From NCBI RefSeq assembly GCF_023115425.1, contig NZ_CP096032.1:620001-684000 (forward strand): a stretch of 64,000 bases of DNA, in the 5' to 3' direction. Each line of letters starts with the position of its first letter. Position 1 is the stretch's first letter. The position numbers were made by a program, and so were the translations under genes. This document shows positions 1 through 64,000 of this stretch, one piece after another. The notes beneath the pieces are model-generated. The model did no database searches and had not been told where the DNA came from. It saw only the letters and a program-made list of their open reading frames with translations. The stretch is from Synechococcus sp. A10-1-5-1. Its GTDB lineage: Bacteria; Cyanobacteriota; Cyanobacteriia; PCC-6307; Cyanobiaceae.

Positions 1-1796
1 GCACCGGGGAGGGCAGCAATGGCGCCGGGATTCAACTCCACCACTTGGCCGGCTCCAAGCATTTCAATGAGGTGGCCAAGCAACCCAAAGCCCGTGACAT
101 CGGTGCAGGCGCTGCAGCCGTAAGCCCGCAACAGCTCCACCAGGGGTGCTTGGTTCTGCTGCATCGTCTCCAAAGCGGCGTCAATCCACTGGGGCTTGGC
201 GACCCCAGCCATCGCCGCAGCAAACAGCACCCCCGTACCAATCGGCCGCGTCAAGATCAAAACCTGATCGCCCTGCAGGGGCCCTTTGGGCCAGTGCTGA
301 TCTGGGGCCACTAATCCATTAACGCTCAGGCTCAAGCCCAAACCAGCGCCATCGCGTCCCTCAAGGGTGTGACCACCGAGCAAGGGCACCCCCAGGGGGT
401 CCAGAACGGAGCGCACACCGGCCAAGGTCTGGAACAACAGTTCCTGCTGCACCGAGGCGGCGGACTCAGGCAAGGTGACCAGGGCTTGAACGCTCTGCAG
501 CTGAGCGCCGCAAGCCCAAAGATCGCTGCTGGCATGCAGGGTGGTCAGCCGGGCATTCAGCCACGGGTCATCCACCAGGGCAGGGAAGCCATCGAGGCTC
601 TGCAACAGCAGATCTCCGCTTCGAGTGGGCGCCAGGACCGCGGCATCCTCCGGCGGTGGGCAATTCCCCTCAGGCTGTAGGCGGGCAAGGGCCCCCTGCA
701 GCGGATCGGCGGCCACCTTGGCGGCACAGCCCCGGCAGGCCATCTCCTCCCCATCACCCATGGCAGCGCCCCGCGCAAACCCCTCCATGAAGCGTCGGTC
801 GATCCGCTGCTTCCAGCGCCAAAGCCAGCGGGAGGGCCCCAGTGACCAGGGCCCATAGAACGCCACCGCCCGGGTGCCTCCATCCCCCAGCAACTGCAGC
901 GCGCGAGCCTGGGGGTGCCAAGGCCTGAGCCCTCGCCCGGGCTGCTCCAGGCTGCGTTTGAGATTGACCGCCAGCAGCGGCGCTGCGCGCACGGCCCAGA
1001 CCCCCGAGGCAGGCCGAGGATCGCGACGGAGCAGACCGCAATCCCCGGAGGCGAACACGCGGGGATGGCCCTCCACCGCCAGGCTTGGCTCAGTCCAGAT
1101 CCTGCCCGTCACGGGGTCGCAGGGCAGACCACTGGCCACCAACCAGGGCGGTGCCTGAGAGCCGGTGCAGGCCAAATCAGCAGGCATCTCGGGGCCCACA
1201 CCGCGGCTCAGAGGAACCCCCGCCTCGGCCAGCAGGAGCTCCCCAGCGCGGTTGGCCGCCGGTGATCCCAGGTGCAACTGCTCACCCCGCAAGAGCAGCT
1301 TGGGCTGGTGGCCCCGGGCCCGGAGCGCCAAGGCCAACTCCACCGCCGCGGCCCCGCCCCCACGAATCAGCAGCGAAGCCGGGGCCTGCTCGAGCCAACG
1401 CAGAAACGGCTCCAACGGCTTGACGCCGAGCTGGCCCTCGGCATCCCTGGTCTGACAACCCACATCGAGGCTGAGGCGATCGAACGCAAGCGGCGGCCTG
1501 CCCTTGAGCAACAGCTGCGAACGCGGCAGATCAATGCCCGTGATTTCAGCCCGCACGAAGGACACAGCTGCTCGATTGCAGAGATCGCGAAGATCAATGG
1601 CGCACTCGCCTGGACCGTAGAGGCCCGCCACCAGGCCTGGCACCATCCCGGAATAGAGGGCGGTGCTGCCGCGATTGACCAGCACCACCGCTGTGTCCTT
1701 GGGCTTGAGCTGAGGGCGCATCAACCAGCGCCGCAGCAGCAGGACATGGCTGTGGCCACCCCCGGCTAACAGCAGCAGCTGACGTGGATGGCTCAA
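1..1796 (-). CDS. selD: Flavoprotein-SelD fusion (selenide, water dikinase), C-terminus outside window
   Basis: SelD makes selenophosphate from selenide and ATP. About 598 codons are in the window and the frame runs off the left edge. The N-terminal ~350 residues begin with a dinucleotide-binding motif (LLLAGGGHSHV) and resemble NADH dehydrogenase/FAD oxidoreductases. The SelD part begins near residue 350 with C354-R-G-C357-A-A-K and continues with an LDGFPALVDDPW-like segment and HASSDLWACG. Cyanobacteria are known to carry this fusion. I place the start at TTG 1796 because it overlaps the stop of the upstream MFS gene (TTGA) and no ATG fits upstream, so translation is probably coupled. The active-site position is Cys, not selenocysteine. 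It is the last visible gene of the minus-strand transporter operon. Confidence 0.88.
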   Translation of the reverse strand, partial: MSHPRQLLLLAGGGHSHVLLLRRWLMRPQLKPKDTAVVLVNRGSTALYSGMVPGLVAGLYGPGECAIDLRDLCNRAAVSFVRAEITGIDLPRSQLLLKGRPPLAFDRLSLDVGCQTRDAEGQLGVKPLEPFLRWLEQAPASLLIRGGGAAAVELALALRARGHQPKLLLRGEQLHLGSPAANRAGELLLAEAGVPLSRGVGPEMPADLACTGSQAPPWLVASGLPCDPVTGRIWTEPSLAVEGHPRVFASGDCGLLRRDPRPASGVWAVRAAPLLAVNLKRSLEQPGRGLRPWHPQARALQLLGDGGTRAVAFYGPWSLGPSRWLWRWKQRIDRRFMEGFARGAAMGDGEEMACRGCAAKVAADPLQGALARLQPEGNCPPPEDAAVLAPTRSGDLLLQSLDGFPALVDDPWLNARLTTLHASSDLWACGAQLQSVQALVTLPESAASVQQELLFQTLAGVRSVLDPLGVPLLGGHTLEGRDGAGLGLSLSVNGLVAPDQHWPKGPLQGDQVLILTRPIGTGVLFAAAMAGVAKPQWIDAALETMQQNQAPLVELLRAYGCSACTDVTGFGLLGHLIEMLGAGQVVELNPGAIAALPG

Positions 1797-3226
1797 GGCC
1801 GGTTCTGGGCCGCCGCACCCAGATCTAGACCCTTGGTTTCAATGCGATAGATCCAGGTCACAGCAGCCCCCACCAGGGACGAGAGCACCAGCAGCGGCAG
1901 CAGCCGTTGGGTGCCCCATTGCGCCAACAAGACCGGGAAAAGAAAGGCCGTGAGAACCGCGCCCACCTTGCCGGCGGCGGCCGCCACACCAGCCCCTAAT
2001 CCCCGTAGATGCGTGGGGAAGAGCTCCCCCGCCAACAGATAGGTCTGGGCATTGGGCCCGACGTTGGTCATGAATTGGAACAGGACAAAGCCGCAGAGGA
2101 TCAGGGGAAGGCTCTGCCCCCAGGGCCCATCACCGGAGCCCAGAGCCGCTAAAGCCAGCCCCAAGGCGCAGCCGATAAAACCGATCACCTGCTGGGGGAT
2201 TCGTCCCCAGCGATCCGCCAGGGCAATGGCCACAGCGATGCCCGCCACAAAGGCCAGATCCACCAGCGCCGCCCCTTTGGCGCCCAGCAGGTCGTCGTGA
2301 ATCACGGCACTGACCGTATGCCCGCCCATCGCCGTGCCGAAGAAGGCACCGATGATCACAGGGGTAAAAATCCCGATGCCATAGGTGGAGATGTCCTGAA
2401 GGAACCAGGGCACCGAAGAGAGCACCGTGGCCCGGAGCAGTCGCCCTTGGAACAGCTCCCTCCAGGAGCCGTTGCCCGGGGAGGAGACCTCAGCGGGCCT
2501 GAGCTCCACATCGGAGCGGTTCAACAGCAATCCCAGTTGCTGCTCGGCGCCCTGTAGATCACCGCGGGAGGCCAACCAATGGCTGCTCTCCGGTAGGAGC
2601 AAGCGGCCCCAAGCCACCAGGGCTACCGGAATCACGGGATAGAGGTAAAAACTGCGCCAGGCCTGCAGTTCGGGGCGCAGCAGCAACACCCCAATCCCCA
2701 GGGCTGTGGCCGCCAGGGCCCCCAGGGCCTGAAAGCTGAAGGCCCCCAAAACCAAACGACCACGAATGGCGGAGGGGATCGATTCGGAGATCACCAGATG
2801 GGCCGTGGGATAGTCCGCCCCCAGGGCAACACCCACCAGCAACAGACAGCTAAGGAGTAGGCCAAAGCTGGGACTGAAGGCCGCGCCGACCAACCCGAGC
2901 AGCAGCAGCAGCATCTCGGTAATGAAGACCGGTTTGCGCCCCCAGCGATCCGCCAGGCCGCCCAGCACCAAGGCACCGATCAAGATCCCCAACAGAGGAG
3001 CCGCCGTCAGCAGACCGCCCTCGGCGGCGCTCAGGGCAAATTCCTCATGGACCAGCGGCAGGGCGATGCCGCCGATGAAGACGACGAACCCCTCGAAAAA
3101 CTTGCCCGCCGAGGCCAAGACCCAGACCAGCCACTGCATCGAGGAGAGGGGGGGCCCCGCCAGGCCTTCGCCACTGGACCAGCGGGGAACTTCGTCGATA
3201 TAGGCCTGAACCTGGCGCCGTTCCAT
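1793..3226 (-). CDS. MFS transporter, sugar-porter-like
   Basis: A 477-residue inner-membrane carrier with about 12 hydrophobic segments. The signature GGLADRWGRKP lies after the second segment and a partial copy (ALADRWGR) lies in the second half, as expected for the major facilitator superfamily. PESSHWLASRG before the central loop is typical of sugar/organic-ion porters. The substrate cannot be read from sequence. The ATG directly follows the TAG stop of the ABC ATPase gene with no spacing, and its own stop overlaps the TTG start of selD, so it sits inside a co-transcribed unit. An organic acid or sugar:H+ symporter is equally possible. Confidence 0.85.
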   Translation of the reverse strand: MERRQVQAYIDEVPRWSSGEGLAGPPLSSMQWLVWVLASAGKFFEGFVVFIGGIALPLVHEEFALSAAEGGLLTAAPLLGILIGALVLGGLADRWGRKPVFITEMLLLLLGLVGAAFSPSFGLLLSCLLLVGVALGADYPTAHLVISESIPSAIRGRLVLGAFSFQALGALAATALGIGVLLLRPELQAWRSFYLYPVIPVALVAWGRLLLPESSHWLASRGDLQGAEQQLGLLLNRSDVELRPAEVSSPGNGSWRELFQGRLLRATVLSSVPWFLQDISTYGIGIFTPVIIGAFFGTAMGGHTVSAVIHDDLLGAKGAALVDLAFVAGIAVAIALADRWGRIPQQVIGFIGCALGLALAALGSGDGPWGQSLPLILCGFVLFQFMTNVGPNAQTYLLAGELFPTHLRGLGAGVAAAAGKVGAVLTAFLFPVLLAQWGTQRLLPLLVLSSLVGAAVTWIYRIETKGLDLGAAAQNRP

Positions 3227-3970
3227 CTAGGCAATCTGGCTCAGGAATTGCCGCGTGCGCTGGTGTTGCGGTGCGCTGAAGAACTGCTCGGGCGGAGCAA
3301 TCTCAACCACTTCCCCCTCGGCCATCAACACCACCCGGCTGGCCACCTGACGGGCGAAACGCACCTCATGGGTGACCACCACCATGGTCATCCCATCGCG
3401 GGCCAGCTCCTGCATCACCTCCAGCACCTCCTGCACCATCTCGGGATCGAGGGCGCTGGTGGGTTCATCGAAGAGCATCACCCGCGGCTCCATACACAAC
3501 GATCGGGCGATCGCGACCCGCTGCTGCTGACCGCCAGAGAGCTGCCCGGGATACTTGTCGGCCTGCTCACGGATATTCACGCGCTCCAGCAGGTCCAAGG
3601 CCTCCTGCTCCACTTCGGCCTTGTCCCGCTTGCGCACCAGCACCGGTGCGAGGCAGAGGTTCTCGAGAACCGTCAGATGGGGGAACAGATTGAACTGTTG
3701 AAAGACCATCCCCACCTCACGGCGGATCGCATCGATGTTGCGGACGTCATCGGAGAGCGCCATCCCATCGACGACGATCGATCCCGCCTGGAAATCCTCG
3801 AGGGCGTTGAAGGTGCGAATGAACGTGCTCTTACCGGAGCCGGAGGGCCCCATGATCACCACCACCTCACCGCGATAGACGCTCAGGTCCACACCGCGAA
3901 GGGCGTGGTAGCCGTTGGGGTACCACTTCTCGACCCCGCGGGCCTCGATGATCAGGTCGCGATCCGTCAT
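3227..3970 (-). CDS. aapP: Polar amino acid ABC transporter, ATP-binding subunit
   Basis: A 247-residue ATPase that powers amino acid uptake. It has Walker A GPSGSGKST, the Q-loop (VFQQFNLFPHLTV), the ABC signature LSGGQQQR, Walker B MLFDEP and the switch histidine VVTHE, all in family order. I chose ATG 3970 rather than the longer reading to 4057 because homologues begin just before the first beta strand (DLIIEARGVEKWYP) and the longer form would overlap the upstream permease gene. It starts 8 bp after that permease. The family is GlnQ/AapP/BgtA; the symbol denotes the family, not a proven substrate. Confidence 0.93.
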   Translation of the reverse strand: MTDRDLIIEARGVEKWYPNGYHALRGVDLSVYRGEVVVIMGPSGSGKSTFIRTFNALEDFQAGSIVVDGMALSDDVRNIDAIRREVGMVFQQFNLFPHLTVLENLCLAPVLVRKRDKAEVEQEALDLLERVNIREQADKYPGQLSGGQQQRVAIARSLCMEPRVMLFDEPTSALDPEMVQEVLEVMQELARDGMTMVVVTHEVRFARQVASRVVLMAEGEVVEIAPPEQFFSAPQHQRTRQFLSQIA

Positions 3971-3978
3971 GGGGAGAC

Positions 3979-5190
3979 TCAGGCGGGTTGAGGGTTGGGA
4001 TTCAGGCGGGTTTCCAGGGCGCGGCTCCCCAAACCCAAGGCCGCGCAGCAGCACCAAAACAGCACCGCCAGCACGAGATAGACCTCGGCGTCCTTCCCGA
4101 GGAAAGCAGGGTTGGCCATCACCGCCCGGGCCGTGCCCAGCAGCTCAAACAAACCGATCAGCGAGAGCAAGGTGGTGTCCTGCAGCAGGTTGATGAACTG
4201 CCCGACCATGGCCGGCAAGGCCACCCGCAGGGCCTGGGGCAAGACCACCTTGAGCATGGCCTGATGAACCGGCAAGCCCAGGGCGCGGGCTGCCTCCATC
4301 TGTCCCGGGGGCAAGGCCACCAACCCCGACCGCACGGCTTCGGCGACATAGGCCGCCGCAAAGAAGGTCAGCACCCAAGCCGCGCGCCAGACCCGATCCG
4401 GAGTGAAGCCACCTGGCAGCAAGAGCCCCAGGATGTTCTGGCCGAGAAACAGCAGGGTGATCAGCGGCGCCCCGCGGATGAACTCGATGTAGATCACCGA
4501 GAGCCAACGCAGCAGCGGCAAGCGGCTGCGCCGGCCGAGGGCGAGCAGCACCCCCAAAGGGAAGCAAAGCAGGATCGCGAAGCTGGCCTCGATCAAGGTC
4601 AACAGCAGCCCACCCCAACGGGAAGGGGAAACCGCGGGCAGACCGAAGCCCCCCGCGATCAAGGTCATGCCCACCACGTAGAGGAACGGCCAGATCAAGG
4701 GCCAGCCCCGACGCAGCAAAGCAGGTAGGGCTGCCCCAAAGCGCCCGGCCAACCAACGGCAAGAGAGCAACAGAGTCGTGACCAGCCACCAGCGCAGGGC
4801 GATGGCGGAGCTCAGCTGAAGAAACAGCGGCAAGAGCCCCGCCAGACCCGCCAGCAGCGCAACGGCCAAACGATCATTGCCCGGCCAGAGCACGGCCCGA
4901 CGATCGGGGCGAGGCAAAGCACGCAGCAGTCCCCAACTCAAGCCCGTGGCACCCGCCAGGAGGGTCGTGAGCAACCACAGGCGCCACTGCTGATCAAGCG
5001 GATAGCGGCCAATGGCGAACAGGGTGCTGTTGACCTGAATCACCGCCCACTGGGCTTTGAAGACCAGCCACTGGATCAAGGCATGGCCACCGGCCAACAG
5101 GGCGGCCAGCAGCAGGGCCGTGATCAGGCCATCGAGGGGAGACGCGAAGAAGGCGGCCCGCAGGCGCTGCAGTTGGGAGGAGCGCTCCAT
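3979..5190 (-). CDS. aapM: Polar amino acid ABC transporter permease (AapM/BztC type)
   Basis: A 403-residue inner-membrane permease. The N-terminal half has several hydrophobic segments before the conserved permease core. The C-terminal half carries the HisM/AapM-type EAA region (EAVRSGLVALPPGQMEAARALG) that docks on the ATPase. The length matches the long permease subunits of AapQM/BztBC systems. Its ATG overlaps the stop of the preceding permease gene (ATGA), indicating translational coupling. With its neighbours it forms an ABC importer similar to the cyanobacterial NatFGH-BgtA system for acidic and neutral amino acids. Confidence 0.92.
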   Translation of the reverse strand: MERSSQLQRLRAAFFASPLDGLITALLLAALLAGGHALIQWLVFKAQWAVIQVNSTLFAIGRYPLDQQWRLWLLTTLLAGATGLSWGLLRALPRPDRRAVLWPGNDRLAVALLAGLAGLLPLFLQLSSAIALRWWLVTTLLLSCRWLAGRFGAALPALLRRGWPLIWPFLYVVGMTLIAGGFGLPAVSPSRWGGLLLTLIEASFAILLCFPLGVLLALGRRSRLPLLRWLSVIYIEFIRGAPLITLLFLGQNILGLLLPGGFTPDRVWRAAWVLTFFAAAYVAEAVRSGLVALPPGQMEAARALGLPVHQAMLKVVLPQALRVALPAMVGQFINLLQDTTLLSLIGLFELLGTARAVMANPAFLGKDAEVYLVLAVLFWCCCAALGLGSRALETRLNPNPQPA

Positions 5191-6146
5191 CAGCGACTCC
5201 TCATCTGGACAGCCCGGTTCAGCCCGTTCATCAGAGCGGAGATCACCAGATCAATCGCCAAGTAGGCCCCCAGCAGGATCACCATGACCTCCACAGCTCG
5301 CCCGGTCTGGTTCAAGGTCGTCTCCGCCACGGAATAGAGATCGGCGTAGCCGCAGGCGATGGCCAGCGAAGAGCTCTTAGCCAGGGAGATGTACTGATTA
5401 TTCAGACCTGGAACGATCACCGGCAGGGCCTGGGGCAGGACCACCCGGCGCAGGGTTTGCAGAGGGCTGAAGCCCAGCGATCGGGCGGCCTCCCACTGCC
5501 CCTTGGGCACCGAGGCAATCCCTCCCCGAACCACCTCCGAGATAAAGGCAGAGATGTAGACGATCAAGCCAGTCAGGAGGGCGGCGAACTCAACGCTCAG
5601 ACGAATCGGTGCCTGCCAAACCCCATTCACCAACTCAGGCATCCCCAGGTAGAGGCCCGACTGCGCCAACACCAGCCCCGGCCACTGAATCGCCTGGGCC
5701 CCACCCGGCAGGGAGAGAAAGACCACGAAATACCAGAACACCAACTGCAGCAGCAGGGGAATGTTGCGGATCAGCTCGACGTAGACCCGCGCCAGGCCCC
5801 TCAGCAAGGCGTTGCCACTAAAGGAGGCCACCCCAACGGCAGTACCGACGATCGAAGCGCCGATCAAACCAAGAACGACAACACGCAAGGTGTTGACCAG
5901 TCCCGCCAGCAGCGCCCACCAGTAGGGCTGCTCTGCACTGAAGGGCAACCAACTGCCGGAGATGTCAAAACCGGCGGGGTTGCCGATCCAGCGCCAGGTC
6001 AGCAGCAAACCGGCCGAGGCCAGGTTCTGCACCAAGTTCCCCAGCAGGAAAGCCACCAGGACCAGCACCAGCAGACCGACCACGGCCTGAACCAACCAGG
6101 GGATCAGGCGGCGGTTGCGCCACCAAGGCGTGACCGACTCAGCCAT
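5190..6146 (-). CDS. aapQ: Polar amino acid ABC transporter permease (AapQ/BztB type)
   Basis: A 318-residue permease partner of the adjacent AapM-like subunit. It has a hydrophobic segment after a short basic N-terminus (WWRNRR), a run of membrane spans and the EAA loop (SEVVRGGIASVPKGQWEAARSLG). I use ATG 6146 because it overlaps the TGA of the binding-protein gene (ATGA). The longer reading to 6188 adds residues inside that upstream gene. Order and spacing make the four ABC genes one transcription unit. The large periplasmic loop after the first span is typical of this subfamily. Confidence 0.92.
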   Translation of the reverse strand: MAESVTPWWRNRRLIPWLVQAVVGLLVLVLVAFLLGNLVQNLASAGLLLTWRWIGNPAGFDISGSWLPFSAEQPYWWALLAGLVNTLRVVVLGLIGASIVGTAVGVASFSGNALLRGLARVYVELIRNIPLLLQLVFWYFVVFLSLPGGAQAIQWPGLVLAQSGLYLGMPELVNGVWQAPIRLSVEFAALLTGLIVYISAFISEVVRGGIASVPKGQWEAARSLGFSPLQTLRRVVLPQALPVIVPGLNNQYISLAKSSSLAIACGYADLYSVAETTLNQTGRAVEVMVILLGAYLAIDLVISALMNGLNRAVQMRSR

Positions 6147-7219
6147 CAGCGGAAGGGCGGCGAATAGATCAAGCCGCCATCGGTCCACTGGCGATTGGTG
6201 CCCCGCTCCAGATCGATGCTGGTGTTCACGCCCAAGTTGCGATCAAAGATCTCGCCGTAATTGCCCACGGCCTTGATCACCTGAACGACGAAATCAGCCG
6301 GCAAGCCAAGCTGCTGGCCCAACTGGCCATCCACCCCGAGAAAACGCCGCAGATCGGCCTGGTTGCTGTCGGCCTGGGCCTCAGCGAGCTTGGTCTCGAC
6401 GTTGGCCTGGGTGATGCCGGATTCTTCCGCCTGCATCAGGGCAAAGGCGATCCAACGCACCGCATCGGCCCAGGCCGGATCACCGTTCACCGTGGCCATG
6501 GCCAAGGGTTCTTTGCTCAGGTCGCCGGCAAGCAGGACGTGGGCCTTGGGGTCGGGAAAGCTGCTGCGTTTGGCGGCCAGCAGAGCTCGATCACTGGTGA
6601 CCGCCACACATCGGCCCTGGAGATAGGCCCCGTAGGTCTGGCCGTCGTTTTGAAACTTCAGCGGCATGTAGGCGGCGTTGAGCTCCCGCATCCGATCCGC
6701 CAGGTTTAATTCCGTGGTGGTCCCGGTGGTCACGCAGATCGGCTTGCCGGCCAGCTGCTTCAAGGAGGTGATGCCGCTTCCCGCGTTCACCATCACGGCC
6801 TGACCGCCATAGAAATGGACCGGCGCAAAACTCAGGGCGTTGCCCCCTGCCGCATCGCGGCTGAGGGTCATGGTGGTGCTGCGGGAGAGCAGATCCACTT
6901 CGCCGCTATTGACCGCCGCAAAGCGCTCACTGGCGCTGAGATCGCGGAATTCCACCTTGGCGGGATCGCCGAGCACTCCAGCGGCGACCGCCCGGCAGAG
7001 GTCCACCTCAAAGCCCTGGTAGCGGCCATCAGGGGCGACAAAGCTGAAGCCCGGCAACTTGCCGTCGACGCCGCAGACCAATTCACCGCGGGCCTTCAGC
7101 GCAGCGAGCTTTTGGCTTTGCACCCCCGAACCTTCAACGGCACAACCCGTGAGGGCCAGGCCAGCGAGCAGGGGCAGCGATCGGATGACCTTGCCGCTGA
7201 GCGAAGGGGAAAAGGGCAT
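6146..7219 (-). CDS. aapJ: Amino acid ABC transporter substrate-binding lipoprotein
   Basis: A 357-residue periplasmic binding protein, first gene of the transporter operon. ATG 7219 gives a basic start, a hydrophobic stretch and a lipobox LTGC, so the mature protein is probably lipid-anchored. The body follows the SBP family 3/AapJ pattern: GVDGKLPGFSF near the mature N-terminus, QGFEVDLCRA, a DLLSRSTTMTLSRD segment and a C-terminal VGNYGEIFDRN. The DGKLPGFS and SRSTTMT segments are typical of general L-amino acid binding proteins (AapJ/BztA/NatF). The operon promoter should lie in the 7220-7382 interval. Confidence 0.92.
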   Translation of the reverse strand: MPFSPSLSGKVIRSLPLLAGLALTGCAVEGSGVQSQKLAALKARGELVCGVDGKLPGFSFVAPDGRYQGFEVDLCRAVAAGVLGDPAKVEFRDLSASERFAAVNSGEVDLLSRSTTMTLSRDAAGGNALSFAPVHFYGGQAVMVNAGSGITSLKQLAGKPICVTTGTTTELNLADRMRELNAAYMPLKFQNDGQTYGAYLQGRCVAVTSDRALLAAKRSSFPDPKAHVLLAGDLSKEPLAMATVNGDPAWADAVRWIAFALMQAEESGITQANVETKLAEAQADSNQADLRRFLGVDGQLGQQLGLPADFVVQVIKAVGNYGEIFDRNLGVNTSIDLERGTNRQWTDGGLIYSPPFR

Positions 7220-7382
7220 CAACCAGGGCTCATTTCGCGAATTGTGCCACCGGTCCTCCAATGAGGCCTGAGCCTGCCACTGGTTTTTTCATTCGGCTGC
7301 TCTGAACGCGAACGAGTGCCCCACAACGTCGCCGAAACAGCGGCCTAGGGTCACCCCATCTATCGCTGCACCCAACGCTTCG

Positions 7383-7952
7383 ATGAGTTCGATCAAGCGC
7401 CTGAGCTGGGCCATTGAGAACGTCTTTGAACGCTGGCTCTGGAAATTCCGATTAATCGCGATCGTGCCCGTGGTGATGAGCCTGCTGGGCAGCGGCGCCA
7501 CCTTCATCAGCGGCACTTCAGAGATCTGGCACTCCATGGGCCTACTGCTTGATGCCTCCCCGGACGACAGCCGCACGGTGGCTCTGCTGCTTGGGGAGCT
7601 GGTGGGCGGCGTCGATCTGTATCTGATCGGGATCGCCCTGATGATCTTTGGCTATGGCGTCTACGAGCTGCTGATCTCTGACATCGAGGCGGCCCGCAGC
7701 CCTGGCGCCGGCGGCAACGGACTGCTGGACATCCGCAGCCTGGATGTTCTGAAGGAAAAGTTGGTGAAGGTGATCCTGGTGGCCTTGATCGTGGCCGCCT
7801 TTAAGTCGATGTTGATCTTCCCGATCGACAACACCACCAATCTGTTGGTCTTCTCCGGCTCGGTGCTACTGCTGGCCCTCTCGGCCTACCTGGTCTCCGG
7901 TGGTCCAAACCGATCCACCTGGAACCAGCCCAGGGAGACCCCCTTTGAGTAG
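7383..7952 (+). CDS. UPF0114 (YqhA-like) membrane protein
   Basis: A 189-residue protein with about four hydrophobic segments: an N-terminal amphipathic region (IENVFERWLWKFRLIAIVPV), a second span around GVDLYLIGIALMIFGYGVYELL, and two near the C-terminus. This matches the UPF0114/YqhA family, whose function is unknown. It lies divergent from the amino acid transporter operon and 24 bp upstream of pyrC on the same strand. Nothing in the sequence indicates a substrate. Confidence 0.8.
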   Translation: MSSIKRLSWAIENVFERWLWKFRLIAIVPVVMSLLGSGATFISGTSEIWHSMGLLLDASPDDSRTVALLLGELVGGVDLYLIGIALMIFGYGVYELLISDIEAARSPGAGGNGLLDIRSLDVLKEKLVKVILVALIVAAFKSMLIFPIDNTTNLLVFSGSVLLLALSAYLVSGGPNRSTWNQPRETPFE

Positions 7953-7976
7953 AGCACTGTTGTGTAAAACGAAGGG

Positions 7977-9077
7977 ATGACCAGCACCCTCTCGATCCGC
8001 ACGCCAGACGACTGGCATCTCCACCTGCGCGATGGGGAGATGCTGCAGGCGGTAGTCGGCCACACGGCGCGGCAATTCGCCCGGGCCATCGTGATGCCCA
8101 ACCTCAAGCCACCCATCACCACGGTGGAGCAGGCCAAGGCCTACCGCGATCGGATCACGGCCGCCCTGAGGGCCAGCCAAGGGGCTGACGCCGCAGCAGG
8201 TTTCACGCCGCTGATGACCGCCTACCTGACGGAAACCATCAACCCCGCCGAGCTCGAGCTGGGCTACGGCGAAGGGGTCTTCAGCGCCGCCAAGCTCTAT
8301 CCCGCCGGCGCGACCACCAACTCCGATGCCGGGGTGCGCGATCTCGCCAACATCCAATCCGTGCTGGAGACGATGGAGCGGATTGGCATGCCGTTGCTGA
8401 TCCACGGCGAGGTCACCGATCCAGCCGTTGACATCTTTGATCGCGAGGCGGTCTTCATCGAGCAGCAGCTCATCCCCCTGCTCCAGCGCCATCCGGGCTT
8501 GAAGGTGGTGCTCGAGCACATCACCACCGCCGACGCGGCGGACTTCGTGGCCACCGGACCCGACAACCTGGCGGCGACGATCACGCCGCACCACCTGCAC
8601 ATCAACCGCAACGCCCTCTTCCAAGGGGGCCTGCGGCCGGACTTCTACTGCCTGCCGATCGCCAAACGGGAACGGCATCGCCTCGCCCTGCGGGCGGCGG
8701 CCACCGGCGGCAGCAGCAAGTTCTTCCTGGGCACCGATTCAGCGCCCCACCCGAGGGGATCGAAGGAATCGGCCTGCGGCTGCGCCGGGATCTACAACGC
8801 ACCGTTTGCCATCGAGAGCTACGCCCAAGTCTTCGAAGAAGAGGGGGTGCTCGATCGCCTCGAGGCCTTCGCCAGCGTGCATGGCCCGACTTTCTACGGG
8901 CTCCCGCTCAACACGGGCACGATTGCACTGGAACGCAGCGGCAGCAACGACTCGATTCCAGGCCTGATGGAGCTCGAGAACGGCAGCACGACTCCCACAA
9001 CCCTGGTGCCATTTCACGCCGGTGAAGCACTGAATTGGCGCCTCAATCAGGCCCAATGGCACACAAAAGCGGCGTAA
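7977..9077 (+). CDS. pyrC: Dihydroorotase (type II)
   Basis: A 366-residue zinc enzyme that cyclises carbamoyl-aspartate to dihydroorotate in pyrimidine synthesis. The metal-binding DWHLHLRDG sits at residues 12-20. Further metal and substrate residues are seen in IVMPNLKPP, LLIHGEVTD and VLEHITTADA, and the catalytic aspartate region is GTDSAPHPRGSKE. Length and motifs fit the E. coli PyrC class rather than the larger multidomain class. The window also holds carB of the same pathway, about 17 kb away and not linked. Confidence 0.95.
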   Translation: MTSTLSIRTPDDWHLHLRDGEMLQAVVGHTARQFARAIVMPNLKPPITTVEQAKAYRDRITAALRASQGADAAAGFTPLMTAYLTETINPAELELGYGEGVFSAAKLYPAGATTNSDAGVRDLANIQSVLETMERIGMPLLIHGEVTDPAVDIFDREAVFIEQQLIPLLQRHPGLKVVLEHITTADAADFVATGPDNLAATITPHHLHINRNALFQGGLRPDFYCLPIAKRERHRLALRAAATGGSSKFFLGTDSAPHPRGSKESACGCAGIYNAPFAIESYAQVFEEEGVLDRLEAFASVHGPTFYGLPLNTGTIALERSGSNDSIPGLMELENGSTTPTTLVPFHAGEALNWRLNQAQWHTKAA

Positions 9078-9174
9078 AGAGCTCGCAATCTTTCAAAGAC
9101 AGCCAAGACAAACCTGCCTACTTTCGACGCGGCTGCGTGAATCACGCGCTTCTCCCACAGTCCGCCCGAACCAC

Positions 9175-10237
9175 CTGTCTCTTGTAAAGGCGCCCGCCCT
9201 GGGCATCGAGAGGTTTGCAAACGGCCAGAACAAAGAACACTGGAAGCAGGCATCCGATAGCGATAACAGCACCATCATTCGCGCCGTTTACCAGCAGGTT
9301 CTGGGCGGACAGCATGTGATGAAGAGCGATCGACTCGAAGGCAGCGAGTCGCTCTTCCGGAACGGCTACCTGAACGTGCGGGAATTCGTGCGCCTCGTGG
9401 CCAAGAGCGCCCAGTACCGCGCCCGGTTCTTCGAGAACTGCAACCCCTATCGCTTCATCGAGCTCAACCACAAGCACCTGTTGGGCCGCGCTCCTCACAA
9501 CAAAGAGGAGATGCTCCACCACTTCACGATCCTGCAGGAGCAGGGCTACGACGCGGAGATCGACTCCTACATCGATAGCGCCGAATACAACCGCAATTTC
9601 GGCAACCACCGCGTTCCCCAAATGCATGGCTGGGGCTATTCGATTGGCCATGAAGGCCGGCAGTTCTCCCATCTGATGCAACTGGCCCGCGGCGCCGCCG
9701 CCTCGGTGAAGGGCGACCGCAACGGCACCCAGTTCAAGCTGGGCCAAGCCCTGCACCAGAACCGTCCGATCCCCGTCAGCGGTGCCCTCCACTCCGAACC
9801 GGACCCCCAGCGCGGCTCAGTACGCCCACATCTCCACCGACGGTCCCTTCAGCGCAGCCGTCTCGTCCGGCAGTGATCTGCCGAGCGGCGACCTGCCCAG
9901 CACCCGCCGCATCGATGGCACCCCCGCCTACGGCTTCCGCAGCAATGAGCTGCTGGTCTCCGCTCCGAATGCCGGTGCAGCGGACAGCAGCCGCGTGGTC
10001 ACGATCACCGCGACCGGCATCGCCAACAACCGCTGCATCCGCCACGGCGCCTACACCACCCGGGTGCCCTACGGCCGGATGAACGAGGCGCTGCAGCGCA
10101 TCCTGCGCCAGGGCGGCCGCGTCGTCAGCGTCGTCGTCAGTGGTGATGGAAACACCGCAGCACCGGCGCCCGCCGCCGAAGCACCCGCCAAAGAGGAGAA
10201 GCCCAAAGCCAAGGGCCGCGGCCGCTCCAAGGGCTGA
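9175..10237 (+). pseudogene. Phycobilisome rod linker (CpcC/CpeC type), frameshifted and without a normal start
   Basis: Rod linkers join phycobiliprotein hexamers. The first part (to about 9780) encodes a PBS linker domain (IIRAVYQQVLG, FIELNHKHLLGRAP, EIDSYIDSAEYNRNFG). The second part, in the +1 frame from about 9782 to 10237, encodes the CpcD-like domain (SRVVTITATGI, RVPYGRMNEALQRI) and a Lys-rich tail. Removing one G in AGCGGTGCC (near 9779-9784) would join the frames. No ATG, GTG or TTG lies in frame upstream of the domain. CTG 9175 sits exactly where homologues have their initiator Met (then SLVKAPALGIERF). Two lesions with otherwise intact coding suggest recent inactivation. A sequencing error plus a rare start is the alternative. 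It is followed by a clear terminator. Confidence 0.75.
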
Positions 10238-10263
10238 GCTGTCCAGCTCAGTGAATGCCAGCT

Positions 10264-10289
10264 ACCCGGCCCAGCGGCCGGGGGTTTTT
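10264..10289 (+). terminator. Rho-independent terminator after the rod-linker gene
   Basis: The stem ACCCGGCC/GGCCGGGGGT has a CAGC loop and is followed by five T. It lies 27 bp after the linker stop and before the porin start, which argues against the long upstream reading of the porin frame. Confidence 0.85.
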
Positions 10290-10334
10290 CATGGCGATTG
10301 CCGCCAAGATGGGGCCACCTTTTCGGACGCCACG

Positions 10335-11576
10335 GTGATCGCGCGCGGCCTCGCCACTGGATCCCTGGGCTGCCTGCTGGGACTGCTGCTTGGGGCGGGC
10401 GCGTGGGCAGGCGAAGTCGACACGCCCACCGCGGAAGCCTCGGCTGATCAGCCCTTCAGCCTGCAGCAGGCACTGAAGCTGCCGGATTGGCTGCGCGTCT
10501 CGATCAGTTACACCGCCGAGCCCATGGCCAACCCGATCGGCGGCGCGGCGCAGACATCGGCCTGGATCCAAGACACCGACCTCGATCTCCAGGTCGGAGC
10601 TGGCCTGGGCAAGGCCTCCACGGACTGGGTCGAGCTGGACCACTGGAGCCTGAATCTCAACGTCAACCACGTCGCCGGCGACGTCAGCTATGCCGGCCGG
10701 ATTGGCGCCTTCCTCGCCCCACAAACCCTGGCCTACCCCGCCGGGTTCTACCCCACGGAACTCTCGCTGGAGCGTGACGCCGGAACCAGTTGGATCGGGC
10801 TACGCGCTGGTGTCATCCCGATCAATAGCGATTTCGACGGGACCTTAATGACGGCCCCGATCCTCGATAGCTATGTGCACTCGGCGCTGAACAACACCTA
10901 CAACATCTATGCGGGGAACATTCCGGTTACGCCCTTCTCTGCCCTCGCGGCACGGCTGGATCTGCATCCCCACGAGAGCCTCGCCGTCTACTACGGCTGG
11001 TTTGACCTGAAAACAGCGATCCCCGTGATCACCTCCCTGGGGGCGCCGGTGAACCTCACACCCACCAAGGTCGGCGATGCCCACATCCTGCAGCTGAACT
11101 ACACGCCAAAGGGTGCCGTTGCCGCCACCCCCACCTTGCCCGCTGAGCTGTTGTCGGTGGGGGGCTTCACCACGGACTTCCAGGGCGAAGGCGTCTATGG
11201 AAGCGCGACCTGGAAGAGCGGATTACGCCTGGGACTCGATGATCGGGTCTGGATTGGCGCGGCCTACTCGCCGAACTTCAGCCTGAACCAGGCCCCCAGC
11301 TTCATCGGCGGTGGCGTGGTGGTCCAAGGCGTCGTCCCCAACCGCCCCCAGGACCTGCTGATCCTGGGGGGCAGCCACGCCGGCCTGAGCTCCAGTGCAC
11401 CACCGGCCTATCCCAACCGGCCCTATGAGGGCGTCCTGGAATTGGGCTACCGGCTGCAGCTCAATCCCAACCTGAATCTGCAACCCACCCTGCAGTGGAT
11501 CTTCGATCCAAGCGGGCGCGAACAACCCACCCCAGGGATCCTGACCACCAGCGTCCAGATCAGTCTGAGCTTGTGA
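10335..11576 (+). CDS. Outer-membrane porin, OprB-like
   Basis: A 413-residue protein with an N-terminal signal peptide (RGLATGSLGCLLGLLLGAGAWAG) and alternating beta-strand pattern throughout. The C-terminal part (YEGVLELGYRLQL, LQPTLQWIFDPSG) is characteristic of the OprB carbohydrate-selective porin family. I chose GTG 10335 because it gives the signal peptide and lies just after the terminator; the open frame upstream reads through the linker tail. There is no SLH domain, unlike most large cyanobacterial porins. Its last 11 codons overlap the start of a direct repeat, and a second copy of this 3' end lies at 13005. Confidence 0.82.
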   Translation: MIARGLATGSLGCLLGLLLGAGAWAGEVDTPTAEASADQPFSLQQALKLPDWLRVSISYTAEPMANPIGGAAQTSAWIQDTDLDLQVGAGLGKASTDWVELDHWSLNLNVNHVAGDVSYAGRIGAFLAPQTLAYPAGFYPTELSLERDAGTSWIGLRAGVIPINSDFDGTLMTAPILDSYVHSALNNTYNIYAGNIPVTPFSALAARLDLHPHESLAVYYGWFDLKTAIPVITSLGAPVNLTPTKVGDAHILQLNYTPKGAVAATPTLPAELLSVGGFTTDFQGEGVYGSATWKSGLRLGLDDRVWIGAAYSPNFSLNQAPSFIGGGVVVQGVVPNRPQDLLILGGSHAGLSSSAPPAYPNRPYEGVLELGYRLQLNPNLNLQPTLQWIFDPSGREQPTPGILTTSVQISLSL

Positions 11577-11693
11577 GACGACCTGAGGCCATCGCCTGGA
11601 GCAGGGCGCGGTGGTCCTCTTCCACCTGATCGCTGTAGGCCATAGCAAAGCTGGCCATGGCCCAATCAAATGTTTTGCCCTCGCCCAGGGCAC
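11545..11693 (+). repeat. Direct repeat, left copy: porin 3' end plus a remnant of the DUF2252 gene 3' end
   Basis: About 149 bp match 13005-13153 at a constant offset of 1460 bp, with roughly ten substitutions concentrated toward the right end. The sequence contains the porin's last codons and, on the minus strand, about the last 40 codons of the DUF2252 gene, here cut off from the rest of that gene. The two genes therefore once met convergently at this junction. Confidence 0.9.
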
Positions 11694-11782
11694 CAAGAAG
11701 GAAATCGATCGAACCTATTCAGATCGATTGCACATTGAAGCTCGATATTTGCGGGAATATACACCTCAAGAACCTTTGAGCA

Positions 11783-12097
11783 TTACCTGAACCAACTAGT
11801 TATCACCAGCACAGATGCCACCACTCCGATCAAAGCAATCATTAGGCTTACAGTGGAAGCAGATCTGGCGGAGCCTTCATACACAAAGCCTGGATCACGC
11901 AATCGATCCAGCTCTTTACTGTGACTGCAAACAGCTGATATCAAATAGAATACTCCCGTCACAAGGACTACAAGAGCAAGGATATCTACATCTATTTTTG
12001 ACAGAGGTACCCTATGCGTAGCGCACAAAGCTTCTATAACTTTATGCAAACCGAACCCAAAACCTATGAGAGCTAAAGGTGTCCTAGCCCAAGCCAT
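11783..12097 (-). CDS. DUF202-like small membrane protein, possibly N-terminally truncated
   Basis: A 104-residue protein with three hydrophobic segments. MAWARTPLALIGFGFGLHKV matches the DUF202/YidH family pattern, in which the preceding residues are usually ERTxxAW. Codons for A-P-E-R-T-L do lie directly upstream of this ATG in the same frame, but no start codon precedes them before a stop. The gene may therefore have lost its 5' end. It lies inside the AT-rich insert between the two direct repeats. Function unknown. Confidence 0.6.
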   Translation of the reverse strand: MAWARTPLALIGFGFGLHKVIEALCATHRVPLSKIDVDILALVVLVTGVFYLISAVCSHSKELDRLRDPGFVYEGSARSASTVSLMIALIGVVASVLVITSWFR

Positions 12098-12235
12098 CAG
12101 GGTCCTCTCCGGGGCTTTTCGAGTTCTATGAGGAGCAACTCGTTATCAAGGTTCTTTTGTCAAACACGTGACTACGAAGGCGTGGGCTTCGCTGCTTAAG
12201 CATGGGCGGCGCTCAAGGTAGCACCAGAATAAAAC

Positions 12236-12718
12236 TTAAGAAGACAAGAGAAGGTCGAGCTTTTTCTCAATGGCGGCGAGTCGTTCGCCTGTGCGATGTT
12301 TCATGTCTCTCGCTTCCTGGATAAACTTATGATTATCACTAGCAAGCTCGTGAACCGTAATGATATTCTTATGATCCTCTTCGGCCCTGAGGTCAGTTTG
12401 CTTTGCCTGTATATTTTGCCCAACGATAATGATGGGCAACAGGACTAACTGCAAAAAGGTTTGCGCCGTCCACGCGACAATTGTTATTAGATTACCTGAG
12501 CTCAAAGCATCAGGGAGTGAGACAAGTGCAAGAGCTGCGAATATATAAGCACACCACATCGTTCCAACGCTGTTAGTAATGCTTGTTGCAACTTTGTTAT
12601 TCAGCCTGCCGAGCAGACTTTTACCATGAAAGGCTTTTCTTGCCTGAAAAACATTGGCTATTTTTGCCTTCAAAGGCACAGAAGACGCCTTGTCTTGATT
12701 AGAGTTTAACGAAGCCAT
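12236..12718 (-). CDS. DUF1003-like membrane protein
   Basis: A 160-residue protein from ATG 12718 (an upstream Met at 12760 is possible). Two hydrophobic segments (around MWCAYIFAALALVSL and QTFLQLVLLPIIIVGQN) are followed by a charged helical C-terminus (KQTDLRAEEDHKN and ERLAAIEKKLDLLL, coiled-coil-like). The span-plus-SQN/GQN-QA pattern is typical of DUF1003, a family of unknown function. Base composition is AT-richer than the flanking genes and it belongs to the repeat-bounded insert. Confidence 0.65.
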   Translation of the reverse strand: MASLNSNQDKASSVPLKAKIANVFQARKAFHGKSLLGRLNNKVATSITNSVGTMWCAYIFAALALVSLPDALSSGNLITIVAWTAQTFLQLVLLPIIIVGQNIQAKQTDLRAEEDHKNIITVHELASDNHKFIQEARDMKHRTGERLAAIEKKLDLLLSS

Positions 12719-13019
12719 TGGGATTGAGATTGCGTTAACGAGAAGACCGAAGGAAACCAAGGGAGTCGAATTGGGCGACTAAAGCACGGATTAAATCACC
12801 CTTGAATAACCCTTAAATGGACTCTTTTATCCTGCCAAGGACACTGAAAATAGCAACCTCTTTCTGAAATTCCGAAGCACAGTATTGGCAGCCGATAAAT
12901 CCAGGTTTTCACTAGCCCTGGAGCGATAAACACGGAAACTCAAGCCTGCTCTATATATCGATAACGAAAAACATGCTCAACCTGGCTGAACGCCGTTCCA
13001 TTAGCCACCAGCGTCCAGA
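12719..13019. other. AT-rich intergenic part of the insert
   Basis: I see no coding region. The stretch holds the promoter side of the DUF1003-like gene, a short weak hairpin (CCAGG...CCTGG near 12900-12925) and, from 13005, the right direct repeat. Confidence 0.5.
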
Positions 13020-13153
13020 TCAGTCTGAGCTTGTGAGACGGCCCGAGGCCATCGCCTGGAGCAGGGCGCGGTGGTCCTCTTCCACCTGATCGCTGTAGGC
13101 CACAGCAAAGCTGGCCATGGCCCGATCAAACGCTTTGTCATCCCCCAGGGCGC
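13005..13153 (+). repeat. Direct repeat, right copy: porin 3' end remnant plus the true DUF2252 3' end
   Basis: Matches 11545-11693. Here the DUF2252 coding end is intact, while the porin's last 11 codons stand alone without the rest of the porin gene. The match begins at CCACCAGCGTCC and fades after the DUF2252 C-terminal codons. Confidence 0.9.
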
Positions 13154-14402
13154 CATGGAGCGCTTGGCGCTGTCCGCTTCTGGCGTGGGCCCGGGCCAGG
13201 ACCGAGGCGCAAAGCTTGGCGTAGGCCTTCAAGGAAGCCGGCTTCATCGCGTCCAGGGGGACCGAGGCCTTCCAATCCCTGAACTGCCGCCAATACAACG
13301 GCAACCCCTTCGGCGTAGTGGTCCAGCCCAAGAAGGAATCGCACACGCACTGAATCAAGCGCTGACCTTCGACAACCCGTTGTCCCTCATGCCCAGCCTG
13401 CTCTCCGAGTTGCTGGCTGATGCAGGACGGCAGAGCCTGTTTGCTTTGCAGCAGCAGCCAATCCTCGGGGTGCGGCCCCTTCATCAAACCAATCGCACAG
13501 CGGGTCCCCACGGAACCGACACCGACGGCCTTCAGAGCGGTGTCGATCATGGCGAAGTCCTGCAGCTGATAACGCCGGTGGGACGGCAGGCTGTCGCGAT
13601 AGCCCGCCAACAGGAAGGCCAGCGCCTCGGCATGGCTGGGGAGAGAGGCAGGATCGACAGGCTCCGGTGAGATCCACAACTGGGCAGGATCCAGCAGAGC
13701 GTGCCGCCAGATCAACGGCGGTTCATGGCGAATCTGGGCCGTCCCATCGGGCAGGAACTCACAGTGCTTCTGGATGGCATGACGGCCCGAACGCCGCAGA
13801 GCTTGGCCCATCGCAGCCTCCAGATGGGATCGAAAGGCCGTGGCCGGCAGGGCCTCAACAAACCGCTCAACGTGGAGCAGGCAATTCCAAAGCTTCAGGG
13901 TGGGAAGGCTGGCGTACTCCGCCATGGCCTTGCGATAGGCCCCCGCCACCTTGCGAGCCAAGCGGAATTGCTCCTCCCTATCCAGCTGCCATTGCCGTGC
14001 CACTAGGACGGCACTGACCAGGAGCCGTTTGACATCCCACTCAAACGGCCCAGGAGCCGTCTCATCAAAGTCGTTGATATCAAAAACAAGACTGCGCTCT
14101 GGCGAGGCATAAAAACCGAAGTTCAGCAGGTGGGCATCGCCGCAAAGCTGGACCTGATGGGTACTGCGGGGCAACGGAGCCAGATCCGCCGCCATCTGGG
14201 CTGCCGTACCCCTGAACCAAGCGAAGGGACTTTCGGCCATGCGGCGATGGCGCTCAGGGATCAGCCAAGGCAAGCGCGTGTGGTTCTGCTCTTCAATCCG
14301 AGCAATCGGATCCATCCGATCGATCACCGGTTGCCAAAGCGCCAGGTCCTCCCATCCAGCCAAGTTGGAATCGCTCGAACTCACCGGGCCAGGGCAGTGC
14401 AC
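13020..14402 (-). CDS. DUF2252 family protein
   Basis: A 460-residue protein. Recognisable segments are AWFRGTAAQM near residue 60, LCGDAHLLNFG, FDINDFDETAPGPFEWDVKRL and GVGSVGTRC in the second half. This order matches DUF2252, whose GDxHxxNFG and DFD motifs recall kinase/aminoglycoside phosphotransferase folds; the activity is not established. It is divergent from the PGM1-like ATP-grasp gene, with 72 bp between start codons. Its 3' end lies in the right copy of the direct repeat, so the insertion left the reading frame intact. Confidence 0.88.
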   Translation of the reverse strand: MHCPGPVSSSDSNLAGWEDLALWQPVIDRMDPIARIEEQNHTRLPWLIPERHRRMAESPFAWFRGTAAQMAADLAPLPRSTHQVQLCGDAHLLNFGFYASPERSLVFDINDFDETAPGPFEWDVKRLLVSAVLVARQWQLDREEQFRLARKVAGAYRKAMAEYASLPTLKLWNCLLHVERFVEALPATAFRSHLEAAMGQALRRSGRHAIQKHCEFLPDGTAQIRHEPPLIWRHALLDPAQLWISPEPVDPASLPSHAEALAFLLAGYRDSLPSHRRYQLQDFAMIDTALKAVGVGSVGTRCAIGLMKGPHPEDWLLLQSKQALPSCISQQLGEQAGHEGQRVVEGQRLIQCVCDSFLGWTTTPKGLPLYWRQFRDWKASVPLDAMKPASLKAYAKLCASVLARAHARSGQRQALHGALGDDKAFDRAMASFAVAYSDQVEEDHRALLQAMASGRLTSSD

Positions 14403-14474
14403 CTATTTACGACTTAGCTGGCCAACGGGCAAAACGGAAGAACCTGGCAAAGATGGAGATGCGCGCCTCGCCCT

Positions 14475-15974
14475 ATGGCCCTCTCCTTTCGGGAACTCCA
14501 AGCGCAACTGCAGCCTGGCTGGGGCTGTGAACACAGCGGTCAGAGCGGCCAGTTTGACGTTCTGGTCGTGCCCTCACTCAGCATGGACCAGGCCCTGATG
14601 GCCTTGGTGACCGGAGCGCACCACTACGAAGAGCGCCAGTTGTTTTCCCTGATTCGGCTCCGGGATCCCGGCGTCAGGGCCATCTACGTCACGAGCAAGT
14701 TGCTGCCAGAGCTGGTGGTCGATGCGGTCTTGGAGCTCTTACCCGGTGTGCCCACCTCCCATGCCCGCCGGCGTCTGCAGCTCTTTGATGCCGACGACGC
14801 CTCGAACCGTCCGCTGACTGAAAAACTGCTGGAGCGCCCAGCCCTGCTCGCACGGATCAAGGAGCAATTACGACCCGGCCGCAGCTTCATCAGTTGCTTC
14901 GTGGTGACCGAGTTGGAAAAACAGCTCTCCGAGGCACTGCAGATTCCGCTCCTGGGCACAGACCCAGCCCTGGGCCATTGGGGCAGCAAAGCCGGCAGTC
15001 GAGAGCTCTTTGCCCGCTGCACAGTTCCCCATCCACCGGGGAGTGATCTGGTCCACAACCTCGAGGACCTGGCCGAAGTCACTGCAGAGCTCTGGGAGGC
15101 CCACCCAGAACTCAAGCGCTGCGTGGTCAAGCTCAACGAAGGGATCAGTGGAGAAGGCAATGCATCCCTAGATCTTGAGCTGTTGCAACTGCAGGAGCTC
15201 TCTGCCGCAGGCCGTCGCCAGCGGCTGCGGCAAGAACTCGATCATTTACCGATGCCCGCCAAGGGCTGGCTGAGCCTGCTGGCTGAGCAGGGTGCCCTGG
15301 TGGAAGCCTGGCTTGAAGGAGGCGACCAGCTCAGCTCCCCCAGCGTGCAAGGGACCATTCATCCGGGGGGCTCCGTTGAGGTCCTCTCCACCCATGAGCA
15401 GATCCTGGGGGGGACCAATGGACAGACCTATCAAGGCTGCCGGTTCCCCGCGGACAAGGCCTATCGCCTCGCACTGATGCGCCATGGCCATGCCGTTGGG
15501 GAAGCCCTGGCCGCTGAAGGAGCGCTCGAGCGCTATGCAGTCGATTTCATCGCCCGCCTGATCGATGGGCAGTGGGACCTGCAAGCGATCGAGGTCAACT
15601 TGAGGCAAGGAGGAACCACCCACCCCTATATGGCCCTTCGGGCCATTACCACCGGCACGCTCGATGGGGAATCGGGTGAATTTCTCTCCCCCACCGGACA
15701 GGCCTTGCACTACATGGCCACCGACAACCTCACCCACCCCAACCTGCGAGGACTCCTGCCAGCGGACTTGATTGACATCGTTGCCGAAGCGGATCTGCAC
15801 TACGACCCCGCCCGCCTGCGGGGCAGCGTCTTTCATCTACTGGGCTGCCTTTCGGAGTACGGCAAGTTGGGGATGACCTGCGTGGGCCGCAGCGCCGCAG
15901 AAGCCAAGCAGGTCTACACGGCCACCACCGGTCAGCTCATCCAGCAGGCCACCAACGTCAAGAGCGGGCCCTAA
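14475..15974 (+). CDS. ATP-grasp protein related to peptide ligase PGM1
   Basis: A 499-residue protein. The central part has ATP-grasp features (CVVKLNEGISGEGN for nucleotide binding; DLQAIEVNLRQGGTTHPY for metal/ATP binding near residue 380) and the C-terminal ~100 residues resemble the PGM1_C extension. Pheganomycin PGM1 joins amino acids or peptides to a nonproteinogenic starter, but cyanobacterial relatives have no assigned substrate. No peptide-precursor or natural-product genes are seen nearby. Its stop overlaps that of the convergent uspA-like gene by 4 bp. Confidence 0.82.
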   Translation: MALSFRELQAQLQPGWGCEHSGQSGQFDVLVVPSLSMDQALMALVTGAHHYEERQLFSLIRLRDPGVRAIYVTSKLLPELVVDAVLELLPGVPTSHARRRLQLFDADDASNRPLTEKLLERPALLARIKEQLRPGRSFISCFVVTELEKQLSEALQIPLLGTDPALGHWGSKAGSRELFARCTVPHPPGSDLVHNLEDLAEVTAELWEAHPELKRCVVKLNEGISGEGNASLDLELLQLQELSAAGRRQRLRQELDHLPMPAKGWLSLLAEQGALVEAWLEGGDQLSSPSVQGTIHPGGSVEVLSTHEQILGGTNGQTYQGCRFPADKAYRLALMRHGHAVGEALAAEGALERYAVDFIARLIDGQWDLQAIEVNLRQGGTTHPYMALRAITTGTLDGESGEFLSPTGQALHYMATDNLTHPNLRGLLPADLIDIVAEADLHYDPARLRGSVFHLLGCLSEYGKLGMTCVGRSAAEAKQVYTATTGQLIQQATNVKSGP

Positions 15975-16441
15975 TCCTGGCCGCGGCCGGGATAGACCAG
16001 CACCGGGAGGTCAGCGTGGGTGAGGACCCGTTGGGTTTCACTACCGAGCACAAGACCAGCCAAGCCGCGCCGGCCATGGGAGGCCATGAAGATCAGATCG
16101 CAATTGTTCTCGCTGGCTGCCTCAAGGATCGCCTCGTAGATGACGGCATTGACCGAGGTCTCCCCATTCGCGAGCACACCTTTGCTGCTGGCCTTGGCCT
16201 TGGCCTGCTCCAAGACCGATTCGGCGTAGTCCGCATTGGCCTTGTTGAACTGCTCGCTCAACAGAGGATCGAGGACTAAGCCCTCGCCATAGAGGGCCAC
16301 GTCAGGGCGGCCATAAAAACTGGGTTGAACATGGAAAAAGGTGACCATGGCACCGATTTCACTGGCCATCTGGACCGCCTGATCCACTGCCAACTGGGAG
16401 AGTTCTGAACCGTCAGTTGGCACCAGGAGATGACGAAACAT
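15971..16441 (-). CDS. Universal stress protein, UspA family
   Basis: A 156-residue cytoplasmic protein of usual family length. It starts with the beta strand FRHLLVPTDGS and ends with the ATP-binding pattern ASHGRRGLAGLVLGSETQ followed by HADLPVLVYP. The G-x2-G-x9-G-S arrangement suggests the ATP-binding subclass. It is convergent with the PGM1-like gene and downstream of the ParB-like gene on the same strand. Confidence 0.92.
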   Translation of the reverse strand: MFRHLLVPTDGSELSQLAVDQAVQMASEIGAMVTFFHVQPSFYGRPDVALYGEGLVLDPLLSEQFNKANADYAESVLEQAKAKASSKGVLANGETSVNAVIYEAILEAASENNCDLIFMASHGRRGLAGLVLGSETQRVLTHADLPVLVYPGRGQD

Positions 16442-16474
16442 CAGCCGCAGTCCTTCGCTCTACCCGCAAGCTAG

Positions 16475-17134
16475 TCAGGACGGACCAATCCAACCGGCGA
16501 GCTGGGACGCGCCCTGGGAGCGAGCCAGGGCGCGAGCGGCGGGCAGGGCCGGCTCCAACTTCGACGAGCTGAAGGGGGGGAGTTGGCGACTGCGCAACCA
16601 TGCACCCCAGCGGAACTCATGGAAGGGAATCAAGGGCGCCGAGGCGATGACCTTCTCGCGCTTCAACTTCCAAACCAAGCTGCGGTAGGGATCGTCCTGA
16701 GTCCCCAGCAGCGTGGGGGGCAAGCTCGAGGGGTCCAGTGGCCCCAGGCCGCGGCCGTCATAGAGGTAGAGCCAACCTCGGCGGTGCAATTCGCCCAACA
16801 CCACGGTGGGGTCATCGCTCTGCACCTCCAGCGCCACATATCCAAAGGCCGTGGCACTGGGATCGAGCTCCAGCAGAGCCCGCAGGCGATGGTGGCGATC
16901 CAGCATCCAGAGCTCTCCGGAGGCACTGCGCACCAGCGGCGTGGGCTTGCGCTTTAAGTACTGACGCTGCTCTTTGGGGTCATCCTCAGCAAAATCCCTT
17001 TGGCGGCTGACGATCTCCGCCATGCCCACGCAGAGCTGAGTCGGATGCAAATCCTGAATTGGGACCTCCAACAGCGCTTTCTTGCCCCCCGTGGGGGGCG
17101 GCAGGGGATGAAACGGTGGCAGATGCAAAGGCAT
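16475..17134 (-). CDS. ParB-like (ParBc_2) protein
   Basis: A 219-residue protein. VPIQDLHPTQLCVGMAEI near residue 24 and MLDRHHRLRALLEL near residue 75 are the two signature blocks of the ParB/sulfiredoxin-like ParBc_2 fold. It lacks a helix-turn-helix domain and is not next to parA, so a role in chromosome partition is unlikely. The start overlaps the start region of the divergent SnoaL-like gene, so one of the two may start further in. Confidence 0.75.
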   Translation of the reverse strand: MPLHLPPFHPLPPPTGGKKALLEVPIQDLHPTQLCVGMAEIVSRQRDFAEDDPKEQRQYLKRKPTPLVRSASGELWMLDRHHRLRALLELDPSATAFGYVALEVQSDDPTVVLGELHRRGWLYLYDGRGLGPLDPSSLPPTLLGTQDDPYRSLVWKLKREKVIASAPLIPFHEFRWGAWLRSRQLPPFSSSKLEPALPAARALARSQGASQLAGWIGPS

Positions 17135-17602
17135 CGCTCGAACCTAAACCGGGTTTTTCAACTGCTGCTGTCTCTGTTCGCCGTTTTGTGTATTGGGGTG
17201 AACAGTGCCGAGGCCGTTGATTCCGCCAGTTGCCACACCCTCTCGGAGAGGCAAGTCGCAGGACTGTTCGACCGCTGGAATACGGCCTTGGCCACCGGGG
17301 ATCCCACCCAAGTCAGCGCCCTTTATCGCCCCGATGCCCTGCTGCTACCCACCCTCTCGGATCAGGCGCGCACCAATACGGCCGGGATCGAGGACTATTT
17401 CAAGGGCTTTTTGAGCAAACACCCCACCGGTCGCATCGATCAACGGGTGATCCAAAGCGACTGCAACGTCGCCATCGATGCCGGCAACTACAGCTTTGAA
17501 CTCGATGACCAAGGCTGGGTGCAGGCCCGTTACACCTTTGTCTACGTCTACAGGGATGGGACGTGGAGCATTGAGCACCACCACTCCTCGCTGCTGCCCT
17601 AG
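17108..17602 (+). CDS. Secreted SnoaL/SgcJ-like (NTF2-fold) protein
   Basis: A 164-residue protein. ATG 17108 gives a basic N-terminus followed by a hydrophobic core (VFQLLLSLFAVLCIGV) and a likely signal-peptide cleavage after AEA. The mature part (VAGLFDRWNTALATGDPTQVSALYRPDALLLP ... YTFVYVYRDGTWSIEHHHSSLLP) fits the NTF2-like DUF4440/CaMKII-association fold. Substrate unknown. The HHHS near the C-terminus and two Cys (residues about 40 and 120) may be functional. It overlaps the AraC-like gene by 4 bp at convergent stops. Confidence 0.75.
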   Translation: MKRWQMQRHRSNLNRVFQLLLSLFAVLCIGVNSAEAVDSASCHTLSERQVAGLFDRWNTALATGDPTQVSALYRPDALLLPTLSDQARTNTAGIEDYFKGFLSKHPTGRIDQRVIQSDCNVAIDAGNYSFELDDQGWVQARYTFVYVYRDGTWSIEHHHSSLLP

Positions 17603-18069
17603 GCCGCCGGCTTGAGCATGTGCCTCAGCTCGCCTCTGGGCAGCTCCGATAACACCGAGGGGACCGGAGGGGAGGACGACTTCACCCGTGATCCCTCCTG
17701 GTGCTCGCGGATGGTGAGGCCGTAGATCTCGAGGAAGAAATCGCGATCAGCCACCGATCCCGTCAGGCCACATTGGCGATAGAGCTCACGCAGGGGCGTC
17801 CAGGGACGGTCCATGACGAGGCTGTAGAGCTGATGCAGGCGGAAACGCCTCAGGGCCTTGAGCGGTGGCTCACCACAATGGCTATTGAACAGGTTCTGCA
17901 GGGAGCGGACACTGACATGGACGTGCGCCGCGAGGTCAGGCATCCGCAGATCGCTTGCGAAATGCTCGGCGACATAAACGGCCAGCGTCCGCATCACCTC
18001 AGCATCTGCAGGGTTCACAACCCGTTGATGAGCTGGGAGACCCGGCAAAAGAAAAATCCTGGGTCCCAA
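17599..18069 (-). CDS. Short AraC-type DNA-binding protein
   Basis: A 156-residue protein with two AraC-family helix-turn-helix units: MPDLAAHVHVSVRSLQNLFNSH and, less conserved, TPLRELYRQCGLTGSVADRDFFLEIYGLT. The sensory domain usual in this family (about 150 residues) is absent. The frame begins at a TTG just after an in-frame TAA, so this may be the C-terminal remnant of a longer regulator or a naturally minimal form. No target can be inferred from context. Confidence 0.6.
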   Translation of the reverse strand: MGPRIFLLPGLPAHQRVVNPADAEVMRTLAVYVAEHFASDLRMPDLAAHVHVSVRSLQNLFNSHCGEPPLKALRRFRLHQLYSLVMDRPWTPLRELYRQCGLTGSVADRDFFLEIYGLTIREHQEGSRVKSSSPPVPSVLSELPRGELRHMLKPAA

Positions 18070-18119
18070 AAATTACGGGAAGATCCTGAACCGAATGGAG
18101 TTATGTCATGGAATTCGGG

Positions 18120-18144
18120 GCACTATGCAGTATCTGCATAGTGC
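18120..18144. repeat. Perfect 11-bp inverted repeat
   Basis: GCACTATGCAG and CTGCATAGTGC are separated by TAT. No T run follows on either strand, so it is either a non-canonical terminator for the small membrane gene at 18145 (whose stop abuts it) or an operator for the AraC-like gene at 18069. Confidence 0.6.
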
Positions 18145-18327
18145 TCAACGCATCCGACCTGAGGCCGTCCGTTTTGCAGCGAAGGTCGTCGATGCCAATG
18201 GGGAGTGGGCAGCATTTCGCCAACGGCGCTGACGGCGCTGCTGCCACCAGGTCAGTAGAACCCGCAGAGCGATGAAGCCATAGAGGCCAAGCAACAGCAA
18301 GCTTGCGACCTCTTTGAAGCTCGCCAT
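18145..18327 (-). CDS. Small membrane protein, unrecognised
   Basis: A 60-residue frame. An N-terminal span (VASLLLLGLYGFIALRVLLTWW) is followed by a strongly basic segment (QQRRQRRWRN), which favours a single-pass protein with a cytoplasmic tail. An overlapping 98-residue frame (18101-18397) lacks such organisation and I take it as a shadow. No family recognised. Confidence 0.45.
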   Translation of the reverse strand: MASFKEVASLLLLGLYGFIALRVLLTWWQQRRQRRWRNAAHSPLASTTFAAKRTASGRMR

Positions 18328-18400
18328 GGCCAGGGTCGTTGCGAAACACCTTCATGCAAGCCGTGACTCCAACCGCGTCAATCGGCATTTGTGCCAAGGA

Positions 18401-18679
18401 TTAGCTCACCTTCACCCCTTTCCAGAAGGCCACACGCTCGGTGATTTCTGCGGCGGCGGGCTTGGGGGTCTCGTAGCTCCAGGCGCAGTTGGCATTGACC
18501 TCACCATTGACCACGACATCCCAGTAACGGGCGGTGCCTTTCCAACCGCAGCTGGTGGTGTGGCTGCTGTCTCGAAAGAACTCCTGCTTGAGGGCAGCGC
18601 GGGGGAAATAGGGATTGCCATCGACCATGACGATGTCGTCGCTCTCGGCAATCACGGTTCCGTTCCAGCTGGCTTGCAT
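18401..18679 (-). CDS. DUF427 protein
   Basis: A 92-residue single-domain protein. AESDDIVMVDGNPYFP, GWKGTARYW and the C-terminal ERVAFWKGVKV are typical of DUF427, a small beta-rich domain of unknown role that often appears alone. It is divergent from the NCS2-type permease, with about 25 bp between start codons. Confidence 0.88.
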   Translation of the reverse strand: MQASWNGTVIAESDDIVMVDGNPYFPRAALKQEFFRDSSHTTSCGWKGTARYWDVVVNGEVNANCAWSYETPKPAAAEITERVAFWKGVKVS

Positions 18680-18703
18680 GCTTGAGGGGATGCCACTACA
18701 GCC

Positions 18704-20305
18704 ATGATCTCGCCTGACCCGAGCAAGACGGGACCCCGCTGGTTCGTTAGCGGCGATCTGGATGGCTTTCTGGGCTTAAGCCTGGACAACCTGATCCAAA
18801 TCCTGCTGATCCTGGGGCTCTGCCGAGGAGTCCTGGGCTACCCCGATGCCCTGGTCTTTGGAACGATTCTTCCCGCCACCGGCATCAGCCTGTTGATCGG
18901 CAATGGCGCCTATGCCCTGCAGGCCTACCGGCTGGCGCAACGGGAGAGGCGTAGCGACCGAACGGCCCTGCCCTACGGCATCAACACCGTCAGCCTGTTT
19001 GCCTACATCTTCCTGGTGATGCTGCCGGTGAAACTCACCGCCTTGAGCCAGGGCTTCGATGAGGCCACCGCAGTTCGGCTCTCCTGGCAAGCGGGCCTGA
19101 TGGCCTGCCTGGGTTCAGGCTTGATCGAGGCCAGCGGAGCCTTCTGCGCCGATTGGCTGCGGCGTTGGCTGCCGCGGGCCGCCCTGCTCTCAACCTTGGC
19201 TGGAATTGCCCTGGGCTACATCGCGTTGGGCTTCCTGCTGCGCACCTATGCCCACCCCCTGGTGGGTCTGGCGGTCTTGGCAGTGATCCTGGCCACCTAC
19301 TACGGGAAAGTCCGCTTTCCGATCCCCGGCGGCTTGCTGGCGGTCCTGGTCGGCTGTGTCCTGGCCTGGAGCAGCGGACTGATCGAGGCCAACCCCGAGC
19401 GCTGGGCCCAGGAGGCAGCCCAGATCGGCTGGCGCATGCCCCAGCTGGAACTGGGCAGTCTCTGGGCAGCGCGAGGGCAACTGCTGCCCTGGCTCGGGGT
19501 GATCGTGCCGATGGGCTTGTTCAACGTGCTGGGCTCGCTGCAGAACATTGAGAGCGCCGAGGCAGCCGGTGATCGCTATCCAGTGCGCAGTTCCCTCTTG
19601 ATCAATGGCCTGGGCACCGTGGTCGCGGCGGGGTTGGGGTCCTGCTTCCCCACCACGATCTACATCGGACATCCCGGCTGGAAAGGGATGGGGGCCCGCA
19701 TTGGCTACTCCTGGTTGAACGGCCTGTTGATGGGGGCGGCCTGCCTACTGGGCCTCTTTGGCGTCGTGGGCCAGATCGTGCCGATCGAAGCCGGGATGGC
19801 CATCGTCCTCTACATCGGCCTGGTCATCACCGCCCAGGCCTTTGAAGCCACCCCCCGCTCCCATGCCGCCGCGGTCGCCCTGGGGCTGATGCCGGGCCTC
19901 GCTGGATGGGGTGCCTTACTGATCAAGGCGGGCTTGCGGGCCGGTGGTGCCGGAGGTCCAGAGACCCCCTTTGGTCCCGGGCTGCTGGAGGGGCTTCAGC
20001 AAGCAGATGTCTGGGCCGCCGGCGCTTTTGCCCTGGAGCAGGGGCAGATCATCACAGCCATGCTCCTGGCCGCGATGGTGGTCTACGCGATCGAGCAGCG
20101 CTTCAAGGCCGCCTGCCTGACGGCCTTGGTGGCCGCCGTTTGCTCCTGGTTTGGCGTGATCCACGCCTGGCAGTTCAGTGCCAGCGACACCACCCTGCAG
20201 CTCGGCTGGGGAACGGGGGCGGCCTGGGCCCAGGGCTATCTGGCGATGGCCGTGGTCTTCGCAGTGGCCAGCCTCAGGCGCCAGATCACCAGAAGCGACT
20301 CATGA
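18704..20305 (+). CDS. NCS2/AzgA-like permease
   Basis: A 533-residue protein with 12 or more hydrophobic segments. The N-terminal FVSGDLDGFLGLSLDNLIQ, the ALPYGINTVS segment and VPMGLFNVLGSLQNIESAEAAGD resemble nucleobase-cation symporter family 2 and the AzgA branch. The charged residues in the QNIESAEAAGD helix correspond to the substrate-binding region of that family. The actual substrate may differ, since many family members annotated this way are uncharacterised. It overlaps the convergent DUF2808 gene by 20 bp. Confidence 0.78.
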   Translation: MISPDPSKTGPRWFVSGDLDGFLGLSLDNLIQILLILGLCRGVLGYPDALVFGTILPATGISLLIGNGAYALQAYRLAQRERRSDRTALPYGINTVSLFAYIFLVMLPVKLTALSQGFDEATAVRLSWQAGLMACLGSGLIEASGAFCADWLRRWLPRAALLSTLAGIALGYIALGFLLRTYAHPLVGLAVLAVILATYYGKVRFPIPGGLLAVLVGCVLAWSSGLIEANPERWAQEAAQIGWRMPQLELGSLWAARGQLLPWLGVIVPMGLFNVLGSLQNIESAEAAGDRYPVRSSLLINGLGTVVAAGLGSCFPTTIYIGHPGWKGMGARIGYSWLNGLLMGAACLLGLFGVVGQIVPIEAGMAIVLYIGLVITAQAFEATPRSHAAAVALGLMPGLAGWGALLIKAGLRAGGAGGPETPFGPGLLEGLQQADVWAAGAFALEQGQIITAMLLAAMVVYAIEQRFKAACLTALVAAVCSWFGVIHAWQFSASDTTLQLGWGTGAAWAQGYLAMAVVFAVASLRRQITRSDS

Positions 20306-20852
20306 TCTCGAGCCGCGCCACCCCCAACGGAGCCGGCACCGGGTTGGGACCAGCGGGCAGGGCCTGCACTGCAAAGACATAGGTGTCGGCCCAGGTGGGA
20401 TTCAGCGGCGGCCGCAGGGCCAGGGTGACCACTTGCCCCGGTTGGGGAGGCTCAGGGAAGACTGCCCGCAGGGTGCGGGTCGCCTGATCAAAGGTGGCCT
20501 CCACGGGAACGGCAGCCCCTTCCCGCCGGGGACGGCCGATGAACGCCCGTGCCCGCTTGGGCGCCAAGGAGAATTGGCGATCCACCCCGCGGATCTGGGT
20601 GATCACCAGACCACCTAAACCAGCCCCGGCCTTTTCCGCCAGGGTGACGGTGAAGTAGTACTCCCCCTGGGCCTGGTTGACGTACCAGTAGTAGTTGGTG
20701 AAATCCACCTTCCAGGGCGGATTCGTGAAGTAGGTCTGCCCCCTGAGCTCCAGTGCCGCCGCGGGTTCAGGAGAGATGGCATCCGGCACGCCGGAGAGAA
20801 GCAAACCCAGCGCCGTGCAGGCGGCAGCCGATGACGCTCTCCAAGCAGCCAT
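20286..20852 (-). CDS. DUF2808 exported protein
   Basis: A 188-residue protein with an N-terminal signal sequence (SSAAACTALGLLLSGVPDAIS). The mature part has FTNPPWKVDFTNYYWYVN and YYFTVTLAEKAGAGLGGLVI, which match the cyanobacterial DUF2808 family, followed by GRVFP-type beta segments. Function unknown, probably periplasmic or envelope-associated. Convergent overlap with the permease gene. Confidence 0.85.
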   Translation of the reverse strand: MAAWRASSAAACTALGLLLSGVPDAISPEPAAALELRGQTYFTNPPWKVDFTNYYWYVNQAQGEYYFTVTLAEKAGAGLGGLVITQIRGVDRQFSLAPKRARAFIGRPRREGAAVPVEATFDQATRTLRAVFPEPPQPGQVVTLALRPPLNPTWADTYVFAVQALPAGPNPVPAPLGVARLEIMSRFW

Positions 20853-20934
20853 AGCAGCGTTGGTGTGGATGGTTGAACGCTAGCCAGCGTTTTGGGGAGC
20901 AGTTGATATCTTCAAAGCACTGCAGCGCACCTCG

Positions 20935-21108
20935 ATGAACCGGGCTGAACTCGATGCCATCGAACTGATGCTGCGTGATCTGAACACCCGCCACGAAGAA
21001 ATCCGTCACCGGGCTGCCTTCCGCGGCTGCACCCGCGAGTTGGTCACCCTGCAGCAGGAACTGGTCGAGTACCTGATGGCCAAGAAGGCCGAGGTCAGCG
21101 GCCGTTAA
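20935..21108 (+). CDS. Small conserved-looking protein, 57 residues
   Basis: An ATG-started frame encoding a mostly helical, charged protein (MNRAELDAIELMLRDLN ... LQQELVEYLMAKK) with a single Cys. Regular heptad-like spacing suggests a helical hairpin. It ends 7 bp before the convergent GST-like gene. I do not recognise a named family; compactness, codon use and position in a gap support it as real. Confidence 0.65.
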   Translation: MNRAELDAIELMLRDLNTRHEEIRHRAAFRGCTRELVTLQQELVEYLMAKKAEVSGR

Positions 21109-21114
21109 ATCCGC

Positions 21115-22374
21115 TCAGGCCTCGGCGAGAAAGGGAATCGGGTTCTGATCACGCCGGTGCTGCACCGGCAGCGGGGCTGGTTGTTCCTGGCTGTCGAGCG
21201 CCGCAGTGGTCTCCAGGGCACTGCGTAGCAGACGGCCGGCATGCAAGGACATATCCCGCGGGACGGAGATGCGATCCCGCAAATAGCGCAGACCCACGGC
21301 TGTCCCGGCGGGGGGAGCGATGGGACCGTTCTTCGGCTTCAGCAGCAGGGTGAGGGCCGAGCGCAGGGCTTGATCAAAGGCCGGTGAGGCGGCGGGATTG
21401 AGCGCAATCAACCTCTCCCGATGCCGCAGCACCCGCGACACCGCCTCAATGTGGGCCCCTTCCGGCTGCGTCTGGCGGGTCTCGATCACCGCCGGATCCT
21501 CCAGGGGCCAGGGCCCCTGGTCGATCAACTGGGCGACCCGCCGTTGCTGGGCACCACCACTGGCCAAACAACAGCCCATCTGCGGCGGCAGGTCATGGGC
21601 ATGGGTGTGGAAATCGCTTTGGGTTCCCAGGTAGGTGCGGCGCTGCTCAAGCGCCGTGAACCAACGGTCAATGGCCGGGTGCTGCTGACGAATCCCGTAG
21701 CCCTTGTAGTAAGCGAGGGAGGCGTTCATCCGCTCGAGGTAGGGGATGAAGATCACATCGGCGCTGCTGAAGCGCTCGAGGAAGAACGGACCGGGAGTGG
21801 CCTCAAGGGCCTCCTCCACCAAGCGGGCGATCCGGGCGAAGTGCTGCTCCGCTGGTGCGCTGTGGGCCCCCTCACCGTCGCAGTAGCAAAGCCACTGACA
21901 CCAGGCGCGAAAGAGGCGGCGCTCGAGCTGCCGCAGGGGGAAGACATCGGGATCGCTCAACCCGGCCTCCAGGGGACCGAAGCCATCCTCAAGGGTCTGC
22001 AGGATCACGTCGCTTTCGGTGTAGAGCCGGCCATCGAGCTCCAGGGCCGGGAGCATCCCTGAGGGGACGACCTGCTTGTACCAGCGCTCCTTCTCGCCGT
22101 AGCAGAACATCGTGACCTTGCGGATCCGATAGGGAATCCGCTTCTCCTCGAGCCAGAGCCAGACCTTCTGGCAGTAGGGGCACCAGGCGTGGTGATCGCG
22201 GTAGAGGGTGACGCGCACCTCCGACTCCGGCCGGCCAAACAGCCGCAGCCGTGCTTGGGCATTGGTGGGCCCCTCCTGGCGGAGCTGCAGCAGTTGCTCT
22301 TCGCTCTGGAGGGGCAGCAGTTCAGCGAGGTCGTCCCAGCTCAGTGCTTGCGGACCCGGGGAGCTGAACATCAA
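21115..22374 (-). CDS. Glutathione S-transferase family protein with CPYC site
   Basis: A 419-residue protein. The thioredoxin-like N-domain (residues ~50-140) has [16 protein letters not shown], a glutaredoxin-type dithiol site, and a cis-proline region [12 protein letters not shown] followed by [11 protein letters not shown] helical GST C-domain follows. The last ~170 residues form an extra segment with [10 protein letters not shown]. The length is twice that of ordinary GSTs but known for this cyanobacterial group. It is divergent from glutathione reductase, with 90 bp between starts, suggesting shared thiol-redox function. Confidence 0.85.
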
Positions 22375-22464
22375 CGGGAGGGCGGGACGGTCCCCTGTTT
22401 TAGGGAATCAAGGCAGCAGCTCGGGCCCCTCTAGGCAACACTTGGGGCAGGCAAGGGCGATGGC

Positions 22465-23826
22465 ATGAGCGACCACTTCGATCTGATCGTGATCGGGGCC
22501 GGATCTGGCGGACTGGCCGCCGCCAAGCGAGCGGCCTCCTACGGCGCCCGGGTCGCCATCGTCGAAGGGGACCGAGTCGGCGGCACCTGCGTCATCCGCG
22601 GTTGCGTCCCAAAAAAACTGATGGTCTATGGCTCAGCCGTCCGCCATCAACTCAGCGATGCCGCGAGCTACGGCTGGAGCCTCGGCGAGAGCTGCCATGA
22701 CAGCAGCGTGCTGCTCAGCAAAGTGCGGGCTGAGGTCGATCGACTCAACCAACTGCACATCGGCTTCCTGGAGAAGGCGGGTGTGCAGTTGCTGAGCGGT
22801 TGGGGTCGCTTTGCCGATGACCGGACGATCAGCGTGCAGGACAGCAGCGGGGTAGAAACCCATCGGCTGACGGCGGAGCGGATCTTGATCGCCGTGGGGG
22901 GGCGCCCCCATCGCCCCGAGATCCCTGGAGCCGAGCTGGGCTGGGTCAGTGACGACATGTTCGAACTCCAGCAATTCCCCAAAGAGGTGGTGGTCGTCGG
23001 CGCCGGCTTCATCGCCTGTGAGTTCGCCTGCATCCTCAACGGCCTGGGGGTCAAGGTCACCCAACTGGTGCGCGGCGACCACCTGCTGCGGGGCTTCGAC
23101 CGGGAATGCGGCCTGGCGGTCCAGGAAGCGATGGAGGCCGAAGGCATCGAAGTCCGCCTGGCCCACAGCCCCGCCGCCATCGAAGGACAACCGGAGGACC
23201 TGACAGTGGTGACCCAAAGCGGCGAGCGGATCGCTTGCAACGGCGTGCTGCTGGCCACCGGACGCCGGCCCTTCCTAGCGGGCCTCAACCTGGAGGCCGC
23301 TGGGGTGGCCGTGGAAGGCCATCGCATTCCCGTTGACGCGGATCAGCGCACCAACGTGCCCCACATCTACGCCGTGGGAGACGTCACCGATCGGATCAAC
23401 TTGACCCCGGTTGCCATCGATGAGGGCCGGGCCCTGGCGGACACGATTTGGGGTAACAAGCCCCGCCAGGTGGACCATGACCTGGTGGCCGCTGCGGTCT
23501 TCTCCCAGCCGGAGCTCTCCAGCGTCGGCCTCAGCGAGGAGGCTGCGATCAAGCGATTTGGACCAGACGGCGTCAAGGTGCACCGGGCCCGCTTCCGGCC
23601 CATGAGTCAGGCCCTACCGGCCCGCGATCCCAAGGTGCTGCTGAAACTCGTCCTCGAGGCGGCCACGGGCAAGGTGGTCGGCTGCCACATGGTGGGGGAG
23701 CACGCCGCCGAGATCATTCAGATGGCCGCGATCGCCGTGGGCATGGGGGCCACCAAGGCCGATTTCGACCGCACGATGGCGCTCCATCCGACGATCTCCG
23801 AGGAGTTCGTCACCCTGCCCAACTAA
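22465..23826 (+). CDS. gor: Glutathione reductase
   Basis: A 453-residue FAD enzyme that reduces glutathione disulfide with NAD(P)H. It has FAD motif VIGAGSGGLAAAKRA, redox-active disulfide GGTCVIRGCVPKKLM (C-x4-C), a second nucleotide-binding fold VVVGAGFIACEFA, YAVGDVTDRINLTPVA, and the dimer-interface base HPTISEEFV at the C-terminus. Length and motifs are canonical. An SDR gene starts 4 bp downstream, so the two probably form an operon. Confidence 0.95.
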   Translation: MSDHFDLIVIGAGSGGLAAAKRAASYGARVAIVEGDRVGGTCVIRGCVPKKLMVYGSAVRHQLSDAASYGWSLGESCHDSSVLLSKVRAEVDRLNQLHIGFLEKAGVQLLSGWGRFADDRTISVQDSSGVETHRLTAERILIAVGGRPHRPEIPGAELGWVSDDMFELQQFPKEVVVVGAGFIACEFACILNGLGVKVTQLVRGDHLLRGFDRECGLAVQEAMEAEGIEVRLAHSPAAIEGQPEDLTVVTQSGERIACNGVLLATGRRPFLAGLNLEAAGVAVEGHRIPVDADQRTNVPHIYAVGDVTDRINLTPVAIDEGRALADTIWGNKPRQVDHDLVAAAVFSQPELSSVGLSEEAAIKRFGPDGVKVHRARFRPMSQALPARDPKVLLKLVLEAATGKVVGCHMVGEHAAEIIQMAAIAVGMGATKADFDRTMALHPTISEEFVTLPN

Positions 23827-23830
23827 GGCG

Positions 23831-24538
23831 ATGCGCACACTCTTGATCAGCGGCGCCAGCCGCGGCATCGGCCGGGCCATGGCTGAGCGTTTGTTGAGGG
23901 ATGGCCATCGCCTCAGCCTGGGCCTGCGCAACCCAGACGATCTCAAGGGCAGCCCCCTCGATCCGGATAAGGCCGGAGCGGATCGCGTGCTGCTGCATCC
24001 CTATGACGCCGCTGTGCCAAGCGATGCCGAAGCCTGGGTGCAGGCGACGCTGGAGCGCTTTGGACAGCTGGACAGCGTGATTCACTGCGCGGGGATCTTC
24101 TCGCGGGTGCCGCTGGTGTTTGAAAGCGGCCAAGAGGAGGAGATTCAGCGCCTCTTCGAGGTCAATGTCATGGGCCCCTGGTGGCTGACCCGCGCCGCCT
24201 GGCCGCAGCTGGCCGCCCATGGCTCCGGCCGAATCGTCGTGCTGGTGTCGATGAGCGGCAAACGCACCAAGGGACGCCTGGCGGCCTACAGCACCAGCAA
24301 GTTCGCCTTGATGGGGCTCTGTCAGACGATGCGCAATGAAGGCTGGGAGAGCGGCATCCGGGTCACGGCGATCTGCCCAAGTTGGGTCAACACCGACATG
24401 GCCGCCGCAGTGAAGGCCTTGCCGCCTGAGCAGATGACCCAAAGCGAGGACCTCGCCTCCCTCACCAGCCAGCTGCTGGAGCAACCCAACAGCTGTGTGC
24501 CCTTTGAGCTGGCGGTGAACTGCAACCTGGAGGCCTAA
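23831..24538 (+). CDS. Short-chain dehydrogenase/reductase
   Basis: A 235-residue oxidoreductase. Cofactor motif SGASRGIGRAMAERL at the N-terminus, HCAG near residue 95, catalytic S (VLVSMSG) and Y-x3-K (AAYSTSKFALMG) are all present. The substrate cannot be assigned. It follows gor by 4 bp and overlaps the convergent AGCS symporter by 4 bp. Confidence 0.9.
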   Translation: MRTLLISGASRGIGRAMAERLLRDGHRLSLGLRNPDDLKGSPLDPDKAGADRVLLHPYDAAVPSDAEAWVQATLERFGQLDSVIHCAGIFSRVPLVFESGQEEEIQRLFEVNVMGPWWLTRAAWPQLAAHGSGRIVVLVSMSGKRTKGRLAAYSTSKFALMGLCQTMRNEGWESGIRVTAICPSWVNTDMAAAVKALPPEQMTQSEDLASLTSQLLEQPNSCVPFELAVNCNLEA

Positions 24539-25860
24539 CGCTCGAACTTGTACTCACGGGTCAGCTGGAAGACCGTGCCGCTGAGCAGCAGCAGGGCGAT
24601 CAGGTTGGGCAGAGCCATCAGGCCATTGAGGGTGTCAGCCACCCCCCAGACCACACCGCGATCACCGGCCACCGAACCAATCACAACCACTGCAACCCAG
24701 ACGAAGCGGAAGGGCTTGATCGCCCGCTCACCGAACAGAAATTCGGTGCAACGCTCGCCGTAGAAGCTCCAGCCCAGAACGGTGGTGAAGGCAAAGATCA
24801 CCAGGCCGGCGGTGACGACCCAACCCGAGCCGCTCAGGCCGGTGTTGAAGGCCAGGATCGAGAGGTTGGAGCCCGACTCACCACTGCCATAGACACCCGT
24901 GGTGATGATCACCAGGGCGGTCATGGTGCAAATGATCAGGGTGTCGATCACGGTGCCGAGCATGGCCACCGTCCCCTGACGAACTGGGTCATTGGTGCGG
25001 GCTGCCGCGTGGGCAATCGGAGCACTGCCCAGACCGGCTTCATTGGAGAAGATGCCGCGCTTGAAGCCCATTAGCACCACCTGGCCGAAGGCGCCACCGG
25101 CGGCAGCCTGTCCATTGAAGGCATTGCTGAAGATCGTGCCGAAGGCAGCCGGCACATCGCTGATGTTGAGTCCCAGCACCACCAGGCAGGCCAGGACATA
25201 GAGGATCGACATCGCCGGCACCAAAGCCGAAGCGGCCTGGGAGATCCGGTTGATGCCGCCAACAATCACGGCAAAAACCAAACCGCCCAGCACTAAACCG
25301 GTGGCCACCCGGGGAATCCCAGCCGCCGCCAGGGCACTGGAGACCTCAAAACACTGGACGCCATTGCCGATGCCGAAGCCCGCCAACATCCCGAAGATGG
25401 CGAAGAGCACCGCCAACCACTGCCAGTTGGGACCCAGGCCATTGCGGATGTAGTACATCGGGCCGCCAACGTGGTTGCCCAGGCCGTCGACTTCCCGGTA
25501 GCGAACGGCGAGGACCGCCTCGGCGTACTTGGTGGCGATGCCGAAGACGGCGATCACCCACATCCAAAAGACCGCCCCGGGACCACCGATGGCGATCGCT
25601 CCGGCGACCCCGGCGATGTTGCCCGTACCGATCGTCGCCGAGAGGGACGTCATCAAGGCACCGAAGGCGCTGATATCTCCAGCCTCTCCAGCCGCAGCGG
25701 GCTTGGCGAGCATCCGCACGCCATAGCCAATGCGCTGCAGCGGCATCAAGCGCAACCCCAGCATCAACACGATGCCGGTGACTGCGATGAGCGTGACCAT
25801 GGGCCAGCCCCAGACGACCCCGTTAATCGGGTCGTTGATGGCCTTGATGAGTTGTTCCAT
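24535..25860 (-). CDS. Sodium:alanine symporter (AGCS family)
   Basis: A 441-residue carrier with about 11 membrane spans. LSATIGTGNIAGVAGAIAIGGPGAVFWMW and the GNHVGGPMYYI segment are signature regions of the alanine/glycine:cation symporter family, as is FKRGIFSNEAGLGSAPIAHAAA. It probably takes up alanine or glycine with Na+. Complete, with typical family length. Confidence 0.93.
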   Translation of the reverse strand: MEQLIKAINDPINGVVWGWPMVTLIAVTGIVLMLGLRLMPLQRIGYGVRMLAKPAAAGEAGDISAFGALMTSLSATIGTGNIAGVAGAIAIGGPGAVFWMWVIAVFGIATKYAEAVLAVRYREVDGLGNHVGGPMYYIRNGLGPNWQWLAVLFAIFGMLAGFGIGNGVQCFEVSSALAAAGIPRVATGLVLGGLVFAVIVGGINRISQAASALVPAMSILYVLACLVVLGLNISDVPAAFGTIFSNAFNGQAAAGGAFGQVVLMGFKRGIFSNEAGLGSAPIAHAAARTNDPVRQGTVAMLGTVIDTLIICTMTALVIITTGVYGSGESGSNLSILAFNTGLSGSGWVVTAGLVIFAFTTVLGWSFYGERCTEFLFGERAIKPFRFVWVAVVVIGSVAGDRGVVWGVADTLNGLMALPNLIALLLLSGTVFQLTREYKFER

Positions 25861-25894
25861 CCATCACCAGAGGATCCGGCGATGGTGGCACGAT

Positions 25895-26569
25895 TCAGGC
25901 GGGGCTCAGGGCTTCGAAACGAAAGACCTGACGACCTGCAGGACTATCACCGAAGGCCTCAGTTTCCACCACCCGCTCACTCAGCACCCAGGGGCCTTCG
26001 CCGGCCAAGGGAACAAAGGTGTCGGTGAAGCTGCTCTTGCCGCCGCGGGCCTCGCCACTGGCGGGATCGGCGTACTGACTCGTGTAGGTGTGACTGAGGT
26101 AGCCACTACCGGTGTCGGTGGTGCTCTCGGTGAAGATCGTCACCACGGTGCCGTGGATGTGGCGGTGCACCATCGTCACCACGTCATCCTTGATCCGGTA
26201 GCGATCGCCATCGTTCTTGCCGCCGACGATCACCTCAGTGCCCACCGCATCGGTCTCACCGGCGGTGAAGGTGTTCTCGCCGTGGGTCTGCTCAAAGCTG
26301 CGGCGCACCCGGTGAATGCAGACCTCCCAGAGCTGGGACGCGATCGCCTTGTGGATCTCCTCGTTCTCAATGCCCTCCACCTGGGCCTTGAGGTCAGCGC
26401 CGACCTTGAAGGTGCCTTCCACGCGCTGGTCGCCCTGCTCCCAGATGCAGCTGCCGCTGTAGCCGCCAAAGCCAGGGGCCCAGGTGTAGCGGTTTTCGTA
26501 GGCCGCCCGGAAGGCAGCCGTGCAGTCGGAACCAGAGCTAACCGGAGCAGAGCTTGGGGCGACGGTCAC
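25895..26569 (-). CDS. DUF3386 protein
   Basis: A 224-residue protein starting near AAFRAAYENRYTWAPGFGGYSG, the characteristic start of the cyanobacterial DUF3386 family. Several beta segments follow (VTMVHRHIHGTVVTIF). No signal peptide is evident. Function unknown. It lies between the AGCS gene and carB on the same strand with short spacing. Confidence 0.78.
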   Translation of the reverse strand: MTVAPSSAPVSSGSDCTAAFRAAYENRYTWAPGFGGYSGSCIWEQGDQRVEGTFKVGADLKAQVEGIENEEIHKAIASQLWEVCIHRVRRSFEQTHGENTFTAGETDAVGTEVIVGGKNDGDRYRIKDDVVTMVHRHIHGTVVTIFTESTTDTGSGYLSHTYTSQYADPASGEARGGKSSFTDTFVPLAGEGPWVLSERVVETEAFGDSPAGRQVFRFEALSPA

Positions 26570-26614
26570 GGCGAGACATGCGACAGAAGATTCACCCTAC
26601 GGGGCAATCCCCCC

Positions 26615-29908
<3,294 letters not shown>

Positions 29909-30034
29909 AGGAGGGGGCCGGCAGCCAAACCCATCCAGCCTCTCACGCGGTCGAAACCCCTTGCTGTTAAGGCAGACCCAGCCAACGATCCAGCCGTGGC
30001 TAGTGTTGTCGGCAACACGCCTGAATGCGTCCCC

Positions 30035-30670
30035 ATGAGCGAACTCCAGCGCCTGAAGGGGTTGCTGCCTCCCGAGATGCAGAGCTGGGTGTTTGTAGAA
30101 GCCGCGGCCTCGGCAGACCCGCCGCTGATCACCATCGAAGAGATCGGCCGGGATGAGGTGGAGGTTCAGCTCGACCTTCAAAAGTGGGATGCCCTGGCGA
30201 TCGACCACCGCAACCTCCTCTTCTGGCATGAGGTGGGACGAATCCAGAACGACTCCGTTCCCCGTGATGGCTGGGAGATGGCCGCACTGGCCATTGGCCT
30301 GGGTGGGGCCATCGGTGAACTCTGGGTGCAGGACGGCCTGCTGCTGCTGATGGCCCTCGGCCTCTCCGGCTTTGCGGGCTATCGCCTCTATTTGAAAAAC
30401 AACTCCGAAAAGCGTCTGCAGGACGCCATCGCCGCCGATGAACGGGCGATCGATCTGGCCTGCCGCTTTGGCTACACCCTGCCCAACGCGTACAAGAGCC
30501 TCGGCGGTGCCCTCAAGGAACTGGTGGAGCAAACCCGCAAGAAGAAAAAGCGGGGGTTCTACGAGGATCGGCTGGAGGCGCTGCGCAAGAGTGCAGGGAA
30601 AGCCCGGGCCGAGATGGCCCAGCAACAGGGCTCCCGACAATCCGTGAGCAGCGAGAACGTTTATGGCTGA
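30035..30670 (+). CDS. DUF3318 membrane protein
   Basis: A 211-residue protein from ATG 30035 (a GTG at 29996 would add 13 residues). N-terminal soluble part ([14 protein letters not shown]), two closely spaced hydrophobic segments near residues 90-120, then a long charged helical tail with [15 protein letters not shown]. This is the usual layout of the cyanobacterial DUF3318 family, of unknown function. It overlaps the rsfS start by 8 bp and heads a run of four plus-strand genes. Confidence 0.8.
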
Positions 30671-31091
30671 GGCCCAAGCCACCAAGCCCAGTCCCGAACC
30701 CAACCGGCCCCGGCTCGACCTCGACGACAGCAAAGCGCTGGCCCTGCTGGCAGCTGACGCCTGCGATGACCGCAAGGCCACCGACATTGTTCTGATCCGG
30801 GTCGAGGAGATCTCTTCGATCGCTGACTGGTTCGTGATTGCCAGTGGCTTCACTGATGTCCAGGTGCGCGCCATGGCCCGATCTGTCGAAGACAAGCTCG
30901 AGGAGCACACCGGACGTCTACCCCTGCGGAAGGAAGGTCAAAACGAAGGACGCTGGGTCCTGCTCGACTACGGCGAGGTCATCGTTCATTGCCTCACCCC
31001 CGATGAGCGCAGTTACTACGACCTGGAGTCTTTCTGGGGCCACGGTGAGAAGGAGAGCTTCGTAGGCTCGCCTGACGCTCCACCGGCCTGA
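30663..31091 (+). CDS. rsfS: Ribosomal silencing factor RsfS
   Basis: A 142-residue protein that binds uL14 on the 50S subunit and blocks subunit joining when nutrients are short. The core [54 protein letters not shown] is canonical. The first ~25 residues are a less conserved Pro-rich extension. It is co-directional with, and overlaps, the DUF3318 gene. Confidence 0.94.
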
Positions 31092-31103
31092 GCCGGACAC
31101 TCA

Positions 31104-31616
31104 ATGGCTGGCAGCGATCCTTCCCAAGGGCTGAGTAACAGCACGCCCTGTCCGGTCCCCCCAGAGCAGCGCCCGCTGGAGCAGTACAAGGAGCTGCAGA
31201 ACTCCCTGTTCTTCGCCTGGGCCCAGCAGAACATCGCCCAGCCGCTGATTCAAAGCTGGCTGATTGCGATGCCGCTCACGCTTTATCTCGCCACCGGCAG
31301 TTTTCAGCTACGCCACGATCCAGCAGCGCTGACCGCCGCGGGTGCCGCTGGGGCCTGCGTGGTGCCGTTGCTCATGCTCACCCGCCAATGGCTGGGATGG
31401 AGAACCGTGCTGCGACGCCTGACCTCCACCCAGGTGGAGTACGAGGAATCGGGTTGGTACGACGGTCAGGTCTGGGAAAAACCGCTGGCCTGGCGGCAAC
31501 AGGATCTTCTGGTCGCCACCCACGAGGTCAAACCGGTGCTGCGCAAGATCCAGCTGGCCCTGGCCACGACCGCAGGACTGCTGTTGCTCTCGACCGGACT
31601 CTGTCAGGCTCTCTGA
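31104..31616 (+). CDS. CGLD27-like (DUF1230) membrane protein
   Basis: A 170-residue protein. CPVPPEQRPLEQYKELQNSLFFAWA is the hallmark of the CGLD27/DUF1230 family conserved in cyanobacteria and chloroplasts. Two central spans and a C-terminal span flank a YEESGWYDGQVWEKP segment. The plant homologue has been linked to iron-deficiency and photosynthetic phenotypes; the molecular function is not known. The gene lies 12 bp after rsfS and 1 bp before the asparaginase gene. Confidence 0.88.
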   Translation: MAGSDPSQGLSNSTPCPVPPEQRPLEQYKELQNSLFFAWAQQNIAQPLIQSWLIAMPLTLYLATGSFQLRHDPAALTAAGAAGACVVPLLMLTRQWLGWRTVLRRLTSTQVEYEESGWYDGQVWEKPLAWRQQDLLVATHEVKPVLRKIQLALATTAGLLLLSTGLCQAL

Positions 31617-31617
31617 C

Positions 31618-32592
31618 ATGACCTTCTCCAGCAGCTTCGGCAGCCGTCCTGGGGTGCCACCCCTCGAGGTGCGCCTAAAACGCAATGGGATTGGCGAATC
31701 GCTGCACCGCGTCCACGCCGTGGTCTGCGACCAGCGCGGCCGCGTCCTGATGCGGGCTGGAGATCCGCAGCAACTGAGCTTTATCCGTTCAGCCCTCAAG
31801 CCATTCCAGGCTCAGGTCTTTGTCAGCAGTGGAGCAGCCGATCTCGGCCAGCACGACGACCGCGCCCTTGCGATTGCCTGTGCCTCCCATGGCGGTGAAG
31901 CCGGCCAGGCCCGCGAAGCCTTCAAGATCCTCTGGAAGGCCGACCTCGAGAGCGAGCAACTGCAGTGCCCCACCCCCGCGGGCAGGCAGAGTCCGCTCGA
32001 GCACAACTGCTCCGGCAAGCACGCCGCTTTTCTGGCAACCTGCCGCAAGATGCAATGGCCACTGGAGACCTACCTCCAGATCGAGCACCCCCTGCAGCAA
32101 CAGGTGCTCAAGCGCGTCGGAGAACTCCTGGGGATGCCCGCCGCGGAGCTGATCACCGCCCGCGATGACTGCGGGGCACCAACCCTGCAACTGCAGCTAG
32201 CCCAAATGGCGCTGCTCTTTGCCCATCTCGGATCCGGTCAGCACCCTGAACTGGAGCGCCTGTCGCGCTCAATGTTGGCCCACCCCGATCTGATCGCCGG
32301 TGAGGGGCGTTTTGACACCGCCGTGATGCGCAGCAGCCATGGCCAGGTGCTGAGCAAGGGTGGAGCCGAAGGAATCCAGTGCCTTAGTCGCGTTGGCGAA
32401 GGCCTGGGACTAGCAATCAAGGTGGAAGACGGAGCCCGGCGGGCCAAGCAGGCGGTCGCCCTGCACCTGATGCAACAACTGGAGTGGCTCACGCCTCTCA
32501 CCCTGGAGGAGCTCAGCGCTCAGTTCCTGGTCCCCAACCCCGCGGTCAAGCTCGAGGTCAGCGGCGAGCTGCGCTTCGATAACGGCAACTAG
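31618..32592 (+). CDS. L-asparaginase II family (Rhizobium type)
   Basis: A 324-residue protein of the asparaginase_II family, unrelated to the classical bacterial and plant types. Key segments are ACASHGGE near residue 85, NCSGKHAAFLATC near 125, and RDDCGAPT near 180, which supply the Ser/Lys/Cys active-site residues of this family. Length is normal. It overlaps the convergent transaldolase-like gene by 4 bp. Confidence 0.88.
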   Translation: MTFSSSFGSRPGVPPLEVRLKRNGIGESLHRVHAVVCDQRGRVLMRAGDPQQLSFIRSALKPFQAQVFVSSGAADLGQHDDRALAIACASHGGEAGQAREAFKILWKADLESEQLQCPTPAGRQSPLEHNCSGKHAAFLATCRKMQWPLETYLQIEHPLQQQVLKRVGELLGMPAAELITARDDCGAPTLQLQLAQMALLFAHLGSGQHPELERLSRSMLAHPDLIAGEGRFDTAVMRSSHGQVLSKGGAEGIQCLSRVGEGLGLAIKVEDGARRAKQAVALHLMQQLEWLTPLTLEELSAQFLVPNPAVKLEVSGELRFDNGN

Positions 32593-33236
32593 AGCGCGTC
32601 CAGCTCGAACTGGGCCGCTGCAGCTTCGGTGGCCTCAACGCTGAAGAGCGCCTCGGCGATGGCTGGACTGATGGTGAAGGTGTTCAGTCCCTCGGCCGCC
32701 AGACGCGGCAGGTCTGAAGGGCTGCGCAGGCTGGCCACCAGGAGGCGCAGAGTCGAACCGAGCGCATCGATGCAGCGCTGCATCTGAATCAGCTCAGCGT
32801 GACTGTCACGGCCCAAATCGCTAATACGCCCGAGGTAGGGGGCGATGTAGTCCACCCCCAGGGCCACCGCCAAGAGAACCTGCTGGGGTTCGTAGCAAGC
32901 GGTGAAGGTAATCCGGCAGCCCTCCTGCTGAAGGGTTCGAGCTGCCTCCAGGCCAGGCCGAGTGATGGGCAGCTTCACCCAGATCCGATCCGGGGCGATC
33001 TGGGCCAGGGCGCGACCGCAGCCCACCAGGTCGGTCCCCCAGGCCTGCAGGTGCAATTCCTGCACACCATGGGCCAGGGCCCGCTCAGACAAGGTCCGGA
33101 GATTCTCCAGGCTGCAGGGCTGCCCCGCGCGCTTGAGCAGCGTGGGGTTGCATGTGACCCCGGCAAACAGGGAGGTCGGCAACCAGTGATCCCAGGCGCT
33201 GGGGTCGGCCGAATCCAGCAGGAGGTGCAGCGCCAT
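32589..33236 (-). CDS. Transaldolase / fructose-6-phosphate aldolase-like
   Basis: A 215-residue TIM-barrel protein. LLLDSADPSAW at the start, VTCNPTLLKRAG, the Schiff-base lysine strand IWVKLPIT and ITFTACYEPQQVLLA, DYIAPYLGRISDLGRD match the small transaldolase/FSA group rather than the 330-residue TalB. I chose ATG 33236; the open frame continues upstream through the tRNA complement and is not real there. It may act on a sugar phosphate, but the exact reaction is uncertain. Confidence 0.85.
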   Translation of the reverse strand: MALHLLLDSADPSAWDHWLPTSLFAGVTCNPTLLKRAGQPCSLENLRTLSERALAHGVQELHLQAWGTDLVGCGRALAQIAPDRIWVKLPITRPGLEAARTLQQEGCRITFTACYEPQQVLLAVALGVDYIAPYLGRISDLGRDSHAELIQMQRCIDALGSTLRLLVASLRSPSDLPRLAAEGLNTFTISPAIAEALFSVEATEAAAAQFELDAL

Positions 33237-33309
33237 GGGAGAAAACGGCTCCATCCATCCTGGCTCCATTGCCGGAGGGATCCGCTGTGCTGTAAGGTTT
33301 CTGGGACGC

Positions 33310-33386
<77 letters not shown>

Positions 33387-33391
33387 ACTCC

Positions 33392-33429
33392 AAAAGCCCC
33401 GGCCTTCTCTGAAGCGCCGGGGCTTTTTT
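33392..33429 (+). terminator. Terminator of tRNA-fMet
   Basis: A perfect 12-bp stem AAAAGCCCCGGC/GCCGGGGCTTTT with a 12-nt loop and six T. The next gene's ATG follows one base after the T run, so that gene needs either its own promoter inside this region or read-through. Confidence 0.92.
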
Positions 33430-33430
33430 A

Positions 33431-35065
33431 ATGGCTGAAACCATGATGGCTTCAAGCAACCCTGACGCGATCGTCGTCGGCTCCGGGGCCACCGGAGGGG
33501 TGGCAGCCATGGCCTTAGCCCAAGCGGGCATGCGGGTTCTGGTGCTGGAGGCCGGCCCGGAGCTGAGCGCGAAGCGGGCCTTTGGCAGCGAGCCGCTGAA
33601 CAGCCTTAAACGCCTCAGCAACATCAGCAGTGGCCGGCAGCGCATCGCCGCGAATCACCCGGGCTACTGGAAAGCCAACCCGGAACTGTTCGTCGATGAG
33701 CAGCGCAACCCCTACTCCACCCCCGGCGATCGGCCCTTCCTCTGGACCCGGGGGAGACAAGTGGGGGGCAAAAGCCTCACCTGGGGAGGCATCACCCTGC
33801 GGCTCTCCGACTACGAGTTCAAGGGGAGCAGCCGGGATGGCCATGGCATGGACTGGCCGATCGGCCACAGCGACCTTGCCCCCTGGTACGCCCAGCTGGA
33901 GACCCTATTGGCGGTCAAGGGGCATCGGGACGGCCTGGCTCAGCTTCCCGATGGGGAGTTCCAAGCCCCGCTGCCCCTGACGCCTGCCGAGGAACACCTG
34001 GGACGCTCCATCCAGCGGGACCTGGACCTTCCCTTGATCCAGTCCCGCGGCTTTGAGCTGCACCGCAACAACGGGGCACCCTGGCCGCGCTCCTGCTCCC
34101 AAGGGGGCGCCCTAGCGATCGCCCTGGCCAGCGGCCGGGTGGAGCTCCGCAGCAACAGCGTGGTCAGCCACGTGCTGATCGATCGCGCCAGCGGCCGCGC
34201 CAAAGGTGTCGAGGCCATCGATCGAAACAGCGGGGTGCACTTCAGCGCCGAGGCGCCCCTGGTGGTGCTCTGCGCCAGCACGATCGAGAGCCTCAGGCTG
34301 CTGCTCCACTCCCAACAGCAGAGCGGACTGGAGGACGTCAGTGGCAAGCTCGGGCTGGGCCTGATGGATCACATCTCCCGCAGCTGCTTCTTCTCGATCC
34401 CCGATCAGCCGGCCCCTGGGAGCAGCGAACTCTCCGGTGCGGGGAGCTGCTTCATCCCCAACACCCTGGAGTCGAGACAATTCAAGCGGGGCTATGGGCT
34501 CTGGTGCGGCATCCAGCGCTTTGATCCACCCCAACTGCTGCTGCGCGAGCGGGGCAGTGCGGTGGGTTTCTTGATCGGCCATGGCGAGGTCCTGAGCCAA
34601 GCCCATAACCAAGTGAGCCTTCACCCGGAGCGCCGGGACGCCTGGGGGATCCCGATTGCCCACATCGACTGCCGCTGGGGCGAAAACGAGCAGGCGATGG
34701 TCACGCACATGGGAGAGCGGATGCAGGCGGTGGTCCGCTCTGCGGGGGGGCAGATCAAGCCGCTCTCGGATCTCTTTGTGATGCCACTGATTGAACCGCT
34801 GGTGCAGGGCAGCCTGGCCCTCTCACCGGGGGCTGCGCCTCCGGGGTACTACATCCATGAACTCGGGGGCGCGCCAATGGCCGAGCGGGAAGAGCAGGGC
34901 GTGCTGAACCCCTGGAACCAGCTCTGGCGCACCCCGAACCTGCTGGTGACCGACGGCAGCTGCTGGCCCAGTGCGGGCTGGCAGAGCCCAACGCTCACAG
35001 AAATGGCCCTCACCTGGAGGGCCTGTGACCACGCCGCAGCGGCACTGAAACGCGGGGATCTTTGA
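33431..35065 (+). CDS. GMC-family FAD oxidoreductase
   Basis: A 544-residue flavoprotein. FAD motif VGSGATGGVAAMALAQAG, with VLEAGPEL closing the nucleotide fold; GRQVGGKSLTWGGITLR is the GMC flavin-attachment loop; the C-terminal TDGSCWPSAGWQSPTLTEMAL carries the active-site region. This subgroup includes gluconate/choline-type dehydrogenases, but the substrate is unknown. ATG at 33431, 33443 or 33446 are all possible; the later ones clear the preceding terminator better. Confidence 0.87.
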   Translation: MAETMMASSNPDAIVVGSGATGGVAAMALAQAGMRVLVLEAGPELSAKRAFGSEPLNSLKRLSNISSGRQRIAANHPGYWKANPELFVDEQRNPYSTPGDRPFLWTRGRQVGGKSLTWGGITLRLSDYEFKGSSRDGHGMDWPIGHSDLAPWYAQLETLLAVKGHRDGLAQLPDGEFQAPLPLTPAEEHLGRSIQRDLDLPLIQSRGFELHRNNGAPWPRSCSQGGALAIALASGRVELRSNSVVSHVLIDRASGRAKGVEAIDRNSGVHFSAEAPLVVLCASTIESLRLLLHSQQQSGLEDVSGKLGLGLMDHISRSCFFSIPDQPAPGSSELSGAGSCFIPNTLESRQFKRGYGLWCGIQRFDPPQLLLRERGSAVGFLIGHGEVLSQAHNQVSLHPERRDAWGIPIAHIDCRWGENEQAMVTHMGERMQAVVRSAGGQIKPLSDLFVMPLIEPLVQGSLALSPGAAPPGYYIHELGGAPMAEREEQGVLNPWNQLWRTPNLLVTDGSCWPSAGWQSPTLTEMALTWRACDHAAAALKRGDL

Positions 35066-35073
35066 GGCGGACC

Positions 35074-35679
35074 TCAGGAATCGGCGGCGCTGACGAAGAG
35101 ACCGTTCAGATAGTGCTGGGTGACGGATTGATCGCTGCAGCCGTTCTGGAACAGGAACCCGGCCAGGGCCGAGGTGATCACCCGGTACTGATCCCAGTCA
35201 GGACGGTTGCTCAAGAAAGCCTTCATCCCATCGAAGAGGGCCTCAGGAACCTCTGCCTCCAGGCTGATCCGCGGGGCACCCTGGGGCTGCTCTGGGTCGG
35301 GCCCTGGCTCGGGCTCAGCCGCAACGGACTCAGGCTGCTTGAGGCAGCGGCTGAGGTGGGCCCTGTTCTGGTCTTCACCGAACAAGGGGTGACCGGAGGC
35401 CTTCCGCTCGGGCTTGTGCTGTGCACCAACGGCCTGCAGGCCATCAACACCCTGGTGATCCAAGCGGCTGCGCTCCAACAATTCACTCCTCTGACGCCCA
35501 CCAGCAAGCCACAAAGCGACAGCCCCCGTCAAAGCGCGTGTCAAAGGCGACAACGTCGGGAGAGACAGACTGAGACAGCAGCCCCAGACGGGGGTCTCAG
35601 ATTGATTCTCGGACCGCTCAAACCGTCGACTAATCAGTCTCGGCGGGCTGTCAAGCGGCCAGCGAACGAAACCACGCAA
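35074..35679 (-). CDS. DUF2811-domain protein, start uncertain
   Basis: The last ~65 residues (ISLEAEVPEALFDGMKAFL ... HYLNGLFVSAADS) match DUF2811, a short domain known from cyanobacteria. The 135 residues before it, with a Pro/Glu-rich linker (AEPEPGPDPEQPQG), look unconserved and the true start may lie well inside. Function unknown. Convergent with the GMC gene, 8 bp between stops. Confidence 0.65.
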   Translation of the reverse strand: MRGFVRWPLDSPPRLISRRFERSENQSETPVWGCCLSLSLPTLSPLTRALTGAVALWLAGGRQRSELLERSRLDHQGVDGLQAVGAQHKPERKASGHPLFGEDQNRAHLSRCLKQPESVAAEPEPGPDPEQPQGAPRISLEAEVPEALFDGMKAFLSNRPDWDQYRVITSALAGFLFQNGCSDQSVTQHYLNGLFVSAADS

Positions 35680-35734
35680 TCCCCAGGAACAGCACTAACG
35701 CAAGCATGCAGGTCGCGCAAGCTGTGGAAAACAT
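35651..35734 (-). CDS. Possible 27-residue single-span peptide
   Basis: ATG-started frame MFSTACATCMLALVLFLGIA... with one membrane span, a C-x2-C near the N-terminus and a short basic C-terminus. AGGGA lies about 8 nt before the ATG. It resembles small thylakoid subunits in size but matches none I know. It overlaps the long reading of the DUF2811 gene. Confidence 0.3.
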   Translation of the reverse strand: MFSTACATCMLALVLFLGIAWFRSLAA

Positions 35735-35846
35735 CGTTTTTCCCTGGGGAAAAGGCGAAAGCCCTGGGGAAACACGGAAATGATAAGCAGGGCTTATTCG
35801 GGCCAGTCTCGTGGGACCCGCATGGATCCGAGACGGCTGAGCAGGG

Positions 35847-36989
<1,143 letters not shown>

Positions 36990-37050
36990 GGGAAGGCCTG
37001 CCTGACCTGACCCTATCGGCCTAGGGTGACCCAAAGCCAAGCATCAAAGC

Positions 37051-37725
37051 GTGCAGACGAGCGAGAACCACCGGTCCGGCGAGCTAAAGGAACTGGGCTG
37101 GAGCCCCGAAGACTGCCGTAAGTACGAAGAGCTCTGGGAATACCGCCATCGCTGGGGCGCCATCAACCTCGAGCGGGAGGACCGCATCTTCCTGCGCAAG
37201 GCCGAAGCCGCCCTGCCGAAGATCGTCACCGGCAAAGCCGAGAAGAAGAAGCTTCAGGACAAGTCCTACTACCGCTGGCTTGCCTTCTACCGCGATGCCA
37301 TGGCCACAAGCGACAACGCCGCGGGCCTGGGTGAAGCGGAACTGGCCGTCTGGCCGATCCTGCTGCAGGAAGAGCTGCGGGCCATCGATTACTACCAGCC
37401 GGTCCTGGGCTTACCCGACACCTTGAAGGCCAAGGAATTGATCGCCATTCGCGAGCAGCTCGCCAGCAAGGCAGCTGCCGCAGGCCGCGTCAGCCAATTC
37501 GGCTTCGTCGATGTTCTCGAGGAGCTCAAGCGCAACGAGAAGACCAGCTGGAAACCCTTGCGCGGTGACGGCAACAACGAGACCAGCTACCCAGTCCTGC
37601 CGTCCGATGCCGCCGAAGCCTTCCGCCAGGAAGCCCGCTCGACCCTGACGACGGCTATCCGCGAGCTCTTCCCGTCCCTCAAGGACAGCGACAAGGAGCC
37701 CCCGGCTGCCGACTGGCAGCCCTGA
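37051..37725 (+). CDS. Conserved-looking hypothetical protein
   Basis: A 224-residue soluble protein starting at GTG 37051. It is helix-rich and charged (CRKYEELWEYRHRWGAINLEREDRIFLRKAEAALPK; YYRWLAFYRDAM). No family that I can name. Divergent from cbiX with 61 bp between starts, and followed by a strong bidirectional terminator. Codon use is like the GC-rich neighbours, so I consider it a real core-type gene. Confidence 0.75.
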   Translation: MQTSENHRSGELKELGWSPEDCRKYEELWEYRHRWGAINLEREDRIFLRKAEAALPKIVTGKAEKKKLQDKSYYRWLAFYRDAMATSDNAAGLGEAELAVWPILLQEELRAIDYYQPVLGLPDTLKAKELIAIREQLASKAAAAGRVSQFGFVDVLEELKRNEKTSWKPLRGDGNNETSYPVLPSDAAEAFRQEARSTLTTAIRELFPSLKDSDKEPPAADWQP

Positions 37726-37746
37726 GCGGGCGCTCCAGACAGCAAA

Positions 37747-37775
37747 AAGCCCCCGGCGCTGAGCGCCGGGGGCTT
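37747..37775. terminator. Bidirectional terminator
   Basis: A perfect 13-bp stem AAGCCCCCGGCGC/GCGCCGGGGGCTT with a TGA loop. It is shared between the convergent hypothetical gene (plus) and the HLIP gene (minus); an A run precedes it and gives a T run for the minus direction. Confidence 0.9.
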
Positions 37776-37798
37776 CGTCATGCCGATGAGGACGGCAA

Positions 37799-37942
37799 TC
37801 AGCCGAGGCCGATCTGGGTCAGGATGCCCTGGCCGGTCAGCAGTTCGGTGGCCAGGCCGATCACAAAGCCCATCATGGCCAGGCGGCCATTCCAGGTCTC
37901 AGCGAAGTTGACGAAGCCGAAACGGGAATTGGAGTCAGCCAT
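37799..37942 (-). CDS. hli: High-light-inducible protein (HLIP)
   Basis: A 47-residue thylakoid protein with the Lhc-type helix ETWNGRLAMMGFVIGLATELLTGQG. The E-x-x-N-x-R chlorophyll-binding pattern and the following GFVIGLxTE are complete. HLIPs bind chlorophyll and carotenoid and protect photosystem assembly under excess light. It stands alone and is terminated by the shared hairpin. Confidence 0.95.
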   Translation of the reverse strand: MADSNSRFGFVNFAETWNGRLAMMGFVIGLATELLTGQGILTQIGLG

Positions 37943-38041
37943 TGGAGACGTCGTTACGAAACGTGTAGCAAGTGTAAAGCCTTGTTACGCCCCTTGGGCG
38001 TGTCCAAGAAGACGGTTTCCCGTGCTTTGCAAGCGGCACCC

Positions 38042-40321
38042 CTAACGCTTCGGCAGCTCGACACCTTCAACCCAATGGGCATAGACGACCTTGCGGGTCC
38101 CGTCCATGTCTTGGAAGCGCAGCCAGGAATTCCAGACTCCCGCCAAGGGCTCGCTTCCCAACGGCAACTGGCGAGCTGCCGGCAGGCTTCTCAACGGCTG
38201 CGGTACGAGAAGAGTGAGGTTCGGCTGCAGAACATTCCAGGACGCCCCCTGCTGTGCAGTCACCAACACCGCATCCAGCCGCCCCGCCTGCAGGGCTTCA
38301 AGCAGCTCAGGAGTTCCTTGGGAACTGATGAACTTCGCCTGCGGCAACCAACCACTCACCAAGCGCAACAGAAACGGATCGTCAAAAGCGAGGCCCACCT
38401 GCAGACCCTTGAGCTCGGTCAGATCACTCCAGGCACGTTTGCTACTGAGGGCTGATCCCTTGATTAAAAGGGCAACGCCATAGGTCAGGTGGGAATCGGT
38501 GTAGCGGGTACGGGCCGCATCCATCGGAGCCATGACATCACTCGAAAGCTTCATGTCGCAGTAGCCGCGCTCGAGGGCCTCGAGGGTGTCAGGACGGGGT
38601 TGGTTCTGCTGACCGACGCGATTAATCAGCACGTAGCTGGGTTTCAGGCCCATCTGCTTGGCAAAGAGCATGCCCATCTCCACATCGGCTCCGACTAGAT
38701 CGCCAGCAGCGTTGCGATACGACATCGGGTAGTCCTGCTCGTGGACGCAGTAGCGAATCGCCCTGGCACGTCGAATGGCTTGCCAATTGCCGGGCCGCTC
38801 AACAGGGGACCATCCATCCACGACCGAAGCGCGGCCCTTGGCCAGGGCAAAACCCTGGTGCATCAACTGATCACGGTCGCTATTGCCAGGCTTGGGTAGC
38901 CATTGAAAACTGGCACGGCTCAACAGGACAAAACCAGGGAGAACCGCCAGGGCCGTTGCGGCCGGCAGAAGACGGTTGAAATGCTTCGGGAAGCCCTCCA
39001 GGGAAACCCAGGTGCCGATGATCACCAAGGCGATGACACTCATGCAGGCCAGCAAGGTGCCGAGGCGAGCCACTGCAACTTGGTCAATCGCGATGTAGAG
39101 CTGGACCAAATCACTGGGCAAGCCCATACGGTCCAGGAGAAAGGTCATGGCCAAGATCCCCTCAAGAAAGGCACTGGCCAAGCCAGTGAGCAGAAAGCCG
39201 GGCATCTCCTGGAAGCTGATGGCGTTACCGGTGAGCCAGCCCGCGAAGGGAACAAAAGCGAGAGAGAGCAGGCGACCCATATCTGGAAACACCAGAGCAA
39301 GGGGGGCGAGGACCTCAACAGGAAGGTCGACCTGATCTTTGATCTCCTGATCACTGACCCCTGGACTCGCCAGGGCAGCACGGGCTTCAAACAGGAGTTG
39401 TTTAGAGAGCTCGACCAGCATCGGCAAGACCACGAGCATGTTCGCTGTGGCGAATGCAATGGTGAGTGGAGTTCGGAACCGGCGCAAAAGCTGACGCGCG
39501 GGAATCGGCGTCACACCCGCAATCACCAAGGGCAAGACAAGACCAGCCATGAGAAGAGCGATGCCGCCCTGCAAAACGACATAAACAGCCAGGCGTGGTA
39601 GCTGTGAACTCTCCATGGATGCAGTGGCCGTCGCAAGGATGGCGAAGACACCAACCGGGGTAAAACGAGCCACAAACGCAGAGATCCCAAGCAGGGCGTC
39701 GGCAATCCGATCAAAGACATCAATCAATGGTTGCCGTTTGGGTACGGCAATCAGTGCGATCCCAAGGGCGAGTGAAAACAAAACAACAGCCGGGATCTGG
39801 GTATCAGCAAAGGCTGCAAAGGGATTGACAGGAATGAAGAGTTCAGTGAGATCGAGAGGTTTCGGGGCCTGGAGCAGGCTTGGCTTAAAAAACGAAGCGT
39901 CATGCCAACTCGGGAACCCAACGGGCACGAGGAGGACCGCAAGAAGTACGACAGCCCAAAAACTGATCAGGACCAGGGCCGAACGGCCGAGCAGGCGGCT
40001 GGCCTGAGCCAGGTGCAAACGACCGACACCAGCGATCAAAGAAACGCTCAGAAAAGGCAAGACCGGCATCTGAAAAAGACGCAGAAAGCCATCTCCAACG
40101 GGGCTAAGGGGCCCTAGCAGTGGAGGCGGGAGCAGGCGTCCCGCCAGAAGTCCCGCGACAAGGCCCTGAAGAATTTGGATGGCGAGGGACTGCCGAATGA
40201 ACCCGTGGTAGAGCCTGAGCAGCCAACTCAGGGGTGGGAGATGCAGCAGAGAGAGCTTGCTGTCGTCCACGGAGCCAGGGCGCTTTATAGGAAGGGTGGA
40301 AAGGCCGATACCTTTCGCCAA
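38042..40321 (-). CDS. Dicarboxylate/amino acid:cation symporter fused to a family 3 solute-binding domain
   Basis: A 759-residue protein. Residues ~30-460 resemble DAACS (GltP/DctA-like) carriers with 8-10 spans, including ARFTPVGVFAILATATA and an SxSTxP-like region replaced by FATANMLVVLPML. Residues ~500-759 resemble a periplasmic SBP_bac_3 domain (RYCVHEQDYPMSYRNAAGDLVGADVEMGMLFAKQMGL; GLQVGLAFDDPFLLRL). One hydrophobic segment (ALAVLPGFVLLSRA) precedes the binding domain, which would place it outside. The frame is continuous with no sign of artefactual joining. The tethered domain may capture substrate or sense it. Base composition starts to shift after this gene. Confidence 0.82.
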   Translation of the reverse strand: MAKGIGLSTLPIKRPGSVDDSKLSLLHLPPLSWLLRLYHGFIRQSLAIQILQGLVAGLLAGRLLPPPLLGPLSPVGDGFLRLFQMPVLPFLSVSLIAGVGRLHLAQASRLLGRSALVLISFWAVVLLAVLLVPVGFPSWHDASFFKPSLLQAPKPLDLTELFIPVNPFAAFADTQIPAVVLFSLALGIALIAVPKRQPLIDVFDRIADALLGISAFVARFTPVGVFAILATATASMESSQLPRLAVYVVLQGGIALLMAGLVLPLVIAGVTPIPARQLLRRFRTPLTIAFATANMLVVLPMLVELSKQLLFEARAALASPGVSDQEIKDQVDLPVEVLAPLALVFPDMGRLLSLAFVPFAGWLTGNAISFQEMPGFLLTGLASAFLEGILAMTFLLDRMGLPSDLVQLYIAIDQVAVARLGTLLACMSVIALVIIGTWVSLEGFPKHFNRLLPAATALAVLPGFVLLSRASFQWLPKPGNSDRDQLMHQGFALAKGRASVVDGWSPVERPGNWQAIRRARAIRYCVHEQDYPMSYRNAAGDLVGADVEMGMLFAKQMGLKPSYVLINRVGQQNQPRPDTLEALERGYCDMKLSSDVMAPMDAARTRYTDSHLTYGVALLIKGSALSSKRAWSDLTELKGLQVGLAFDDPFLLRLVSGWLPQAKFISSQGTPELLEALQAGRLDAVLVTAQQGASWNVLQPNLTLLVPQPLRSLPAARQLPLGSEPLAGVWNSWLRFQDMDGTRKVVYAHWVEGVELPKR

Positions 40322-40350
40322 CTACAAGGGCACGAACTGAGACATCGCCA

Positions 40351-40380
40351 TCTGGGGTCAAAGGGCGTACGCCCCCCAGA
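40351..40380. promoter_or_regulatory. Nested inverted repeat upstream of the symporter fusion gene
   Basis: TCTGGGG ... CCCCAGA enclose a perfect 12-bp palindrome GGGCGTACGCCC. It lies 30-59 bp before the symporter start, so it could be an operator or a 5'-leader hairpin. Confidence 0.45.
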
Positions 40381-40543
40381 AAGATGTGAAGGGGCCAGGA
40401 GTTGATTCGCCTAAGAATTAATGAACCAAACTGGACGATGCAAGACAGACCATAGAAGAAGAATAGAAGTAGCCAGGATGAGATATTAGATCTTCAACGG
40501 TAGGTAGCATTAAGCGATGAAGCAATCACGAAGTCGAAATACA

Positions 40544-41488
40544 TCAAGCCAAAGTGCGGATGGCAGCCCAATAACTTGGATAAGTCGGCAGAGGCCGGAG
40601 CTGGTAAGAAGCAATTAGAGCTTCCACTCGACGGGTCGCAGCAGGGAGAGCAGAGGCAGGAATCGCAGGAAAAGCATGGTGAACACTGTGATAGGGAAGG
40701 CCACCCATGAAAAAGTTGACCCAATTAGGGACATGAATGGTGCTTGAAGCGTAGAGCTGCGTCAGAATGGGATGAGGGCAATTGGCGGCTAAACCCCAAT
40801 GCTCGATAAGAGCACGTAGCTGAAGGAAACCGCCAGCCAGACGTTCAACAACAATCCATGAAAAGAGATATTGGGGAAGGCAGTGAAGGTAGGTTGCGAG
40901 AGCAAGGAATAGAGCCTGTGTGACGGCAATACCGGCGAGGTCAACGAACAGACATCGGCTTAAACGAAAATCAGTTGAGCGCAAGACGAAGGAAGCATGA
41001 AATGTATGAACAATCAGACCGATACCGCCAAGGACGAACACATGCCACCACAGGGGATGACGAGCCTTCCAACCAAGCGAGCCCAACGTGCCTGGGAGGG
41101 GCTGGACACGTTCAGGGTCACGGGGATCGATGGAATTCCAAGAATGGTGGCGAAGATGAAGGAGGCGATAACTGGAGGAAGGCCAAGCCATGGGCCACCC
41201 AATCAGCAATGAGAAAACAAACTCAAGAGCAGGCAACCCGAGCAGAGTTCCATGACATGCCTCATGGCTTGCAATCAACAAAAAAGTTACTGCAGCTGCA
41301 ATTAGAAATAAGCCAATGGCACGAAGCAAGAAGAAATGAGGGACCCAATAAAGGAATATGCCTAAAGCCAGGGTAAGTAAAAGGATCAGAAGGCGGAGAT
41401 AACCAAAACGGGTGGGAGCTCCACTTAAAGAATTCAATTCATGACGAAGGGCCTTCACCACTGAAGGCACGGAAGAGAAAGCCGCCAT
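40544..41488 (-). CDS. Membrane fatty acid desaturase-family protein
   Basis: A 314-residue di-iron membrane enzyme. The three His boxes are HEACH (residue ~78), LRHH (~112) and HSVHH (~270), between paired hydrophobic segments; an additional EH (IEHWGL) precedes the third box. This fits the desaturase/hydroxylase/ketolase superfamily. Acyl-lipid desaturase and carotenoid hydroxylase or ketolase roles cannot be separated by eye. It is the first gene of the AT-rich island and is divergent from cfa, both lipid-related. Confidence 0.8.
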   Translation of the reverse strand: MAAFSSVPSVVKALRHELNSLSGAPTRFGYLRLLILLLTLALGIFLYWVPHFFLLRAIGLFLIAAAVTFLLIASHEACHGTLLGLPALEFVFSLLIGWPMAWPSSSYRLLHLRHHSWNSIDPRDPERVQPLPGTLGSLGWKARHPLWWHVFVLGGIGLIVHTFHASFVLRSTDFRLSRCLFVDLAGIAVTQALFLALATYLHCLPQYLFSWIVVERLAGGFLQLRALIEHWGLAANCPHPILTQLYASSTIHVPNWVNFFMGGLPYHSVHHAFPAIPASALPAATRRVEALIASYQLRPLPTYPSYWAAIRTLA

Positions 41489-41790
41489 AAAGAGAACAGA
41501 AGCAAATCAATCTAATGAAGGAAATGACAGACAATCACGGTGCAGCAGATAAGCACCAAGAAGGGTGCACCGAATAGAAGGAACAGAAGGACAGGGACAT
41601 CAACTAGTGATGCCGATAAGTGAACAGAGGAGTGAATGCAAAACGATCCAAGAAACAAAGAGAGCTAAAAGCTGAACGACTGAGCTGCAGGGAAGACCGG
41701 CGAAGACCTAATACTGCGCTGAAACTGCAGCAGATCTGAAACAAGACGAACGCAGTTCCGAAAAAATAGGTTATGTAATGTCAATTTGAA
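41489..41790. other. Purine-rich intergenic region with divergent promoters
   Basis: I see no gene. The plus strand is strongly enriched in A and G. It must hold the promoters of the desaturase (minus) and cfa (plus). GCAGCAGATCTG near 41730 resembles a motif (GAGCAGATCTGC) near 44545, before the next plus-strand genes. Confidence 0.4.
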
Positions 41791-43044
41791 ATGGCCATGA
41801 AGATTCCCTTGGCACTGACATCAGCTACTAAGGCTGCAGATGTCCAGTTCAATGGAAGACGGCCATGGGATGTTCAGGTCAACAACCCAAGACTTTATGG
41901 GGAGATCCTACGTCGAGGGTCTTTGGGGTTTGGCGATGGATATATGAATGGAGACTGGGACTGTGATGACCTCTGCGAGCTGATTAACCGTCTATTAAGG
42001 GCTAAGGCGAATCGACCTTTGAGCTGGTGGACGAGAACAGCTGAAGGCTGGAGATGGGTGCAAGAGAGACTTGTCAATCAGCAGTCAGAAGAAAGAACGC
42101 GTAAAAGAACGAGCCAGCACTACGACATTAATCCAGAGCTATATAGAGCGATGCTAGGGAAAACCATGACCTACAGCTGTGGTTATTGGCGTAATGCAAA
42201 GAGCCTAGACCAAGCACAAGAAGCAAAACTAGAGTTGATATGCAAGAAACTAGAGTTGAAAGAGGGTGAAAGGCTATTAGACCTGGGATGCGGATGGGGC
42301 TCACTGGCGAAACATGCAGCCGAGAACTACGGAGCAAGAGTCACTGGAATAACAGTGTCGAGAGAGCAGGCTGCATATCTCAAGGAGCAAACGACATGGC
42401 AAGACATCAGGGTCAAGGTATGTGACTATCGGCATCTCAATGACTTAGGTGAGGAGCCATTTGACAAGATTGCTTCGGTTGGCATGTATGAGCATGTAGG
42501 AAGGCTGAACGATAAAAGGTTCTATGACGTGATCAGCAAGGCCTTAAAGCCGGAGGGATTGGCACTCATCCACACAATTGGTTCAGTCGAGACAACGCAT
42601 CGGACGGATAAGTGGATCGATCGCTATGTCTTTCCTGGGGGCCGACTTCCATCAGCGGTGGATCTCTGCAAAGGACTAGAGAAGAAGTTCATCATTGAAG
42701 ACTGGGAAAGCTTCGGCACCGACTACGAAAGGACCTTGCGCTGTTGGCATGAAAACCTAGTTCAATCAAAACAAGACCAAGATTTGGTTCTTGACGATCG
42801 AGGCTACCGATTCTGGAAGTTCTACCTACTGAGTTGTGCAGGTTTTTTTAGATCGCGACAAGGTCAGCTGTGGCAAGTGGTACTGAGCAGGCCAGAGCGA
42901 ACTGATACTTATCGGTCATGGAGACCTGCAAGAACTAGAGATGAGGAATGTCCTGCGCTGCAAGTTGAGGCATTCAAAGGTCAACTGAGCTGCAGCGATG
43001 GAAAAGAACGGAAGATTGAAGGCAAGCTAAGAGCCAGCCTTTAA
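41791..43044 (+). CDS. cfa: Cyclopropane-fatty-acyl-phospholipid synthase
   Basis: A 417-residue enzyme that adds a methylene from S-adenosylmethionine across lipid double bonds. SAM motif LLDLGCGWGSL at residues ~163-173, TSQHYDINPELY before it, MTYSCGYW, and VGMYEHVG with the catalytic Glu region follow the Cfa order. DYERTLRCWHENL is also typical. Cfa is widespread in bacteria but scattered in picocyanobacteria. Seven bp separate it from the sigma factor gene, so the two are probably co-transcribed. Its codon use is AT-richer than that of the flanking core genes. Confidence 0.92.
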   Translation: MAMKIPLALTSATKAADVQFNGRRPWDVQVNNPRLYGEILRRGSLGFGDGYMNGDWDCDDLCELINRLLRAKANRPLSWWTRTAEGWRWVQERLVNQQSEERTRKRTSQHYDINPELYRAMLGKTMTYSCGYWRNAKSLDQAQEAKLELICKKLELKEGERLLDLGCGWGSLAKHAAENYGARVTGITVSREQAAYLKEQTTWQDIRVKVCDYRHLNDLGEEPFDKIASVGMYEHVGRLNDKRFYDVISKALKPEGLALIHTIGSVETTHRTDKWIDRYVFPGGRLPSAVDLCKGLEKKFIIEDWESFGTDYERTLRCWHENLVQSKQDQDLVLDDRGYRFWKFYLLSCAGFFRSRQGQLWQVVLSRPERTDTYRSWRPARTRDEECPALQVEAFKGQLSCSDGKERKIEGKLRASL

Positions 43045-43051
43045 CCACATC

Positions 43052-43933
43052 ATGGGCGATACCTTCGGGGACTATCTACGTACGATTGGAAGGGTACCGT
43101 TATTGACGGCGCAGGAGGAGATTCATCTCGGCTTAATTGTGAAGGAGTGGAAGGAGACAGACGGACCCTCGCGCTCGTTAGAGAAGAGAGGGAAGAGAGC
43201 AATGAATAGGATTGTCACAGCAAATTTGCGTTTGGTGGTGACTGTCTGCCTAAAATACAAAAGACGGCTAAGTCAATACGGTCATGACCCGATGGATCTT
43301 GTTCAGGCAGGAAACCTAGGATTGCTGAGAGCATCAGAGAAATATGATCCCAGTCGGGGATATAAGTTTTCTACGTATGCGTACTGGTGGATAAGGCAGT
43401 CAATTAATAGACACTTGCAAGAACATAGTGGAAATATGCGGATACCTCCAACGCTGACTAACCTGGCGCAAAAGGTTCACATGGCTCAGAGCGTAAGTGA
43501 GGATGGGACGACATTGGAGGAGCTGGCGGGAGCATTAGGTGAATCGTCCAAGAGAATCTTGCACGCGCTGACAGTAAACTATCGTGGCAACACTGTGTCA
43601 CTCGATCAACAGCTTTCAAGTTCAGATGGGTCGATGACCTTACTCGATACAGTGTCAGATGGGATTGGGCCAGAAATCGAAGAAGACTACACCTGGATGC
43701 ACGATCAGATGGAGATTCTGTCAACACCAGAGTTTGATGTGATAAGGCTGCGTTATGGGGAAGAAAAACAACGGTCCTACGCTGATGTCGCAAAGCTGAT
43801 GGGTCGCTCAAAAGACCAAGTGCAGCGCCTCGAACGTTACGCGCTCATCAAATTGAGGAAGAAGATTATGCCCATGCTGAATCCAGAGTTGACAACCTGG
43901 AGTGAACAGGCCAAAGCCCCAAAGAATGTCTAA
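43052..43933 (+). CDS. Divergent group 2 sigma-70 factor
   Basis: A 293-residue sigma factor. Region 1.2 DYLRTIGRVPLLTAQEE, region 2 DPMDLVQAGNLGLLRASEKYDPSRGYKFSTYAYWWIRQSI, then regions 3 and 4 (EFDVIRLRYGEEKQRSYADVAKLMGRSKDQVQRLE). Region 2.4 is conventional, but the segment after it (GNMRIPPTLTNLAQ) departs from the IRLPIHI usual in cyanobacterial group 2 factors, and region 4.2 is short and altered. It may recognise a modified -35 element. Position just behind cfa suggests a stress-linked regulon. Confidence 0.88.
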   Translation: MGDTFGDYLRTIGRVPLLTAQEEIHLGLIVKEWKETDGPSRSLEKRGKRAMNRIVTANLRLVVTVCLKYKRRLSQYGHDPMDLVQAGNLGLLRASEKYDPSRGYKFSTYAYWWIRQSINRHLQEHSGNMRIPPTLTNLAQKVHMAQSVSEDGTTLEELAGALGESSKRILHALTVNYRGNTVSLDQQLSSSDGSMTLLDTVSDGIGPEIEEDYTWMHDQMEILSTPEFDVIRLRYGEEKQRSYADVAKLMGRSKDQVQRLERYALIKLRKKIMPMLNPELTTWSEQAKAPKNV

Positions 43934-43964
43934 CTCCTTGGGGCCACAGGCTAAAAGGAAAGGG

Positions 43965-44213
43965 TCAGAGACGACGGTAGGCGTTAGGAGCACCACGCTC
44001 AAACTTATTACTCGTAGCTTGGGCAAGCGGTTGAGCAGGCAGTGATTGCTTGTGGCTGTCACGCAGAGCGTCTTCGAGAAGAAAGGCACAGAGATTGGAT
44101 ACAGAACGTCCTTCCTCCTCGGATCGATTTAAGAGTTCCTCATGAACGTGATAGCTCAAGGTAATAGAAATACGGCGTGGTTGACGCTGGAGCACACGAA
44201 CGCGGTCATTCAT
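43965..44213 (-). CDS. Ribbon-helix-helix protein, copy A
   Basis: An 82-residue protein from ATG 44213 (a start at 44264 is possible). RRISITLSYHVHEELLNRSEEEGRSVSNLCAFLLEDAL fits a MetJ/Arc RHH fold: one beta strand and two helices. It shares the core EGRSxSNLxAxLLExxL with frames at 48965 and 52741. A Lys/Arg-containing tail follows. Convergent with the sigma factor gene. No toxin partner lies beside it. Probably a DNA-binding regulator. Confidence 0.75.
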   Translation of the reverse strand: MNDRVRVLQRQPRRISITLSYHVHEELLNRSEEEGRSVSNLCAFLLEDALRDSHKQSLPAQPLAQATSNKFERGAPNAYRRL

Positions 44214-44985
44214 AGGAAAATGGAGAATGAGAGGATTGGTGAACTGGAAGGTCTCCCCTACCAATCATGAGAATAGAAGCTTTAGAGAGGTCAAAATACA
44301 GAGAACAGAGTCAAAAGCAGGACGGATCCGCAGCATGCTGCAGAAGGTAGAGGGAACAATGAAGCGAAGTGAGGCATAGGGGAAGGATGAATCAGGTGAC
44401 ATGGAGTTGTGAACCAAGAGAGAAAAAGGGGGAGGTCAAAGGAGGATGAGTGAATCTCATGTGATTAAAAAGCCGAGAAAAAGGGAGAAGAGAAGAATGG
44501 AAGGTCGTAAGAACTAGATGAGAGGAGGATATGCAGCAGATACTGAGCAGATCTGCCGAAAAGCGGTTCAGGACTGCAAGAGTCAGCTATCTATAGAGTA
44601 ACGGAGAAACAAATATGATTCAGGCAAAAACTGCACTCAAGGCAGAGTCCAGATTCACCAAGGGGATGCCGAGGCACTCGGGATGTGGGACGAGGTCCAG
44701 GGGAAGGGAAGAGAAAAGTGCCAGGAACGAAAGACTACAGATTTTAGAAGAGAATAGTAGAGAGATAGACCATATGTGCCATAGAGAAGCAAGAGAGGAT
44801 AAAGAGAGGAGGAAGGGGATTGATAGTAAAACAAGATTTCAGGCAGGATTGAGCAAAGAGATTAGAACAGGCAAAAAAGAAGAACAGTCATTGAAAGGCA
44901 TAGAACAGAAAGAAGAAAAGAAGAAGCTGGGTGTGGTAAACGCCAAGATAAGGATGGAAGAAAGAAGAGCTGCGGCAGAGGAAGA
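44214..44985. other. Purine-rich region of doubtful coding capacity
   Basis: The plus strand is nearly all A/G in long runs. A 124-residue frame (44615-44989, ATG) encodes a Lys/Glu/Arg-rich, low-complexity product that reads as translated purine tract. It overlaps the next gene's start by 4 bp (ATGA), a point in its favour. The palindrome GCAGATCTGC at 44547-44556 lies upstream. I see no RNA gene. Confidence 0.4.
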
Positions 44986-45984
44986 ATGAACATGAGGGCA
45001 GCGAGCTATCCAGTACCAAAAGACGAGGAACAAAGACTCCGAGACCTAAGGAGACATGGGGTACTAGACACAAACCATGATGAAAATTTCGAGCGGATTG
45101 TGAGTCTGACCGCAGAAGTTTTTGATGCTCCAATAACAATGATATCTTTGGTGGATCAGCAACGTCAGTGGTTTTTGGCTAGTAACGGATTGAATGTGAC
45201 AGAAACGCCGAGAGAAGTAGCATTCTGCGCTTACACAATCAATCAGGACAAGTCTCTGATCGTTCCAGACGCAAAAGTCGACTATCGCTTCAGACAAAAT
45301 CCACTTGTAACAGGCTCACCGTATATACGCTTCTATGCAGGAACACCACTGAAGTCAACTAGAGGTCACAATTTGGGGACGCTGTGCATTGTCGATAACA
45401 AGGAACGAGAACTGAACGAGAAAGAAGTCAGGATCTTAGAATTATTAGCTCAATTGGTAATACGTGAACTGGAGTTAAGGCGCAAGGCCTTGATCTGCCC
45501 ACTGACTGAAGTATTCAACAGAGAGAGCTTTTTGCAACTTGCAAAGATCGAGACGCAAGAAGCGAAAGACAAAGGGAAAGGGCTAAGCCTACTGTTATTT
45601 GACATCGATAACTTTGGTCAAATCAACAATCGATGGGGACATGAGGCGGGGAATCGGGTATTAAAGGAAATCTGTAGTGCGGTAAAGTCCTTACTCGAGG
45701 AAAGTGATTTATTTGGCCGAGTTGGTGATAACGAGTTTGCTGTCTTAATGCTAGACAGAGAGATGGAGTCATGCCTCGAGTTATCAGAGAGGATAAGAGT
45801 AGTCTTAGAAGAGCAGAAAGGTGTCTTTGATCATTCGGACTATCAACCATTAATGAGTGGCGGTTTGACCAATATGTCGACAACCGATAACTCGTTTTTT
45901 GAGATATTAAAGCGAAGTCAGGATGCACTTGACTTAGCGAAAGGCAATGGACGTAATCAGGTTGTAAGAATGCTAAGCCAATAA
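44986..45984 (+). CDS. GAF-GGDEF protein with altered signature
   Basis: A 332-residue cytoplasmic protein. A GAF domain (residues ~20-165: FERIVSLTAEVFDAPITMISLVD, RFYAGTPLKSTRGHNLGTLCIVD) is followed by a GGDEF domain (LLFDIDNFGQINNRWGHEAGNRVLKEI). The signature is G247-D-N-E-F in place of GGDEF, and no RxxD inhibitory site precedes it. The two changed positions may abolish diguanylate cyclase activity and leave a GTP or c-di-GMP sensor. It ends in a terminator. Confidence 0.85.
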   Translation: MNMRAASYPVPKDEEQRLRDLRRHGVLDTNHDENFERIVSLTAEVFDAPITMISLVDQQRQWFLASNGLNVTETPREVAFCAYTINQDKSLIVPDAKVDYRFRQNPLVTGSPYIRFYAGTPLKSTRGHNLGTLCIVDNKERELNEKEVRILELLAQLVIRELELRRKALICPLTEVFNRESFLQLAKIETQEAKDKGKGLSLLLFDIDNFGQINNRWGHEAGNRVLKEICSAVKSLLEESDLFGRVGDNEFAVLMLDREMESCLELSERIRVVLEEQKGVFDHSDYQPLMSGGLTNMSTTDNSFFEILKRSQDALDLAKGNGRNQVVRMLSQ

Positions 45985-45985
45985 G

Positions 45986-46010
45986 AACCGCCTACGTAAT
46001 GTAGGCGGTT
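45986..46010. terminator. Terminator hairpin after the GAF-GGDEF gene
   Basis: A perfect 10-bp stem AACCGCCTAC/GTAGGCGGTT with a GTAAT loop, one base after the stop. It may serve the convergent hsp20 gene as well. The T run is weak. Confidence 0.7.
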
Positions 46011-46027
46011 AGGATTAGCTGAAGGAT

Positions 46028-46459
46028 CTAGTTGACTGGAACCGGACGGTCCTCCTCGATTTGAGAGACATCATGCTTAGCGATGGTGACCGTTAGCTCG
46101 CCATGCTCACAAGTGGCCGAGATCTCAGCGGTGTTGACATCGTCTGGCAAAGAGAAGCTGCGGCAAAAACTGCCATAGGCTCTCTCAAGACGATGGAAGC
46201 GGGGTCGAAGCTCACGATCTTCGAGCGTACGCTCACCCTGAATCGTTAGTCGATTACCTGAAAGACTGACAGTAATATCTTGCTTTTGAAGCCCGGGGAC
46301 ATCAGCCTTGATTTGATACTGAGAATCGCTTTCAAAGATATCAACCCGTGGGCCGATATCAAGTGAACTCGGTGAAGCAATCCTGACACCAGGCCAACTC
46401 AGGGTTCGATCAAGGATGGACTGAATGTCGGTAAGGGGCTCCCATTTTGCGAGGTCCAT
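46028..46459 (-). CDS. Small heat-shock protein Hsp20
   Basis: A 143-residue alpha-crystallin chaperone. The core runs from VDIFESDSQYQIKADVPGLQKQDITVSLSGNRLTIQGER to the GELTVTIAK strand; the Y-G-SFCRSFSLPDDV segment is typical of bacterial class A Hsp20. The C-terminal I-x-I/V anchor is weak (DRPVPVN). Convergent with the GAF-GGDEF gene. Confidence 0.93.
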   Translation of the reverse strand: MDLAKWEPLTDIQSILDRTLSWPGVRIASPSSLDIGPRVDIFESDSQYQIKADVPGLQKQDITVSLSGNRLTIQGERTLEDRELRPRFHRLERAYGSFCRSFSLPDDVNTAEISATCEHGELTVTIAKHDVSQIEEDRPVPVN

Positions 46460-46619
46460 GAGAAAGCTTGTATGTTGCTAAGTGCCAACGAAAGGTAGAA
46501 TCAAGAAAAGCAGATAACAGAGTGAGAAGCAAAACTGGATCAGATGTACGGCATTATTGGTGAAGAAGGTAGGAAGCTAGAGCTAATAAGAACAAGATGG
46601 ATAGACAGGTAAAGGCGAG

Positions 46620-47897
46620 ATGAATGAAGAACAGAGGCAGAGATTTGTGAAGGGACCAAAAGGAGAGTGGCAACAATATCAGAACTGGCAATGGGTCTTG
46701 GAACCAAGGGATAGGATGAATGTAGCTATTAGATTTCTGGGTTCTGAAAAACGATTAAGGACATTTGATGAGTCCCTAATAGAAGAAGCATGCGAGATTG
46801 CAGGTTTGCCAGGGCTAATGACACCTGTGGTGTTAATGCCCAACACGCATAGGAGGTTTGGTTCGCTCTATGGATATGTCGCAGCATTTAGAAAGGGAAG
46901 GGAATCACTCATTCGACCTGGTGCTATCGAAATTGATAATGCCTGGGGGAGTCGCCTTCTAAAAACAAATCTCAAACGTGATGTAGTGGAAGAAGAGAGG
47001 GAGAAATTAGCTCATGTACTAGAGACTAGAATCGTAGAAGGCCTGAAGAATCGAGGATTTGAGAACTATGGAATGGACTCGATCGAACGTCTATTGAGAA
47101 ATGGGGCTCACTGGATAACAGAACAGGGAATTGGATACCTTGAAGATCTAGTAAGATGCGAAGATCTGGGAAGAATGCAATACGCCGATCCGGGGGCAAT
47201 CTCGGCACAGGCAAAAATGGCATTTAAGGATCGACTCAGTCATATTGGCAATGGAAATCATCATCTAGAGATACAAGTGATAGATCAGACCTTTGATCTA
47301 GAACGGTTAAACGCATTAGGTTTAGGGGAAGCAGATGTACTCGTTTTGATTGAGGCCGGATCGGCAGGTCTGAGTCAAAAGATATGTCGCGAAGAAACAG
47401 TGATTCTCGGAAAAGACCTATGGCAGCCCATTGAGTCTCAACACGGCAAAGAACTACTTGGGTCAATGCATGCCTGTCTCAATGCTGCTGCAGCTTATCG
47501 ACAGCTATTAACTCATCTCGTACGAGAAGCCATTGGGAGTATATGGCCTGATAGTCAAATCACAAATATTGTTGATATGTCCTCGAATAGCTACAAGCGA
47601 GAGCAACATGTCATTGGTCATGACAGCGTAGATCTATGGATTTGGCGTAGGGGTGCTGTACATGCCAATGGTCCATCGCACTACACAGAAAATGGGGAAT
47701 ACGAGTCAATGGGACGACCACTGATTCTCGGGGGAGCAATGGGCTCACATACAACCATTCTGTGTGGAGTCGATCAATCAGAAGAGCTCGCACTCTCCAG
47801 TGCACCATATGGAGCAGGGGCGGATGAATTGGCCGAGCAAGTAGGACTTGCACGGCCAATCGCTCGGCTAAAACCACTGTTTTGCCTTCAAGGCTAG
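46620..47897 (+). CDS. RtcB-family protein with most catalytic ligands replaced
   Basis: A 425-residue protein that aligns by eye over the whole length of the RNA ligase RtcB: IEIDNAWGSRLLKTNL, GNGNHHLEIQVID, LVLIEAGSAGLSQK, MHACLNAAAAYRQLL, SSNSYKRE, WRRGAVHANGP, PLILGGAMGSHTTILCG, APYGAGADEL. In active RtcB the matching blocks hold D-x-x-C, GNH, HSGSRG, HN and CHGxGR. Here D106 and H214 remain, but the metal Cys is W109, one metal His is E245, another is S322, and the guanylylated His is Y397. Ligation by the known route therefore looks impossible. The fold may have been adapted for RNA binding or another reaction. Confidence 0.85.
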   Translation: MNEEQRQRFVKGPKGEWQQYQNWQWVLEPRDRMNVAIRFLGSEKRLRTFDESLIEEACEIAGLPGLMTPVVLMPNTHRRFGSLYGYVAAFRKGRESLIRPGAIEIDNAWGSRLLKTNLKRDVVEEEREKLAHVLETRIVEGLKNRGFENYGMDSIERLLRNGAHWITEQGIGYLEDLVRCEDLGRMQYADPGAISAQAKMAFKDRLSHIGNGNHHLEIQVIDQTFDLERLNALGLGEADVLVLIEAGSAGLSQKICREETVILGKDLWQPIESQHGKELLGSMHACLNAAAAYRQLLTHLVREAIGSIWPDSQITNIVDMSSNSYKREQHVIGHDSVDLWIWRRGAVHANGPSHYTENGEYESMGRPLILGGAMGSHTTILCGVDQSEELALSSAPYGAGADELAEQVGLARPIARLKPLFCLQG

Positions 47898-47899
47898 GA

Positions 47900-48208
47900 T
47901 CAGATCAGTGGTGCTGATTGAGTGCGAGTTCGTCTGAGAGACTCATCAAGATCGCAGGGCGTGTAATCACCGCAGCATTGGTTGCCAGAGGTATGCGGCC
48001 AAAAGGCTATCGGCAATTGAAAGTCTGCAGAAAAAAGATCAGAGGAAATGGAGGAGAAGTTGCGCGCTCCATTACTAATTTCTATTGACTCCATACGATA
48101 GTGAGCTGGTGCATGACGAGTACATGGTGCAAGATTACCAAGATTAGAGTTTTGCAGCCCATTGGCTTGATCCCAATAGGAACATGTCTGGCAGTGCTGA
48201 TGGTTCAT
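47900..48208 (-). CDS. Cys-rich small protein (CxxC ... WPxT ... CGDY)
   Basis: A 102-residue protein from ATG 48208. C-x2-C (CQTCSYW) near the start, a Cys-x-x-His-Ala-Pro (CTRHAPAHY), then FWPHT and QCCGDYTP give a spaced set of metal-ligand residues seen in a widespread uncharacterised family with C-C-HAP-WP-CGD pattern. Probably a zinc or iron-sulfur binding protein. Convergent with the RtcB-like gene, only 2 bp apart. Confidence 0.65.
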   Translation of the reverse strand: MNHQHCQTCSYWDQANGLQNSNLGNLAPCTRHAPAHYRMESIEISNGARNFSSISSDLFSADFQLPIAFWPHTSGNQCCGDYTPCDLDESLRRTRTQSAPLI

Positions 48209-48718
48209 CGTAGGATTCTGACCAATCCGATTTAAGAAATGACAGTCAGCGGAGGGAAGAAAGTGCAGCCGATAAAGCACAGAATTACCGCAACAAGAAA
48301 GCAGCTAAGAATGAACTGGGAACAAAGAGATGAGTTATCGCGAAAGGATGTAAATAAGGAAATGCAGCGAGCGCGCATCAAATAGCGCAAAAGATAAAAT
48401 ACACTGAGGAAATATTCAATGTGGCAATAGGTAGCAAGCGAAAAACACTTTAGGGACATCAATAAGACCTGCCAGAAAAGAAATAGAGATAAAGATCAAA
48501 GAGCATCAGTTATGAGGCAGATCGGAGAATTGCTCAAGCCGCTTGGAGTAACTGGGTTAAGTAGGAATGCAATCAATCAGATAGGCGTGCAACTCGAACC
48601 GAATCGAAGGATCCGATGAAGCCGGCCCCAGAGCAGCAAGGCCCCATCGAGCCGCATGGTGTGGCAAAGTGATGCAGAACGCAGCGAGTTCAACTCAGAG
48701 ACGCTCTAGGCAAAGCTG
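48209..48718. other. Intergenic region, no convincing gene
   Basis: A minus-strand frame of 76 residues (48232-48462) contains one hydrophobic segment but begins inside a low-complexity stretch; I do not call it. The right part (48480-48710) is purine-rich on the plus strand and should hold the promoter for the RHH protein at 48719. Confidence 0.35.
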
Positions 48719-48931
48719 ATGACACGCAAGCAACTGTCAATGGTTTTGCCACCAGAGCTGCTGGAGCAGATCAAGGCACGAGCGAACAGCTTGGGCATCA
48801 GCACTACGGCCTACATCACCCGCTTGGTACGGCGTGATTTGGGGTTGGAGGTCATGGAGGACGTTGAATCGCGCCTGGAGGAGCTGGAAAACCGGCTAAA
48901 GGCCCTTGAACCACCCAGAAGAGACGCTTGA
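48719..48931 (+). CDS. Ribbon-helix-helix (CopG-like) protein
   Basis: A 70-residue protein. RKQLSMVLPPELLEQIKARANSLGISTTAYITRLVRRDLG is a standard CopG-type RHH unit, followed by a heptad-rich helix (DVESRLEELENRLKALE) likely to form a coiled coil. It differs from the EGRSxSNL subfamily found three times nearby. 33 bp upstream of another RHH gene. Confidence 0.82.
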   Translation: MTRKQLSMVLPPELLEQIKARANSLGISTTAYITRLVRRDLGLEVMEDVESRLEELENRLKALEPPRRDA

Positions 48932-48964
48932 ATCTATAGGCTATGTAGACTGGTTCTCAGGTCA

Positions 48965-49156
48965 ATGGATCGTGCGCGCTCGGACGCTGTGGAAGCTTCG
49001 ATGAGCGGAGCCCGGACAGCACGGGTTTGCGTCAGCGTCAGCAGTAATACACACGAAAAACTGCGTGCGATCGCTGCAGAGGAGGGGCGGAGCCTGAGCA
49101 ACCTGTGTGCTCACCTATTGGAGCAAGCACTCGAGGAGCGGATCGGAGCGCGATAA
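48965..49156 (+). CDS. Ribbon-helix-helix protein, copy B
   Basis: A 63-residue protein. ARVCVSVSSNTHEKLRAIAAEEGRSLSNLCAHLLEQALEE carries the same core as copies A and C. An alternative ATG at 49001 would give a 51-residue form that retains the whole fold. It sits between the CopG-like gene and the HLIP gene on the same strand and could regulate either. Confidence 0.75.
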   Translation: MDRARSDAVEASMSGARTARVCVSVSSNTHEKLRAIAAEEGRSLSNLCAHLLEQALEERIGAR

Positions 49157-49246
49157 CAGCTGCAGCACTTAGCACCCATTCAGCAGCAATTTGGGGAAAT
49201 GAATTCTCACAGACGCGAGAAGCAGCTTGCATGAGTAGGTCAATAC

Positions 49247-49408
49247 ATGATGGACATGAACAAGAAAATCAACTGGGGTTGGACCGAACAAGCTGAACGA
49301 TGGAACGGGCGCTTGGCGATGCTGGGCTTTGTTATTGGATTAGCAACCGAGCTGATGACCAATCAAGGCGTGTTCCAACAAATCAAAAGCGTATTTCCCT
49401 TCGCCTAA
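49247..49408 (+). CDS. hli: High-light-inducible protein, island copy
   Basis: A 53-residue HLIP: WTEQAERWNGRLAMLGFVIGLATELMTNQG retains the chlorophyll-binding E-x-x-N-x-R helix. Starts at ATG 49247 (another at 49256). Compared with the copy at 37799 it has a longer, hydrophobic C-terminus (FQQIKSVFPFA). Codon use follows the AT-rich island, suggesting acquisition or long residence there. Confidence 0.92.
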   Translation: MMDMNKKINWGWTEQAERWNGRLAMLGFVIGLATELMTNQGVFQQIKSVFPFA

Positions 49409-49494
49409 GCACATTTGCCGCATCGATGCTGCAAAGGTCACAAACAGATCCTAGGGGGTAAGAAAGTAGTGGTTCCACACGCAATGAGATTGCC

Positions 49495-49719
49495 ATGACT
49501 GCTGGTGACTGGGAAGTGGGGTTCAAAGGACAGAGCCTTGAGGAACTCCTAAATGGGGACGATGCGGCTCAAACCCTGTGGTTTCTCGCTGGTTATTTAA
49601 AAGGAATGTCGGATGGCAGTGAGATGCATGCAGGGGTAAGGCAAATGCTGTTTGAAGTCACAGGTGAAAACAGCTGGAGACTTCAGTCAAAGGCAATCAC
49701 TGAGAATGCAAGACGATAA
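49495..49719 (+). CDS. Small hypothetical protein, 74 residues
   Basis: A soluble, acidic protein (SLEELLNGDDAAQTLWFLAGYLKGMSDG). No family recognised. 7 bp before the next small gene, which overlaps the ATPase gene, so all three are likely co-transcribed. Confidence 0.55.
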   Translation: MTAGDWEVGFKGQSLEELLNGDDAAQTLWFLAGYLKGMSDGSEMHAGVRQMLFEVTGENSWRLQSKAITENARR

Positions 49720-49726
49720 TCAATAG

Positions 49727-49942
49727 ATGTTTGTGAGCAAAGAAGAACCCATCCGCATAACAACAGGATGTTATACGGTCAGAATCTCCGAACTCAAGCG
49801 TGAATTAGAAGATATATTCGAACACTCAAGGAAAACAAAACATACTGAGGATGAGGTCGAAAGTCTGACTCAAAGGGTAAAGCCCATTTACGGAGCAATT
49901 ATTGCAATGTATGGAGAAGTCAGACAGACACAACAAGAATGA
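49727..49942 (+). CDS. Small hypothetical protein, 71 residues
   Basis: A helical, highly charged protein (ISELKRELEDIFEHSRKTKHTEDEVESLTQRV). Its stop overlaps the ATPase start (ATGA), indicating coupled translation, so it may be an accessory or regulatory partner of the pump. No family recognised. Confidence 0.6.
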   Translation: MFVSKEEPIRITTGCYTVRISELKRELEDIFEHSRKTKHTEDEVESLTQRVKPIYGAIIAMYGEVRQTQQE

Positions 49943-52581
49943 AGATTAGCGACGCAGAAAGTCCCTGGCATGCCATCGATGCCAATAAGGTCTGGGAGTT
50001 AGTTGGATCAAGCATTGAGGGACTGAGTACTCAAGAAGCAACAAGACGGTTGCAGGAGACAGGAGCCAATGTCTTACCTCAACCTGCATCACCGAACCTT
50101 ATACACACACTCTTACGACAGCTGAAGAGTCCGCTCATTGCTGTCCTTGGCGTGGCAGCCATGCTCTCTGCCGTCGTAGGAGATGAGAAAGATGCACTAT
50201 TGATCAGTGCGGTGGTAGCCGTCAATGCAGTCATAGGTGGCTTGCAGGAATGGAAAGCACATGCTCGCTGCTTTGCACTACGCCAATTGATCAAAGTGCA
50301 AGCAATCGTCTTACGTGATCGAAAGAAGGTTGAACTCAATTCAGAAAGTCTTGTGATTGGTGATGCAATATGGCTCGAAAGCGGTCAAGTCGTTCCCGCC
50401 GATGTGAGGTTGGTCGATAGCCACAATCTTGAAATCGACGAATCGCTACTAACTGGTGAATCAGGAGCGGTACAAAAAAGGGCGAAAGGGTTCATAGCAG
50501 CGAAAACCCCCCTGGCTGAGCGGGGCACCATGGCCTATGCAGGGACAACAGTCAGTCGGGGGAGAGGACTTGGAGTCGTTGTAGCAACCGGTAAAACAAC
50601 CGAGGTTGGAGACCTCGCATCAGATCTTCAAACCGTGCCACCAGGAAAACCACCTCTTGTGGTTCGCATGGATCTCTTCAGTAAGAGAGTTGGTGTATTC
50701 GTGATCATCTCTGCCGCTGCTGTTGGCTGGCTATCGATTGCTCAAGGGGGAACAGACCTTTTAACGGCATTAAAACTGGCAGTAGCTCTAGCGGTCTCCG
50801 CTATCCCTGAAGGATTACCGGTGGCATTAACGGTCGCCTTATCGGTAGCAAGCCATCGAATGGCAAAACAGAAGGTGATTGTCCGTCGACTTCCCGCCGT
50901 AGAAGGTCTTGGAAGTTGCACCCTAATTGCAAGTGATAAAACAGGAACACTGACCTACAATCAACTCTCAGTTCAAGAGGTAGTATTAAGGGGAGAGCCT
51001 CCAATTAGACTAGTTCTTCACCAGAAAGAAAAAAGAGAAAATCCCAGACAGCTGGAGAGATTACTTCCGATAGCTCGCTGCGCTGTACTCTGTAATGAGG
51101 GCGAGGTTTATAAAAAGGACGACTGGTGGGAAGGGCGTGGAGATCCGACTGATCAAGCATTGTTGATCATGGGAATTGAACTCGGTGTATCAAAGCAGAA
51201 GGAGTTGCTTGAGCAGCCGCAGTGCAACACAATTCCCTTCGAACCGGAGCAGCGTTATGCAGCAAGTTTTCACCAAAGAGATGATGGGGAAGTCATGGTG
51301 GCGGTCAAAGGAGCGCCTGAGAGAATCATCCCAATGTGTCAGCCAGAGGCACAGTGGGGAATTGAGGCAGCTGAAGAACTAGCGAATCGAGGACTACGAG
51401 TACTCGCCCTAGCTTCAGGAACCACCAGTAAGAGTGCCCTAGAAGAGACAACACCTTCTGAACCAGGGAACTTGCAGCTATTGGGTGTGATCGGATTAAG
51501 AGACCCCCTACGCAGAGGGGCAAAGGAAGCCATTGATCAATGCCACCAGGCCGGTATCAGAGTCTGGATCGTCACGGGAGATCACCCTACGACTGCAGGA
51601 ATCGTTGGGAAGGAATTAGGGATCATCAAAAATACCCTTGATGTCGTCACTGGGGCTGAAATCGAGGCAGCCAGTCCAGAAAGCCTAAAAAGAATCGTCT
51701 CTCGAGCTAATGTTTATGCAAGGGTATCCCCACATCAAAAGCTCTTATTGGTTGAGCAAGCACAGAAAGCTGGTGAATTCGTTGCGGTAACGGGGGATGG
51801 TGTGAATGATGCTCCGGCCCTCCGTGCAGCTCAGATCGGCATCGCAATGGGACGTGCAGGAACAGACGTTGCGCGTGATGCGGCTGATTTGATCCTGCTT
51901 GATGATGGTTTTCCATCAATCGTAGATGGAATCCAACAAGGGCGAATTGCTTACGACAATGTTCGAAAGGTCATCGTCCTTCTTGTGTCTTGTGGCGCAG
52001 CAGAAATCACAGTACTCGCACTAGCCGTTGGATTCTCGCTCCCACTACCACTTCTTCCAGTTCAATTGCTATGGCTGAACCTCGTCACCAATGGGATCCA
52101 AGATGTTGCTCTTGCATTCGAACCGGAAGAGGGAGATGTGCTTAAACGAAGGCCCAGGCCGCCGCAGGAAGCGGTGTTTAATGGGCTGCTAATCAAACGC
52201 ACTGCGCTTGCGGCTGTCGTTATGGGTGGAGTCGGATTTATTTTATTTTCTGAGTTACTGAAACACGGCTGGGGTGTGGAACAGGCGCGGAACGCATTAC
52301 TGCTTCAGATGGTCATGTTTGAGACGGTGCAAGCCGGTAACAGCAGACTGGAAAGAAAGTCCGTCTTCCAGGATCAGCCCTGGCACTCACCGGTGGTCGT
52401 AGCGGGTACAGCCGGTGGCTTCGCACTCCACGTTTGGATGATGAACTGGGGTGTGGGGTCAGCAGCCCTCGGAACTGGGCCACTACCAGTCGATCTATGG
52501 CTTGTGATCAGCGGACTGAGCTTGTGCCCTTTGGTTGCGGTCGAGATCCAGAAGACATTGGTAAGGCGGAAGGTCCTTTAA
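49939..52581 (+). CDS. P2-type cation-transporting ATPase
   Basis: An 880-residue pump. N-terminal cation-ATPase domain, TM4 motif AVSAIPEGLP, phosphorylation site DKTGTLT at D333, GDGVNDAPAL hinge, and the TM6 region LWLNLVTNGIQDVALAFEP. TGES (LLTGESGAV) is in the actuator domain. The TM4 PEGLP places it in the P2 group (Ca2+, or less certainly Na+/Mn2+). The usual D of NLVTDG in TM6 is N here, as in some bacterial relatives, so ion choice is open. Its 3' end overlaps the RHH copy C frame on the opposite strand. Confidence 0.93.
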   Translation: MKISDAESPWHAIDANKVWELVGSSIEGLSTQEATRRLQETGANVLPQPASPNLIHTLLRQLKSPLIAVLGVAAMLSAVVGDEKDALLISAVVAVNAVIGGLQEWKAHARCFALRQLIKVQAIVLRDRKKVELNSESLVIGDAIWLESGQVVPADVRLVDSHNLEIDESLLTGESGAVQKRAKGFIAAKTPLAERGTMAYAGTTVSRGRGLGVVVATGKTTEVGDLASDLQTVPPGKPPLVVRMDLFSKRVGVFVIISAAAVGWLSIAQGGTDLLTALKLAVALAVSAIPEGLPVALTVALSVASHRMAKQKVIVRRLPAVEGLGSCTLIASDKTGTLTYNQLSVQEVVLRGEPPIRLVLHQKEKRENPRQLERLLPIARCAVLCNEGEVYKKDDWWEGRGDPTDQALLIMGIELGVSKQKELLEQPQCNTIPFEPEQRYAASFHQRDDGEVMVAVKGAPERIIPMCQPEAQWGIEAAEELANRGLRVLALASGTTSKSALEETTPSEPGNLQLLGVIGLRDPLRRGAKEAIDQCHQAGIRVWIVTGDHPTTAGIVGKELGIIKNTLDVVTGAEIEAASPESLKRIVSRANVYARVSPHQKLLLVEQAQKAGEFVAVTGDGVNDAPALRAAQIGIAMGRAGTDVARDAADLILLDDGFPSIVDGIQQGRIAYDNVRKVIVLLVSCGAAEITVLALAVGFSLPLPLLPVQLLWLNLVTNGIQDVALAFEPEEGDVLKRRPRPPQEAVFNGLLIKRTALAAVVMGGVGFILFSELLKHGWGVEQARNALLLQMVMFETVQAGNSRLERKSVFQDQPWHSPVVVAGTAGGFALHVWMMNWGVGSAALGTGPLPVDLWLVISGLSLCPLVAVEIQKTLVRRKVL

Positions 52582-52741
52582 CGCCACTCAGGCTGCTCTC
52601 AAGGAGATAGGCCGCAAGATTGCTCAACGAACGACCTTCGGCATCACTTCGGCGGACAAGCGCTTCAAATAAGAAATGAGGAAGGGTGATCGATAGTCGC
52701 TGGCTAGAGCGCATGACGGATGGTTTCAACACGTGGCTCAT
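52508..52741 (-). CDS. Ribbon-helix-helix protein, copy C
   Basis: A 77-residue protein from ATG 52741 (52714 possible). QRLSITLPHFLFEALVRRSDAEGRSLSNLAAYLLESSL repeats the core of copies A and B. The C-terminal 24 codons lie antisense to the end of the ATPase gene, a tail-to-tail overlap of 74 bp. This end is Ser/Pro-rich and probably not structured. Confidence 0.7.
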   Translation of the reverse strand: MSHVLKPSVMRSSQRLSITLPHFLFEALVRRSDAEGRSLSNLAAYLLESSLSGVKGPSALPMSSGSRPQPKGTSSVR

Positions 52742-52819
52742 GCCCCAGGGGTCGTTGATCCAACCCTCGGCGAATCTCGGCCTAAATCTCAAGTCCCGCA
52801 CAAGGGACACGTCCCTAAA

Positions 52820-52954
52820 TCAGGACCCCATGAGTGTTTCACCGCAGACATAGAATGCCAAGAACGCAGACAGGGCAATGAAGTGAAGCATCGCGCCCAG
52901 GAAAACGTCAGCCGGCCATGATGTAGAAAGGATGTAGAAGGCTGTAGAACCCAT
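52820..52954 (-). CDS. Possible 44-residue membrane peptide
   Basis: MGSTAFYILSTSWPADVFLGAMLHFIALSAFLAFYVC... has one clear span and a Ser/Trp-rich N-terminus. Its ATG overlaps the proposed TTG start of the divergent LuxR gene, so at most one of the two starts is right as drawn. Confidence 0.35.
   Translation of the reverse strand: MGSTAFYILSTSWPADVFLGAMLHFIALSAFLAFYVCGETLMGS
52920..52949. promoter_or_regulatory. Three phased TGTAGAA repeats before the LuxR-type gene
   Basis: TGTAGAA occurs at 52922, 52933 and 52943, spaced 11 and 10 bp (one helical turn). The first two share GATGTAGAA. They lie 5-32 bp before the start and could be binding sites for an autoregulator. Confidence 0.5.
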
Positions 52955-53559
52955 TGAAGGCACTGTTTCTCCACGAGAACACCATGTGCCTTGCGCTAGG
53001 GAGTCTTCTTGCTGAAGCATGGGACTTCCATGTGCTGGAACTGTTCACGGATACAGAATCCGCCATCACTTGGATCGAACAAGAAAAGCCAGACCTCCTA
53101 ATCAGCGAGTGGAAATCAGGAGACATCGATTCGAAACGCTCAGTAGATGCACTCATTAAGACGAATCCATCGGGGAAAATCATTTTTATCAGCACAACTC
53201 GAGAACAACGAGACATTCCCGCCAAGCTTCTCCCTTTTATAATAGGGGTCGTTGACAAGTCAAAGGGATGGAATGAGCTGAACGAAGCACTTCGACGATG
53301 GAATGCAGCTCAACACGTAGACAAACAAATAAAAGCAAAGATTAATCTAGAAGAACTAAGTCGACTGGCTCCAAGAGAACTGCGCCTGTTATGTGAGCTA
53401 GGTAAAGGACGCGTCAACAAGGAGATCGCACAATCACTAGAACTTTCACAGAATACCGTAGCGACTTATCGCAAGATCATTGCTCAGAAGCTAAGGATTA
53501 GCGGATCTGAGCTGGTTCGTGTAGCCGTATTAGCGCGGTGCCTTAACTTATGTGATTAA
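52954..53559 (+). CDS. LuxR-type regulator with degenerate receiver domain
   Basis: A 201-residue protein. The N-terminal ~115 residues follow a receiver fold (KALFLHE, PDLLISEWKSG, KIIFIST, VVDKSKG) but the phospho-accepting Asp is E52, and the acidic pair after the first strand is H-E. The C-terminal HTH (RLAPRELRLLCELGKGRVNKEIAQSLELSQNTVATYRKIIAQKL) is intact. Start TTG 52954 gives the first receiver strand; the next ATG would cut it. It lies upstream of the trehalose genes and may control them (inference). Confidence 0.82.
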   Translation: MKALFLHENTMCLALGSLLAEAWDFHVLELFTDTESAITWIEQEKPDLLISEWKSGDIDSKRSVDALIKTNPSGKIIFISTTREQRDIPAKLLPFIIGVVDKSKGWNELNEALRRWNAAQHVDKQIKAKINLEELSRLAPRELRLLCELGKGRVNKEIAQSLELSQNTVATYRKIIAQKLRISGSELVRVAVLARCLNLCD

Positions 53560-53822
53560 CAAGCTTTCATACGATCAATCCGTCAAGGATCACTCCAAGG
53601 TAAAGAACAAGTTCAAGTCCATCGGTCGTAGGCAGACGAAGGACCAGTGAATCAGTCGAGATCTTGTGAAGAGAGGCGGAGGTGCGGTAGGTCACGGTCA
53701 AAAAGCATCACTGGAAGTACTGGTCTGCACAGATAACGCTGAGGAACTGCGGCTTAAGTGAGGTGCGACAGACCTCGTCTTGAAAACAAGACCATCATGA
53801 AGAAGGCATCCACCTGATATTC

Positions 53823-55388
53823 ATGCAGTCCACAAATGTGCCGATGAGTATCGGTGAATCAAATAATACCAATCACTGCACACGACAACAACTTCAGGAG
53901 TTACTACAGAACAGCTTCGGAGATCTCCCGATGTTGTTGGTCTCCAATCGAGAACCTTGGATCCATTCTCATTGCGACAATGGATGGATTGAAGCCAATC
54001 GCCCGGCCAGCGGCTTGGTTACCGCATTAGAGCCATTCGCTGAAGCAACGGGTGGGACGTGGATTGCCCATGGAAGCGGAAATGCCGATCGTTGCACAGT
54101 CGATGAAAAAGATGCCGTAAATGTTCCACCAGATATGCCTCAGTATCGCCTGCGGCGCGTATGGCTTAGCAAAGCTGAAGTCGAAGACTACTACTCAAAT
54201 TTGTCTAACCGCGGATTATGGCCTCTTTGCCATGTTGCATTTGTAGCACCCTTGTTTGAGCATCACCACTGGCAAGTCTACCGAGAAGTTAATCAGCGTT
54301 TTGCTGAGGTGATTCTTGAAGAGGCCGCAGGAAAGCCAGCCTTGGTCTTTATACAGGACTATCACCTAAGCCTTGTCTCACGGATACTGCGTGAAGCAAA
54401 TCCAAATCTAATTACCGTTCAGTTTTGGCACGTACCTTGGCCAAACCGAGAGGTGTTAAGAACATTTCCCTACGCCGATGAACTCATACATGGATTACTT
54501 GGGAATGATCTACTGGGATTCCAGAGCAAATCCCACGCGCATAACTTTCTTGATGCAGCTGACCGGCTAGTCGAAGCGCGGGTTGATCTAGAGCAAGAAC
54601 AAGTCTCACAAAATGGGCATCGAACACTTGTTGGCAGCTACCCAATCAGTATCGACTTTGACTATTGGAATGAGGTTGGAGCAAGCGATGAGGTTGACTT
54701 AAGCATGAAGCAATGGATCAGTGAACTGAACCTAGAAACTGATCAGCTGTTGATTGTTGGCATGGAGCGACTGGATTACACAAAAGGCTTAATGCAAAGA
54801 CTGCATGCTATTGATCGCCTTTTGCAACTTGATCCATCTCTAAAAGGGCGACTTCAAGTTGTCCAACTACTAGTTAGTTCACGTGGGACAATTAGTGAAT
54901 ATCGGATCCTTCGTCAAGAGATTGAAGCATTGACTAGGCAGATTAATCGACGCTGGGCAGACGGCGGCTGGAGGCCGATTCAGCTAAAGATTGAAGACCG
55001 AAGTTTGATCGATCGCGTTGCTCTACTGCGTTTGGGACGCTGTTGTGTCGTCAGCTCTCTGCACGACGGGATGAATCTGGTGGCAAAAGAGTTCGTTGCT
55101 TCTCGCTCTGATGGTGATGGAACTCTGGTACTCAGCAGATTCACTGGCAGCGCGCAGGAACTGACGGGTGCGCTACTGGTCAATCCCTATTCCGTAGAGG
55201 CCCTGGCTCAGAGCATGCAGCGGGCGCTTTTGATGCCAGAGCGAGAAAGGCGCATGCGCATGACTCAGATGAGAAAACAAGTGGCCGATCAGAATATCTA
55301 TCAATGGGGCAGCTCGATTGTTTCTGACATCCAGCGAGTCAGGCAGCGCAAGGCTCTGAAGTCAGACGTAAGCACATTAACAGTTTAG
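53823..55388 (+). CDS. otsA: Trehalose-6-phosphate synthase (GT20)
   Basis: A 521-residue glycosyltransferase joining UDP- or ADP-glucose with glucose-6-phosphate. Segments: LLVSNREPW, NRPASGLVTAL, QDYHLSLVSRILRE, FWHVPWPNREVLRTFP, GMERLDYTKGLMQRL and SSLHDGMNLVAKEFVASR. These are GT20 signatures; glucosylglycerol-phosphate synthase is the main alternative in cyanobacteria, but the treS and phosphatase neighbours favour trehalose. A start at residue 8 is possible. The gene is AT-richer than core genes. 263 bp of non-coding sequence precede it, with a short hairpin GTCTTG-AAAA-CAAGAC at 53776-53791. Confidence 0.85.
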   Translation: MQSTNVPMSIGESNNTNHCTRQQLQELLQNSFGDLPMLLVSNREPWIHSHCDNGWIEANRPASGLVTALEPFAEATGGTWIAHGSGNADRCTVDEKDAVNVPPDMPQYRLRRVWLSKAEVEDYYSNLSNRGLWPLCHVAFVAPLFEHHHWQVYREVNQRFAEVILEEAAGKPALVFIQDYHLSLVSRILREANPNLITVQFWHVPWPNREVLRTFPYADELIHGLLGNDLLGFQSKSHAHNFLDAADRLVEARVDLEQEQVSQNGHRTLVGSYPISIDFDYWNEVGASDEVDLSMKQWISELNLETDQLLIVGMERLDYTKGLMQRLHAIDRLLQLDPSLKGRLQVVQLLVSSRGTISEYRILRQEIEALTRQINRRWADGGWRPIQLKIEDRSLIDRVALLRLGRCCVVSSLHDGMNLVAKEFVASRSDGDGTLVLSRFTGSAQELTGALLVNPYSVEALAQSMQRALLMPERERRMRMTQMRKQVADQNIYQWGSSIVSDIQRVRQRKALKSDVSTLTV

Positions 55389-55427
55389 CCCTAGCAAACA
55401 TCCACAGTCCAATCCATAGACAATCAA

Positions 55428-57080
55428 ATGCCTGAGTTCCACGCATCAGATAACAAACCAAGCTGGTTCATCGATGCAATCTTCTATCAGGTCTATGTAC
55501 GTGGCTTTAAAGACAGTGGCAAGGATGGAAAGGGGGACTTGCAGGGTTTAATTGAAAAACTAGACTATATCCAGAACCTGGGCGTAAGTTGCCTATGGCT
55601 GATGCCGATTTTTCCATCACCACTTCGTGATGATGGATATGATGTATCAGATTTCTTTAGTATAGATCCGTCGATTGGAAGCCTTAGTGATCTTAAAGAA
55701 TTAACAGAGGCAGCCCATGAACGAGATCTCCATGTCATTACCGACCTGGTCATCAGCCATACCTCTGATCAGCATTCTTGGTTTCAACAGGCAAGACTAG
55801 TACGTGATTCGAAATACCACTCATACTATGTCTGGAGTGATCATGATCAGGGTTACTCCCAAGCAAGGGTTATCTTTCCTGACACGGAGGACTCAAATTG
55901 GGCTTGGGAGCATCAACTTAAGCAGTACTACTGGCATCGGTTTTTCTCACACCAACCCGACCTTAACTATGACAATCCGGAAGTTCAAGAAGCCCTACTC
56001 AATACAATGCGATTCTGGCTTGATCTAGGCATTGATGGCTTTCGAGTGGATGCTGTTCCTTATCTTTTTGAAAGGGAAGGAACAGATTGCGAAAACCTGC
56101 CAGAAACTCACGCTTTTTGCCGGCGAATGAGACAACTAATTGACAGCGAATATCCCGGCAGGATGCTACTGGCAGAAGCCAATCAATGGCCAGATGACCT
56201 TGTTCAATACTTTGGAAATGGAGACGAATTTCATATGGCCTTCAACTTCCCGTTGATGCCACGACTATTTCTAGCTCTAAGGAAAGAAGACAGTCAACCG
56301 ATCGTTGACTGCATCTCCCAGCTCCCCGAAATACCAGATAACTGCCAATGGGCTACTTTTCTGCGCAACCATGATGAACTAACACTTGAGATGGTAACCG
56401 ATGCTGATCGCGATTACCTCTATAGCGAATACGCAAATGATCCCCGCATGAAGCTCAATGAAGGGATAAGGAGAAGGCTTTCTCCCCTGGTAGATCACGA
56501 TCGACGAAGAATTGAATTGATGTACAGCTTGCTATTGAGCCTTCCCGGTGCACCCGTGATCTACTACGGCGACGAAATTGGAATGGGGGACAATATATTT
56601 CTGGGTGATCGCAACGGTGTGCGCACACCAATGCAATGGAGTGACGATCGAAATGCTGGCTTCTCGAGTGCTGACCCCTCAATGCTCTACCAACCAGTCA
56701 TCACCGATCCCATTTACAACTATCAAGCCGTCAATGTCGATGCTCAGTTACGTTCACCTGCTTCTCTCTTGCATTGGCTACGCCACCAAATCAGGATGAG
56801 GCGAAGTCAACCTCTTTTTAGCCGTGGAGATATTCAGTTTCTGCGTTCAAACAACCGCAGCGTACTGAGTTTCACCCGTAGCCATCAAGGAACGACCGCT
56901 TTGTTATTACACAACCTCTCAAATACTGTGCAGCCTGTGGAGATTGACCTTTCCAGTCATATCAGTTTTCGGCCCATGCACTGCAATGGAGTCCATGGCT
57001 TCCCTGTGATAACGGATCAGCCCTATTTTTTAAATCTAGCCCCTTACGAATCACTCTGGTTTTTACTAGAACAAGCATGA
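55428..57080 (+). CDS. treS: Trehalose synthase (maltose glucosyltransferase)
   Basis: A 550-residue GH13 enzyme interconverting maltose and trehalose. FIDAIFYQVYVRGFKDS, DYIQNLGVSCLWLMPIFPSPLRDDGYD, GIDGFRVDAVPYLFEREG (nucleophile Asp), LLAEANQWPDD (acid/base Glu) and LRNHDELTLEMV (transition-state Asp) follow the TreS order exactly. The fused maltokinase domain seen in some homologues is absent. It lies 39 bp after otsA and overlaps otsB. Confidence 0.93.
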   Translation: MPEFHASDNKPSWFIDAIFYQVYVRGFKDSGKDGKGDLQGLIEKLDYIQNLGVSCLWLMPIFPSPLRDDGYDVSDFFSIDPSIGSLSDLKELTEAAHERDLHVITDLVISHTSDQHSWFQQARLVRDSKYHSYYVWSDHDQGYSQARVIFPDTEDSNWAWEHQLKQYYWHRFFSHQPDLNYDNPEVQEALLNTMRFWLDLGIDGFRVDAVPYLFEREGTDCENLPETHAFCRRMRQLIDSEYPGRMLLAEANQWPDDLVQYFGNGDEFHMAFNFPLMPRLFLALRKEDSQPIVDCISQLPEIPDNCQWATFLRNHDELTLEMVTDADRDYLYSEYANDPRMKLNEGIRRRLSPLVDHDRRRIELMYSLLLSLPGAPVIYYGDEIGMGDNIFLGDRNGVRTPMQWSDDRNAGFSSADPSMLYQPVITDPIYNYQAVNVDAQLRSPASLLHWLRHQIRMRRSQPLFSRGDIQFLRSNNRSVLSFTRSHQGTTALLLHNLSNTVQPVEIDLSSHISFRPMHCNGVHGFPVITDQPYFLNLAPYESLWFLLEQA

Positions 57081-57892
57081 TGGGAATTGAATTGCTAACT
57101 GATTTAGCAAACAAGGTTCCAACAATCCTGCTCTACCTCGATTTTGATGGCACCTTGGTCAATCTTCGGGCCAACCCTGAGCACTGCACAATTCAGCCCA
57201 GGTTGGCCAAGGTTCTAGAGGATTTCAGCCGATTGAGCGGTGTCGATCTTGCAGTGATTAGTGGGCGCTCGCTCGCGGATCTTTCCCGTCGATTGCCTAT
57301 GGACCAAAGTTGCATCAATCTCGCAGGAAACCATGGTCTAGAACTGAAGTTGCGCGGAGATGTTTGGCAAGACCCTCGCGCGGTTGCTTTACAGGGACAT
57401 CTCGATCAGTTTGAAGCAGAGGCCAGAGAACGCCTGAAAGGACTTGCGGGCGCATGGGTGGAGCACAAGGGCTTGAGCCTGAGCCTGCACGGGCGCCAAC
57501 TGAGTCCGGCGAAACAAGCTGAGATGGAACAGCGACTTGCACCTTTGCTTGGGGAACTGAAAAGGACCTCTTTACTGCAATTACGAAGGGGACGACGGGT
57601 TTTGGAGATCAGACCGGCTTTTGACCATGGCAAAGCGGAAGCAGCCCAACGCCTCGAGCGTGATGCTCGTCGACGCGGGGTGTGCTCAACCGCAAACCAT
57701 CGCCTACCCCTGAAGCTGTATTTCGGAGACGATGACACCGATGAAGATGTATTCCAGCAATGGCCTGGGGTAGTGGGGGTTCGGGTAGGCCCCTGGAATC
57801 AACCCACCACTGCCTCATTCCGCCTTGGTGGCCCTGCAGGAGTCAACCGCTGGATTCACGCGGTTTTCGGTGCTCGATGCAAGCTGGCCTAG
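57077..57892 (+). CDS. otsB: Trehalose-6-phosphate phosphatase
   Basis: A 271-residue HAD phosphatase. YLDFDGTL (nucleophile Asp), VISGRSLADL, GNHGLEL and YFGDDDTDEDVF are present in order. Its ATG overlaps the treS stop (ATGA), so otsA-treS-otsB is one operon. The coding sequence turns GC-rich within its first 150 bp, while otsA and treS are AT-rich, so the operon looks like a mosaic at the island's right edge. Confidence 0.92.
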   Translation: MMGIELLTDLANKVPTILLYLDFDGTLVNLRANPEHCTIQPRLAKVLEDFSRLSGVDLAVISGRSLADLSRRLPMDQSCINLAGNHGLELKLRGDVWQDPRAVALQGHLDQFEAEARERLKGLAGAWVEHKGLSLSLHGRQLSPAKQAEMEQRLAPLLGELKRTSLLQLRRGRRVLEIRPAFDHGKAEAAQRLERDARRRGVCSTANHRLPLKLYFGDDDTDEDVFQQWPGVVGVRVGPWNQPTTASFRLGGPAGVNRWIHAVFGARCKLA

Positions 57893-58056
57893 CCCCCCAC
57901 TGCCACACAGCCTCCGAGTCCCCTGATGGATTCAGAGTCTGCGTTCCAGGACGGCCTCGATGAAATCGAACGGGTAGGAGCAGGACTCATCACAACGCCG
58001 CATCGTCCGTTCTGTTACGCACCTGTACTTCGATCAAGAGATTCATGCCAGTGCCG

Positions 58057-58788
58057 TCACCAGGTCGTCGCCTCATAGCTCTCCTGTCCCTGCGCGCCAG
58101 AAGCATGACAATGCCGTTGGTTGCCAAAGTGCTTGTGTGCGATCGCCAGTAGCTCAGCGTCCGTACAAGCGGTGTCATCCACCGAGATCGTCTCCACACG
58201 ATCCAAGAGCGCTGGATGGTGTACACCGATGTAGTGCTTCAAAAGCTCTCGAAGATCACTCTGGCCATGGCCATGGCCCAGCAACAAAACCCGATCGGCT
58301 TGATCGATTGCCTCACTCAGAGCCCGTAAATACTCGTAGTCCAGCGGTGCCCGTTGCCCAGCCACATCGCGGTCGTGCCGATGACTTAACCGCTGGTGGC
58401 TACGCCAAAGACCATGGGGTCGCAAATCTGCGGCCTGCACGTTGTCACCACGAAGCCACCACAGGCGAGCCCCGCGATGATCCAGGTGAATCACCAACCG
58501 ATTGGCATGCTCACCCTTGACCTGTGAAGGGGTTGGAAATGGATGCTCTGGAGTCACTCCAGCCAGTTGTAAAAACCAACGGATCCGCGAGATGGCATCC
58601 TCGTCCAGCGGAGCATGCAAGACCATCGTGTTTCCGTTGCTCAGGTGCACCCTCAGACGGTGCTCTGGAAGGTGCTTGACTTTGGCACCAAGGTCCACGA
58701 ACAGGGCCTCCACCGAGGGCAGTTGCAGATTGTGGGGCACTGGATGGGCATAAAGAGCTTGCAGCGTTGCAATGTGCTGGTGCTTCAT
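58057..58788 (-). CDS. Two-domain protein: HicA-like fold plus release-factor-like domain
   Basis: A 243-residue protein from ATG 58788. Residues ~1-80 (HIATLQALYAHPVPHNLQL, EALFVDLGAKVKHLPEHRLRVHLSNGNTMVLHAP) resemble a HicA-type double-stranded-RNA-binding fold with its His retained. Residues ~100-240 (RLVIHLDHRGARLWWL ... ADRVLLLGHGHGQSDLRELLKHYI) resemble the bacterial eRF1-like (baeRF) fold. Function is uncertain; RNA or ribosome association is plausible. No HicB-type antitoxin is adjacent, so a toxin role is unlikely. Confidence 0.6.
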   Translation of the reverse strand: MKHQHIATLQALYAHPVPHNLQLPSVEALFVDLGAKVKHLPEHRLRVHLSNGNTMVLHAPLDEDAISRIRWFLQLAGVTPEHPFPTPSQVKGEHANRLVIHLDHRGARLWWLRGDNVQAADLRPHGLWRSHQRLSHRHDRDVAGQRAPLDYEYLRALSEAIDQADRVLLLGHGHGQSDLRELLKHYIGVHHPALLDRVETISVDDTACTDAELLAIAHKHFGNQRHCHASGAQGQESYEATTW

Positions 58789-59033
58789 CGCCGCAACCAA
58801 GTGGAGACCTATCACGAAGCTATGGATCTCCTGCAGGCAGTACGTCTTGATGCAGCTGATCTGCTGAACAAATCCAGAGAAAAGGAAGAAACATTCAGCT
58901 CAAAGAGCCCTGCTGCGCCGATGCAGCAGAGAAGGACCCTGCAGGATCTGCTAACAGCCCTAGACCAGTGGAGCACCATTGAATTGATGCTGTGTTCCTG
59001 AAAACACGTGATGACAACTCACTGGTGGAGGTG

Positions 59034-59201
59034 ATGGAGCTCAAGCAACTCTTCGATCCCTTTGCACCACAAGTCTTGGGCCGACTTCACGCGGGGGAGG
59101 AACTTCAAGAACCTGGGGACCTGCTCAAATCCGATCTGATCTTCCCGTCGGGTGAACCTTTGCCGCGCTGCTGGCTAACTCCGCACTACAAGCAGACATA
59201 A
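59034..59201 (+). CDS. Small conserved-type protein (FPSGEPLPRCW motif)
   Basis: A 55-residue frame: LKQLFDPFAPQVLGRLHAGEELQEPGDLLKSDLIFPSGEPLPRCWL. I have a sense of similar short proteins in other bacteria but cannot name a family. Starts at GTG 58992 or ATG 59034 are possible. It overlaps the convergent phosphoribosyltransferase gene by 77 bp. Confidence 0.5.
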   Translation: MELKQLFDPFAPQVLGRLHAGEELQEPGDLLKSDLIFPSGEPLPRCWLTPHYKQT

Positions 59202-59829
59202 GCGCTTGCACCTGACGGTCATCAACAGCGTCAAAGGACTCATACCAAGATCCAACAGCCACCAGATCATCCACTTCCGCCAAGGCGATCAAGTCATCAA
59301 GCAGGGGTCGCAGGCGAACCGCGATCGTTCGATCGATCACAGGCACAGCCAAGCTGATCCGGCTCGGATGCCCCTGGCGTAAGGACTGCAGAGCAGCCGT
59401 CACCGTCATCCCTGTTGCCACACCGTCATCCACGACGAGCAGGTGGCGGTCACGCAATGAAGCCAGGGGCGGATCGCCATAGAGACGTTGCCGCCGTTGC
59501 AACTCAGAGTCAGCCTGGAGAACGAGGCTTCGCCGCAGTTGTGGATCCAGGTGTAACTGGCGCAAGTAAGGCTCATCCCACACCAAGACCCCACCGGGGG
59601 CAATGGCACCCACAGCAACCTCAGGAGCATGGGGGTGCGCCAACTTGCGAACAGCCCAACTGCACATCGGCAAGGTCAGTGCACGAGCCAACTCAGCCGC
59701 AACAACAACCCCACCACGGGGCAATCCCACCACCAAGCCTTTGGGATCGGCGTGCCAGGCCCCCAGGCGAGCGATGAGCTCTTGTCCTGCCTGTGCACGG
59801 TTCTTCCACAACAGTTGACGTTCAAGCAT
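59125..59829 (-). CDS. Phosphoribosyltransferase-like protein
   Basis: A 234-residue protein of the type I PRTase fold. LLVVDDGVATGMTVTAAL is the PRPP-binding motif (VVDDGxATG), and GLPRGGVVVAAELARAL the early loop. These stand-alone proteins are often found with stress genes; the substrate is unknown. The last ~30 residues, antisense to the small plus-strand gene, may be an extension. Confidence 0.82.
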   Translation of the reverse strand: MLERQLLWKNRAQAGQELIARLGAWHADPKGLVVGLPRGGVVVAAELARALTLPMCSWAVRKLAHPHAPEVAVGAIAPGGVLVWDEPYLRQLHLDPQLRRSLVLQADSELQRRQRLYGDPPLASLRDRHLLVVDDGVATGMTVTAALQSLRQGHPSRISLAVPVIDRTIAVRLRPLLDDLIALAEVDDLVAVGSWYESFDAVDDRQVQALMSACSAELASSAAKVHPTGRSDRI

Positions 59830-60070
59830 CGATCACTCCTCTGTCCATGGTCATGGGCTGCTCTAAAGAGCTGGGCTCAGGAGTGAGGCATCGCAAGCCA
59901 CTTAACAATGACGGTATTGCGTCGTGATGGAGGAATCTCGCCTTCGGATCCTGCAGCAAAGTGCTCACTCTTGTGCGGCAAACCGAATCCCAAGAAGGTC
60001 CTGATTGAGTTATATACGAAGTAGGAGCCCAGACCAGGACGGTGTAGTTTAAGCCCTGTCACTGGCTCAT

Positions 60071-60090
60071 GGCGGTCAGAAAAGACCGCC
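60071..60090. terminator. Hairpin after the small minus-strand gene
   Basis: Stem GGCGGTC/GACCGCC with an AGAAAA loop, 1 bp beyond the stop at 60092. Minus-strand read-out ends without a T run, so it is a weak or Rho-assisted terminator. Confidence 0.5.
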
Positions 60091-60091
60091 C

Positions 60092-60277
60092 TTAGTATTT
60101 GAATTCATCGAGCGGCAAAGCTTCTTTGAGTTTCTGTAGCAACCCATCCATCCAGGGATACCAAACAGCACCACCGAGGGGCAGCTTGACTGGTTTATAA
60201 ATCGCTCTTGCCCGAATGGTATTGAGCAAAAGACGAGCCTCTTGTTCCGTCAGCTCAACAGTAATCAGTTCGCTCAT
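60092..60277 (-). CDS. Small hypothetical protein, 61 residues
   Basis: ATG 60277. ELITVELTEQEARLLLNTIRARAIYKPVKLPLGGAVWYPWMDGLLQKLKEAL: a beta strand plus two helices joined by a Pro/Gly-rich turn. No family recognised. It is preceded by palindromic elements. Confidence 0.6.
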   Translation of the reverse strand: MSELITVELTEQEARLLLNTIRARAIYKPVKLPLGGAVWYPWMDGLLQKLKEALPLDEFKY

Positions 60278-60353
60278 CGCACCCAATAGCCCTTTTGGGA
60301 AAAACTATCGACTAGGGATGGTGGTTTCGCCCAGTCCACGCCAATCCACTGAT

Positions 60354-60398
60354 AATCTGAGTCAGATTGATAGCGAATTTGCAGCTGAATGCAGCTGC
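60354..60398. promoter_or_regulatory. Cluster of palindromes upstream of the small gene at 60277
   Basis: AATCTGA-G-TCAGATT at 60354-60368 and two GCAGCTG units at 60381 and 60391. They lie between the hypE stop and the next gene's start, so they may be operators for the latter. Confidence 0.4.
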
Positions 60399-60476
60399 AC
60401 TCAATCCGCTCTGCGCTAATGCCGGATGGGGGGGCAGGCTGTCAGCCACCGTTGAGAGCGATCAAAAACAAGAGCT

Positions 60477-61505
60477 CTAACAAATCCGAGGTAAATGCTC
60501 ACCACGACCCACCTCCAAGGGTCGTAGAACGCCCAAGCTGTTGCGAAGGGAAACCGGATGCCGTTGTCGCAGCGACGAAGCGTGATCGAGAGGCTGCATC
60601 ACCTCACCAACACAGGCCGCTTCTGGTCTGTATTGCCTGAGCACATTCAGCACCTGGTCAACCGCCGATGGGGGACAAATCAGCAGCATCCGGCCCTCAT
60701 TCGCCATCGCCAGAGAATCAAGACCCAAGAGGTCGCAAGCTGCAGCAACCGAAGGGTGAATGGGGATCGCCCCCTCGTCTAATTCCACGTCACAGCCAGC
60801 AGCGCGTGCCACCTCATCGATGGCACTGGCCAAGCCGCCACGGGTGAGATCCCTCAAGCAGTGCAGCTCCACCCCCGCCAGCAGCAAGGCCTGCACCGAT
60901 GGCTGAAGGGAAGCCAAATCGCTCTCCAACCCAGAACGCAATCCCAACTCACCACGTGAGACCAGGATCGCCAATCCATGGCGACCGAGATCGCCGCTGA
61001 CGAGAACCGCGTCCCCTGGACGTACAAGCGATGGATGACTGGAGCAGGGGTGTTCCAGCACCCCAATGGCGCTGGTGTTGATGAACAACCCATCCGCTTT
61101 GCCGTGCTCCACCACCTTCGTGTCCCCGGTGAGCAGCGGCACGCCGCACTCCTGTGCCGCCAGGCGGATGGAGTCGACCACCCTCTCAAGGGTGGCCATG
61201 GCCAGGCCCTCCTCAAGAATCAAACCCAAGCTCATGGCAACGGGGCGAGCAGCGGCCATGGCCAGATCGTTCACGCTGCCCAAAACCGACAGACGACCGA
61301 TGTCACCACCTGGAAAGAACAGAGGGCGCACCACGTAGGAATCGGTGGTGAAGGCCAGCCGTCTCCCAGGACTCGTCAAGACAGCTGCATCGTGCAGCAC
61401 CCCGTCGGCCGGGCCGAAGGCAGGCACCAACAACTCTTCGATCAGTTGGTGACTGAGGGAACCTCCTCCGCCATGGGCCAATTGGATCGTCTCCCCCAGA
61501 ACCAT
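60477..61505 (-). CDS. hypE: Hydrogenase maturation factor HypE
   Basis: A 342-residue protein that dehydrates S-carbamoyl-cysteine to thiocyanate for the CN ligands of NiFe hydrogenase. The C-terminal PRIC ends in the acceptor Cys. LAHGGGGSLSHQLI, FTTDSYVVRPLFFPGGDIG, GSVNDLAM and LTGDTKVV are the AIR-synthase-type ATP-binding blocks. Starts 3 bp after hypD. Length is normal. Confidence 0.95.
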   Translation of the reverse strand: MVLGETIQLAHGGGGSLSHQLIEELLVPAFGPADGVLHDAAVLTSPGRRLAFTTDSYVVRPLFFPGGDIGRLSVLGSVNDLAMAAARPVAMSLGLILEEGLAMATLERVVDSIRLAAQECGVPLLTGDTKVVEHGKADGLFINTSAIGVLEHPCSSHPSLVRPGDAVLVSGDLGRHGLAILVSRGELGLRSGLESDLASLQPSVQALLLAGVELHCLRDLTRGGLASAIDEVARAAGCDVELDEGAIPIHPSVAAACDLLGLDSLAMANEGRMLLICPPSAVDQVLNVLRQYRPEAACVGEVMQPLDHASSLRQRHPVSLRNSLGVLRPLEVGRGEHLPRIC

Positions 61506-61508
61506 GGC

Positions 61509-62561
61509 TCAGCGTGCGTAGCGGTAGTAGGCCGCACAGGCACCTTCTGACGAGACCATCGGTGCTCCAAGGGGCTTCTCAGGGGTGCACTCACAGCCAA
61601 AGCGGGGACAGTCACAGGGATTCAGAAGACCGCGTAAAACCAAACCGCTCGGGCAGAGGTCCGGCGAAGGCTCCTTCACCTCCAAGCTGGAGGGCACCAA
61701 GGAGAGGGCATCAAAGGGGGGCCGAAGGCGGTATCCCCCCGCCGTGATTGAGCCCAGGCCGCGCCATGACGTATCAATCGGTTCAAACACCTCCTCCAGT
61801 AGGCGACGGGCCTCGTGATTGCCTCGGTGTTCCACCGCATCGGCGTAGGCGTTCTCCACTCCGTAGGCCCCCCGCTCCAGCTGATCGATACAGCGCTGGA
61901 TGCCCCGCAACAGCGCTTCCGGGCTAAAGCCGGTCACCACAATCGGCAACCGATGACGCAGGGACAGCTCCGCGTACTCCGGCATCCCCATCACCGTGCA
62001 GACGTGGCCGGCGGCGAGAACCCCTTGCACGGCACACACCGGATCCGATAGCAATTGGTCCAGCACCGGGGCCACCCGCACATGGGCCAGCAGTAGGCGC
62101 AGATTTGAAACGCCCGCAGCCAGGGTGCGTTGAGCCAGGAGAGCGGTCGCTGGGGCGGTGGTTTCGAATCCAACGGCAAAGAACACCACCTGCTGATCGG
62201 GCTCTGATCGAGCGATCTCGAGCACATCGAGTGGCGAATAAATCACTCGTATATCTGCTCCCAGGGCCCGTTGACCGAGTAGATCGCGACCATCACTGCC
62301 GGGCACCCGCAACATGTCGCCGTAGGAGCAGAGCACCACATCCGCTCGGGTAGCCAAGTCCAAGGCCTGATCCACCAGCTGGGTATGGGTGACGCAGACG
62401 GGGCAGCCCGGGCCGTGGATGAGCTCGATCGACCTTGGCAACAAGCGATCAATGCCATGACGCAATAGGGCATGGGTTTGACCACCACAGACCTCCATCA
62501 GCGTCCAGGGACGGGTGCAGCGCTGATGGATCTGCTCCAGCAGGGCCTGGGTAGTAGGCAT
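61509..62561 (-). CDS. hypD: Hydrogenase maturation factor HypD
   Basis: A 350-residue Fe-S protein acting with HypC to build Fe(CN)2CO. MEVCGGQTH, HGPGCPVCVT, VGFETTAPATA, GHVCTVMG and the C-terminal cluster ligands (CPSGLVLRG, CDCPRFGCECTPEKPLGAPMVSSEGACAAYY) are complete. Its ATG overlaps the stop of the dihydroorotate dehydrogenase-like gene (ATGA), tying hydrogenase maturation to the nifJ unit. Confidence 0.95.
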   Translation of the reverse strand: MPTTQALLEQIHQRCTRPWTLMEVCGGQTHALLRHGIDRLLPRSIELIHGPGCPVCVTHTQLVDQALDLATRADVVLCSYGDMLRVPGSDGRDLLGQRALGADIRVIYSPLDVLEIARSEPDQQVVFFAVGFETTAPATALLAQRTLAAGVSNLRLLLAHVRVAPVLDQLLSDPVCAVQGVLAAGHVCTVMGMPEYAELSLRHRLPIVVTGFSPEALLRGIQRCIDQLERGAYGVENAYADAVEHRGNHEARRLLEEVFEPIDTSWRGLGSITAGGYRLRPPFDALSLVPSSLEVKEPSPDLCPSGLVLRGLLNPCDCPRFGCECTPEKPLGAPMVSSEGACAAYYRYAR

Positions 62562-63580
62562 CAGATCAACTGCTCCCGCGGCAGGCTGTAACTGCTGATC
62601 GCTCGCCAGTACTGGGCGCGTTCAAACGCCTCTGGATCAGGGCAGCGCAGCAGAGAGAGACTTCCCCGCAAACTGGAGAGGCGCTCAACTCGATGCTGCT
62701 CCAGCCACTGCAGCAACTGATCGCGCATCCTCTGCAAATGCCCAGGGCCATGGCGCAGTAGGGCGCTGACCACATGGGTGACCTGCGCGCCAACCATCAC
62801 CATCCGCACGACATCGTCACCCGTGGCCACCCCGCCACTCGCCGCAAAAGCGAGGGGCACCCGCTGATACAGCAATCCGATCCAGCGCAGGGCAAGACGC
62901 TGATCCACGGGGCTGCTGAGATCAAGCTGAGACACCGTTTCGAGGGTCTCGATATTCACGTTTGGTTGGTAAAAGCGGTTGAACAACACCAGGGATTGCG
63001 CTCCCACCTGGGAGAACTGCTGGGCCATCGAGGCCAACGCCGTGTACCAGGGGCTGAGCTTCACCGCAACGGGCAGGCTTACCGCAGCCGTCACCTGCTG
63101 GACGATCTGGATTTGCTCGTCCTCTAGCTCTGCGCTGCTCCGCTGGGTCTGGCTTGGAACGGTGTACAGGTTCAGCTCGATCGCATGGGCTCCTGCTCGC
63201 TGGACGGCCTGACTGGCCTCAACCCAGGGGCCGCCATGGCAACCATTGAGACTGGCAATCACGGGGATCAACAGCCGGGACTGCGCGGAGCGAATCTCCT
63301 CCAGGTAGCCATCCAAGCCCAAATGAAGCGGTTCGGTGCAGGGCAAGTAGCTCTCCGCTTCTGGATGGCTCTGACGAGCATTCCGTTGATGGTGCAACCA
63401 CTCCTGCCAATCCCGTTCGCCCTGATCAAGACATAAGGAGCGGAGCACCACAGCCCCGGCCCCCTCCTCTTGCAGTTGCTCAAGCCGGTCGAGATCAAGG
63501 CTGAGGGGCGCCGCCGAACCCACCACCAGCGGGGAGGGCAACTCCAATCCCAGATAGCGCGTGGCCAAAGGATTGGTCAT
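62561..63580 (-). CDS. Dihydroorotate dehydrogenase-like flavoprotein
   Basis: A 339-residue TIM-barrel FMN protein. NPLATRYLGLELPSPLVVGSAAPLS, IPVIASLNGCHGGPWVE, AHAIELNLYTVP, the strand PVAVKLSPWYT, and AFAASGGVATGDD fit the DHOD family. In several bacteria and cyanobacteria this homologue follows nifJ, so it is more likely an electron-transfer partner than the pyrimidine enzyme. It overlaps nifJ and hypD by ATGA at both ends. Confidence 0.85.
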   Translation of the reverse strand: MTNPLATRYLGLELPSPLVVGSAAPLSLDLDRLEQLQEEGAGAVVLRSLCLDQGERDWQEWLHHQRNARQSHPEAESYLPCTEPLHLGLDGYLEEIRSAQSRLLIPVIASLNGCHGGPWVEASQAVQRAGAHAIELNLYTVPSQTQRSSAELEDEQIQIVQQVTAAVSLPVAVKLSPWYTALASMAQQFSQVGAQSLVLFNRFYQPNVNIETLETVSQLDLSSPVDQRLALRWIGLLYQRVPLAFAASGGVATGDDVVRMVMVGAQVTHVVSALLRHGPGHLQRMRDQLLQWLEQHRVERLSSLRGSLSLLRCPDPEAFERAQYWRAISSYSLPREQLI

Positions 63581-64000
63581 GGCCCCTTCCTCTGAGCCAG
63601 CGTTTGATACAGCTCCCAGCGACGACGACGGTCAGAGTCCGCCTCCTGGATGAGTCGTTTCGCCTGCTCGGGATGGCTATAGCGGAGCATGCGGAAGCGA
63701 TTTTCGGCCTCTAGGGATTGATCGAGCGGCATGCTTGGCTCTGGAGAATCGAGCTGCAGGGGGTAGTCCCTACGGGGGTCGTAGCGGTAAAGCAGCCAAC
63801 GTCCGGACTCCACCGCCTGCTTCTGGTGAGCCATGCCCCGGGCCATGTCAATGCCGTGAGCGATGCAATGGGAATAGGCCAGGATCAGTGAGGGACCTGG
63901 GTAGGCCTCCGCCTCCAGGAACACCCGAAGGGTGTGTTCATCGCGGGCCCCCATCGCCACGCTGGCCACATAGACATGGCCGTAGGACATCGCCATCAGG
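63577..64000 (-). CDS. nifJ: Pyruvate:flavodoxin/ferredoxin oxidoreductase, C-terminal part
   Basis: The last ~140 residues of a protein that continues beyond the window. MSYGHVYVASVAMGARDEHTLRVFLEAEAYPGPSLILAYSHCIAHGIDM is the conserved C-terminal TPP-domain stretch of NifJ/PFOR, with the Fe-S ligand Cys in YSHC. The enzyme converts pyruvate to acetyl-CoA with reduction of flavodoxin or ferredoxin. First visible gene of the fermentative unit. Confidence 0.93.
   Translation of the reverse strand, partial: LMAMSYGHVYVASVAMGARDEHTLRVFLEAEAYPGPSLILAYSHCIAHGIDMARGMAHQKQAVESGRWLLYRYDPRRDYPLQLDSPEPSMPLDQSLEAENRFRMLRYSHPEQAKRLIQEADSDRRRRWELYQTLAQRKGP

Follow-up and report, generated by a model that had tools for sequence, protein, structure and literature searches.

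The window analysed here, a stretch of 64,000 nucleotides from Synechococcus sp. A10-1-5-1, contains an AT-rich island of stress genes in which an open reading frame related to the RNA ligase RtcB, referred to below as the pseudo-ligase, lies between genes for Hsp20 and a Cys-rich protein (Table 1). The island carries genes for a desaturase, cyclopropane synthase, sigma factor, GAF-GGDEF protein, Hsp20, the pseudo-ligase, RHH proteins, HLI, a P-type ATPase and trehalose metabolism, with a fatty acid desaturase, trehalose-phosphate synthase-like, trehalose synthase-like and trehalose phosphatase genes among them, followed by HypE and HypD. The first-pass annotation of this DNA had placed the gene in an island next to Hsp20 and small RHH proteins, and this setting was recovered, with stress genes around the pseudo-ligase.

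Table 1. Features of the pseudo-ligase locus (positions in the window; residues of RtcB in PhRtcB numbering)
Feature	Position	Strand	Basis or remark
AT-rich stress-gene island	40544..58000	.	GC, families, divergence from G021; right edge approximate
RHH-type protein	43965-44264	-	Neighbour scan
GAF-GGDEF protein	44986-45984	+	Neighbour scan
Hsp20, divergent neighbour	46028..46459	-	Start 160 bp from pseudo-ligase start; same arrangement in G021 and G010
RtcB-fold pseudo-ligase	46620..47897	+	ORF of 425 aa; Pfam and PhRtcB matches; predicted structure
Former metal-site loop DNAW	46935..46946	+	D106 aligns with D95 (kept); W109 in place of bridging C98
N213-H214	47256..47261	+	Align with N202-H203, both kept; PhRtcB alignment and 81-relative alignment
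EAGSA	47352..47366	+	E245 in place of H234; A249 in place of R238
S322	47583..47585	+	In place of H329; PhRtcB alignment and 81-relative alignment
Y397	47808..47810	+	In place of guanylylated H404; PhRtcB alignment and 81-relative alignment
Shortened C-terminus	47811..47894	+	28 residues past the H404 position; Q424 in place of K480
Cys-rich protein, 102 aa (MNHQHCQTC...)	47900..48208	-	Convergent, 2 bp away; no Pfam or NCBIfam match
RHH-type protein	48719-48931	+	Pfam matches below their cut-offs
RHH-type protein	48965-49156	+	Neighbour scan

The locus was compared with other genomes of the genus, which are denoted by numbers, the window's own genome being G000. In the left flank (26615-40321), eight ORFs are 87–97% identical between the window and G021, and a ninth (35062-35889) is 60% identical over part of its length. 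Inside the island, the eight ORFs with a match in G021 are 38–68% identical and their matches are located elsewhere in G021; the rest have no match there. The island cyclopropane synthase gave only weak matches (at most 39.6 bits) in G012, G013, G016 and G019. The GC content of the island is ~0.48 versus 0.63 in the left flank, and that of the G021 block is 0.53 versus 0.63–0.67. A conserved genus core with shared gene order was rejected for the locus on the strength of the divergence of flank and block from G021, the AT-richness and the weak cyclopropane synthase matches; the locus is an island with old, shared content. The syntenic block is AT-shifted in the window and in G021 and not in six other genus genomes (G003, G005, G010, G014, G015 and G018), whose stretches have a GC content of 0.63–0.68, the block of G003 and G010 being at 0.64; the rpoB loci of the four of those six that were measured are at 0.63–0.65.

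Across the genomes compared, and with local losses, a recurring gene order was found: cyclopropane synthase, sigma factor, RHH, GAF-GGDEF, Hsp20, the pseudo-ligase where present, Cys-rich protein, SpoIIAA-like, RHH, RHH, HLI, small proteins and P-type ATPase. The SpoIIAA-like gene is missing from the window at its place in this order, and the Cys-rich gene has no match in G021. The G003 contig begins at the pseudo-ligase, and only the side away from Hsp20 is visible there. In seven genomes without the pseudo-ligase (G004, G005, G008, G009, G014, G015 and G024), Hsp20 and the Cys-rich gene are spaced by 84–135 bp, and no RtcB remnant was detected at these seven sites or at that of G018 (best E 0.12). 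In G018 (L153, 182-1108), an RHH-like ORF and a small, secreted-looking ORF lie between Hsp20 and the Cys-rich gene, which suggests that this is a variable site. The Cys-rich 102-aa protein is present in 11 of the 25 genus genomes and lies directly upstream of Hsp20 in seven of those.

The tie of the pseudo-ligase to Hsp20 is one of position alone. A search of the window for the CIRCE operator motif gave no match, a promoter and terminator scan found two and zero elements respectively, under the shuffle means, and an alignment of the upstream regions of three genomes revealed no clear shared element. The sequence GGDEF is the consensus signature of the GGDEF domain, and the GAF-GGDEF neighbour departs from it, with GDNEF in the window, VDEEL in G021 and GDEEF in G010, G005 and G014; judged by this motif, it too may be a pseudoenzyme.

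The pseudo-ligase ORF starts with ATG and has no internal stops. Pfam family PF01139 covers its residues 58–400 (E 8.1e-61; 206.9 bits versus a curated cut-off of 27), and the P. horikoshii enzyme (PhRtcB, 1uc2) matched it with a phmmer E of 9.2e-54. By these sequence comparisons, which agree with the family assignment of the first-pass annotation, the pseudo-ligase is homologous to RtcB along almost all of its length. When the genome to which the window belongs (2.40 Mb, one contig) was searched with PF01139, the pseudo-ligase was the single match, i.e. no other RtcB was found, and the Archease and RtcA families had zero matches in the same genome.

For residue-level comparison, the best 80 of 207 relatives were kept, six of these were removed, and seven cyanobacterial proteins (L006–L010, L022 and L023) were added to the remaining 74, giving a set of 81 live relatives that was aligned with MAFFT. 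The six removed were L027 and L080, which are the dead copies of G003 and G010, and L060, L084, L085 and L088, which are short or partial. Row L011 (near L010) and rows L012–L018 (weak or fragmentary) were left unused. Residues of RtcB are given in PhRtcB numbering, counted from the PhRtcB alignment or offset from the human residues of PMC8668186.

According to the sections of PMC8668186 and PMC10630183 that deal with the active site, one Mn2+ of RtcB is held by C98, H234 and H329 and the other by D95, C98 and H203, H404 is the guanylylated residue, and the GMP contacts in human RTCB are E230, S409, K504, N226, A430 and G431. Among the metal ligands D95, C98, H203, H234 and H329, the window protein retains D95 and H203 only; N202 and E206 (as E217) are kept as well. 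The first-pass annotation had read W109, E245, S322 and Y397 as replacing C98, H234, H329 and H404, with D106 and H214 as the sole surviving ligands, and the PhRtcB alignment places every one of these residues accordingly. The losses go beyond that list: R408 is replaced by A401, K351 by R344 and S385 by T378, R238 and K480 are replaced too, and ~49 residues past H404 are missing. R238 and R408 presumably act at the RNA phosphate.

Orthologues were identified in three further genomes, with 42% (G021), 38–39% (G003) and 35–38% (G010) identity to the window protein. None of the four retains C98, H404, R238, R408, K351 or S385, all of which are present in each of the 81 live relatives. In the order G000, G021, G003 and G010, the alignment columns read W, Y, F, G at C98; H, H, H, R at H203; E, E, H, L at H234; S, H, H, Y at H329; Y, W, C, P at H404; A, A, A, G at R238; R, Q, C, N at K351; T, T, T, A at S385; and Q, Q, Q, K at K480. 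The tail past the H404 position has 28, 28, 28 and 32 residues versus 75–118 (median 77) in the 81 live relatives. In the guanylate pocket, S385 is replaced in four of four, K480 in three of four, and the C-terminal segment is gone from all. H234 and H329 are invariant too in the live set, H203 is kept in 80 of 81 and K480 is changed to E in one. The live RtcB without H203 is a full-length protein of Enhygromyxa salina (L096), with Leu at this metal-ligand position. Overall, 45 of the 149 live-conserved columns are retained in all four orthologues.

A residual or shifted active site was ruled out: no orthologue has a His past the H404 position, the C98 column holds only W, Y, F or G, and the window protein has no Cys within residues 95–120. 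The catalytic Cys and His are therefore not present at shifted positions, which the first-pass annotation had named as an observation that would overturn its claim of a catalytically dead protein; that claim stands, and the known RtcB chemistry should be impossible for the window protein. Judged by these residues, ligation and guanylylation by the window protein are excluded with high confidence.

The pseudo-ligase is dispensable in the genus, being present in 4 of 25 genomes, the window's included. The contig of G003 (draft, 75% complete) equals one of the MAG Vulcanococcus sp. SFB_649D_100_25, and G010 is the MAG Synechococcaceae bacterium WBB_10_009 (draft, 82% complete). The gene is missing from G009, which is closest to G010 on Hsp20 and the Cys-rich protein (85% identity), and from G013 (one contig), which groups with G000 and G021 on RpoB DNA; in the RpoB tree, the rows of G006 and G017 stood on a branch of ~5, probably from a wrong frame, and were ignored, and G003 and G010 had no RpoB match. 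Matches to PF01139 were found in 6 of 400 genomes of the taxonomic family, namely the four dead copies and full-length RtcBs in G271 and G325. A profile built from the four and run against 399 genomes of the order recovered G000, G021, G271 and G325, with G003 and G010 absent among the matches listed. A single-protein scan of named genomes gave 53 pattern matches, none of them a relative.

Trees were built with 48 and 30 rows. The four dead copies form one side of a branch in both (SH-aLRT 93 and 98, respectively), their branches are long and were flagged as unsure by the tree program, and the dead clade groups with the live G271 and G325 proteins at a support of 44 in the 30-row tree. All four copies occupy one site in one orientation. 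Since the losses of C98, H404, R238 and the C-terminal segment are common to the three orthologues, the comparison describes a clade of pseudo-ligases rather than a single decayed gene, and because similarly broken versions occur in three related species, the protein is probably a retained non-enzyme and not a fresh accident. The expectation in the first-pass annotation of homologues with the same substitutions was borne out for the positions (C98 and H404 are lost in four of four) and not for the replacing residues, which differ between species. Its converse scenario, intact homologues and a window copy decayed by random mutation, does not describe the same-locus orthologues, which are also dead, but slow decay across the clade persists as a rival and is weighed below.

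In the simplest history, a common ancestor would have lost the nucleophile, the bridging Cys, the Arg and the C-terminal segment once, and some lineages would later have lost H234, H329 and H203 too; G003 retains all three. Because the C-terminal deletion of G010 differs by 4 residues, activity may instead have been lost separately.

An AlphaFold2 model of the pseudo-ligase was calculated from a 46-sequence alignment (pLDDT 91.3, pTM 0.91) and leans on live RtcBs, which make up 43 of the 46 rows; a prediction from three dead sequences alone was uninformative (pLDDT 49). Foldseek returned 16 matches for the model at E ≤0.001, all of them RtcB chains. VIA-align gave a Z of 48.9 and an rmsd of 1.9 over 401 residues to 2epg and a Z of 45.0 to 4dwq, the Z values against T. 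thermophilus and P. horikoshii RtcB structures ranging from 44.8 to 48.9. As far as this model goes, the window sequence is compatible with the whole-length RtcB fold.

Selection and decay were assessed on the ORFs, which are intact in all four orthologues. Among the four, pN is 0.40–0.44 versus 0.71–0.74 with shuffled codons, and pS is 0.63–0.83 versus a control of 0.67–0.82, i.e. saturated in five of six pairs and mostly not below the control; with this saturation, no dN/dS could be obtained. In each of the six pairs, variation increases from codon position 2 to 1 to 3. At live-variable columns the four have a mean identity of 0.22, which climbs to 0.54 at live-conserved columns; of the 32 Gly that never vary in live RtcBs, 19 are retained by every one of the four. 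Ten residues shared by the four, W17, W309, H334 and D335 among them, are found in <10% of live RtcBs. If activity died separately in each species, part of this constraint signal could be older than the loss.

A preferential loss of active-site residues was sought by Fisher tests of active-site versus other conserved columns and was not found in three of four species (p 0.76, 0.22 and 1; 0.0006 in G010), so that the pattern looks like broad relaxation and not targeted remodelling. The pseudo-ligase evolves faster than most of its neighbours, which are mostly 49–70% identical, comparably low values being confined to small or single neighbours; those in G021 below the 42% of the pseudo-ligase are a 71-aa protein (36%) and a response regulator (38%).

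Conserved basic positions were examined with regard to RNA binding. Eighteen columns are basic in ≥90% of the live relatives; at seven of these, all four orthologues lack a basic residue (249 and 401 of the window protein and five columns that are gaps in it), five are basic in all four and six are mixed. Net charge is -11, -13, -18 and -8 for G000, G021, G003 and G010 versus a live mean of -1.6 (sd 5.7, range -14 to 18), three of the four values falling within the live range, and 12, 4, 1 and 0 of the 81 live relatives lie at or below -8, -11, -13 and -18, respectively. The K/R content is 11.1, 6.3, 6.2 and 8.3% versus a live mean of 11.2%. Charge is therefore weak evidence, with no clear split of the four from live RtcBs, and the conserved basic residues that are gone count, to a moderate degree, against an RNA-end sensor, so that RNA-end binding by the pseudo-ligase looks unlikely.

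Taken together, the kept fold, the lack of a shared pocket chemistry, the lack of a second RtcB and the stress-gene setting make a protein-binding role our best guess, ahead of a relic, RNA binding and new chemistry. We tentatively regard the pseudo-ligase as a non-catalytic, protein-binding scaffold or regulator in the stress locus, and hold this reading at less than even confidence. Because these losses recur at one locus in four species, a single loss of activity that predates their split is most likely; the protein would then have diverged with its ORF intact and its fold positions constrained. It would no longer join RNA and probably no longer bind RNA ends, would most likely bind another protein, and may be made under stress together with the divergently transcribed Hsp20. 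Candidate contact points are the GHD loop (333–335), W309 and W17, which are conserved in the dead clade and rare in live RtcBs. With a little more reserve, we propose that these proteins could be the first RtcB pseudoenzyme family, in which the fold came to regulate a heat- and osmotic-stress locus or to serve it as a protein-binding adaptor, possibly with Hsp20, in a lineage where active RtcB is rare.

The main rival, which we consider unlikely, is a functionless relic, i.e. a ligase gene dead since the ancestor of the genus and drifting in the island, its ORF open by chance and lost species by species. Such a relic would account for the patchy presence, the fast evolution and the even loss of active-site and other conserved columns in three of four species, as well as for an island that is AT-rich and divergent in two of the four. 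It sits poorly with four intact ORFs despite saturated synonymous divergence, with a constraint that follows the positions conserved in live RtcBs, with the lack of fragments at all eight sites without the gene and with the presence of the gene in G003 and G010, where the block is not AT-rich. A pseudo-ligase that binds or shields the 5'-OH or cyclic-phosphate RNA ends arising in stressed cells but does not join them, the sensor put forward in the first-pass annotation, is less likely again. The modelled RtcB fold and the stress-gene context would suit it, as would N213, H214 and E217, kept in three of four, R112, R294, R302, R343 and N323, kept in all four, a K/R content in the window protein equal to the live mean and the three net charges inside the live range. 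The sensor nevertheless lost ground with R238 and R408, both gone from all four, with K351, replaced in all four though by Arg in the window, and with the basic residues of the missing segment; a K/R content of 6% in G021 and G003 and a genome without a second RtcB or Archease weigh against it too.

A new chemistry, with D106, H214, their neighbours and E245 arranged as a different one-metal site that acts as a hydrolase or otherwise, is improbable: D106 is kept in four of four, H214 in three of four and E245 is common to the window and G021, but no new set of pocket residues is common to all four, and in G010 the H203, H234 and H329 positions carry R, L and Y. That ligation persists by an unrecognised arrangement is scarcely credible; the residue positions do rest on alignment, but the pocket segment is missing and the four proteins have no His beyond the position of H404. 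A dominant-negative partner of a live RtcB was rejected for the window's genome on the single PF01139 match and the lack of Archease and RtcA matches. A phage origin or anti-phage role found no support in the scans made. Viral contigs yielded 30 pattern matches and no relatives, no phage DNA similar to the pseudo-ligase was found, and distant RtcB-like matches in 13 phage and 17 plasmid records were all <60% identical (20–32% among the matches listed). PADLOC defence models (2023 library), run on ten proteins, did not match the pseudo-ligase or eight others, the one match being that of a GlgB model to the trehalose-synthase-like gene.

RtcB is a widely conserved RNA-repair enzyme. The 3'-phosphate/5'-OH RNA ligases of this family (PF01139; P. 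horikoshii PH1602, human RTCB and T. thermophilus TTHA1785) resemble the pseudo-ligase in the predicted whole-length fold; the latter differs in lacking the nucleophile His, the bridging Cys, two Arg and the guanylate-pocket segment, and in coming from a genome without Archease or RtcA. In the open-access literature searched, no description of an RtcB pseudoenzyme was found, and in the parts of PMC12699882, PMC9223846 and PMC13247085 that concern RtcBs, these are treated as active or as members of RtcB complexes. The RtcB2-PrfH operon (PMC9223846) and the M. xanthus RtcB paralogues (PMC10630183) are likewise bacterial RtcB variants with special roles, but unlike the pseudo-ligase they are described, in the relevant portions of these papers, with ligation, repair or capping activity; among the pseudo-ligase neighbours scanned, no release-factor family was matched. 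Cyanobacterial pseudo-orthocaspases (PMC6426788 and PMC7889975) offer a precedent for retained cyanobacterial pseudoenzymes, although they belong to a protease family unrelated to the RtcB pseudo-ligase. A clade that has held on to the fold but not to its reaction, in a genome where nothing else matches RtcB, would provide a clean test of the non-ligation roles of that fold, and it cautions that genes of this kind should not be labelled RNA ligases.

The full-length RtcBs of G325 and G271 belong to the same taxonomic family, the G325 protein being 33–40% identical to the four. Unlike the pseudo-ligase, they have intact catalytic residues and adjoin a PGA_cap (CapA-like) gene, not Hsp20. This gene lies within ~10 bp downstream of the live rtcB in both genomes (L107, 6772-9681; L108, 1158-4521). 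Searches for capA gave no match in the stretches searched of the four dead-RtcB genomes and of G015. A capA relative was found without RtcB in the blocks of G005, G014 and G018 (loci L158, L159 and L153, the last being that of G018), and among the stretches of the best 80 of 207 relatives, three carry one, directly after rtcB in L067.
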